32,118 nt of DNA from Chromatiales bacterium. Its GTDB lineage: Bacteria > Pseudomonadota > Gammaproteobacteria > Steroidobacterales > Woeseiaceae. The stretch lies in assembly GCA_024679535.1 (NCBI GenBank), contig JAIBDF010000026.1, forward strand, positions 1-32,118, written 5' to 3'. Under the pieces are notes generated by a model. It made no database searches, was not told the DNA's origin, and saw nothing but the letters and a program-made list of their open reading frames with translations. Positions 1 to 32,118 of this stretch are shown in pieces. Every line of letters starts with the position of its first letter. Position 1 is the stretch's first letter. The position numbers were made by a program, and so were the translations under genes.

Positions 1-154
1 TCACATTGATTTGCGGCTCTTCTTCTCGCGGCGTCACCGCGACGGCGAATAGCCCCAACAGCAGGCCGGTCAGCGCGAGCAACGGCGTTATCTTCGAGTT
101 CTGGAAGCGCTGGGCAAGCGCCCCGGAAAAACCGAGCTTCTGCTCCGTGGACAT
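1..154 (-). CDS. RND-family efflux permease, N-terminal fragment
   Basis: This is the 5' end of a gene that leaves the window at base 1; 51 codons are visible, starting with ATG at 154-152. The visible peptide has a cytoplasmic N-terminus (MSTEQKLGFS), one hydrophobic segment (about residues 24-41) and then TPREEEPQINV, the typical first transmembrane helix and periplasmic entry of RND permeases of the AcrB/MMPL type. Such permeases exchange protons for substrates across the inner membrane. The start lies 3 bp after the stop of the HlyD-type adaptor gene, so the two are co-transcribed and probably form one tripartite pump. Substrate cannot be read from this fragment, and the outer-membrane component is not in the window. 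Confidence 0.85.
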   Translation of the reverse strand, partial: MSTEQKLGFSGALAQRFQNSKITPLLALTGLLLGLFAVAVTPREEEPQINV

Positions 155-157
155 AAC

Positions 158-1174
158 CTACTGCGCCTGCTCTTTAAGCCAGATGCCGGCGCGGATCGGG
201 TCGATCGCTACGGACTCGTCCTCCGAGAGCCCAGCGAGTATCTCGATCGACTCGCCATAGGCTCGGCCCAGCCGCACCTGTCGCAGGGAGACGTTGTCAC
301 CGTCGGTTACATAGACAGCAGTGAGTTCACTGCGCCGCACAACGGCCTCGGCAGGCACAAGCAGGCGCTTCGTTTCGCCAACGACGAATCCGACTTTGAT
401 AAACATGCCGGGATACAGGGTCGCCGCGCCGTCTGGAAGGTTCACACGCACTCGAAACGTATTCGCGGCGGCGTCAGCCACCGGAAAGAAGGTCATGCTG
501 GCTGCCTCGATACGTTCGCCGTCAATGTAAGCGTAGGCTTTGCCGATCGTGCGAACTGAATGAAACATGCTCTGCGGCACATCGACGTTTACACGCAGCT
601 GCTGCAGGGAGAGCCCGGAAATCAACGGCTGACCCGGAGAGACCAGCTCACCTAGCTGGACATGACGCTTCGAGACGATGCCCGCATAGGGTGCACGTAC
701 CACTGTGTATTCGAGCTGCTCCCTGGCGGTTTCAACGCCGGAGCTCGCAGAGTTCAGCCGCGCCTGGGCAGCATCGCGGTTGGCCCGCGACTGGTCGAAC
801 TGTGACCTTGAAATACTGTTGTTTTCAATCATTTGCGAGAAGCGCTCGAACTCCTGCTGTGCTTCCGCAAGGCGGGCACGGGCTTCCTCGAACGCCGCCT
901 CCGCACGATCCAGAGCTGCCTTTTGCTCGAGATCGGTAAAACGCATGACGACATCGCCCGCATCGACGAAGTCGTTAACGTCGAAGGGCAATACAGCGAT
1001 CCGGCCGGACGTCTGGGCGGAAACCGTGGCCTGGTTTACCGCCTCAACGCGACCGTCCCAGATCCGCTCTCGCGGGGCGTCCTGAAAGCTGGCCGTCGCC
1101 GTTTCAAATGGCACTGCGCCGTATCCGGGTGCGGCGACAGCCAAAATCGCCAGAAACGTAGTGAGTCGAATCAT
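158..1174 (-). CDS. RND efflux periplasmic adaptor (HlyD/MFP family)
   Basis: A 338-residue membrane fusion protein that would link the inner-membrane RND permease to an outer-membrane channel. The first ~20 residues form a signal peptide (MIRLTTFLAILAVAAPGYGA) with no lipobox cysteine, so it is probably not a lipoprotein. A split lipoyl/biotinyl-like domain follows (SGRIAVLPFDVNDFVDAGD near residues 56-74, and VRAPYAGIVSKRHVQLGE near 160-178), flanking an alpha-hairpin of about 70 residues rich in Ala, Glu and Arg. A beta-barrel domain and a membrane-proximal C-terminal domain complete the fold. It is the first gene of the operon; the AT-rich region just upstream probably holds its promoter and operator. 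Short length and missing outer-membrane partner are common for this group. Substrate is unknown. Confidence 0.88.
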   Translation of the reverse strand: MIRLTTFLAILAVAAPGYGAVPFETATASFQDAPRERIWDGRVEAVNQATVSAQTSGRIAVLPFDVNDFVDAGDVVMRFTDLEQKAALDRAEAAFEEARARLAEAQQEFERFSQMIENNSISRSQFDQSRANRDAAQARLNSASSGVETAREQLEYTVVRAPYAGIVSKRHVQLGELVSPGQPLISGLSLQQLRVNVDVPQSMFHSVRTIGKAYAYIDGERIEAASMTFFPVADAAANTFRVRVNLPDGAATLYPGMFIKVGFVVGETKRLLVPAEAVVRRSELTAVYVTDGDNVSLRQVRLGRAYGESIEILAGLSEDESVAIDPIRAGIWLKEQAQ

Positions 1175-1189
1175 GTGTAGAACCGCTGA

Positions 1190-1235
1190 TTATATTAGAA
1201 GTTACTTAAGTATATATTAATTAATCCTAATATAA
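1190..1235 (-). promoter_or_regulatory. AT-rich inverted-repeat promoter/operator of the efflux operon
   Basis: Upstream of the adaptor ATG is an AT-rich block that stands out from its GC-rich surroundings. Its ends are a perfect 9-bp inverted repeat (TTATATTAG at 1190-1198, CTAATATAA at 1227-1235). Inside are two 10-bp perfect palindromes: TACTTAAGTA (1203-1212) and ATTAATTAAT (1216-1225). Nested symmetry of this kind upstream of an RND operon suggests a dimeric repressor site (TetR-, MarR- or ArsR-like) overlapping a promoter. No regulator gene is visible nearby. The assignment is inferred from position and symmetry only. Confidence 0.45.
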
Positions 1236-1303
1236 CAAGCCCTGAGGGGTGACCTGTTCGGTTTGTTATTCCTGCGGGAGGTTCGCAAGGAGGCCGAACA
1301 TAC

Positions 1304-2593
1304 TCAGGATGCGCTGGAACGCCTGGACTTCGAGAAACGTTTTCGCTGATTCTTGCCTACGTTCTTGGCGGGTCGGCGGGCACCTCCGGGGCTCTTGCCG
1401 GCTGGGCGCGGCCCACCCTGCCGACGTTGCCTGCCTTTCTGAATCGGATCTGCCTTGATGCGTGTGTCGACTTCGTAACCCGGCACGTACTCCTTCCTGA
1501 TATCGCGCTTAAGCAACTTCTCAATATCCTGGAGAAGTTTTTTCTCATCGATGCATACCAGTGACACTGCCGTGCCGTCCTGACCGGCTCGCGCGGTGCG
1601 GCCGATGCGGTGGACGTAATCTTCCGGGACATGTGGCAATTCGTAGTTCACTACGTGCGGCAGGCGCTCAATATCGAGCCCGCGCGCTGCGATGTCCGTC
1701 GCAACAAGAACGCGAACTTTACCCGCCTTGAAGTCGCGCAATGCTCTCGTCCGCGCACCCTGCCCTTTGCCTCCATGGATTGCGTCCGTCGTAATGCCAT
1801 CCTGGTTCAGTTGCTTCGCAAGGCGATTCGCGCCGTGCTTGGTGCGCGTAAATACGAGTACCTGTTGCCAGTTGCCGCGACCGATCATCTCGGCCAAAAG
1901 CTCGCGCTTTCGAGCTTTGTCGACCGGATACGCCAACTGCTCGACGCGGTCAGCCGTCGTGTTGCGCGTGGCCACCTGAATCTCAGCCGGATTGTTGAGA
2001 AGATTATTCGCCAGATCACGAATTTCCTTAGAGAAGGTGGCCGAGAACAGCAGATTCTGCCGGTCTGTCCTAAGTTCCTTGATGATCTGCTTGATATCGC
2101 GGATGAAGCCCATGTCGAGCATCCGATCGGCTTCATCGAGCACGAACATCTCGACACGCGACAAGTCTATGTTTCCTTGCCGGACGTGATCGAGTAGACG
2201 ACCTGGCGTAGCAATGACGACGTCAACGCCGCGCCGAATCTTTGTAATCTGCGGTCGCGCGCTGACGCCACCGTAGATTTCCATCGTCCGCACCGGGCAG
2301 TACTTGCCGTAGGTCTGGACACTTTCGTTAACCTGCGCAGCAAGTTCGCGTGTGGGTGTCAGAATCAGGGCGCGGGGAAGCCGCGGACCGGATTCGTGAT
2401 TCTTGAGAAGCTGCAACAACGGCAGCGTGAAGCCTGCCGTTTTGCCGGTGCCCGTCTGGGCGCCAGCTAGAATGTCGTGGCCTGCAAGGATGTGGGGTAT
2501 GGCTTCGCGCTGGATGGGCGTCGGCGTTTCATAGCCTTGCTCTTTGACAGCACGCAGCAATTCGGCCGAAAGGCCGAGTTCGTTAAACTTCAT
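1304..2593 (-). CDS. rhlE: DEAD-box ATP-dependent RNA helicase, RhlE type
   Basis: A 429-residue ATP-dependent RNA helicase acting in ribosome assembly and RNA turnover. All superfamily 2 DEAD-box motifs are present: Q motif (GYETPTPIQ, residues 20-28), motif I AQTGTGKT (45-52), Ia PTRELAAQ (80-87), Ib TPGR (129-132), II DEAD (153-156), III SAT (184-186), [23 protein letters not shown] and [12 protein letters not shown]. The C-terminal ~60 residues are basic and low in complexity ([18 protein letters not shown]), the usual RNA-binding tail of RhlE. A GGAG ribosome-binding site lies just upstream of ATG (2593). It is flanked by the efflux operon downstream and a TPR gene upstream, both on the same strand, but the gaps (129 and 207 bp) suggest its own promoter. 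Confidence 0.95.
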
Positions 2594-2765
2594 TGGATTG
2601 TCTCCGGGGCGCCTGATCCGACGTGCCAGATGCGATAAACGCGTGGCTTGCGGTCCGGTCCAGGCTGGAATTTAAAAGTGACTCCGAGCGCGTGAATTCG
2701 CGGCTCCGGAGTGAGTGGCACAGACCGATGTGTGCCAAGACGGGGCGGACTGTAACAGAAACTTC

Positions 2766-2791
2766 TTCAAAAGAAAGGACTTTTTCGTCCT
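2766..2791 (-). terminator. Possible intrinsic terminator after the first TolB/TPR gene
   Basis: Reading the minus strand about 10 bp past the TPR stop codon gives a short hairpin, AGGAC-GAAAAA-GTCCT, followed by a T-rich run (TTTCTTTT). The stem is only 5 bp, so strength is uncertain. The rest of the 207-bp gap up to rhlE (2594-2800) shows no credible ORF and presumably carries the rhlE promoter, though no clean -35/-10 pair is evident. Confidence 0.4.
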
Positions 2792-2800
2792 ATTTCCGGA

Positions 2801-4528
2801 TTAGCGGATGCTAAGCCCCAGCTTGTCGACCATAGCATCGTAGCGCGGATCAGTGCGGAGCGGTTCGATAAAGCGGTCGCCCAGGAGCAACTGCAACCCT
2901 GAATCGCGGTTCTCGTAGGCAGCGTCCATTGCAGCGAACGCCTCGTCGAACTCGCCCCTTGCCGCATGGGCCTGCACGACCTGCCAATCCCAACCGAGCT
3001 CTTGCTTCAACTTCAGCTTTGCAAGCACCTCGTCCGACGCGCTCTGATCACCCATAAGAAAGTAGGTAGCTGCCAGGCCAGCGAACTTGAAACCATCCAG
3101 CCGCTCTTGCTGAAGCAATTCCACTGCCTTCTTGTAGTTGCCCTTGAGCATGTAGGAACTGGCAAGGTATGCGTAACTGCCAAACGACTCGGGCGCGATC
3201 TCGATACGTTTCTCGAGAATCTTAATCGCCTTATCGTAGTCGCCCATAATGTTGTAGATATAGCCCAATGTTGAATGGTTCGGCATATGCAACGGATCAA
3301 GTTCATGCGTAAGCAATGCGATGCGAAGCCCTTCCTCGAAGTCGCCAATAAACGCGTAATAGACGCCTGCCTGGTACAAGGTATCGACATCGAATGGATC
3401 GATTTCCAGCGCACGCTCAAAGGCCGCTTTGGCCCCTTTGTAGTTACGCTCGTACGACACCATCAGGTCGCCCGACAACGCATGTGCCGCCCCATTATCC
3501 GGATCGAGTTCGAGAGCCTTGTTCACCGCTGCACGTGCGAGCGGGGCCGCATCATTTGGCAGCCTCGCACCCACATCACCCTGTTGCGAATGAATATGCG
3601 CCTTGAGCACCCACGCCGGTGCATAGCCGGGATCAATCTCTATTGCCTGTTTGACCAACTCCTCGCCGCGCGCGAGTGATTCATAAGTACGCTGGTTAAT
3701 CGTGTGCCGTGCCTGCAGGAACAGCGAGTAGGTTTCACCGTTCGTTGTCGGTGCATGGGGTAGCTCGCCCAACAATTGCACTCTCAATTCATCAACAACA
3801 GCCTTCGCAATCTCGTCCTGGATGACAAAGATGTCGTCGAGATCTCGATCCCAGGTTTCGGACCAGAGGTGCGCGTCTGTTGCTGCCTCAATCAGCTGTG
3901 CGGTAATTCTGATTTTCTGCCCTGACTTGCGAACGCTTCCTTCGAGTACGTGATCCACATTCAATTCGCGCCCGACGTCGGATATCCTGACGTCCTTCCC
4001 TTTGTAGAAAAACGCCGACGTGCGCGACGTAACCTTCAGCTCGGGAATCTTTGCCAGCAGGTTAAGTAACTCTTCCGTCAACCCATCGGAAAAATACTCC
4101 TGCTCTTCGTCCGAACTCATATTGTGGAACGGCAGTACCGCGATAGACTCTTGCCCCGCTACTGTCTCGACGATGTCCTGCTCGGGCGCTTTCTGCGACT
4201 GCCATACGAAGTAGCCAAGCGCCACAACGAGCATCACGATGATCGTACGATCAAGCTTGCGGCCCGTCACCGGTGTAATGGACGAGTCCCTGTCGACTTC
4301 TTTCTCGAGTTTCAAGCCCTCGGGCGTCATCTCGAACGCCCAGGCAAAAAATATCGCCAGTGGAAATCCGAGAATCAGAAAGAACGCGAGTGCGGAGTTT
4401 ATCCACTCGGGAAGGTGCAGGGCCGGAGCCATGGTGTCGCCAACCTGAAGGATAATCCATGCAAGCACAACGTAGGCGATACCGACGCGAAAGACATTGC
4501 GGCGTTTAAGCTCGGCGAACAGTGACAT
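2801..4528 (-). CDS. Membrane-anchored TolB-domain/TPR protein (paralog 1)
   Basis: A 575-residue protein of the COG5616-like 'TolB-like + TPR' type. Hydrophobic segments at about residues 16-35, 46-68 and 95-109 anchor it in the inner membrane. The TolB N-terminal-like/FlgO-like domain spans roughly 127-245 (SIAVLPFHNMSSDEEQEYFS, then LEGSVRKSGQKIRITAQLI and HLWSETWDRDLDDIF). From about 260 to the end come TPR helices (for example NKALELDPDNGAAHALSGDL). Homologues often carry an N-terminal adenylate cyclase or DNA-binding domain; here membrane segments take that place, so a scaffolding or sensory role is likely, but the function is not known. It is paralogous to the adjacent gene at 4574-6154 (same order of domains). 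Start at ATG 4528 gives MSLFAELKRRNVFRV, the usual N-terminus of this group. Confidence 0.8.
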   Translation of the reverse strand: MSLFAELKRRNVFRVGIAYVVLAWIILQVGDTMAPALHLPEWINSALAFFLILGFPLAIFFAWAFEMTPEGLKLEKEVDRDSSITPVTGRKLDRTIIVMLVVALGYFVWQSQKAPEQDIVETVAGQESIAVLPFHNMSSDEEQEYFSDGLTEELLNLLAKIPELKVTSRTSAFFYKGKDVRISDVGRELNVDHVLEGSVRKSGQKIRITAQLIEAATDAHLWSETWDRDLDDIFVIQDEIAKAVVDELRVQLLGELPHAPTTNGETYSLFLQARHTINQRTYESLARGEELVKQAIEIDPGYAPAWVLKAHIHSQQGDVGARLPNDAAPLARAAVNKALELDPDNGAAHALSGDLMVSYERNYKGAKAAFERALEIDPFDVDTLYQAGVYYAFIGDFEEGLRIALLTHELDPLHMPNHSTLGYIYNIMGDYDKAIKILEKRIEIAPESFGSYAYLASSYMLKGNYKKAVELLQQERLDGFKFAGLAATYFLMGDQSASDEVLAKLKLKQELGWDWQVVQAHAARGEFDEAFAAMDAAYENRDSGLQLLLGDRFIEPLRTDPRYDAMVDKLGLSIR

Positions 4529-4540
4529 GGCCGGTATCGT

Positions 4541-4596
4541 ACCTTATTCCAGGAGGCGATATGCCGCGCAAGTTCAAACGCCGGCTGGCGCGCCTT
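4541..4596 (+). repeat. Dispersed repeat copy A with a ribosome-binding site and a short coding start
   Basis: This stretch matches 6286-6341 at 43 of 56 positions, and at 30 of 36 positions from the shared ATG onward. On the plus strand it has a perfect AGGAGG (4551-4556) four bases before ATG 4561, followed by codons for MPRKFKRRLARL. After that the reading frame runs as a non-protein-like shadow antisense to the second TPR gene (to 4809). It overlaps the last codons of that gene and lies 12 bp upstream of the first TPR gene's ATG. It looks like the relic start of a duplicated gene, or a short leader peptide; which one is not decidable here. Confidence 0.55.
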
Positions 4597-6154
4597 GCAG
4601 CTTATCCGAAACTCGGTTCAGGAGTGCCGCATAGCGCGGGTGGCCATGCAGGTTCGCAAGGTCTTTATCGTTCTTCATCCAGTCAGCGCTCACAGCACCA
4701 ACCTCGGCAGCTCGCGCAAGGTAATCCAGCGCCCGCTCTACTTTGCCCATATTCGAATAGTTGCAGGCCAGGTTATAGAGCACGATTGGATCCTGGGGGT
4801 CAATCTTAACGGCTCGCTGCAACCAGTCTTCAGCACGCTCAATCTGTCCAAGCAGGCTCAGCGACCCGGCGCCGAGATGTAATGCTCGAACATCATCCGG
4901 ATGCCACTCCAGATGTCGCTCAACAACTTCGATTGCTTCGCGCGCCTCGTCTTTCGCCTGATCTATATTGCCCTCACCACGCAGGATCTGTACGCGCAGG
5001 AGTCGCGACTGATAGTCGTCCGGATTTACGGCAGCTGCTTTGGCAAAATAGTCAGCCGCTGTCTGCATGTCGCCCTGGTGAAAACGGGTACGCCCGAAGT
5101 AATAAAACGCCTCGAACAAGTCAGGTTTGAGTTCGATCGCCTTGTTAAACTCACGCTCGGCATCTTCGAACTCCTCCCGGACGAGATGCGCCAATCCAGC
5201 GGACGCATGTGCTTCTCCCGACTCTGGCTGCAATTCGAGAGCCCGCTCACTTGCGCGTCGCGCGCTCTCGCGATACGACGGCGTGGCACCTGCATACATG
5301 ACAGCCAGAGAATAGCTATCGGCATAACCCGCCCAGGCCGCGGCGAATTCCGGGTCCTTCTCAATCGATCGTTCAAACATTTGCCGGGCGAATTCCAGGT
5401 CCACCTTGCGAAAGCGATTCAGGAACTGCTTTCCTCGGAGATAAAAGTCGTACGCCTTCACGTCACAGCACGTCGTGGTGGTTACCGGCACGAGCGTGTC
5501 CAGCAGCGACTCACCTATGCAGGTCGCAATTTCGTCCTGGATCGAAAACACGTCCTCAAACTTGCGGTCAAATGTTTTCGACCATAAGTGGAATCCGTCG
5601 GAAACCTTGACTAGCTGGGCGGTGACTCTGAGGTTGTCGCCGGATTTTCGAACGCTGCCTTCGAGAATGGCGCTGGCATCCAGTTTCCTTCCAATAGCCT
5701 GTATATCTTCCTTCGAACCGGCGTATCGAAACGAAGACGTGCGCGAGACGACCTGCAGCGATTCGAGCTGTGTCAGGGCATTAAGAATTTCTTCCGCAAC
5801 GCCCTCGCAAAAATAGGCCTGGTCCTGTTCCTGGCTCATGTCCACAAACGGCAGCACAGCGACAGATGGCCGTGCGTCGCCGTCTCTTTGCAGGGAGTCC
5901 GATACGTCGCGGCGAATGCCCGACGGAGCAATATCAAACATCCAGGCAAGTACAGCAGCCACAGGAAACCCACTGATGACGACGATGACTAACGCCGTCA
6001 TCAGCCAGTCCGGAAACCCCAGCGGTTCGAACGTTACTTCACCGATCTGCAACAGCACCCAGGCCATCAAAGCGTAAGCGACGATGACCGGATAGACCTT
6101 GCGACGCAGTAACTCCGCAGAAAATCCGGTCAATAGCGAAAAAGGATTTTTCAT
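4574..6154 (-). CDS. Membrane-anchored TolB-domain/TPR protein (paralog 2)
   Basis: A 526-residue paralog of the gene at 2801-4528. Two hydrophobic segments (VYPVIVAYALMAWVLLQIG and LMTALVIVVISGFPVAAVL) precede a TolB-like domain (SVAVLPFVDMSQEQDQAYFC, LEGSVRKSGDNLRVTAQLV, HLWSKTFDRKFEDVF), then TPR units to the C-terminus (ASERALELQPESGEAHASAG, FNKAIELKPDLFEAFYYFGR). It lacks the third membrane segment of paralog 1, and a linker cysteine pair (TTTCCDV) follows the TolB domain. I chose ATG 6154 because GGAAAC sits 6 bases upstream; a GTG 21 bases further out (6175) is also in frame. Its 3' end overlaps repeat copy A. Probably a cell-envelope scaffold or signalling protein; no catalytic motif is visible. 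Confidence 0.78.
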   Translation of the reverse strand: MKNPFSLLTGFSAELLRRKVYPVIVAYALMAWVLLQIGEVTFEPLGFPDWLMTALVIVVISGFPVAAVLAWMFDIAPSGIRRDVSDSLQRDGDARPSVAVLPFVDMSQEQDQAYFCEGVAEEILNALTQLESLQVVSRTSSFRYAGSKEDIQAIGRKLDASAILEGSVRKSGDNLRVTAQLVKVSDGFHLWSKTFDRKFEDVFSIQDEIATCIGESLLDTLVPVTTTTCCDVKAYDFYLRGKQFLNRFRKVDLEFARQMFERSIEKDPEFAAAWAGYADSYSLAVMYAGATPSYRESARRASERALELQPESGEAHASAGLAHLVREEFEDAEREFNKAIELKPDLFEAFYYFGRTRFHQGDMQTAADYFAKAAAVNPDDYQSRLLRVQILRGEGNIDQAKDEAREAIEVVERHLEWHPDDVRALHLGAGSLSLLGQIERAEDWLQRAVKIDPQDPIVLYNLACNYSNMGKVERALDYLARAAEVGAVSADWMKNDKDLANLHGHPRYAALLNRVSDKLQGAPAGV

Positions 6155-6285
6155 CTCGCCGTTTCCAAAATGCACATCACGGATAGTGTACGCCTGAATC
6201 GTTTACCTTGCGCCGGAACGATCCACCTGTGGGAATGTGTCGCCATCCGCATTCATTTGGCCAAGAGTGACATGACCTGTGTCCT

Positions 6286-6341
6286 ACACTATCCTACGAC
6301 ACGATATGACGGGCAAATTCAAACGTCACCTGGCGCGCCTT
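6286..6341 (+). repeat. Dispersed repeat copy B at the start of the SPFH gene
   Basis: Second copy of the repeat found at 4541-4596. Here it encodes MTGKFKRHLARL from ATG 6306, which is in frame with the SPFH protein. The AGGAGG of copy A is replaced by CGACAC, so there is no recognisable ribosome-binding site. It lies about 130 bp upstream of the second TPR gene's start, on the divergent side, just as copy A lies upstream of the first. The matching placement suggests that a unit consisting of a TPR gene plus the start of a divergent neighbour was duplicated. Confidence 0.55.
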
Positions 6342-7231
6342 ACGGGCGGAAACATCCGTAGATTAGAGGTAAGAAATACCATACAGATCAGAATCATAGC
6401 TATCGCTATTGTCTTTGGCGTCGTTGGCTTCATGAGCGCCTACACCCTAGAAACCGGCAACGTTGCCGTTGAACGTACCCTCGGCAAGGTCGACCACGAA
6501 GAACAGGGCCAGGGCCTGAATTTCAAGATGCCATTCCTGACCAAGTCGATGGAGTTCAGCGCCAAGGAAATCGCCATCGATATTAACGATCTGACACCCA
6601 AGGCCGCCGATAACCTGTCGCTCAAAGATCTCGACGTCTCGGTGTTCTATCAGGTGCCCAAGGATCGCGTTTCCGAACTTTTCGTGAAGTACGCAGCGGC
6701 GGCGGCCCGTGGCGCCGACGGCATCTACATGCCGGCGTATGGACTCCTCGTACGCGAAGCACGCGCGGCCATATACGAGCAGGTTTCGCAGATCGACAGC
6801 CTGGGCAACTACACAAGCAACGCGGACTCCTGCAGTCAGAGGTACTGGATGAACTGCAGCGACGGCTAAACAACTCGGACCCCGGTGACATCATCATTAC
6901 GCGCGTTGTTGTCCGGGCATTGAATACGGATCCCAGCATCGAAGCAGCCATTCGCGATGCGGTGGAAGTCGAGAAACGTCTCGAAGCAAAGCAGGTACAG
7001 GTTGAGATCGCGAAAGAAGATGCAGAGATCGAAATCGAGCGTGCCAAGGGCATCGCCGAAGCAAACAACATTATCAACTCAAGTCTTACGGCCGAGTACC
7101 TGCAGCACGAGGTCAACACGGCGTTACTCCGGTTTGCAGATAATGACGGCAGTATCGTGGTTATCCCGGCCAACATGCAGGGCTTTGAGATGATCCTGGA
7201 TAGTGGCGCGCTACGACGGGGTAATCAGTAG
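6306..7231 (+). pseudogene. SPFH/prohibitin-family membrane protein, frameshifted
   Basis: Two reading frames together spell a prohibitin/stomatin-like protein. Frame one (ATG 6306, or GTG 6279) gives one transmembrane helix (IIAIAIVFGVVGFMSAYTLE) and the SPFH core (GNVAVERTLGKVDHEEQGQG, LKDLDVSVFYQVPKDRVSEL), then derails after QIDSLGNYT to a stop at 6867-6869. The -1 frame continues the family sequence: QRGLLQSEVLDELQRRLNN, RVVVRALNTDPSIEAAIRDA, then a charged coiled coil (AKQVQVEIAKEDAEIEIERA) and an ordinary C-terminus ending at 7231. The break lies near 6811-6816 and one added base restores a full protein. The sequence there is not a classical slippery heptamer, so a real deletion or an assembly error is more likely than programmed frameshifting. 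SPFH proteins form membrane rings that modulate proteases such as FtsH. Confidence 0.75.
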
Positions 7232-7400
7232 TGCTGCGTCGCACCCTGCTCGCGGCAACTTTGATTTCTGCCGGAACGGTTCACGCAGTCCGCTGTCCGT
7301 GAAAACCATGGACGCCGTAACCAGAACCGGCTCCAACGCATCGGCCAAACACCCTGCCGATCAGGAAAACGTTCTTTTGCATCAAGGCCAGCAGTATTAA
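7231..7400 (+). pseudogene. Possible remnant of a small secreted protein
   Basis: A GTG overlapping the SPFH stop (TAGTG at 7229-7233) opens a frame reading MLRRTLLAATLISAGTVHA, a convincing signal peptide with an AxA-like cleavage site, but it stops after only 23 codons. The -1 frame then continues with SVKTMDAVTRTGSNASAKHP to a TAA at 7398-7400. Joining them would give an exported peptide of about 55 residues. It needs a second frameshift within 500 bp of the first, so decay or poor local sequence quality must be considered. The rest of the gap to 7551 holds no gene I can support. Confidence 0.3.
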
Positions 7401-7471
7401 AACGCAGTTTGGTTCCTTTTTGACCCCGATTTCTCCGGAATCTTCTTCAAATGAAGGCGGGCTGCCATGCT

Positions 7472-7503
7472 GTGCCTTTGCATGCGCTAATCGCCAAAGG
7501 CAC
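7472..7503. repeat. 9-bp inverted repeat downstream of the BCCT operon
   Basis: GTGCCTTTG (7472-7480) and CAAAGGCAC (7495-7503) can pair across a 14-base loop, 48 bp beyond the stop of the last BCCT gene. No T-run follows on either strand, so it is not a standard intrinsic terminator. It may act as a 3'-end stabiliser or processing site for the long minus-strand transcript, or have no role. Confidence 0.3.
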
Positions 7504-7551
7504 CGCCCGTGCGATCGCGAGAGATAGTGAAAGGGGGCAGAACAACAGGAT

Positions 7552-9099
7552 CTACTCCTCGAGCATTCCTTTCACAAGCCCGACGCACATTAATAGCAAG
7601 ACAACGCCGAACGGCAGTCCGACGGATATGGTCAGCGCTTGCAGCGATGCCATGCCGCCGCCGAGCATCAAAGCGGCGGCCACCAATCCGGCCAGCAGGC
7701 ACCAGAAGACACGTTGTTGTACTGGCGCGTCCATTTTGCCGCCTGCCGTAATAATATCCATAACCAGCGATCCCGAGTCGGCGGATGTTACGAAGAAAAT
7801 CGCAATCAGAAACACACTGATGGTCGATACAATGCCAGCAAATGGAAGTTGTTCGAGCATCTTGAACAGGGCAAGTTCCGGCACTGAGTTAGCAACGCCG
7901 AGATATCCGTCCGCGAACAGCTGGTGGAGGGCGGTTCCACCGAAAGTCGACATCCACAGAATGCCGATAATGGTTGGAATGATGAGTACCCAGGTTATGA
8001 ATTCACGCACGGTTCGACCGTAGCTAACGCGGGCGATAAACATACCAACGAACGGCGACCAGGAAATCCACCAGGCCCAATAAAACGTCGTCCAGCCGTG
8101 CAGAAACTCGGTGTCCTCACGACCAATCCAGTTGCTGAGGTCTGGCAGATAGTACAAGTAGTCGACAACAGCGTTTCCCATGGTCGCAAAAATCACAACG
8201 GTCGGGCCCGCGATCAGCACGAACAGGAACAACAGTGTCGCCATGATCATATTCAACTCGCTCAGGCGCTTGACCCCCTTGTCCAGGCCTGCAGAAACGG
8301 ATACGAGCGCGATGCCGATAATCACCACGATAAGTATGATCTTCGTCGAATTGCTGCTGGGCACGTCAAACAGGTAGTTGAGGCCACCCGCAATCTGCTC
8401 CGCGCCATAGCCGAGCGACACGGCGAGCCCAAACAAGGTCGCGAGAACAGCAGTGACATCGATGATATGTCCGAATGGCCCCCACACGCGTTTGCCGATG
8501 AGTGGATAAAAGGCCGAACGCAAAGTTAGCGGCAGTCCCTTGTTGAAGCAAAAGAAGGCCAAAGACAAGCCAACGACAGCATAGATGGCCCAGGCCTGCA
8601 GTCCCCAGTGCGTAATTGCGGCAGACATGCCGACAGCCCTTGCCGTGTCAGTGTCTGCGGGATCTACGCCGATCGGTGGGTTTAACGTGTGTGTGACAGG
8701 CTCGAGTACGCCAAAGAACATCAGCCCGATGCCGACACCTGCGGCAAATAGCATGGCCAGCCAACCCGGGTAACCGTAGCGCGCCTTTGCGTCGGGACCG
8801 CCAAGGCGTATCTTGCCGAGGCGCGATACGGCAATGCCAAGACAAAACAACACGAAAATATTGGCGGCAATCAGGAAGAACCAGTCGAATGAGGAGGTGA
8901 TCCAGACTCGCATATTCGTAAATGCACCGGCCGCCTCATCCAGAAAAAGTAACGTGCTGATGACAAATAGAATGACGAGGACTGCCGATACGGCGAATAC
9001 CGGATTGTGGATGTCGAGACCCAGCCACTGAATATTGTGCTCGCCGATTTTATGATCGGCGTCCTGTTCATCGCTGGCGGCTGTCGGGTCGTCGTTCAA
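7552..9099 (-). CDS. BCCT-family betaine/carnitine/choline transporter (1)
   Basis: A ~515-residue secondary transporter with about 12 hydrophobic segments that would import a quaternary ammonium compound with Na+ or H+. The BCCT signature is intact: WTTFYWAWWISWSPFVGMFI then ARVSYGRTVREFI, which carries the tryptophans of the central substrate pathway in BetP-type carriers. The frame is open to 9147, but TTG 9099 is the better start: AAGGAG lies just upstream inside the preceding gene and TTGA overlaps that gene's stop. The N-terminus is then short and hydrophilic (NDDPTAASDEQDADHK), without the long regulatory tail of osmostress BCCT proteins, which fits a nutrient-uptake role. It is the last gene of the nine-gene minus-strand operon. 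Substrate cannot be assigned. Confidence 0.9.
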   Translation of the reverse strand: MNDDPTAASDEQDADHKIGEHNIQWLGLDIHNPVFAVSAVLVILFVISTLLFLDEAAGAFTNMRVWITSSFDWFFLIAANIFVLFCLGIAVSRLGKIRLGGPDAKARYGYPGWLAMLFAAGVGIGLMFFGVLEPVTHTLNPPIGVDPADTDTARAVGMSAAITHWGLQAWAIYAVVGLSLAFFCFNKGLPLTLRSAFYPLIGKRVWGPFGHIIDVTAVLATLFGLAVSLGYGAEQIAGGLNYLFDVPSSNSTKIILIVVIIGIALVSVSAGLDKGVKRLSELNMIMATLLFLFVLIAGPTVVIFATMGNAVVDYLYYLPDLSNWIGREDTEFLHGWTTFYWAWWISWSPFVGMFIARVSYGRTVREFITWVLIIPTIIGILWMSTFGGTALHQLFADGYLGVANSVPELALFKMLEQLPFAGIVSTISVFLIAIFFVTSADSGSLVMDIITAGGKMDAPVQQRVFWCLLAGLVAAALMLGGGMASLQALTISVGLPFGVVLLLMCVGLVKGMLEE

Positions 9100-10634
9100 T
9101 GTTGGCTCCTTTTCGCGAGCTCTCGGGCGATCCGTGGCGCCGTCCACAGTGACGGCAGTAATATCAAGGACACGGGAACGGCGGTAACAACTATAAAGTA
9201 CTGCAACGCGCTAATGCCGCCGGATCCGATCGAGATCAATATCATGGCGACGACGCCCATAATGACACCCCAGAAAACGCGTAGCAGTGTGGGGGGGTCG
9301 TCGGTGCCGGTCATCACCATCGATATTGTGTAGGTCATCGAATCACCGGTGGTAGCGACAAAAACAGTTGTCAGTATGAGGAACAACACTGACACCAGAA
9401 AGCCGAGTGGTAGCTGCTGAGTAATGGCAAGCAATGCGGCGGGCATGTTAAAGCCTTCGAATGGTATGGAGATGGCACCAGGGTTTGCCAATTCGTACGC
9501 AACGCCGGAACCGCCAACGATCGTAAACCAGAATGTTGTTACGATCGGTGCGACAACCGAAACGGCAATAATCATTTCGCGAATGCGTCGACCATTAGAG
9601 ATTCTGGCGATAAACATGGCCATTAGGGGACCGTACCCAAGAAACCAGCCCCAGAAGAAGACTGTCCATTGATTCAACCATTCGGTATCCGCACGAAACG
9701 TCGCCATCGGAATAAATTTTGACAGGTACAACCCCGTCGAGTGAATGTAGCTGTCGAAAATGAAAGACGTCGGGCCCATGAAAAGCATGAAAACCATTAG
9801 CGCCAGCGCAAGGAACACGTTAAAAGTGCTCAACAATTGAATACCGCGTTGAATCCCCGATACTGATGAAATCGTGTAAACAGCGATCAGAAAGAGAATG
9901 ATGAGCGACTGTGTCAAATAGGTGTTTGGCAGACCAAAAAGATCGTTAAGTCCATAGCTAACTTGCAGGCCTAGAAAGCCAATGGGCCCGACTGTGCCGG
10001 CGACAACAGCCACCACACATGCTGCGTCAACAAAACCGCCAAACCAGCCATGAAGTGCCCGTTCGCCAAACACTGGATATAAGAGCGTGCGTGGCTTCAG
10101 CGGCAGGCCTTTGTCGTAGTGCAAATGCATGAAGACAATAGTCGTCAGGCTGCCGAGGATTGCCCATGCAAGAAACCCCCAATGCATATAGCTTTGGGCT
10201 AATGCAGGATAAACAGCGGCGGGCGTCTCCGCCGCAACGTCATAAAGCGGTGGAGGGGACGTGAAATGCGCCATGGGTTCCGCCGCAGCAAAAAAGACAC
10301 CTCCACCGGCCAAGAGTGTGCACATGATGATGGCAAACCACTTGAACGTACCTATTTCCGGCTGCGCAAGATTACCCAGCCGCACCCTGCCCGATCCGGA
10401 TAGCGCGACGTAGATTCCGACCAGGAACGTACTCAGGAGCAACACTTGCCAGTAAGCGCCGAATAACCTGACTGAGGTCGCATATGCACCATCGACCGAA
10501 GCTGACAAGAAATTGATATCAACGATGGCGGTGCCGACGAACGCGGTCAGGAAACCGCCGCTGACAATGAATGTCGGCCAATCAACGGCGCGAGCGGAGA
10601 AGCGCTCCGGATCATGTTGTGCGTGACTCTTCAT
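9096..10634 (-). CDS. BCCT-family transporter (2), divergent signature
   Basis: A 512-residue membrane protein with about 12 hydrophobic segments, homologous to the BCCT carrier that follows it. The central motif is changed: WTVFFWGWFLGYGPLMAMFI then ARISNGRRIREM, so the WAWW-x-SW-x-PF core of typical BCCT proteins becomes WGWF-LGY-GPL. Conserved family segments such as MHWGFLAWAI and HYDKGLPLKPRTLLYPVFGE are present. Loss of cage tryptophans points to a substrate other than plain glycine betaine, or to a partner role with the neighbouring carrier. ATG 10634 overlaps the preceding stop (TAATG) and the 3' end overlaps the next gene by four bases, so all three are translationally coupled. Two adjacent BCCT genes in one operon suggest two related substrates. 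Confidence 0.87.
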   Translation of the reverse strand: MKSHAQHDPERFSARAVDWPTFIVSGGFLTAFVGTAIVDINFLSASVDGAYATSVRLFGAYWQVLLLSTFLVGIYVALSGSGRVRLGNLAQPEIGTFKWFAIIMCTLLAGGGVFFAAAEPMAHFTSPPPLYDVAAETPAAVYPALAQSYMHWGFLAWAILGSLTTIVFMHLHYDKGLPLKPRTLLYPVFGERALHGWFGGFVDAACVVAVVAGTVGPIGFLGLQVSYGLNDLFGLPNTYLTQSLIILFLIAVYTISSVSGIQRGIQLLSTFNVFLALALMVFMLFMGPTSFIFDSYIHSTGLYLSKFIPMATFRADTEWLNQWTVFFWGWFLGYGPLMAMFIARISNGRRIREMIIAVSVVAPIVTTFWFTIVGGSGVAYELANPGAISIPFEGFNMPAALLAITQQLPLGFLVSVLFLILTTVFVATTGDSMTYTISMVMTGTDDPPTLLRVFWGVIMGVVAMILISIGSGGISALQYFIVVTAVPVSLILLPSLWTAPRIARELAKRSQH

Positions 10635-11371
10635 TACGACTCCCCAGCACCGAGTCGGGACTGTTCAGTCGCCTCGACGAGAACGGTATCGGCAGCTGTT
10701 GTCAGCCTGCGAATAAGATCCGGATCAATGCGCAACCCGTGACGAATGGTACTGTCATAGCGTACCTGCATGTCGTTCGATATCAACCATGACTCCATAC
10801 GCGTCCCTGAATGGTCGCCGGCAAGCGAGGTCGCCAGCGTTTCGATTGGCTGCCAGGAGTCCGAGCAGACGATGGCCAATGATGTGGCAGGCGACAGGTC
10901 ATCTGCCTGCCGCGGTATGCGCCAGAGGTCGGGTGTCGACTCGTGCGCGTTGATTGAGGACAGGTAAAGGTTGTTCCGGTCGTTCCAGTGCGCGATAGCG
11001 TGCAGTCCGCGACTGGCGCATACAGCCAGCGATGGCAGGATGGAGCGCCGGCCATGACAATTCAGCAGCTCAATGCGTGCGTAACCCTTGTCGACTGTAG
11101 CGGCGCAGACAAGATCGGTGACCATGCGACCGCACAACGCGACGCTGGAGTCGTTTGCATTCAACACCTCGGCGCCCGTTTCGTCGGCTATAAAGCTGAC
11201 CTCGATTCCAACGCCGCTCTTCAGTCTCGGCCATGTGGATGCAATGATATCCAGCCCGTTCATGCCACGCGACTCGAGCCATACGACGGCTGCAGCAGCG
11301 TCCTCATAATCCCCCTGGCAATAGCCCAGCCCCTCGAATGAGCGCTTGAGCAGAGACGACAATTCAGTCAT
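10634..11371 (-). CDS. DUF3726-like protein of unknown function
   Basis: A 245-residue soluble protein with no signal peptide. The N-terminal region (SLLKRSFEGLGYCQGDYEDA, followed by AAAVVWLESRGMNGLDII) resembles what I recall of the DUF3726 family: a helix ending in a Gly-rich turn, then an 'A..WL...G..G...L' helix. No catalytic motif is recognised. ATG 11371 overlaps the stop of the 580-residue gene (ATGA), and its own stop overlaps the start of the second BCCT gene. Such coupling suggests that these proteins work on the substrate brought in by the transporters. The family assignment is from memory of sequence pattern and should be tested by profile search. Confidence 0.6.
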   Translation of the reverse strand: MTELSSLLKRSFEGLGYCQGDYEDAAAAVVWLESRGMNGLDIIASTWPRLKSGVGIEVSFIADETGAEVLNANDSSVALCGRMVTDLVCAATVDKGYARIELLNCHGRRSILPSLAVCASRGLHAIAHWNDRNNLYLSSINAHESTPDLWRIPRQADDLSPATSLAIVCSDSWQPIETLATSLAGDHSGTRMESWLISNDMQVRYDSTIRHGLRIDPDLIRRLTTAADTVLVEATEQSRLGAGES

Positions 11372-13110
11372 CGACAGGTGGATTGGGCATTCTCCTGGTC
11401 AATTGCCGGCATGACCGGGAAATACCAGTCGTCCGCAAAATCACTGCCTATGTCGCTCGCCAGCGGAGCACCCTGAAACATCGTGTTCCGAACCCATAGA
11501 CGGGATTTCGGGTCAAATTTACTCACACCGAAAAACGAAAGTTTGCAGCGCAGCAGATTTATGGGAAGAACCTCTGTATCTGTCAAATTGGCATGAATGT
11601 CACCGTAGACCGACTGCGACATAGCCTGTATCCGTCGAAGGATGCTGCGCAGCTCCGGATACTCGATTGCGAATTGCGCGGCAGAAACACCGTTCTCAGA
11701 TTGCAGACACTCGCAGACGCGGTCGTAGCACTGCCGGACGTCGTATGCGACTGCAATTTTTATGGCTTTGTCCTCGCCTGGATCGACGCCGCACTGCCCA
11801 AGTCGCGGCTCCAGCTTTTCCAGCGATCGATACCAGAACACATCGCGACTGCCCGGTGCATCAAAGTCGATATTGAGCGCCCAGCCGTATCGGCTTTCGA
11901 TCAGGTCGCGGATGTCAGTGAGACGTTGATCCGGAATCAAATTCATCGATTCACTGACGCACAGGCTGTCCTCGAGCTCGTCGACCAGCTCCGGGTACAT
12001 TTCGGTCAGTAATGAATTGATCAATTCCTGCGTTTCGTAGCTCCAACTCAGCAGCGCTTTGTCGAGTAACGCCGACCAGTTAATTGACCGCTGATTCTCT
12101 ATCCACCGACTCACTTCCTCGAGTTCGGCTTTCGTTACGCCGTTACGCTGGTTTTGAACTTCGTTGTCCGTCGCTATTTCGGCCAGATGTTGGGCAGCTT
12201 TACGAAGTAGGGATTGCAGTAACTCGAATTTCTCCTCGCTCGCCTCGCCGGCTTCCACAATGCGCGCAAGTGCGGTTTCACGAACTTCAATCCAACGACT
12301 GATTAACTGCGGGTGATTGATCAGATACGGCGCCATACCGAGACCCGTAGCATTACCGATTCCCATGTAGCGCTTGATCGCGTCGTCCATCGGTACTGCG
12401 GTGTCCGGCGAGCGAGCACGCGCTATCGATTCGGCTTGTTCGAGACTAAACTGCCGGATCATGAAACAGGTGAACATCTCAGCAGCAAAGGGTCTCGCGA
12501 AATCGGCATGCATCAAGTGAACTTTTTGCCAGTCGGCCATGCCGAATTTGCCGCTGCCGTATACGGCCGTCGTTCGATACAAGTAGCCGACTTGCGCTAT
12601 TTTTGCGAGCGCAGGCTGCCGGCCGGCAGCCAGTTCAGCGACAACATAGTCGAAATTGCGAGAACTTTTATTGGCGCGCGATAACACTATGTTCCGTGCG
12701 TCGATTCTGCCCGCTTCTTGCAGGGGGACGTTTTGCCTGAGGAACTGCAATTGTTCTTCGTCGACATCACCTTCACACAGGGTTACGGTCATATCCCACT
12801 GATCGGCAATGACGCGGTCGCTGCGCTTTTCCGGGTCAAGGTGATGGGCGAAGACAACGAAACTGAATCTGCCGTGTGCCGCATCAATCGTGTAGATGGC
12901 GGTTCCGTAGCCATTTTCATCGAGATCAAACATTCTGCGCTGGATGACCCAGCGTTCATTCATAATCCGGCGCATCAGAATGCGCATGAAGCTCAATCGA
13001 TACGGATGCAGGGTTCCGAGTCGCTCAAGATCCATGACGTCATCAGCAGGCCGCAGCGGCAACGATCCCCGCTGGTTGGAAATCCCTGATGTTGGAAGCG
13101 GGGTAGCCAT
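11368..13110 (-). CDS. Conserved-looking 580-residue protein, not recognised
   Basis: I do not recognise this family. The protein has 580 residues, no signal peptide and no membrane segment, so it should be cytoplasmic. It is mixed alpha/beta: the first third is rich in aromatic and charged residues (MNERWVIQRRMFDLDENGYG, FSFVVFAHHLDPEKRSDRVI), the middle is helical (residues ~250-370), and the end returns to short strands (INLLRCKLSFFGVSKFDPKS). No P-loop, Rossmann glycine pattern, Cys cluster or classical metal motif was found. The gene starts 3 bp after the M19-like gene and overlaps the DUF3726-like gene by four bases, so it is a core member of the operon. It may be an enzyme of a new fold family or a partner of the DUF3726-like protein. 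Confidence 0.8.
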   Translation of the reverse strand: MATPLPTSGISNQRGSLPLRPADDVMDLERLGTLHPYRLSFMRILMRRIMNERWVIQRRMFDLDENGYGTAIYTIDAAHGRFSFVVFAHHLDPEKRSDRVIADQWDMTVTLCEGDVDEEQLQFLRQNVPLQEAGRIDARNIVLSRANKSSRNFDYVVAELAAGRQPALAKIAQVGYLYRTTAVYGSGKFGMADWQKVHLMHADFARPFAAEMFTCFMIRQFSLEQAESIARARSPDTAVPMDDAIKRYMGIGNATGLGMAPYLINHPQLISRWIEVRETALARIVEAGEASEEKFELLQSLLRKAAQHLAEIATDNEVQNQRNGVTKAELEEVSRWIENQRSINWSALLDKALLSWSYETQELINSLLTEMYPELVDELEDSLCVSESMNLIPDQRLTDIRDLIESRYGWALNIDFDAPGSRDVFWYRSLEKLEPRLGQCGVDPGEDKAIKIAVAYDVRQCYDRVCECLQSENGVSAAQFAIEYPELRSILRRIQAMSQSVYGDIHANLTDTEVLPINLLRCKLSFFGVSKFDPKSRLWVRNTMFQGAPLASDIGSDFADDWYFPVMPAIDQENAQSTCR

Positions 13111-13113
13111 GCG

Positions 13114-14100
13114 CTAGTTGCTCTCGTCGGCTGGGCCGAACGACTGCTCGAAGAAATTGAGCCAGTTTTCGCCCAGAATTGCGCGGACGTCTGCGTCGCC
13201 GAATCCCGCAGCTTCAAGGCCGCTCGCGATATTGGTGAAGTCGCGGCTACTCGCAAACCAGTTTGGCTGGCGCGGCCAGTCCTGGTTGTCGGCTGAACCC
13301 TCGCCATAGTCGGTATCGGCCGTCCATCGGCCGGAGCGCATCCACTCCAATGTCGAGTAATCCCAGTTCTGGCATAGGTCTGAGCCGATACCCAGTTGGG
13401 TCACGCCGACTATTTCAGCAGCTTTTACCGCCATGCTGCAGAATGATTCGAGCGTGCAGTCGCTGCCATTCTTCAGATGAAACGGATAGAGGCTCAGGCC
13501 GAGCATACCGCCGGACTCTCCCAGGGCCTCAAGAACCTGCGTCGATTTATTACGCAGCGCGTCGTGAAAAAATGCGGGATTGGCATGCGTTATCGCGATT
13601 GGCCGGCTCGACAGTTCCATAGCCTCGAGCGTCGAGCGCTCGGCACTGTGCGACATGTCGATTAGCATACCCACACGATTCATCTCCTGTATGACTTCTT
13701 TACCAAAACGCGTGATGCCCGAGTCATCTGCTTCATAACAGCCGGCGGCGAGCAAACTCTGGTTGTTGTAGCTGAGCTGCATGACCCGCACGCCAAGTTC
13801 GTGAAAGACCTGTACGAGGCGTAAATCATCCTCGATCGGCGAACAGTTCTGAAAGCCAAAAACGATACCCACTCTTCCGCTTCGTTGGGCGGATGAAATG
13901 TCGGCAGACGTTCTCACGGGCATGATCAACTCCGGGTACTTGCGAAACAGTCGATGCCAATCGCCGATGTTCGCGAGCGTCTCACGAGTATTTTCCCAAT
14001 AAGCAATGGTAACGTGAATCGCCGTAACACCGGCATCTTTGGCTTTCTGGAACAGTTCTCGATTCCAGTTAACGTACTGCAAGCCGTCGATGATAATCAT
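13114..14100 (-). CDS. Peptidase M19 (membrane dipeptidase) homologue with altered metal site
   Basis: A 328-residue TIM-barrel protein of the M19 family. Recognisable segments are the N-terminal strand (MIIIDGLQYVNW), VGIVFGFQNCSPIEDD (residues 77-92), LGVRVMQLSYNNQSLLAAGC, GMLIDMSHSAERST (His151), IAITHANPAFF (His172) and LGIGSD (to Asp241). Canonical M19 enzymes bind two zinc ions through an N-terminal HxD, a bridging Glu and two His. Here HxD is replaced (Leu7 and Tyr9) and the Glu position is Gln84; only the two His remain. This variant recalls the M19-like gene beside the glycine betaine/dimethylglycine catabolic genes of Pseudomonas. Its activity is therefore probably not ordinary dipeptide hydrolysis. 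It lies 9 bp after the aldehyde dehydrogenase and 3 bp before the 580-residue gene. Confidence 0.82.
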   Translation of the reverse strand: MIIIDGLQYVNWNRELFQKAKDAGVTAIHVTIAYWENTRETLANIGDWHRLFRKYPELIMPVRTSADISSAQRSGRVGIVFGFQNCSPIEDDLRLVQVFHELGVRVMQLSYNNQSLLAAGCYEADDSGITRFGKEVIQEMNRVGMLIDMSHSAERSTLEAMELSSRPIAITHANPAFFHDALRNKSTQVLEALGESGGMLGLSLYPFHLKNGSDCTLESFCSMAVKAAEIVGVTQLGIGSDLCQNWDYSTLEWMRSGRWTADTDYGEGSADNQDWPRQPNWFASSRDFTNIASGLEAAGFGDADVRAILGENWLNFFEQSFGPADESN

Positions 14101-14109
14101 CGGGTCACC

Positions 14110-15555
14110 TCAGTATGGCAGGCTGTAGCTGGTTTTGACGACGGTGTAGAACTCTTTCGCGTACTGGCCTTGTTCGCGAGGCCCGAAACTTGACGCTTTT
14201 CGACCGCCGAATGGGACGTGATAATCAGTACCGGCCGTTGGTAGATTAACCATGACACAACCGGAATTCGATTGCCGCCGAAAGTGCGACGCGTACTTCA
14301 ACGAGGTCGTCATAATGCCAGCGGTCAGCCCGAACTCCGTATCGTTGGACACGGCGAGGGCCTCGTCATAGTCGCTGACCTTGATCACACAGCTTATCGG
14401 CCCAAAGATTTCTTCTCGATTGATGCGCATTTCGTTCGTGGTATCCGTATACAGCGCCGGTGTCATGTAGTAACCCGTTGTCTCGAGCTCGGGCGTCTCG
14501 CCTCCTTGTGCAAGGGTGGCTCCTTCGTCGCTTGCCAATTTCACATAACGCATGTTTTGCTCGAGTTGCCGGCTGTCGACGACGGGTCCAATCTGCGTTT
14601 TAGGATCCAGCGCATTGCCGACGACCAGTTTCTGCATGGCAGCCACCATGCGCTCGACGAATTCGTCGTGGACGCCGGCTTCTACGACCAATCTGGATGA
14701 CGCCGTGCATTTCTGGCCAGTGCCGAAAAAAGCACCGTTGATCGCGCACTGGACTGCAAGATCCAGATCAGCATCGTTCAATACGACCAGAGCGTTCTTG
14801 CTGCCCATCTCGAGCTGCACCCGGGTCATGTTGTCGATGGCGTTACGGGCAATCTGCCGGCCGACGGCGACGGAGCCGGTGAACGAAATGGCATCTACGC
14901 CAGCCGCGCGCGTAAGCGCGTCACCCGTCGTGGATCCCGGACCCGTCACGAGGTTGAACGCGCCAGCGGGCAAGCCGCTGCGGCTGATGATTTCGGTCAG
15001 CGCCCAGGCGCTCGCAGGTACCAGCTCGGCCGCTTTGAGCACGACCGTGTTGCCAAATGCCAGTGCCGGCGCGATTTTCCAGGCCGCGACCGCCGTCGGA
15101 AAATTCCACGGGGTGACGATGCCGACCACGCCGAGCGGCTCGCGCGTGACGTCGACGTCCACGCCGGGCCGCACCGACGCCGCGTGTTCGCCCATCTGAC
15201 GCAGCACTTCGGCGCCGAAATACTGGAAAAACTGACCTGCGCGACCGACCTCGCCGATTCCCTCGGCGAGCGGTTTGCCTTCTTCGCGACTCAACAGGCG
15301 CCCGAGTTCGTCCTTGCGGGCAATCAATTCGTCGCCGATGGCGTCGAGTATGGCTTTGCGTTCCTCGAGCCCGCTCTGTGACCAGCCCGCAAATGCCTCG
15401 CGTGCCGTGTCAACGGCCTGCAACGCCTCGTCGGGCGTAGCGCTGGCATAGTGGCCAATCACGTCGCTCGTGTCCGACGGACTCACGTTTTCGATCGTCG
15501 CGTCGGCACGCGTCCATTCGCCGCCAATGTAGTTGGAAAATAGGTTATCGGTCAT
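14110..15555 (-). CDS. NAD(P)-dependent aldehyde dehydrogenase (semialdehyde type)
   Basis: A 481-residue ALDH-superfamily enzyme that oxidises an aldehyde to a carboxylate. Expected motifs are present: GIVTPWNFP with Asn151, the general base Glu249 in QLEMGSKN, nucleophile Cys283 in GTGQKCTASS, EEIFGPI and the C-terminal PFGGRKASSFG. Overall wording (VTREPLGVVGIVTPWNFPTA, AWKIAPALAFGNTVVLKAAE) is closest to alpha-ketoglutarate semialdehyde and succinate semialdehyde dehydrogenases rather than betaine aldehyde dehydrogenases. With the neighbouring cyclic-imine reductase it could oxidise a semialdehyde formed by ring opening of an imino acid. Third gene of the operon, 27 bp after the Ldh2-type gene. 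Substrate is an inference. Confidence 0.92.
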   Translation of the reverse strand: MTDNLFSNYIGGEWTRADATIENVSPSDTSDVIGHYASATPDEALQAVDTAREAFAGWSQSGLEERKAILDAIGDELIARKDELGRLLSREEGKPLAEGIGEVGRAGQFFQYFGAEVLRQMGEHAASVRPGVDVDVTREPLGVVGIVTPWNFPTAVAAWKIAPALAFGNTVVLKAAELVPASAWALTEIISRSGLPAGAFNLVTGPGSTTGDALTRAAGVDAISFTGSVAVGRQIARNAIDNMTRVQLEMGSKNALVVLNDADLDLAVQCAINGAFFGTGQKCTASSRLVVEAGVHDEFVERMVAAMQKLVVGNALDPKTQIGPVVDSRQLEQNMRYVKLASDEGATLAQGGETPELETTGYYMTPALYTDTTNEMRINREEIFGPISCVIKVSDYDEALAVSNDTEFGLTAGIMTTSLKYASHFRRQSNSGCVMVNLPTAGTDYHVPFGGRKASSFGPREQGQYAKEFYTVVKTSYSLPY

Positions 15556-15582
15556 GCTGTTTCCTGTCCTCTTGGCATCAGC

Positions 15583-16605
15583 TTAAGCGGAGCCGCTTGG
15601 CTCGCAAAGAGCGAGTATGGAGTCATGCACTGCAGTCGACAGCGGGACGCCGGCTGATGTTGTTTTATCACGGTTCCCGTAACGCCGCGCGCTCGGCAAT
15701 CGGGCGCCCGGCTGCGCTTCGATCTCGGCAAACAGCTTCTCAGCGTGTACGGCCCAGCCCTCGCTGTCGCCGAACAGGTTGGGATCCAGCGCGATGATCA
15801 ATTCGCCGCCGCTCGGCGGGCCGCCGTCGTTGTTGTCGCGCTGAGCTGCCTCGAAGCTGAAGCACTCGCCGATCAGGGCACCGGCGAACAATTCGATCAT
15901 CATGGCGATCGACGAGCCTTTGTGGCCCCCGAAAGCCAGTAATGCGCCGTCGAGGACTTCGTTTGGATCCGTTGTGTCCTGGCCATCCTTGTCGACACCC
16001 ACACCCGGCGGCAGCTGTTTGCCTTCGCGGGCCGCAAGCATCACTTCGCCGCGCGCGACGACGGACGAGGCCTGGTCGAAGATGACGGGCGGTTTGTTCG
16101 CTCGCGGCCAGCCGAACGCCAGCGGGTTGGTCCCATAGAGAGGTTTCGAGCCCCCAGCCGGAATGACAGCTGGTTTGTAGGACACGCAGGCCATCGCACA
16201 CAAGCCTGCTTCGGCGATCGGTTCGATCTCGGTCCAAAGTGCAGCGAAATGGTGGATGTCGGTCAGCGCCAATGCGGCGATGCCGGATGTCCGCGCCGCC
16301 TCGATCAGCGCTTTGCGCCCGCGTGCCAGGGCAAGCGGTGCGAAGCCGCTATCGCCGTCGACGCGCACTACGGCGCCAGCTATTTTTTCAACCGTGGGCT
16401 CGGCGTGGCCGTTTACTTTGCCGCTCTTCAAGGATGCGACATAGCCGCCGAGGCGCATCAGGCCATGTGCATGACAGCCGTCGCGTTCGGCAGCCGTAAT
16501 GACGTCGGCAACAGCTGTTGCGTTGTCGGCGTTGCAGCCATTGTGTCTGAGTACGCGTGTTGCGAGTGCGTGCACTTCGTCCAGGGTCAATGTTCGATCA
16601 CTCAT
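15583..16605 (-). CDS. Ldh2-family reductase, delta1-piperideine/pyrroline-2-carboxylate reductase-like
   Basis: A 340-residue NAD(P)H oxidoreductase of the malate/L-lactate dehydrogenase-2 (YlbC-type) family, which does not use a Rossmann fold. Family marks are the early His47 segment (AERDGCHAHGLMRLGGYV), DIHHFAALWTEIEPIAEAGL, KPLYGTNPLAFGWPRANKP, LPPGVGVDKDG and FGGHKGSSIAMMIELFAGAL. HHFAALW-x-x-EP and the FGGHKGS region match the DpkA-like branch that reduces cyclic imines (delta1-piperideine-2-carboxylate to pipecolate, delta1-pyrroline-2-carboxylate to proline). This suggests that the operon handles a proline-, hydroxyproline- or pipecolate-type compound. The gene follows the sulfotransferase by 12 bp. 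Other Ldh2 branches (ureidoglycolate, sulfolactate, malate) are less likely by motif but not excluded. Confidence 0.8.
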   Translation of the reverse strand: MSDRTLTLDEVHALATRVLRHNGCNADNATAVADVITAAERDGCHAHGLMRLGGYVASLKSGKVNGHAEPTVEKIAGAVVRVDGDSGFAPLALARGRKALIEAARTSGIAALALTDIHHFAALWTEIEPIAEAGLCAMACVSYKPAVIPAGGSKPLYGTNPLAFGWPRANKPPVIFDQASSVVARGEVMLAAREGKQLPPGVGVDKDGQDTTDPNEVLDGALLAFGGHKGSSIAMMIELFAGALIGECFSFEAAQRDNNDGGPPSGGELIIALDPNLFGDSEGWAVHAEKLFAEIEAQPGARLPSARRYGNRDKTTSAGVPLSTAVHDSILALCEPSGSA

Positions 16606-16617
16606 AGGCTGATTCCG

Positions 16618-18636
16618 TCAGTCGTCGATGGGGTACCGTTGGAGCACCGGTCCCAACGCCTGTTTAAGGGGATCCAGGTAGGGTTCGAAATTGCGCCACT
16701 GCTCCAGGCCGGACTTGTAAATGGGTTGCCGCACCTGTTCGGAGCTCGGCGTGCGTACCGAACGCTCGGTACGGTGAAAATTCAGGCAAGCCTCTTCGAA
16801 CGGCAGCCCACAGTGGTCGAGAATGCGGCGCACCTCGGGTTCGAGATCAGCGACCACGTCCTCGTACTGCACACGCAAGACCTTGCCCGGCAACACCGCG
16901 TCCCAGTGATCCATAAGCTCGACATAGTCCCGGTAATACCTGCCAATCTCGCCAAGGCCGTAGGTGAATTCCTGGCCACTCGCAAACAGCTGTTTGAAGC
17001 CACTGAAACAGCAGGCCATGGGGTGACGCCGCGCGTCGATGATCTTCGCGTTAGGCAGGATCAGGTGAATTAGACCGATGTGGCGGAAATTATTGGGCAT
17101 CTTGTCGATGAAAAACGCTGCGTCCCCGCGGTGCACCCGGGTGTCTTCGATGAACGCCTCCCCAAATTCGCGCAGCTTTTCATGCGGAACCTCGGCAAGT
17201 ATCTTCGGATAACGTGGGTTATCATCCTTGAACCGGCGGCCATCCAGTCGATGCGCGAGCGCCGGAATGTTGGGTAGTTCCAGCGTACCGTCGACCTGCG
17301 AATGCGAGGCGAGAATCTGTTCCAGCAACGTCGAACCGGCGCGCGGCAGGCCCACAATAAATATCGGATCGGACACATCACAGCCGCTGCCTGCACGTTG
17401 TGCAAAAAACGCTTCGTCGCAGACTTGCTGCTGCAACTGCAGCCGTTGTGTCATTGCCTCGGACTGGTAATGCAGCTCGTCTTTCTTCAACGCGTTGCCG
17501 CGCAGGTAGAATTCTGCAGCCGCAGCGAAGTCCTCGCTGTCTTCATAGTGCTTGCCGAGCGCGAAGCAGAGATGGATGCGGTCTTCGACCGAGGTCGTTG
17601 GCAAAGACTCGAACGACCGCATCGACTCGACTTCGGCAGTCGAAAAGCGGTAGGTCTTCAGGTTCGCCAGACTCCAGTACGCGTCGCCGAAATCACGCCG
17701 CTCCCGGTAAGAACGGCGGTAAGACCAGATTGCATCGTCCAGCCGACCGATGGTCTTGAGTGCATGGCCGTGCACAAGGTGCAGTCCCGGCTTACCATCG
17801 GCTCGTTTTACGAGCCTCTCATAGATTTCGAGCGCCTCGTCATAATTGCCGATCGCGACGCACTGGTTTGCGTAGGCCGCAAGATAATTATCGTTGTCCG
17901 GTTCCGCCTCGCGCAGCCGCTTTGCCTGCTGAAGGGACTCCGCGTACTTCTGGCGACGATACAGGACATTCATATAGTCGAAACGTGCATAGCGGTTGTC
18001 GGGCTCAAATTCCAACGCACTTTCAAGAATGAACTCGGCATCGTCGAGCACGCCGGTTTTCACGCCCATGTCGGCTAGTAGTCGCATACCCTCTATGTTC
18101 TGCGGGTTGTCCTTCAGAAATGCGCGGCACAGCCGCTCGGCCTTGAACAGCCGATTTTCACTCATCATGTTGCGCACGCTGAGAAGCTCTTGTGGCAATG
18201 ATTCAAGGCGTTGCCGATGTTTGGTGGCTTCTGCATGCAAAGACCGGTTGCCGTCATCAAGCGTCATCTGTTCCAGCGCTTGCCAGCTGGCGAGCAGGGA
18301 GTTGTTCCGCGTGACGGCTTTTCGGAAGGCGACCCGGGCGGCAGACTTGTTACCCATCGCCACGTGTACATGACCTTCCTCTTGCCATGCGCGTCCGTAG
18401 GTAGGGCGCAGCCGCTGCAGCTTCTCCAGAGTCTTTTTCGCACCTTCCAGTTTACCGGCGTAACGCAGACTCACAGCGAATATGTACAACGCCTCTTCGT
18501 GCTGAGGCAGTTCGCGCAAGAGCTCGCGAAGCACCAGGCATGCGTCCTCGGCCCGACCGGTGGACAGCAGTTCCCTGGCCGTTTCAATATCCCGATCCGG
18601 ATCCACTCGAGCGTCTGAGAGGCGATGACTTTTCAT
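16618..18636 (-). CDS. TPR-containing sulfotransferase
   Basis: A 672-residue two-part protein. Residues ~15-400 form TPR-like helical repeats (for example EFILESALEFEPDNRYARFD, IYERLVKRADGKPGLHLVHG). From ~423 comes a PAPS-dependent sulfotransferase domain with the 5'-phosphosulfate loop GLPRAGST (429-436), the following EQILASHSQV, the 3'-phosphate region ARRHPMACCFSGFKQLF, and a C-terminal VRTPSSEQVRQPIY. The enzyme would move sulfate from PAPS to a hydroxyl or amine acceptor. The acceptor is unknown; similar TPR-sulfotransferases are frequent in marine gammaproteobacteria and often sit near TonB-dependent receptors, as here. It heads the nine-gene minus-strand operon. No clear ribosome-binding site precedes ATG 18636. 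Confidence 0.9.
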   Translation of the reverse strand: MKSHRLSDARVDPDRDIETARELLSTGRAEDACLVLRELLRELPQHEEALYIFAVSLRYAGKLEGAKKTLEKLQRLRPTYGRAWQEEGHVHVAMGNKSAARVAFRKAVTRNNSLLASWQALEQMTLDDGNRSLHAEATKHRQRLESLPQELLSVRNMMSENRLFKAERLCRAFLKDNPQNIEGMRLLADMGVKTGVLDDAEFILESALEFEPDNRYARFDYMNVLYRRQKYAESLQQAKRLREAEPDNDNYLAAYANQCVAIGNYDEALEIYERLVKRADGKPGLHLVHGHALKTIGRLDDAIWSYRRSYRERRDFGDAYWSLANLKTYRFSTAEVESMRSFESLPTTSVEDRIHLCFALGKHYEDSEDFAAAAEFYLRGNALKKDELHYQSEAMTQRLQLQQQVCDEAFFAQRAGSGCDVSDPIFIVGLPRAGSTLLEQILASHSQVDGTLELPNIPALAHRLDGRRFKDDNPRYPKILAEVPHEKLREFGEAFIEDTRVHRGDAAFFIDKMPNNFRHIGLIHLILPNAKIIDARRHPMACCFSGFKQLFASGQEFTYGLGEIGRYYRDYVELMDHWDAVLPGKVLRVQYEDVVADLEPEVRRILDHCGLPFEEACLNFHRTERSVRTPSSEQVRQPIYKSGLEQWRNFEPYLDPLKQALGPVLQRYPIDD

Positions 18637-18658
18637 GTATTCGATAATACCGATGCTG

Positions 18659-18693
18659 AAAAAAAAAGGGCGAACTCGGGAGTTCGCCCTTTT
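18659..18693 (-). terminator. Strong intrinsic terminator between the receptor and the nine-gene operon
   Basis: A perfect 14-base inverted repeat (18664-18677 with 18680-18693, core GGGCGAACTC/GAGTTCGCCC) is followed on the minus strand by nine T residues (complement of the A-run 18659-18667). This is a textbook Rho-independent terminator for the TonB-receptor transcript. It implies that the sulfotransferase operon has its own promoter in the short space 18637-18658 or within the hairpin region. Confidence 0.9.
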
Positions 18694-18757
18694 CTAACCT
18701 ATGACAGTCCCTAGTCTGTTTTTTGTTCCGTGTCAGGCAAGGACTGTATTCCTTTGA

Positions 18758-21439
18758 TCAAAAGTGATAGGAAAATCGCAAGCCTATCGTTCTCGGGCGG
18801 TTGGTGGTAATGCGCTCAAGAAAATCCTGCCGGTTTATGTGCAGTTGGGCTCGCTCATCGGTAAGGTTTTGGACAAAGAACTCCGCACCCCAGCCGTCGG
18901 TCGGATGCTCGAATCCCAGCGAGCCATTTACGATCGTGTAGCTGTCCTGATTCGTATTGGGCTCCTCCGGCGTATCGACAAGCGAGTTGAGGGATTCACC
19001 CGCGTACTTGAAGCCCAGCTGTCCAAACGCTTGCCAGCTGTTCTGCATCTCCCAGTTGTACCGTCCGCGAGCAGTGAACTGCACGTCCGGTGTCAGTGGC
19101 AGCTTGGAGCCGGCATCGGCAACTACGATGTCGAAAGCAGGATCTACGAAAACGAGTTCCGTGTCGTTGAACGATGCAGCCGCATACAACGTAAAGTTGT
19201 CTGTAGCGGCCCAGATGAGATCGGCTTCAATACCCATGATCTCGGCATCGCCACCATTATCGATCAGTGTAAAGATCGAGATGTTCTGCGAGTCGAATTG
19301 CGAGACCTGGATGTTCTCCCAGTCGATCTTGTAGATCGAGCCGTTGAACTGCACGTCGCCATCGGCGAGCGTAGACTTCCATCCAAACTCAATATTTTCA
19401 AGCGTGTCCGATTCGAAGATATACGGCAGACAATAGCCCTGGAACCCTGTTAGTGCGTTTGAATCAATCGCAATGTCAGAGCCACACTCGATGCCGGTAT
19501 CATTGATATTGTTGGCAGTGGGGTCGTACACAGCTGCGGCTGCCGCGCCGCGGTTAAATCCTGGCGGCCGGTAGCCTTCCGACCAGGTTGCATAGAACAG
19601 CGAGTCACCGCCGGGCGCCCAGCTCACCGTAAATTTGACAATCGTGTCATCAGTCTTCAGCGGCTCAATCAGATCGAGATTAACTTCGTAATCGCGACCG
19701 CCGGTAACGGCGGGGCGAATATCATTGGTCGGGTCGTCATCGTCCACGAACAGTGGGCGGTTACCATATCGGAATGCACCGTAACCTTTGAAGCCATACT
19801 CGAGATCGTAGTAGCGAAAGCCGAGGGCAGCACTCAGCGTATCGGTGATTTCCCAGGATACTTCGCCGAACACGGCAAACTGTTCCTCGGTGCGCGTGTT
19901 GTCATTGCGGAACTGTGTGCCGGCCGAGGTGACACCGCGTGCGTTAGCGGCGGCATTGTCGAGATTGGAGTTGGTATTGATATCGATCGGCGCAAACCCG
20001 GCCTCGAACGGCGCCAGGTAGTTGAAGTCGCCACGGTGCAGAATCTCGAAGTCCTCGTAAAAGATGCCGGCCTGCAGGCTGATCGGTGATTCCCAGTCGC
20101 TCGCGACACGCACTTCATGTGTCCATCGCGTCATTTCATTTTCGAGATTGACCGCGTTAGCCGGGTTGCCGCATTCGATGACGCCGGGGTCACCACCGAT
20201 GGTCGGATCCCAAAAGTAGGTCGTGTCGGCATCCGAACCAACGCCATTGTAGAAGCTGCCAACCAGGTATTCGCATTGATAACCGGGTATGAACTTGCCG
20301 ATGTTCGTATAGCCTGTGTAGTCGAGTTTGGCATCGACCTCGCGATCAAGGAACGCGCCGGTATAAACGACGTCGAGCGCACCCAGGCGTCCGGTAAGTG
20401 TCCACGCAGTCTGGCTAAAAACGTCGTCGAGTGAATCCTCGGTGAAGCGGGAAACCTTGAGATCACCGACTTCAGGATCGTAGTCGAATACACCCTCGGT
20501 CTGCAGCGTCTGTCGCGTATGCTGAAGCAGCAGTTCCCACTCTTCATTAATGAGGTATTTCGCGCCAAGCCGCATTCCGCTGTATACCGCGGTGTTGTAA
20601 TTGTCTTTCGTTTTATCCGAATTATTGGCGACAGTCTTCGCCACGGGGATGGTCACACCGCCGACCCCGACTACGGTGCCATTGACGAATTGTGTGCCCT
20701 CTTCATAGAAGACGCTGTCGCCCGGAAAAAACGGGTTGATGCTGTTGTCGGCGACAAATGTGCCTTCTACGTTGTCTATGTAGCCACCCTGGTTGTCATT
20801 GAAAAAGGCACCTCGAACGGCCAGCCTGCCGTCGATAATGGGAATATTGATCATCGCTTCGAGAGAATTGCTGTCATCTCCGCCACTTGTTGTTGACCAG
20901 CTACCGGTCGCGCTGGCCTGGAATTCATCCAGCACCGGCTTGTTCGTGATCAGGCGCACCGTGCCGGCCATTGAGCTGGCGCCATACAGCGTGCCCTGCG
21001 GTCCGGGTAGCACCTCGATGCGCTCCATATCGGTAACGTAAACGTCGAGATTGCGGCCGCCAGCGGTGACGGGCTGCTCGTCAAGGTAAAGGGCGACGTT
21101 GGGTGCCGAACCCTGGGACTCGGCAACGGTGATATTGATGGCATCTACAGCAGCACCACGGATATAGATTTCGTTCTGGCCGGGGCCTCGACCACCGGCG
21201 CTGACGTTGGGGAGCATCATGACGTAGTCGGCAAAACTCTGGATGTTCTGCTGCTCGAGTTGCTCGGACCCTATTGCCTGCACCGCAAGAGGGATATCCT
21301 GCATGCTGGCCAGGCGCTTGGTTGCCGTTACGGTAATCTCTTCGATTTCGGCAAGAGCCGGAGGGCTTGATACTCCTACCAGTGCGGTTGTTACCGCCAA
21401 AGATAATGCGGAGCGCCTCGGTTGATTACCGTTAGACAT
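18758..21439 (-). CDS. TonB-dependent outer-membrane receptor
   Basis: An 893-residue outer-membrane transporter driven by TonB. A signal peptide (about residues 1-30, ending PPALA) is followed by a TonB box (EEITVTATKR), a plug domain (SFADYVMMLPNVSAGGRGPG, YIRGAAVDAI, VEVLPGPQGTLYGA-like segment reading IEVLPGPQGTLYGASSMAGT) and a ~700-residue beta-barrel ending in RPRTIGLRFSYHF with the terminal aromatic needed for BAM assembly. GGGGGA precedes the ATG. It belongs to the large group of uncharacterised receptors with an 'EITVTA' box, often called iron-complex or FyuA-like, so ligand cannot be read. Its divergent placement to the corrinoid operon allows uptake of a cobalamin-like or large osmolyte-containing ligand, but no cobalamin riboswitch was seen. 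Confidence 0.93.
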   Translation of the reverse strand: MSNGNQPRRSALSLAVTTALVGVSSPPALAEIEEITVTATKRLASMQDIPLAVQAIGSEQLEQQNIQSFADYVMMLPNVSAGGRGPGQNEIYIRGAAVDAINITVAESQGSAPNVALYLDEQPVTAGGRNLDVYVTDMERIEVLPGPQGTLYGASSMAGTVRLITNKPVLDEFQASATGSWSTTSGGDDSNSLEAMINIPIIDGRLAVRGAFFNDNQGGYIDNVEGTFVADNSINPFFPGDSVFYEEGTQFVNGTVVGVGGVTIPVAKTVANNSDKTKDNYNTAVYSGMRLGAKYLINEEWELLLQHTRQTLQTEGVFDYDPEVGDLKVSRFTEDSLDDVFSQTAWTLTGRLGALDVVYTGAFLDREVDAKLDYTGYTNIGKFIPGYQCEYLVGSFYNGVGSDADTTYFWDPTIGGDPGVIECGNPANAVNLENEMTRWTHEVRVASDWESPISLQAGIFYEDFEILHRGDFNYLAPFEAGFAPIDINTNSNLDNAAANARGVTSAGTQFRNDNTRTEEQFAVFGEVSWEITDTLSAALGFRYYDLEYGFKGYGAFRYGNRPLFVDDDDPTNDIRPAVTGGRDYEVNLDLIEPLKTDDTIVKFTVSWAPGGDSLFYATWSEGYRPPGFNRGAAAAAVYDPTANNINDTGIECGSDIAIDSNALTGFQGYCLPYIFESDTLENIEFGWKSTLADGDVQFNGSIYKIDWENIQVSQFDSQNISIFTLIDNGGDAEIMGIEADLIWAATDNFTLYAAASFNDTELVFVDPAFDIVVADAGSKLPLTPDVQFTARGRYNWEMQNSWQAFGQLGFKYAGESLNSLVDTPEEPNTNQDSYTIVNGSLGFEHPTDGWGAEFFVQNLTDERAQLHINRQDFLERITTNRPRTIGLRFSYHF

Positions 21440-21739
21440 ACAATTTCCCCCAAGTCGTATTTTTTATGATGACGACACCGAATATAACAGCCAGAAGTCC
21501 GGTATACGCTCTAATTGCGACATCAACTATCCAAATTGGGACACATTAGCGTTTCTAATGGCCCAATTCGACTCCGCCACCGTGGTTTCTAGCCTCTGGC
21601 GGGTCCGTGTCGTTTTTAGTCGTATTAATGTCGCATAGAAGAACGCAGTATCGCAGTATCTGGAACAAACTGGCGAACTGTCTACTTCTTCGAAGGGCCG
21701 CGTTGTGGTTAAGACGATCAGTACCACTTGGGTATACCA
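21440..21739. promoter_or_regulatory. Divergent intergenic region between receptor and methyltransferase operon
   Basis: This 300-bp gap separates two divergent transcripts and must hold both promoters. It is lower in GC than its flanks. It contains a long imperfect hairpin (21534-21568), a 9-bp direct repeat AGTCGTATT (21453-21461 and 21618-21626), and a tandem 8-mer CGCAGTAT (21644-21651 and 21652-21659). No cobalamin or SAM riboswitch consensus is recognisable, and no convincing ORF is present. Specific -35/-10 boxes could not be chosen with confidence. Confidence 0.6.
21534..21568. promoter_or_regulatory. Imperfect hairpin / operator-like dyad
   Basis: AATTGGG and CCCAATT (21534-21540 and 21562-21568) enclose a perfect inner stem CATTAG-CGTTT-CTAATG (21544-21560), with bulges of 3 and 1 bases between outer and inner arms. 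There is no T-run, so it is not a terminator. It is centred about 190 bp from the methyltransferase start and 110 bp from the receptor start, a position suited to a shared operator or a structured leader element. Function is inferred from symmetry. Confidence 0.45.
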
Positions 21740-23275
21740 ATGAGCGCCAGACCGCGAAAAAAACGCGGCCGGTCTGCGAAGCGGGCTGCGAGACAGCGAG
21801 CGGCGACATCGACGGCAACCTGGATTGATCGCAAGATCCCTTATCTGGAGCTGCTTGATGAAGCGGGGCTCGAACTCATTGAGGACAATGCGGAAACGGT
21901 GCTTGAGGAAATCGGTATCGAGTTTCGCGATTTTCCGAGCGCGCTCGAACTTCTGAAAAATGCCGGTGCTGATGTCGATGGCGAACGCGTGCGCTTCCCG
22001 CGCGGTCTATGCCGCTCGATAATAAAAGCGAGTGCGCCATCCGAATTCAAGCAGCACGCGCGTAATCCGGAACGTAGCGTCATGATCGGCGGGGATCGTA
22101 CGGTTCTGGTGCCGGCCTACGGCTCTCCATTTGTGCGCTGTCTCGATCAAGGCAGGCGCTACGCGACGATCGAAGACTTTCGCAATTTCGTGAAGCTGGC
22201 GTACATGAGTCCGGGCCTGCACCACTCAGGAGGAACCATTTGTGAGCCTGTGGACGTCCCGGTCAACAAACGTCACTTCGACATGATCTACAGTCACATC
22301 AAGTACAGTGACAAGCCCTTTATGGGATCGGTCACGGCACCTGACCGTGCGCAGGATACAGTCGATATGGCGAAGATCGTATTCGGTGACGATTTCATCC
22401 AGGAAAATACGGTTCTGACCAGTCTCATCAATGCCAACTCGCCGCTGACGTTTGACGCAACGATGCTCGGTGCCGCCACCGTCTATGCGGAAAACAATCA
22501 GGCAACGATGATTTCGCCATTCCTGATCGCCGGTGCAATGTCGCCTGTAACAGTCGCCGGTACGGTCACACAGATTCTCGCCGAGGCGTTGGCCGGGATT
22601 GCCTATGTGCAGCTCGTGCGACCGGGTGCGCCGGTTGTCTTCGGTACCTTCGCCGCCGCCGTCTCGATGCAATCCGGAGCGCCGACGTTCGGTACACCAG
22701 AACCAAGTCAGATCATGTATGTCGTCGCACAACTTGCGCGACGACTGGGCCTGCCGTTTCGCAGTGGCGGCAGCTTGTGTGGGTCGAAGATTCCGGATGC
22801 ACAAGCAGCCTATGAATCGGCAAATACGCTGCAGACTTCAGCGCTGGCTGGGGTTAATTTCATGTTGCACACAGCCGGCTGGCTTGAGGGCGGCTTGGCG
22901 ATGGGCTATGAAAAATTCATTATGGATGCGGATCAGGCGAACATGCTTGCGATACTGCTTGGCGGGGTCGACCTTTCCGAGAACGGTCAGGCGATGAACG
23001 CGCTGCGCGAAGTGGGGCCGGGCTCGCACTTTCTCGGGGCAGCACACACGCAAGCGAATTTCGAGACGGCGTTCTACCGCTCGTCCATAGCCGACAGCAA
23101 CAGCTTCGAGCAGTGGGAACAGGATGGTTCTCAGGATGCGCCGGCGCGAGCCAATGCGATATGGAAGAAAATGCTTAGCGAGTATGAAGCGCCGCCGCTC
23201 GATCCGGCTATTGACGAAGAACTGACCAGTTTCATCGAGCGCCGCAAGTCAGAGTTCGATGACAGGGACTATTAG
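21740..23275 (+). CDS. Non-pyrrolysine MttB-family corrinoid-dependent methyltransferase
   Basis: A 511-residue member of the trimethylamine methyltransferase (MttB, COG5598) superfamily. It moves a methyl group from a quaternary amine to a Co(I) corrinoid protein. The reading frame has no in-frame UAG, so it is of the pyrrolysine-free type that includes the glycine betaine enzyme MtgB. Family segments include YATIEDFRNFVKLAYMSPGL, INANSPLTFDATMLGAATVY, AGTVTQILAEALAGIAYVQL and RSGGSLCGSKIPDAQAAYES (residues 341-360, C-terminal barrel region). The N-terminus is unusual: 10 of the first 20 residues are Arg or Lys. ATG 21740 is chosen; an in-frame TTG lies 12 bases upstream. First gene of the operon, 13 bp before the corrinoid protein. 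Substrate is probably glycine betaine or a related betaine, inferred from neighbours. Confidence 0.9.
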   Translation: MSARPRKKRGRSAKRAARQRAATSTATWIDRKIPYLELLDEAGLELIEDNAETVLEEIGIEFRDFPSALELLKNAGADVDGERVRFPRGLCRSIIKASAPSEFKQHARNPERSVMIGGDRTVLVPAYGSPFVRCLDQGRRYATIEDFRNFVKLAYMSPGLHHSGGTICEPVDVPVNKRHFDMIYSHIKYSDKPFMGSVTAPDRAQDTVDMAKIVFGDDFIQENTVLTSLINANSPLTFDATMLGAATVYAENNQATMISPFLIAGAMSPVTVAGTVTQILAEALAGIAYVQLVRPGAPVVFGTFAAAVSMQSGAPTFGTPEPSQIMYVVAQLARRLGLPFRSGGSLCGSKIPDAQAAYESANTLQTSALAGVNFMLHTAGWLEGGLAMGYEKFIMDADQANMLAILLGGVDLSENGQAMNALREVGPGSHFLGAAHTQANFETAFYRSSIADSNSFEQWEQDGSQDAPARANAIWKKMLSEYEAPPLDPAIDEELTSFIERRKSEFDDRDY

Positions 23276-23288
23276 CGAAGGAATCTTT

Positions 23289-24014
23289 ATGAACGACGAC
23301 GATCAAAATCTCGAAGCGACTGAAGACGAAGATATCGTTTTGGCGGAACTTGCCGATGACGAGCTCGTGGAGCAAATGCATGATGACCTCTACGATGGCA
23401 TGCGAGATGAGATCGAAGAAGGCTCGACGATTCTTCTCGATCGCGGATGGTCAGCTGAAAAAGTGCTGAATGAAGCGTTGGTCGGTGGCATGAAAATTGT
23501 CGGTATCGATTTTCGGGACGGTATTTTGTTCGTGCCGGAGGTGTTGCTCGCGGCCAATGCAATGAAGGGTGGCATGGCTATACTGCGGCCGCTGCTTGCT
23601 GAAACGGGTGTTAAACCGATAGGCAAGATGGTCATCGGCACAGTCAAAGGTGACATTCATGACATCGGTAAGAATCTCGTCGCTATGATGATGGAAGGTG
23701 CCGGATTTGAAGTGATCGACATAGGTATCAACAATTCGGTTGAGGATTACCTGGCTGCGCTCGAGGAACACAAGCCGGATATTCTCGGTATGTCGGCCTT
23801 ACTGACAACCACGATGCCGTACATGAAAGTCGTTGTTGATGAACTCGTAAACCGGGGCATCCGAGATGATTATATTGTACTTGTTGGTGGCGCTCCCTTA
23901 AACGAGGAGTTTGGTGCTGCAGTAGGTGCCGACGGCTATTGTCGCGATGCCGCACAGACCGCCGAAATGGCACCGCAGCTCATGGCAGAACGACGGGAGG
24001 CTGTTTGTGAGTGA
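23289..24014 (+). CDS. Corrinoid (B12-binding) methyl-carrier protein
   Basis: A 241-residue methyl carrier, cognate to the MttB-like enzyme. A helical cap domain (residues ~26-105, FRDGILFVPEVLLAANAMKG) precedes the Rossmann-like cobalamin domain with the base-off motif DxHxxG in GDIHDIGKN (axial ligand His124), then SALLTTTMPYMK and VGGAPL. The carrier takes a methyl group from the amine methyltransferase and passes it to THF via the methyltransferase at 26390. GAAGGA precedes ATG 23289. The first 25 residues carry 12 Asp/Glu and no Lys/Arg, and the first 45 carry 20 acidic residues, an acidic tail not needed for the cap fold. Overlaps the DUF1638 gene by 8 bases. Confidence 0.94.
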   Translation: MNDDDQNLEATEDEDIVLAELADDELVEQMHDDLYDGMRDEIEEGSTILLDRGWSAEKVLNEALVGGMKIVGIDFRDGILFVPEVLLAANAMKGGMAILRPLLAETGVKPIGKMVIGTVKGDIHDIGKNLVAMMMEGAGFEVIDIGINNSVEDYLAALEEHKPDILGMSALLTTTMPYMKVVVDELVNRGIRDDYIVLVGGAPLNEEFGAAVGADGYCRDAAQTAEMAPQLMAERREAVCE

Positions 24015-24636
24015 GTCAATTCTTGTCATCGCCTGTGGTGCGCTTGCCCGCGAAATCATTGCTCTAAAACGCCAATATGGCTGGGATCATCTGGATATGC
24101 AGTGCATCGACGCGCGCCTGCATAACCGACCCGCATTGATTCCCGAAAGATTGCAGCAAAAAATTCACGAGAACACTGGCCGATACAACCGGATTTTCGT
24201 CGCCTACGCGGATTGTGGCACTGGCGGCGCGATCGACCGGGTTCTCGAAGAAGAGGGTATCGAGCGCTTGCCAGGTGCTCATTGCTATCAGTTCTTCGCC
24301 GGGGAGCAGCGTTTCAATACCCTGTCCGAAGCGGAACCTGGCACGTTTTATCTCACGGACTTTCTCGTCCGCAATTTTGAGAAGCTCGTTGTTCAGCCAC
24401 TGAAACTGGATCGCTACCCCCAGTTGCGGGATGCGTACTTCGGCAATTACCGCAAGTTGGTATTTTTGTCGCAATCAAGCGATCCGAAGCTACTTGATGC
24501 CGCTAAACAGGCAGCTATGCGCCTTGACCTCGAATTTGAACAGGTCCACACCGGGTTCGGTGGACTCGAGCAAGGCCTGAATGAATTCGTCACCGAGCAG
24601 GAATATGGTCAAGAAGACTCTCGTTTACTGGCGTGA
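24007..24636 (+). CDS. DUF1638 protein linked to corrinoid methyl transfer
   Basis: A 209-residue soluble protein that I assign to DUF1638, a family found next to MttB-type and other corrinoid methyltransferase genes. Characteristic segments are ILVIACGALAREI (N-terminal strand and turn), IDARLHNRPALIPERLQQKI, RIFVAYADCGTGGAID and GAHCYQFFAGEQRF. Conserved Cys and His in these segments (Cys of ACGA, DCGTGG, HCYQF) could bind a metal or cobalt-corrinoid ligand. GTG 24007 is the start: GGGAGG lies 6 bases upstream and the gene overlaps the corrinoid protein's stop. Function is not known; a role in corrinoid loading, repair or chaperoning is plausible from context. Confidence 0.82.
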   Translation: MSESILVIACGALAREIIALKRQYGWDHLDMQCIDARLHNRPALIPERLQQKIHENTGRYNRIFVAYADCGTGGAIDRVLEEEGIERLPGAHCYQFFAGEQRFNTLSEAEPGTFYLTDFLVRNFEKLVVQPLKLDRYPQLRDAYFGNYRKLVFLSQSSDPKLLDAAKQAAMRLDLEFEQVHTGFGGLEQGLNEFVTEQEYGQEDSRLLA

Positions 24637-24910
24637 TATTCCGGCGCAGGTCATCGTACAACGGGGCCGCCGCCGCGAAAAAGTAAAGTTAAGCTCGCGT
24701 TTTCATGAAGCGATCGACCGTGCCGCAATGCGTGCGGGCAAGGGCGGCAGCGACGCGTATCTGTCGGAATGGCGTCGTGAATCAATTCTGCTCGAGACAA
24801 CAGAGGATCTGGGTGAAATTGCCAGGTGTGTGGCCAGCGAGTTCGAGACAAAGTTCAGTGATCAGCGATTGCATGAATTGATTCGCAGTCACGGGTCGGC
24901 GGGCGACTGA
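24605..24910 (+). CDS. Small 'virulence factor' domain protein (PF13769-like)
   Basis: A 101-residue basic protein. The sequence KTLVYWRDIPAQVIVQRGRR, then FHEAIDRAAMRAGKGGSDAY and LSEWRRE matches the small family named 'virulence factor' in databases, a name that says nothing about function. In proteobacteria this family recurs beside MttB-type methyltransferase and MetV/MetF genes, as seen here. AGCAGGAAT gives the ribosome-binding site for ATG 24605, 32 bases inside the DUF1638 gene, so the two are translationally coupled. No catalytic residues are evident; a small subunit or assembly factor for the methyltransferase or the MetV/MetF complex is a reasonable guess. Confidence 0.75.
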   Translation: MVKKTLVYWRDIPAQVIVQRGRRREKVKLSSRFHEAIDRAAMRAGKGGSDAYLSEWRRESILLETTEDLGEIARCVASEFETKFSDQRLHELIRSHGSAGD

Positions 24911-24915
24911 TAGTC

Positions 24916-25395
24916 ATGTATTGGATGCGAAGCTGGTCTGTTCGAAATGCGCGTATGCTCGAGAAGCTTTATTCGCGCTTCGAATGGCTGCTTGTTAAGG
25001 CGGATCCCGTTCTACAAAAGATTGGCTACGAAAAACTCGATCGTCCATTTGCAGGCGTTGAAAAAGTGACCAAGGGTTTCTTGCTTGACTCACAAAGTTG
25101 TGGTCAATGCATCGTTGGCTACACCGGACTGTCGTGCCCGATGAACTGCCCGAAAAAGATGCGTAATGGCCCATGTGGCGGCGTTCGTCCCGATGGTCGG
25201 TGCGAAGTTGATCCGGAGATGGACTGTGTTTGGGTGCAGGCCTGGGAAGGCAACAAGCGGTTGCATGCCAACAATTACCCGATTCAGATCGTTCAGCCAC
25301 CTGTCGACAACCGTCTTTTGGGTCATTCAGCGTGGCTCCATGAATTGCAGAAAAAACGGCAGACGATCTCCGGGCTGAACGACGATGCGGTTTGA
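24916..25395 (+). CDS. metV: MetV-like zinc/Fe-S protein (MTHFR C-terminal domain)
   Basis: A 159-residue protein matching the 'methylenetetrahydrofolate reductase C-terminal' family, the MetV partner of MetF in acetogens. Seven cysteines cluster between residues 62 and 104 (SCGQC, SCPMNC, GPCGG, RC, DC), a zinc- or iron-sulfur-binding pattern. A short N-terminal amphipathic segment precedes it (MYWMRSWSVRNARM, KLYSRFEWLLVK). In acetogens MetV gives the reductase an electron route other than NAD(P)H. Here, with MetF next door, the pair would run as a methyl-THF dehydrogenase, oxidising the methyl group removed from the betaine. The gene's end overlaps metF by 11 bases. Confidence 0.85.
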   Translation: MYWMRSWSVRNARMLEKLYSRFEWLLVKADPVLQKIGYEKLDRPFAGVEKVTKGFLLDSQSCGQCIVGYTGLSCPMNCPKKMRNGPCGGVRPDGRCEVDPEMDCVWVQAWEGNKRLHANNYPIQIVQPPVDNRLLGHSAWLHELQKKRQTISGLNDDAV

Positions 25396-26386
25396 CGATG
25401 AACCGGTGAATCCCGGCGAGGCGCTGCCAATACTGCCAGGTCATGCCTCGCCAGGCCGACTGGAACGCGTCCTGCGCGCTGGCGCATTTGCCGTTACCGC
25501 GGAAATTGCCCCGCCTGATTCGGCCGACCCGAATGAGGTGTACGAGCGGGCTGCCTTGTTCGATGGCTATGTGGACGCGATCAATGCGACGGACGGCTCA
25601 GGTGCGCATTGCCATATGTCGAGCGTCGGCGTGTGCTCGCTGCTAACGCGCCGCGGCTACGCGATGGTCATGCAGGTATCCGCTCGCGATCGCAATCGAA
25701 TCGCAATTCAGGGTGATGTCCTTGGCGCGTCGGCGATGGGCGTATCGAACATACTATGCCTGACCGGCGACAGCGTGGAAGTTGGCGATCATCCGGAGGC
25801 GAAGCCGGTTTTCGATCTGGACAGCCTGTCGATGCTTTCAATGCTGCGCAAAATGCGCGACGAGCAACGCTTTCTGAGTGGCCGCAAGCTTTCCGTTCCG
25901 CCCCGCGTGTTTCTTGGTGCCGCGGCGAATCCGTTCGGGCCGCCGCTCGATTACCGGCCGCACCGACTGGCGAAGAAGATTAAGGCAGGTGCCCAGTTTA
26001 TTCAGACGCAGTACTGCTTCGATATCGAGCGGTTCAGTGAGTATATGAAATCGGTTCGAGACATTGGTGCGCACGAAGAGGCCTATATCCTTCCCGGCAT
26101 CGGGCCGCTGGCGTCGGCGAAATCGGCCGAGTGGATTCGAAATAACGTGCCTGGTGTGCATATTCCCGACCCGATCATAAAACGTCTGAAAAGTGCGAAG
26201 GATGAGGCAAGTGAAGGGATCAGCATCTGCGTGGACCTGATTAATAAACTTGCAGAAATTGATGGCGTGCGGGGTGTTCATATCATGGCGTTTCGTCGGG
26301 AACACCGCGTCGCAGAGATTGTTGAGCGTACGAAGATTCTTGGGAGCAGAATTCCGTGGCATCCGGGCGTCGCTAGTGGAGATTAG
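25385..26386 (+). CDS. metF: Methylenetetrahydrofolate reductase
   Basis: A 333-residue FAD-dependent TIM-barrel enzyme interconverting 5-methyl-THF and 5,10-methylene-THF. Expected segments: FAVTAEIAPPDSAD (active-site Glu region), DGYVDAINATDGSGAHCHMS, MVMQVSARDRNRIAIQGD, NILCLTGDSVEVGDHPEAKP and GAQFIQTQYCFDIERF. It is longer than E. coli MetF at the N-terminus and resembles the catabolic or acetogen type that works with MetV. In this operon it most likely works in the oxidative direction, feeding methyl groups from corrinoid-dependent demethylation into the one-carbon pool. Starts 11 bases before the metV stop and ends 3 bp before the THF methyltransferase. Confidence 0.93.
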   Translation: MRFDDEPVNPGEALPILPGHASPGRLERVLRAGAFAVTAEIAPPDSADPNEVYERAALFDGYVDAINATDGSGAHCHMSSVGVCSLLTRRGYAMVMQVSARDRNRIAIQGDVLGASAMGVSNILCLTGDSVEVGDHPEAKPVFDLDSLSMLSMLRKMRDEQRFLSGRKLSVPPRVFLGAAANPFGPPLDYRPHRLAKKIKAGAQFIQTQYCFDIERFSEYMKSVRDIGAHEEAYILPGIGPLASAKSAEWIRNNVPGVHIPDPIIKRLKSAKDEASEGISICVDLINKLAEIDGVRGVHIMAFRREHRVAEIVERTKILGSRIPWHPGVASGD

Positions 26387-26389
26387 TCA

Positions 26390-27286
26390 ATGACAGAAAC
26401 AGTACTGAGTTCACCAACGAAGGAAGTTCGTATCGGCTTCGATCGACCATTTGTGATTATCGGTGAGCGCATCAATCCCACGGGTCGGAAGATTCTCGCT
26501 GAGGAAATGAAAAACGGTGATTATTCGCGAGTCGAGGCGGATGCGCTTGCGCAGGTTGCTGCTGGCGCGCATATGCTCGACGTCAATGCAGGCATTCCGC
26601 TTGCAGATGAACCGGCAATACTCGCCGAAGCGATCAAGTTGGTGCAGTCGGTGACTGACGTTCCGTTGTCCATTGACTCGTCGATTGTTGCTGCGCTCGA
26701 ATCCGGTCTCTCGGTTTACCAGGGCAAGGCGCTCGTCAATTCGGTCACAGGCGAGGATGAATGCCTCGAGGCGGTGCTGCCACTTGTTGCCAAATACGGT
26801 GCGGCAGTCGTCGCGATTTCGAACGACGAAACTGGAATATCCGAAGACCCGGATGTGCGTTTCGAGGTCGCCAAGAAAATTGTCGAACGGGCGGCGGACC
26901 ATGGCATAGCGCGTGCAGACGTTATCGTGGACCCGCTCGTTATGCCTATTGGCGCCATCAATTCGGCAGGCAAGCAGGTAATGCACATCGTCCAGCGACT
27001 CCGGAACGAGCTGCAGGTCAATACTACCTGTGGGGCGTCGAACGTCAGTTTCGGACTACCCAACCGAAACGGCATCAACAGCGCGTTCCTGGCGATGGCA
27101 ATTGGCGCGGGAATGACTTCTGCGATTACCAGTCCACTGCATGAAGAGGTTCTGCAAGCCGTGATGGGGGCTGACGTGATGATGGGACACGATCCGGATT
27201 GCGCCAGGTGGATCAAAAAATATCGCCAGCCGACAGGCGATACGGGTGCGCGCGGTGGCCGACGACGCAGACGTCGATCGGCCTGA
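26390..27286 (+). CDS. Methyltetrahydrofolate:corrinoid methyltransferase
   Basis: A 298-residue pterin-binding TIM barrel of the MetH-domain/AcsE/MtgA type. It would take the methyl group from methyl-Co(III) corrinoid protein and give methyl-THF. Diagnostic parts are IIGERINPTGRKILAEEM, the Asp of HMLDVNAGIP, LSIDSSIVAALESGL, NSVTGEDE, VDPLVMPIG and CGASNVSFGLPNRNGIN with the Asn that fixes the pterin. It ends in an Arg run (GARGGRRRRRRSA) absent from characterised homologues I know. GGAG precedes ATG 26390. Its tight coupling to metF and the activase fits one pathway. Confidence 0.92.
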   Translation: MTETVLSSPTKEVRIGFDRPFVIIGERINPTGRKILAEEMKNGDYSRVEADALAQVAAGAHMLDVNAGIPLADEPAILAEAIKLVQSVTDVPLSIDSSIVAALESGLSVYQGKALVNSVTGEDECLEAVLPLVAKYGAAVVAISNDETGISEDPDVRFEVAKKIVERAADHGIARADVIVDPLVMPIGAINSAGKQVMHIVQRLRNELQVNTTCGASNVSFGLPNRNGINSAFLAMAIGAGMTSAITSPLHEEVLQAVMGADVMMGHDPDCARWIKKYRQPTGDTGARGGRRRRRRSA

Positions 27287-27308
27287 GCTTCGAACGGCGG
27301 ATAGAGCT

Positions 27309-29324
27309 ATGTCCACAACTGATGCGAAGATCGTATTTACGCCGTCGGGGCGTCGCGGCCGTTTTTCGCTGAACACGCCGGTCCTGGAAGCGGCGCGCAG
27401 CCTCGGGGTCGACGTGGACTCGGTTTGCGGCGGTCGCGGTCTTTGCGGACGCTGCCAGGTGACCTGTGCCGAGGGAGAGTTTGCCAAACATGGCATCGTT
27501 TCCCAAAGTGATCATTTATCACCCGTTGGTGACGTTGAAACGCGTTATGGAGAACGTCAGGGTTTTCTGGTGGACGGCCGTCGACTGAGCTGCCAGGCGC
27601 GAATCATGGGCGACCTTGTCATAGACGTGCCGGCGGAAAGCCAGCTACATCGGCAGGTGGTTCGCAAAAGTGCGGAATATCGTGACATTACGCTCGATAC
27701 GAGCGTGCATCTTTACTACGTCGAGGTGCAGGAAGCGAGTCTCGATGATCCGACCGCCGATCTGCAGCGATTGCTTCTGGCGCTCGCAGTTGAGTGGCAA
27801 CTTCAGGACCTGGCATGCGATCCGGTGGTGTTGGAAAGCTTGCAACCGATAATGCGCGAGGGTAAGTGGAAAGTAACTGTCGCGGTGCATGATCAATCGA
27901 CGATTATCGCCATCTGGCCGGGTTTCAAACGCGACGCTTACGGGGTCGCAATCGACATCGGTTCAACGACGATTGCCGCACACCTGTGCAACCTGGCGAC
28001 CGGCGAGGTCGTGGCAACAAGCGGCATCATGAATCCGCAGATTCGATTCGGCGAAGATTTGATGAGCCGTGTTTCCTACGTGATGATGCACCCGGAGGGT
28101 AGCGCTGAGCTGACCGAATCAGTTCGTACGGGTGCAAATGACCTGATCGCAGGGGTTGTCGCGGACGCCGGCATTGAACCCGGCGACATACTTGAAGCGA
28201 CGGTTGTCGGCAATCCGATCATGCACCATTTGTTTCTCGGCATCAGTCCGGTTGAACTCGGCTGGGCGCCGTTCGCGCTGGCAACGGATCGAGCATTGGA
28301 CCTGCAGGCGCGTCACCTCGGCCTTGCGATCAATGCGGGTGCCGTAGTCTATGTTTTGCCCTGTATCGCAGGCCATGTCGGCGCAGACGCCGCCGCAATG
28401 ATCTTGTCCGAAGAGCCGCACCTGCTGGAAGAGATATCATTGGTAGTCGATGTCGGTACGAACGCCGAAATCGTGCTTGGCAATCGGGATCGACTACTGG
28501 CCTGTTCGAGCCCGACCGGACCGGCATTCGAGGGCGCGCAGATCAGCTGTGGACAGCGTGCCGCGCCCGGTGCTATCGAGCGCGTCCGCGTGGACGCCAA
28601 GACATTTGAGGTTCGGTTCAGCGTTATAGGGTCGGAGCTCTGGTCCGATGACCCCGGTTTTGACGATTCAGTGAATAAGTTTGGCGTCACCGGTATTTGT
28701 GGCTCCGGCATCATCGAAGCGGTAGCCGAGATGTACCTGGCGGGTCTGGTTAGCGAAGAAGGGGTTATTGACGGCGACCTGTCGACTCGGACGTCGCGCC
28801 TGGTACCTGACGAACGTACATGGTCGTTCGTCTTGCATGACGGCAATCCAAAAATCACTGTCACGCAAAATGATGTTCGTCAAATCCAGCTGGCCAAGGC
28901 GGCACTGTATGCAGGTATCAAGTTACTGCTGGACAGAGCCGGCCTCGGGGAAGTCGATCGAATTCGGCTGGCCGGCGCATTTGGCAGTCATATCGACCCG
29001 CGTTACGCCATGATTTTGGGTCTGGTTCCCGATTGTAATCTGGAGAACGTCGAGTCAGCCGGGAATGCCGCCGGCACCGGCGCACGCATTGCGCTCCTGA
29101 ACCGAAATGCGCGGGCCGAGATTGAAAGCGTTGTTCGTAATATCGAGAAGATAGAGACTGCGGTCGAGCCGAAATTTCAGGAGTACTTCGTTGCCGCGAT
29201 GGCGATACCAAACAAGATCGACCCCTTTTCCAGGTTGTTCTCGGTCATCGACAAGCCGGTGAGCAAGAAGAATCCGGGTGACGATCCATCGCCGCGTCGC
29301 CGTCGCCGCAAGCGTGCCTCGTGA
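27309..29324 (+). CDS. RACE protein: ATP-dependent reductive activase of corrinoid enzymes (2Fe-2S + ASKHA)
   Basis: A ~671-residue activator that returns inactive Co(II) corrinoid to Co(I). The N-terminal plant-type 2Fe-2S domain holds Cys40, Cys46, Cys49 and Cys95 (VCGGRGLCGRCQV, LSCQA). A linker leads to an ASKHA-type ATPase (DUF4445/RamA-like C-terminal domain) with GVAIDIGSTTIAAHL, VVDVGTNAEIVLGN, SSPTGPAFEGAQISCG, GICGSGIIEAVAEM and RLAGAFGSHIDP. Unlike methanogen RamA, it uses a 2Fe-2S rather than C-terminal 4Fe-4S clusters, the usual bacterial form. ATG 27309 is preferred; an in-frame GTG at 27246 would overlap the previous gene by 41 bases. The protein ends in PRRRRRKRAS, again a polybasic tail. 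Confidence 0.92.
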   Translation: MSTTDAKIVFTPSGRRGRFSLNTPVLEAARSLGVDVDSVCGGRGLCGRCQVTCAEGEFAKHGIVSQSDHLSPVGDVETRYGERQGFLVDGRRLSCQARIMGDLVIDVPAESQLHRQVVRKSAEYRDITLDTSVHLYYVEVQEASLDDPTADLQRLLLALAVEWQLQDLACDPVVLESLQPIMREGKWKVTVAVHDQSTIIAIWPGFKRDAYGVAIDIGSTTIAAHLCNLATGEVVATSGIMNPQIRFGEDLMSRVSYVMMHPEGSAELTESVRTGANDLIAGVVADAGIEPGDILEATVVGNPIMHHLFLGISPVELGWAPFALATDRALDLQARHLGLAINAGAVVYVLPCIAGHVGADAAAMILSEEPHLLEEISLVVDVGTNAEIVLGNRDRLLACSSPTGPAFEGAQISCGQRAAPGAIERVRVDAKTFEVRFSVIGSELWSDDPGFDDSVNKFGVTGICGSGIIEAVAEMYLAGLVSEEGVIDGDLSTRTSRLVPDERTWSFVLHDGNPKITVTQNDVRQIQLAKAALYAGIKLLLDRAGLGEVDRIRLAGAFGSHIDPRYAMILGLVPDCNLENVESAGNAAGTGARIALLNRNARAEIESVVRNIEKIETAVEPKFQEYFVAAMAIPNKIDPFSRLFSVIDKPVSKKNPGDDPSPRRRRRKRAS

Positions 29325-29330
29325 TACGTC

Positions 29331-30878
29331 ATGGCTGAGACGAGAACGACAGTAATGTGCAAAAGTGACTTGGTGGAAGTCACCTGGGAGTGCGGCGCTC
29401 ACAGCACTCTCCCGCACCTGTGGCTGCGCGATAACTGTGACTGCGACGACTGCCGGATTTCACAGACCAGCGAGAAGAAGTTCATCCTCTCCGACGTACC
29501 TCCCGACCTTGCGCCGGTCGAGGCCGACGTTGTCGATGGTTGCCTGCGCATTGTCTGGCCGGACGGTCACCAGACCATTTATGACAGCAAGGTGCTGCGA
29601 ACCGGAGGCCGCAGTCGAAGTGCGAACTGGTCGCCATGGCCGAAGCAATTTGTGCCAGAGCGATATGCATATCAGGCGTTCCTGGACGACGATCGTGTCG
29701 CTGCCGCCGCCATCAGCCTGTTTATGGATCAGGGTGCTCTCATCCTGAGCGAAGCACCCGATGTGCCGGGCACGCTCGAGATGCTCGCGCCACGCCTCGG
29801 ACCGATCCGGGAGGTGCTGTTCGATCGGATTCACAACGTGAAAGTTGATCCGGCCGGATACAATGTCGCGCACACGCCGTTGCCGTTACCACCGCATAAC
29901 GACTTCGCCAGTTACACGTGGCCGCCAAGCGTGCAGGCATTGCACATGCTGGTCAACGAGGCGAAGGGCGGGAAATCGTTCATCGTCGATGGTTGGTCGA
30001 TCCTAAGCACGCTGCGTGATGAAGAACCGAATTTCTTCGAAGTTTTGTGCACGATGCCGGTGCCATTTCGAGAGTTCGACAGCGATAACGAAACGTATGC
30101 GGAAGCGCCCATCGTGAGGCTCGATGCCAGGGGCCGCATTGATGGTCTGCGATTCTCGAATCAGCTCATGCAGACCATAGATCCGAATGACCCGGACGCG
30201 CTCGAATTTTATCGCGCTTACCATGCGCTCTGCCGACGCATTACCGATCCGCGGAATCGCTCGGTCTTCCGACTCGACGGCGGGGAAATCCTGGTTGTTG
30301 CAGCGCATCGCGTGTTGCACGGCCGTGAGGCGTTCGAAGTGACGGGCCCGCGGCACCTGCAAGACGCCTATTTCGATCTCGTTTTTGCTCATGACGCCGG
30401 GAACGCTGAGCTACAGGCAGACAGGGTGCTCGGCTGGCTGCGACAAATGGAAGGAGACTCTCCGTACCAGATAAGTCGCCTCGATCATTGCCTGCAAACG
30501 GCAACCCGCGCCGAAAAAGACGGTGCCGATGACGAGACGATTACCTGTGCGTTGTTGCACGACATTGGCGACATTCTTGCGCCGGCGAATCATTCGCAGG
30601 TGGCGGCTGCGCTGCTTGCGCCCTTCATTAGCGAAAAGAACCACTGGATCGTCAAGCATCACGGTCTTTTCCAAGGCTATTACTGGTTCGAATACGCTGG
30701 CCGTGATCCGAACGCGCGCGACCGATTCAAGGGGCATGAGCACTACGAAGCGTGTGCCGATTTCTGTGCACGGTGGGATCAGGTATCGTTCGACCCGAAT
30801 TACGTAATGCAGCCCCTTGAGCATTTTGAGCCGCTGGTCCGTAGCTTGTTCGCGCAGGATCCGAAACCCTATTTCTGA
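29331..30878 (+). CDS. Fused GBBH-like Fe(II)/2OG dioxygenase + HD-domain protein (TmpA-TmpB-like)
   Basis: A 515-residue fusion. Residues ~10-95 are a GBBH-type N-terminal zinc domain (Cys36, Cys38, Cys41 in WLRDNCDCDDCRI, and His80). Residues ~110-355 are a TauD/GBBH dioxygenase with iron ligands His189 and Asp191 (PPHNDFASYTWPP), His330 and the 2OG-binding Arg332 (RVLHGREAF). Residues ~365-515 are an HD domain: His386 (LDHCLQTA), His410-Asp411 (LLHDIGD), His421, His444 and Asp483 (RWDQ), the ligand order of PhnZ/MIOX-type di-iron oxygenases. TmpA (GBBH-like) and TmpB (HD) convert 2-(trimethylammonio)ethylphosphonate to glycine betaine in two steps, and a fusion would do both. However, Glu at -7 from His386 in PhnZ is Tyr379 here, and the PhnZ phosphonate-binding segment is not recognisable, so the substrate is open. 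Start could be ATG 29355. Confidence 0.87.
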   Translation: MAETRTTVMCKSDLVEVTWECGAHSTLPHLWLRDNCDCDDCRISQTSEKKFILSDVPPDLAPVEADVVDGCLRIVWPDGHQTIYDSKVLRTGGRSRSANWSPWPKQFVPERYAYQAFLDDDRVAAAAISLFMDQGALILSEAPDVPGTLEMLAPRLGPIREVLFDRIHNVKVDPAGYNVAHTPLPLPPHNDFASYTWPPSVQALHMLVNEAKGGKSFIVDGWSILSTLRDEEPNFFEVLCTMPVPFREFDSDNETYAEAPIVRLDARGRIDGLRFSNQLMQTIDPNDPDALEFYRAYHALCRRITDPRNRSVFRLDGGEILVVAAHRVLHGREAFEVTGPRHLQDAYFDLVFAHDAGNAELQADRVLGWLRQMEGDSPYQISRLDHCLQTATRAEKDGADDETITCALLHDIGDILAPANHSQVAAALLAPFISEKNHWIVKHHGLFQGYYWFEYAGRDPNARDRFKGHEHYEACADFCARWDQVSFDPNYVMQPLEHFEPLVRSLFAQDPKPYF

Positions 30879-30901
30879 CAATTAATCCGGGAAGCAATAT
30901 A

Positions 30902-32118
30902 GTGAAATCTCATGCAAGGGTAGTGGTGATCGGCGGCGGCGTCGTCGGTGTGGCGGCGCTGTATCACCTGGCGAAGAAAGGCTGGGGCGATGACGTCGTT
31001 TTGCTCGAAAAAGCTGAGTTGACGTCCGGCTCTACCTGGCATGCTGCCGGATTGTTACCGCTATTCAATATGAGTTACAGCGTTGGTCAGATTCACAAAT
31101 ACTCTGTCAATCTCTATGGCGGACTGGAAGAGGAGACGGGCCAGGCAGTTGGTTTCTCGAAAGTCGGCAATATTCGACTGGCGATGAATCAGGATCGCAT
31201 GGATGAGTATTATCAGTATGCAGCGACCGCGAAGACGATTGGCATAGATGTTCGATTCCTGACACCCGATGAAATTCTGAAGCTCTGGCCCCTGTGCAAC
31301 ATCGATGGTCTCATTGGCGGTATCGTTCATCCCGACGATGGCTATATCCAGTCGGCCGACCTGACACAAGCCCTTGCGAAGGGCGCGCGGGCGCGTGGCG
31401 CAACGATTTATCGCAAGACACTGGTCCTTAACATCGAGCAAACCTCCTCGGGCGCGTGGCTTGTGCAAACTGATCAGGGCGATATCACTTGCGAACATGT
31501 GGTTTCGGCAACCGGCAACTACGCGCGCCAGACGGGTGAAATGGTTGGCCTCGATATCCCTGTCATACCGGTTGAACATCAGTACATCGTGACCGAGCCT
31601 CATCCCGAGTTGCTCAAGCGAAAAGAAGACGGGTTGCCGGAGCTGGGCGTATTACGGGAATCCGATGGTGCCTGGTACCTGCGCGAAGAGAATGGCGGTT
31701 TCATCCTCGGGCCTTATGAAAACGGCGCCCCGTGCTGCTATGTCGACGGTCCGAGTCCGGGTGCCGAGTACGAGCTGTTCCAGGAGGACATAGAGCGACT
31801 CGTGCCGCATATCGAAGCCGCTATGAATCGCGTACCGGCGTTCGGAGAAGTCGGTATCAAGCAGGTGTACAACGGCGCGATCGCCTATACGCCGGATGGC
31901 AATCCGATCATCGGTCCGGCATGGGACCTCGACAACTTCTGGCTCAGCGAGGGGCACAGTTTTGGTATTACAGCGGCCGGCGGTGCCGGCTGGCAGCTTG
32001 CCGAATGGATCGTCGAGGGCGAGCCGACCATCGATATGCTGGGCGTCGAGCCACGGCGATTCGGCGACTATGCGACCAAGAGCTACCTGGTTGAGAAAAA
32101 CGAGGAGGCCTATGCGCA
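30902..32118 (+). CDS. Dimethylglycine/sarcosine dehydrogenase-like FAD enzyme, 3'-truncated by window
   Basis: The first 405 codons of a DAO-family flavoenzyme. VVVIGGGVVGVAALYHLAKK is the dinucleotide-binding motif, and SGSTWHAAGLLP carries the His that binds FAD covalently in dimethylglycine and sarcosine dehydrogenases. VIPVEHQYIVTEPHPELL, GGFILGPYENGAP and VYNGAIAYTPDGNPIIGPAW are typical of that group. The missing 3' part should encode a GcvT-like THF-binding domain if it is a true DMGDH. GGGAAG lies 7 bases before GTG 30902. After the corrinoid system removes one methyl from a betaine such as glycine betaine, this enzyme would demethylate the product to sarcosine or glycine and give methylene-THF. 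Confidence 0.88.
   Translation, partial: MKSHARVVVIGGGVVGVAALYHLAKKGWGDDVVLLEKAELTSGSTWHAAGLLPLFNMSYSVGQIHKYSVNLYGGLEEETGQAVGFSKVGNIRLAMNQDRMDEYYQYAATAKTIGIDVRFLTPDEILKLWPLCNIDGLIGGIVHPDDGYIQSADLTQALAKGARARGATIYRKTLVLNIEQTSSGAWLVQTDQGDITCEHVVSATGNYARQTGEMVGLDIPVIPVEHQYIVTEPHPELLKRKEDGLPELGVLRESDGAWYLREENGGFILGPYENGAPCCYVDGPSPGAEYELFQEDIERLVPHIEAAMNRVPAFGEVGIKQVYNGAIAYTPDGNPIIGPAWDLDNFWLSEGHSFGITAAGGAGWQLAEWIVEGEPTIDMLGVEPRRFGDYATKSYLVEKNEEAYA

Follow-up and report, generated by a model that had tools for sequence, protein, structure and literature searches.

A PhnZ/TmpB-fold HD protein, fused in one genome to a GBBH-type dioxygenase, recurs beside betaine breakdown genes

Introduction

The closest described counterpart of the locus analysed here is the TmpA/TmpB pair of Leisingera caerulea, in which a GBBH-family 2OG enzyme is followed by a six-ligand HD oxygenase, and 2-(trimethylammonio)ethylphosphonate is converted to glycine betaine and phosphate. 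PhnY and PhnZ follow the same order, and in fungi they are joined in PhoF, described as a bifunctional 2OG-HD polypeptide that acts on aminophosphonates (PMC10574752). Three HD oxygenases are listed in a 2020 review, and the order of the six metal ligands discussed below is the one given for MIOX in the review literature. For betaine demethylation the closest system is MtgBCD of aerobic marine bacteria (Mausz et al. 2025, PMC12478193), with MttB-type, corrinoid, MeTr, MTHFR, RamA and DUF1638 genes; the term "HD domain" is absent from the main text of that paper.

Here we describe an operon with the same set of genes, in which a 2OG half and an HD half are encoded by a single reading frame. It lies in the window, by which we mean the whole stretch of 32,118 nucleotides analysed (JAIBDF010000026.1, positions 1-32,118 of the forward strand, assembly GCA_024679535.1). 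No description of the HD family or of its betaine context was found in the open-licence literature.

Results and Discussion

The fused reading frame and its metal sites

The fused ORF at 29331..30878 (+) runs from ATG to TGA in one frame and encodes 515 aa, joining a GBBH-type 2OG dioxygenase to a PhnZ/TmpB-fold HD protein; the gene is present as a single copy in its genome. It opens with a GBBH-like_N zinc domain at residues 11-90 (29361..29600, +; Pfam PF06155, 6.3e-14), in which C36, C38, C41 and H80 make up the zinc site, by analogy with BBOX. This is followed by an Fe(II)/2OG dioxygenase (TauD) domain at residues 107-347 (29649..30371, +; Pfam PF02668, 1.7e-33, and Foldseek), with the iron residues H189, D191 and H330 read from the sequence and F164, H168, H181 and F192 in the pocket. 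The HD domain spans residues 365-515 (30423..30875, +; Pfam HD at 383-458, 5.5e-6, AF2 and Foldseek) and carries the ligands H386, H410, D411, H421, H444 and D483. The ORF was confirmed as real, and its sites for zinc, for Fe(II)/2OG and for the six HD ligands are intact, as had been proposed in an earlier, sequence-only reading of this DNA.

The dioxygenase half

The HxD..H motif, the arginine, the TauD domain and the N-terminal zinc domain place the first half in the Fe(II)/2OG superfamily (TauD/GBBH). Its Foldseek matches were BBOX, TmpA and DfmD, and its identity to BBOX was 24%. H189, D191, H330, R332 and R341 were invariant in a 39-row alignment. The sequence-only reading had assigned the arginine of the site to R332; this residue is indeed invariant, but it is R341 that aligns with the Arg of the BBOX motif SRHLEGAY, presumably the 2OG-binding arginine.

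Likeness to BBOX and TmpA did not extend to the curated models. The fused protein scored 214.5 bits against a cut-off of 400 for TmpA (NCBIfam NF049936, 1.9e-63) and 228.1 bits against 414.75 for GBBH (NCBIfam TIGR02409). The aromatic cage usual for a trimethylammonium group, the substrate feature favoured by the sequence-only reading, is not kept: the positions are F164/H168/H181 (F/H/H) in the window, as against Y/F/Y-or-F in TmpA proteins and F/F/Y in GBBH-like proteins. The TmpA motif HTDNPYR is not kept in the window clade either, the fused protein having HNDFASY.

Fold and pocket of the HD half

The AF2 model of the HD half had a pLDDT of 93.8. Against the PDB, Foldseek matched it to PhnZ (E 2.6e-7, TM 0.70) and TmpB (E 6.1e-6, TM about 0.7), with the next match at E 0.051. 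As modelled, the HD half is PhnZ/TmpB-like in fold and clearly apart from HD hydrolases. The grouping with phosphohydrolases that the sequence-only reading had named as counting against it was not seen, and its order of a 2OG enzyme and then a PhnZ/TmpB-fold HD enzyme is supported by the Foldseek matches of both halves. We rejected an identity with MIOX, given a weak Pfam match below the gathering score (PF05153, 16 bits against 25; 0.0093) and a Foldseek list for the HD model whose 50 PDB matches include no MIOX. D414 stands at the position of the substrate-binding Lys of MIOX.

The six metal ligands (H..HD..H..H..D) were invariant in 91/91 members of the HD family, a count that leaves out two PhnZ-type rows below 100 bits (L130, L153). 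The phosphonate-type signature, made up of the E of YxxE, the H of HDxGH, the K of H..AKRYL and the LQGG loop, was found in 0/91 of these members, as against 23/23 PhnZ/TmpB relatives, a set extracted by motif search from 23 of 25 loci (one of the two missed being L140). One alignment of 49 rows (A4) and one covering 83 of the 91 HD rows (A5) were used. In place of the H, K, K and E of the PhnZ/TmpB set, the fused protein has D414, Q448, F487 and Y379. The earlier proposal that Tyr379 replaces the PhnZ Glu is uncertain: the family alignment places this residue at the Glu of YxxE and the TmpB alignment at the Tyr of that motif, which makes the equivalence ambiguous. The curated phosphonate-HD scores were not reached (TIGR03276, 40 bits against 214.6; TmpB model, 25 against 300).

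These residues bear on whether the protein is a fused TmpA/TmpB releasing phosphate from 2-(trimethylammonio)ethylphosphonate. Both folds match, and the glycine betaine so formed would feed the operon. Some 2OG partners of the HD family lie close to TmpA: the one at L118/L180 scores 422, above the TmpA cut-off of 400, while a further five score 225-356 with the TmpA model, each above its own GBBH score. Against this stand the altered cage and motif of the window clade and the missing signature of the HD family. Nine genomes (G469, G503, G507, G519, G523, G534, G570, G671 and G719) hold an over-cut-off TmpA gene beside a phosphonate-type HD gene and a member of the HD family elsewhere, so the two kinds of HD protein are separate families. 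We rejected the TmpA/TmpB assignment on the pocket residues and curated scores, and regard a fused TmpA/TmpB acting on this phosphonate as very improbable. The non-phosphonate cleavage that the sequence-only reading had named as a serious alternative is the better half of an interpretation that is partly supported overall.

The fusion junction

In 12 relatives the two genes are separate and lie side by side. DNA alignment with these showed the window to be 109-115 bp shorter and, together with the gap lengths, placed the fusion point between F348 and D349 (30372..30377, +). The sequence missing from the window comprises the 2OG tail, the stop codon, the gap, the HD start codon and the HD N-terminal motif. 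About 20 C-terminal 2OG residues are removed in this way, and the motif M..GT..D (M in 78/91, T in 78/91 and D in 77/91 HD family members) reads P, Q and Y in the fusion. The two genes, neighbours in the relatives, were apparently joined here by a small in-frame deletion. Neither the two separate genes of the relatives nor the deletion is visible from the fused sequence alone.

Among the 99 genomes searched (its own included; 25 with matches), only the window had one open frame over both halves. In 19 genomes or records the HD gene directly follows a separate GBBH-type 2OG gene, a count that leaves out L070/L071, where the 2OG gene is on the opposite strand, and L076/L077, where it is ~3 kb off. 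The fusion looks like a one-off, seen in a single genome, and on these counts we rejected a conserved fusion architecture. The sequence-only reading had known of no described fusion of this kind; PhoF, already in print, likewise has 2OG and HD in one polypeptide. The fusion in the window differs from it in its GBBH-type 2OG half, its non-phosphonate HD pocket and its origin in a deletion seen in one genome, a distinction drawn from the published description of PhoF.

It is quite possible, though we put it short of an even chance, that the fused protein is damaged or transient, the deletion (or an assembly error) having joined the genes and impaired one or both activities. The rarity of the fusion and the conserved residues lost from both halves point this way. 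In the predicted model of the fusion, junction residues 337-344 have pLDDT <50, and the R341/Y347 segment is predicted as helix (341-360), where we would presume a strand from BBOX. On the other side, the fusion is exactly in frame and every catalytic residue is kept. The pN/pS of both halves lies in the range found between unfused relatives, as under coding constraint, though a recent event would leave no trace in it. The repeat suggested by the junction is probably too short to cause a misjoin by the assembler.

The operon around the fusion

The first gene of the operon encodes an MttB-family methyltransferase, MtgB-like (21728..23275, +; TIGR02369, 8.4e-80, below cut-off), followed by an MtgC-like corrinoid protein (23259..24014, +; NF047996, 2.1e-58, below cut-off), a DUF1638 protein (23926..24636, +; PF07796, 6.5e-29) and a protein of the "Virulence_fact" family (24581..24910, +; PF13769, a family name only), PF13769-like genes being also present in the operons of some relatives. 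Next are a methylene-THF reductase C-terminal family protein (24916..25395, +; PF12225, 4.6e-25), a methylene-THF reductase-like protein (25385..26386, +; below cut-offs), an MtgD-like methyl-THF:corrinoid methyltransferase (26390..27286, +; NF005719, 360 bits, above the cut-off of 259) and a RamA/AcsV-type corrinoid activase (27246..29324, +; NF040756, 2.9e-116, below cut-off). Downstream of the fused gene, and cut at the contig end, lies the N-terminal part of what we take to be a dimethylglycine-dehydrogenase-like protein (30902..32116, +; PF01266), 91% identical to the L016 protein (818 aa; DAO, FAO_M, GCV_T). In relatives, DMGDH-like and sarcosine oxidase genes lie downstream.

A route from glycine betaine to glycine through the other genes of the operon is supported, and with it the placing of the fused gene in a demethylation operon; the quaternary-amine links of the HD family elsewhere agree. 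The operon differs from MtgBCD, as described, in containing an HD gene, which may or may not be accompanied by a 2OG gene. No betaine marker was found nearby in 2/13 separate window-type pairs (L010, L019). Eight relatives have the HD gene in this operon, and no GBBH-like 2OG gene was found in their genomes. The 2OG step is therefore dispensable, and the prior hydroxylation assumed in the sequence-only reading is not supported as an obligatory step.

Gene context of the HD family

A tree was built from 113 HD sequences (22 of them obtained by in-frame extension) and 8 PhnZ/TmpB-type sequences. In a mechanical scan, a quaternary-amine marker and/or a directly upstream 2OG gene was found in 54/70 members of one HD clade (support 0.99) against 3/43 outside, with the shorter flank <4 kb in 12 clade members and 5 outside. 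Markers alone were found in 43/70 against 3/43 (L120, L055, L128), a GBBH-type gene directly upstream in 20/70 (window included) against 0/43, and a PhyH-type gene directly upstream in 8/70 against 0/43. Labels given by hand came to 46/70 against 0/43; we used the mechanical figures instead. Besides the GBBH-type partners, a PhyH-type 2OG gene immediately precedes HD in 10 other genomes (Pfam checked for 2).

Marker positions were taken from tblastn, because gene callers mis-called the GC-rich loci. The contrast with control regions is weak: quaternary-amine markers were found at 16/60 HD loci against 1/20 controls (one-sided p 0.033, relatedness ignored), some of the 16 are weak matches, and marker queries were themselves taken from two of them (L079, L180); no such marker was found at 58/81 scanned HD loci. 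Neighbours of HD elsewhere are MttB, DMGDH-like, GbcA-like, SoxBA, GbdR-like and choline-SBP genes. The names BKACE, CdhR and DMGDH are putative for some neighbours. The HD family is uncharacterised and recurs beside genes for betaine, choline and carnitine breakdown.

Six genomes of a single genus have the HD gene inside a carnitine operon, between cdhR-like/BKACE-type genes and a carnitine dehydrogenase gene; the dehydrogenase at L239 scores 597, the cut-off being 592. At L196, L238-L242 and L180 the HD gene is accompanied by both carnitine dehydrogenase and BKACE-type genes. Since they co-occur with HD in the carnitine clusters, cleavage of carnitine by the HD protein would be redundant there, and we did not accept it as a settled function. 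The HD step in these clusters might act on another hydroxylated or side-product betaine.

In the two operons examined (L196, L239), no thioesterase domain was found after the carnitine dehydrogenase, which leaves room for a missing hydrolytic step and so for the HD protein being a hydrolase instead of an oxygenase, acting for example on a phosphate or CoA ester. The Pfam HD match is a general one, and known HD proteins are mostly phosphohydrolases according to the review literature. We nevertheless consider a hydrolase improbable, given the distance of the HD model from hydrolases in Foldseek, the invariant six-ligand set and the recurrence of 2OG partners from two superfamilies.

A proposed two-step module

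Our preferred reading, which we hold at a probability of roughly 0.45, is that the pair is a non-phosphonate counterpart of TmpA/TmpB cleaving a hydroxylated betaine, a two-step oxidative module set on a glycine betaine demethylation operon, its substrate being putative. The placing of a 2OG gene upstream of HD echoes the known TmpA/TmpB and PhnY/PhnZ pairs. In the first step, the GBBH/TmpA-family 2OG enzyme would hydroxylate a small betaine-like substrate. The HD enzyme, with its remodelled non-phosphonate pocket, would bind the resulting carbinol, activate O2 at a mixed-valent di-iron site and break the adjacent C-C bond to give glycine betaine or a near relative. This would be the carbon analogue of C-P cleavage by TmpB, and on this reading C-C cleavage would be a feature shared with MIOX. 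From there the product would pass to glycine by way of the MttB/MtgC/MtgD system, the dimethylglycine-dehydrogenase-like protein and sarcosine oxidase. In genomes that lack the 2OG gene, the HD enzyme would take a compound that is already hydroxylated, carnitine being the obvious candidate. Computation establishes the ORF, its domains, the conservation of the ligands, the fold, the deletion, the operon and the recurrent gene neighbours; we infer the oxygenase chemistry, the C-C cleavage, the substrate and a fused protein that still works.

A broader proposal, which we consider rather unlikely, is that the family is a new kind of HD oxygenase beside MIOX, PhnZ and TmpB. Such a di-iron enzyme would act on a hydroxylated betaine, either carnitine or a closely related compound, and break the C-C bond next to the carbinol to give glycine betaine in one O2-dependent, CoA-free step. 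As a carbon counterpart of TmpB it would work alone or with a hydroxylase of GBBH or PhyH type, and it would be widespread in its phylum.

The fusion itself is a curiosity; it serves as a pointer to an HD family that has the full set of di-iron ligands but lacks the phosphonate-type residues. If this family is one of oxygenases, it would open a new way of forming glycine betaine and extend the HD oxygenases to a new class of substrates.

The fused ORF probably arose by deletion

The fused ORF (29331-30878, + strand) encodes 515 aa with no internal stop, and is single-copy in its own genome. Pfam places a GBBH-like_N domain at residues 11-90, a TauD domain at 107-347 and an HD domain at 383-458. 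The zinc residues (C36/C38/C41/H80), the 2OG site (H189/D191/H330) and the six HD ligands (H386, H410, D411, H421, H444, D483) were all found, which bears out the sequence-only reading of a GBBH-type dioxygenase joined to an HD module; the arginine it had named does not hold, R341 being the aligned counterpart of the Arg in BBOX SRHLEGAY. Against NCBIfam, the 2OG half scored 228 bits with gamma-butyrobetaine dioxygenase and 214 bits with TmpA, both well under the cut-offs, and the HD half matched the phosphonate HD oxygenase model weakly, at 40 bits for a cut-off of 214.6.

The two halves are separate adjacent genes in relatives of the same genus and order, the same-genus relatives being Woeseiaceae genomes G009 and G046 (loci L017 and L018). 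The fused frame is a deletion relative to these two genes. On alignment of the junction DNA with 12 relatives, the window was short by 109-115 bp, with 45 bases between fixed points as compared to 154-160. The missing segment comprises the hydroxylase C-terminus, its stop, the intergenic gap and the HD start with FTAMxxGTxxDY, and the fusion reads ...LQDAYF followed by DLVFAHD. This motif is kept in the HD family (M 78/91, T 78/91, D 77/91); the fusion carries P, Q and Y at these positions. pN/pS of both halves was similar to that of unfused relatives. In the full fusion model (pLDDT 91.3, pTM 0.59), residues 337-344 are uncertain and 341-360 are drawn as a helix, which casts doubt on how the model positions R341 and Y347 within the 2OG site. 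The fused state was observed in 1 genome; in 19 genomes or records the GBBH-type 2OG and HD genes are adjacent but separate. As an event confined to one genome, the fusion is of modest interest; PMC10574752 already describes a natural 2OG-HD fusion, fungal PhoF, although its halves are PhnY and PhnZ.

The HD family has a distinct pocket

Using phmmer, 91 distinct HD family sequences were gathered from the loci, and their pockets were compared with 23 PhnZ/TmpB-type sequences. The six metal ligands were invariant (91/91). The Glu position of YxxE is Tyr/Phe in 90/91 members, the His position after HDxG is Asp in 87/91 and His in 0/91, the Lys position of H..AKRYL is Gln in 91/91, the later Lys of PhnZ/TmpB-type sequences is Phe in 91/91, and the LQGG loop is absent from 91/91. 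The HD part as modelled by AlphaFold (pLDDT 93.8) matched PhnZ and TmpB (E 2.6e-7 to 1.1e-5), and apart from these no structure matched better than E 0.05. The HD half thus combines a PhnZ/TmpB-like scaffold with a pocket that differs; ligand conservation and predicted fold argue for the family as a candidate di-iron oxygenase.

The nearest folds to the 2OG half were BBOX, TmpA and DfmD. Cage positions follow the aromatic cage of BBOX. The window clade (the window and 12 relatives) has F164, H168 and H181, with F192 after HxD, while TmpA proteins have Y/F/Y-or-F with N, and GBBH-like proteins L168-L172 have F/F/Y with L. Among seven other HD-adjacent 2OG proteins, 5/7 (L051, L056, L102, L122, L167) have F/F/Y with N; the remaining two have W/A/M (L118) and H/F/Y (L019). 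The window clade therefore does not conserve a classical trimethylammonium cage, an argument against its being a plain GBBH or TmpA. In the other direction, the L118 protein exceeds the TmpA cut-off (422 vs 400), yet its HD partner is window-type. The L019 pair, whose HD is 71% identical to the window's and whose 2OG protein has N after HxD, lies in a contig titled Acidimicrobiia; transfer and mis-binning are candidate causes.

Operon context and distribution

Genes 5' of the fusion, on the same strand, encode an MttB-type methyltransferase, a corrinoid protein, DUF1638, PF13769, MTHFR pieces, a methyl-THF:corrinoid methyltransferase and a RamA-type activase; on its 3' side begins a dimethylglycine-dehydrogenase-like protein, truncated by the contig end. 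This protein is complete in the related locus L016 (DAO, FAO_M and GCV_T domains), where a GFA protein, SoxB (722 bits vs cut-off 529), SoxD (123 vs 116.5), SoxA (1423 vs 1164) and, under their cut-offs, a SoxG-like protein (120 vs 144) and a GbdR-like regulator (447 vs 480) follow. These genes resemble the aerobic MtgBCD-type pathway that converts glycine betaine to glycine (PMC12478193). Separate window-type pairs occur with betaine-operon genes in 11/13 cases (exceptions L010, L019).

At the loci of eight relatives (L031-L038), matches to HD, RamA, DMGDH-like, SoxB, MeTr and MttB were obtained; a GBBH-like gene was found neither there nor in the rest of their genomes (E 0.001; listed completeness 82-97%). 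These relatives are nested among 2OG-bearing members at several places in the HD tree, which implies repeated loss, or gain, of the 2OG gene.

Two further observations concern G009 and the window. The methyl-THF:corrinoid methyltransferase ORF of a G009 contig (L017/L022, 7132-7734) is partial (200 aa, match 152 aa), with frameshift, sequence error or gene-calling artefact as candidate causes. Two adjacent BCCT (betaine/carnitine/choline) transporter genes (window 7552-10634, - strand) sit in a divergent cluster with DUF3726, M19 dipeptidase, aldehyde dehydrogenase, Ldh_2 dehydrogenase, TPR-sulfotransferase, TonB receptor and a protein (11368-13110) without a Pfam match.

HD members were found in 28/369 class genomes and 59/398 phylum genomes (E 1e-8; both counts include the window's own genome). 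Quaternary-amine markers were present in 16/60 HD loci vs 1/20 control regions (one-sided p 0.033), some matches being weak and L079 and L180 having also supplied marker queries, and in 7/21 further HD loci. In one clade of the HD tree (support 0.99), mechanical scanning picked up a marker in 43/70 members, as against 3/43 outside it, and a GBBH-type gene immediately 5' of HD in 20/70 as against 0/43. These counts are non-independent through relatedness, and the flanks are short for 12 clade members and 5 of the others.

The order cdhR-like / BKACE-type - HD - carnitine dehydrogenase, in which the GbdR/CdhR-like regulator is divergent, is shared by six genomes (L196, L238-L242) that belong to a single genus from another class of the phylum; the L239 dehydrogenase is over its curated cut-off (597 vs 592). 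In both L196 and L239 the dehydrogenase carries a Lys-rich tail, and a thioesterase domain was not found after it. The L180 cluster holds a 2OG-HD pair, a choline-type binding protein, carnitine dehydrogenase (413.7 vs 414), a BKACE-type gene, a second GBBH-like gene and two GbdR-like regulators. Elsewhere, HD lies near MttB (L083, L078, L082; one with two DMGDH-like genes), a GbcA-like Rieske protein (L079), SoxBA with GbdR-like regulators (L183, and L185, with MttB too), or choline dehydrogenase and choline-binding protein (L237, Rhizobium plasmid; L122, Pseudomonas plasmid as annotated). In ten further genomes (L182, L081, L086, L088, L194, L223, L244, L246, L248, L251; Pfam confirmation for two) the gene immediately 5' of HD encodes a PhyH-type 2OG enzyme, so that this HD family has two kinds of partner.

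Outside the betaine-linked clade, L186, L188, L189 and L191 have another common neighbourhood (some of gene clusters c11, c21, c22, c23, c24), in which quaternary-amine markers were not found. The HD relative L123 (Phaeobacter plasmid pDOK1-1-2), annotated 'inositol oxygenase family protein', is followed by sterol desaturase family and 3-methyl-2-oxobutanoate hydroxymethyltransferase genes.

Proposed reaction

By analogy with the two-enzyme systems TmpA/TmpB and PhnY/PhnZ, as reviewed in PMC8177086, the 2OG enzyme would hydroxylate the substrate and the HD enzyme would then cleave beside the new carbinol. With the phosphonate-type residues missing, the bond cleaved is more likely C-C. Glycine betaine would be the product most useful to this operon. 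The substrate, the oxygenation and the activity of the fusion are all inferred. Carnitine-like compounds as HD substrate would fit both the HD-only operons and the carnitine clusters; another hydroxylated betaine is possible, because carnitine dehydrogenase and BKACE-type genes also occur in the carnitine clusters. The HD family behind the fusion, with its PhnZ/TmpB architecture, non-phosphonate pocket and betaine/carnitine context, poses a well-defined question.
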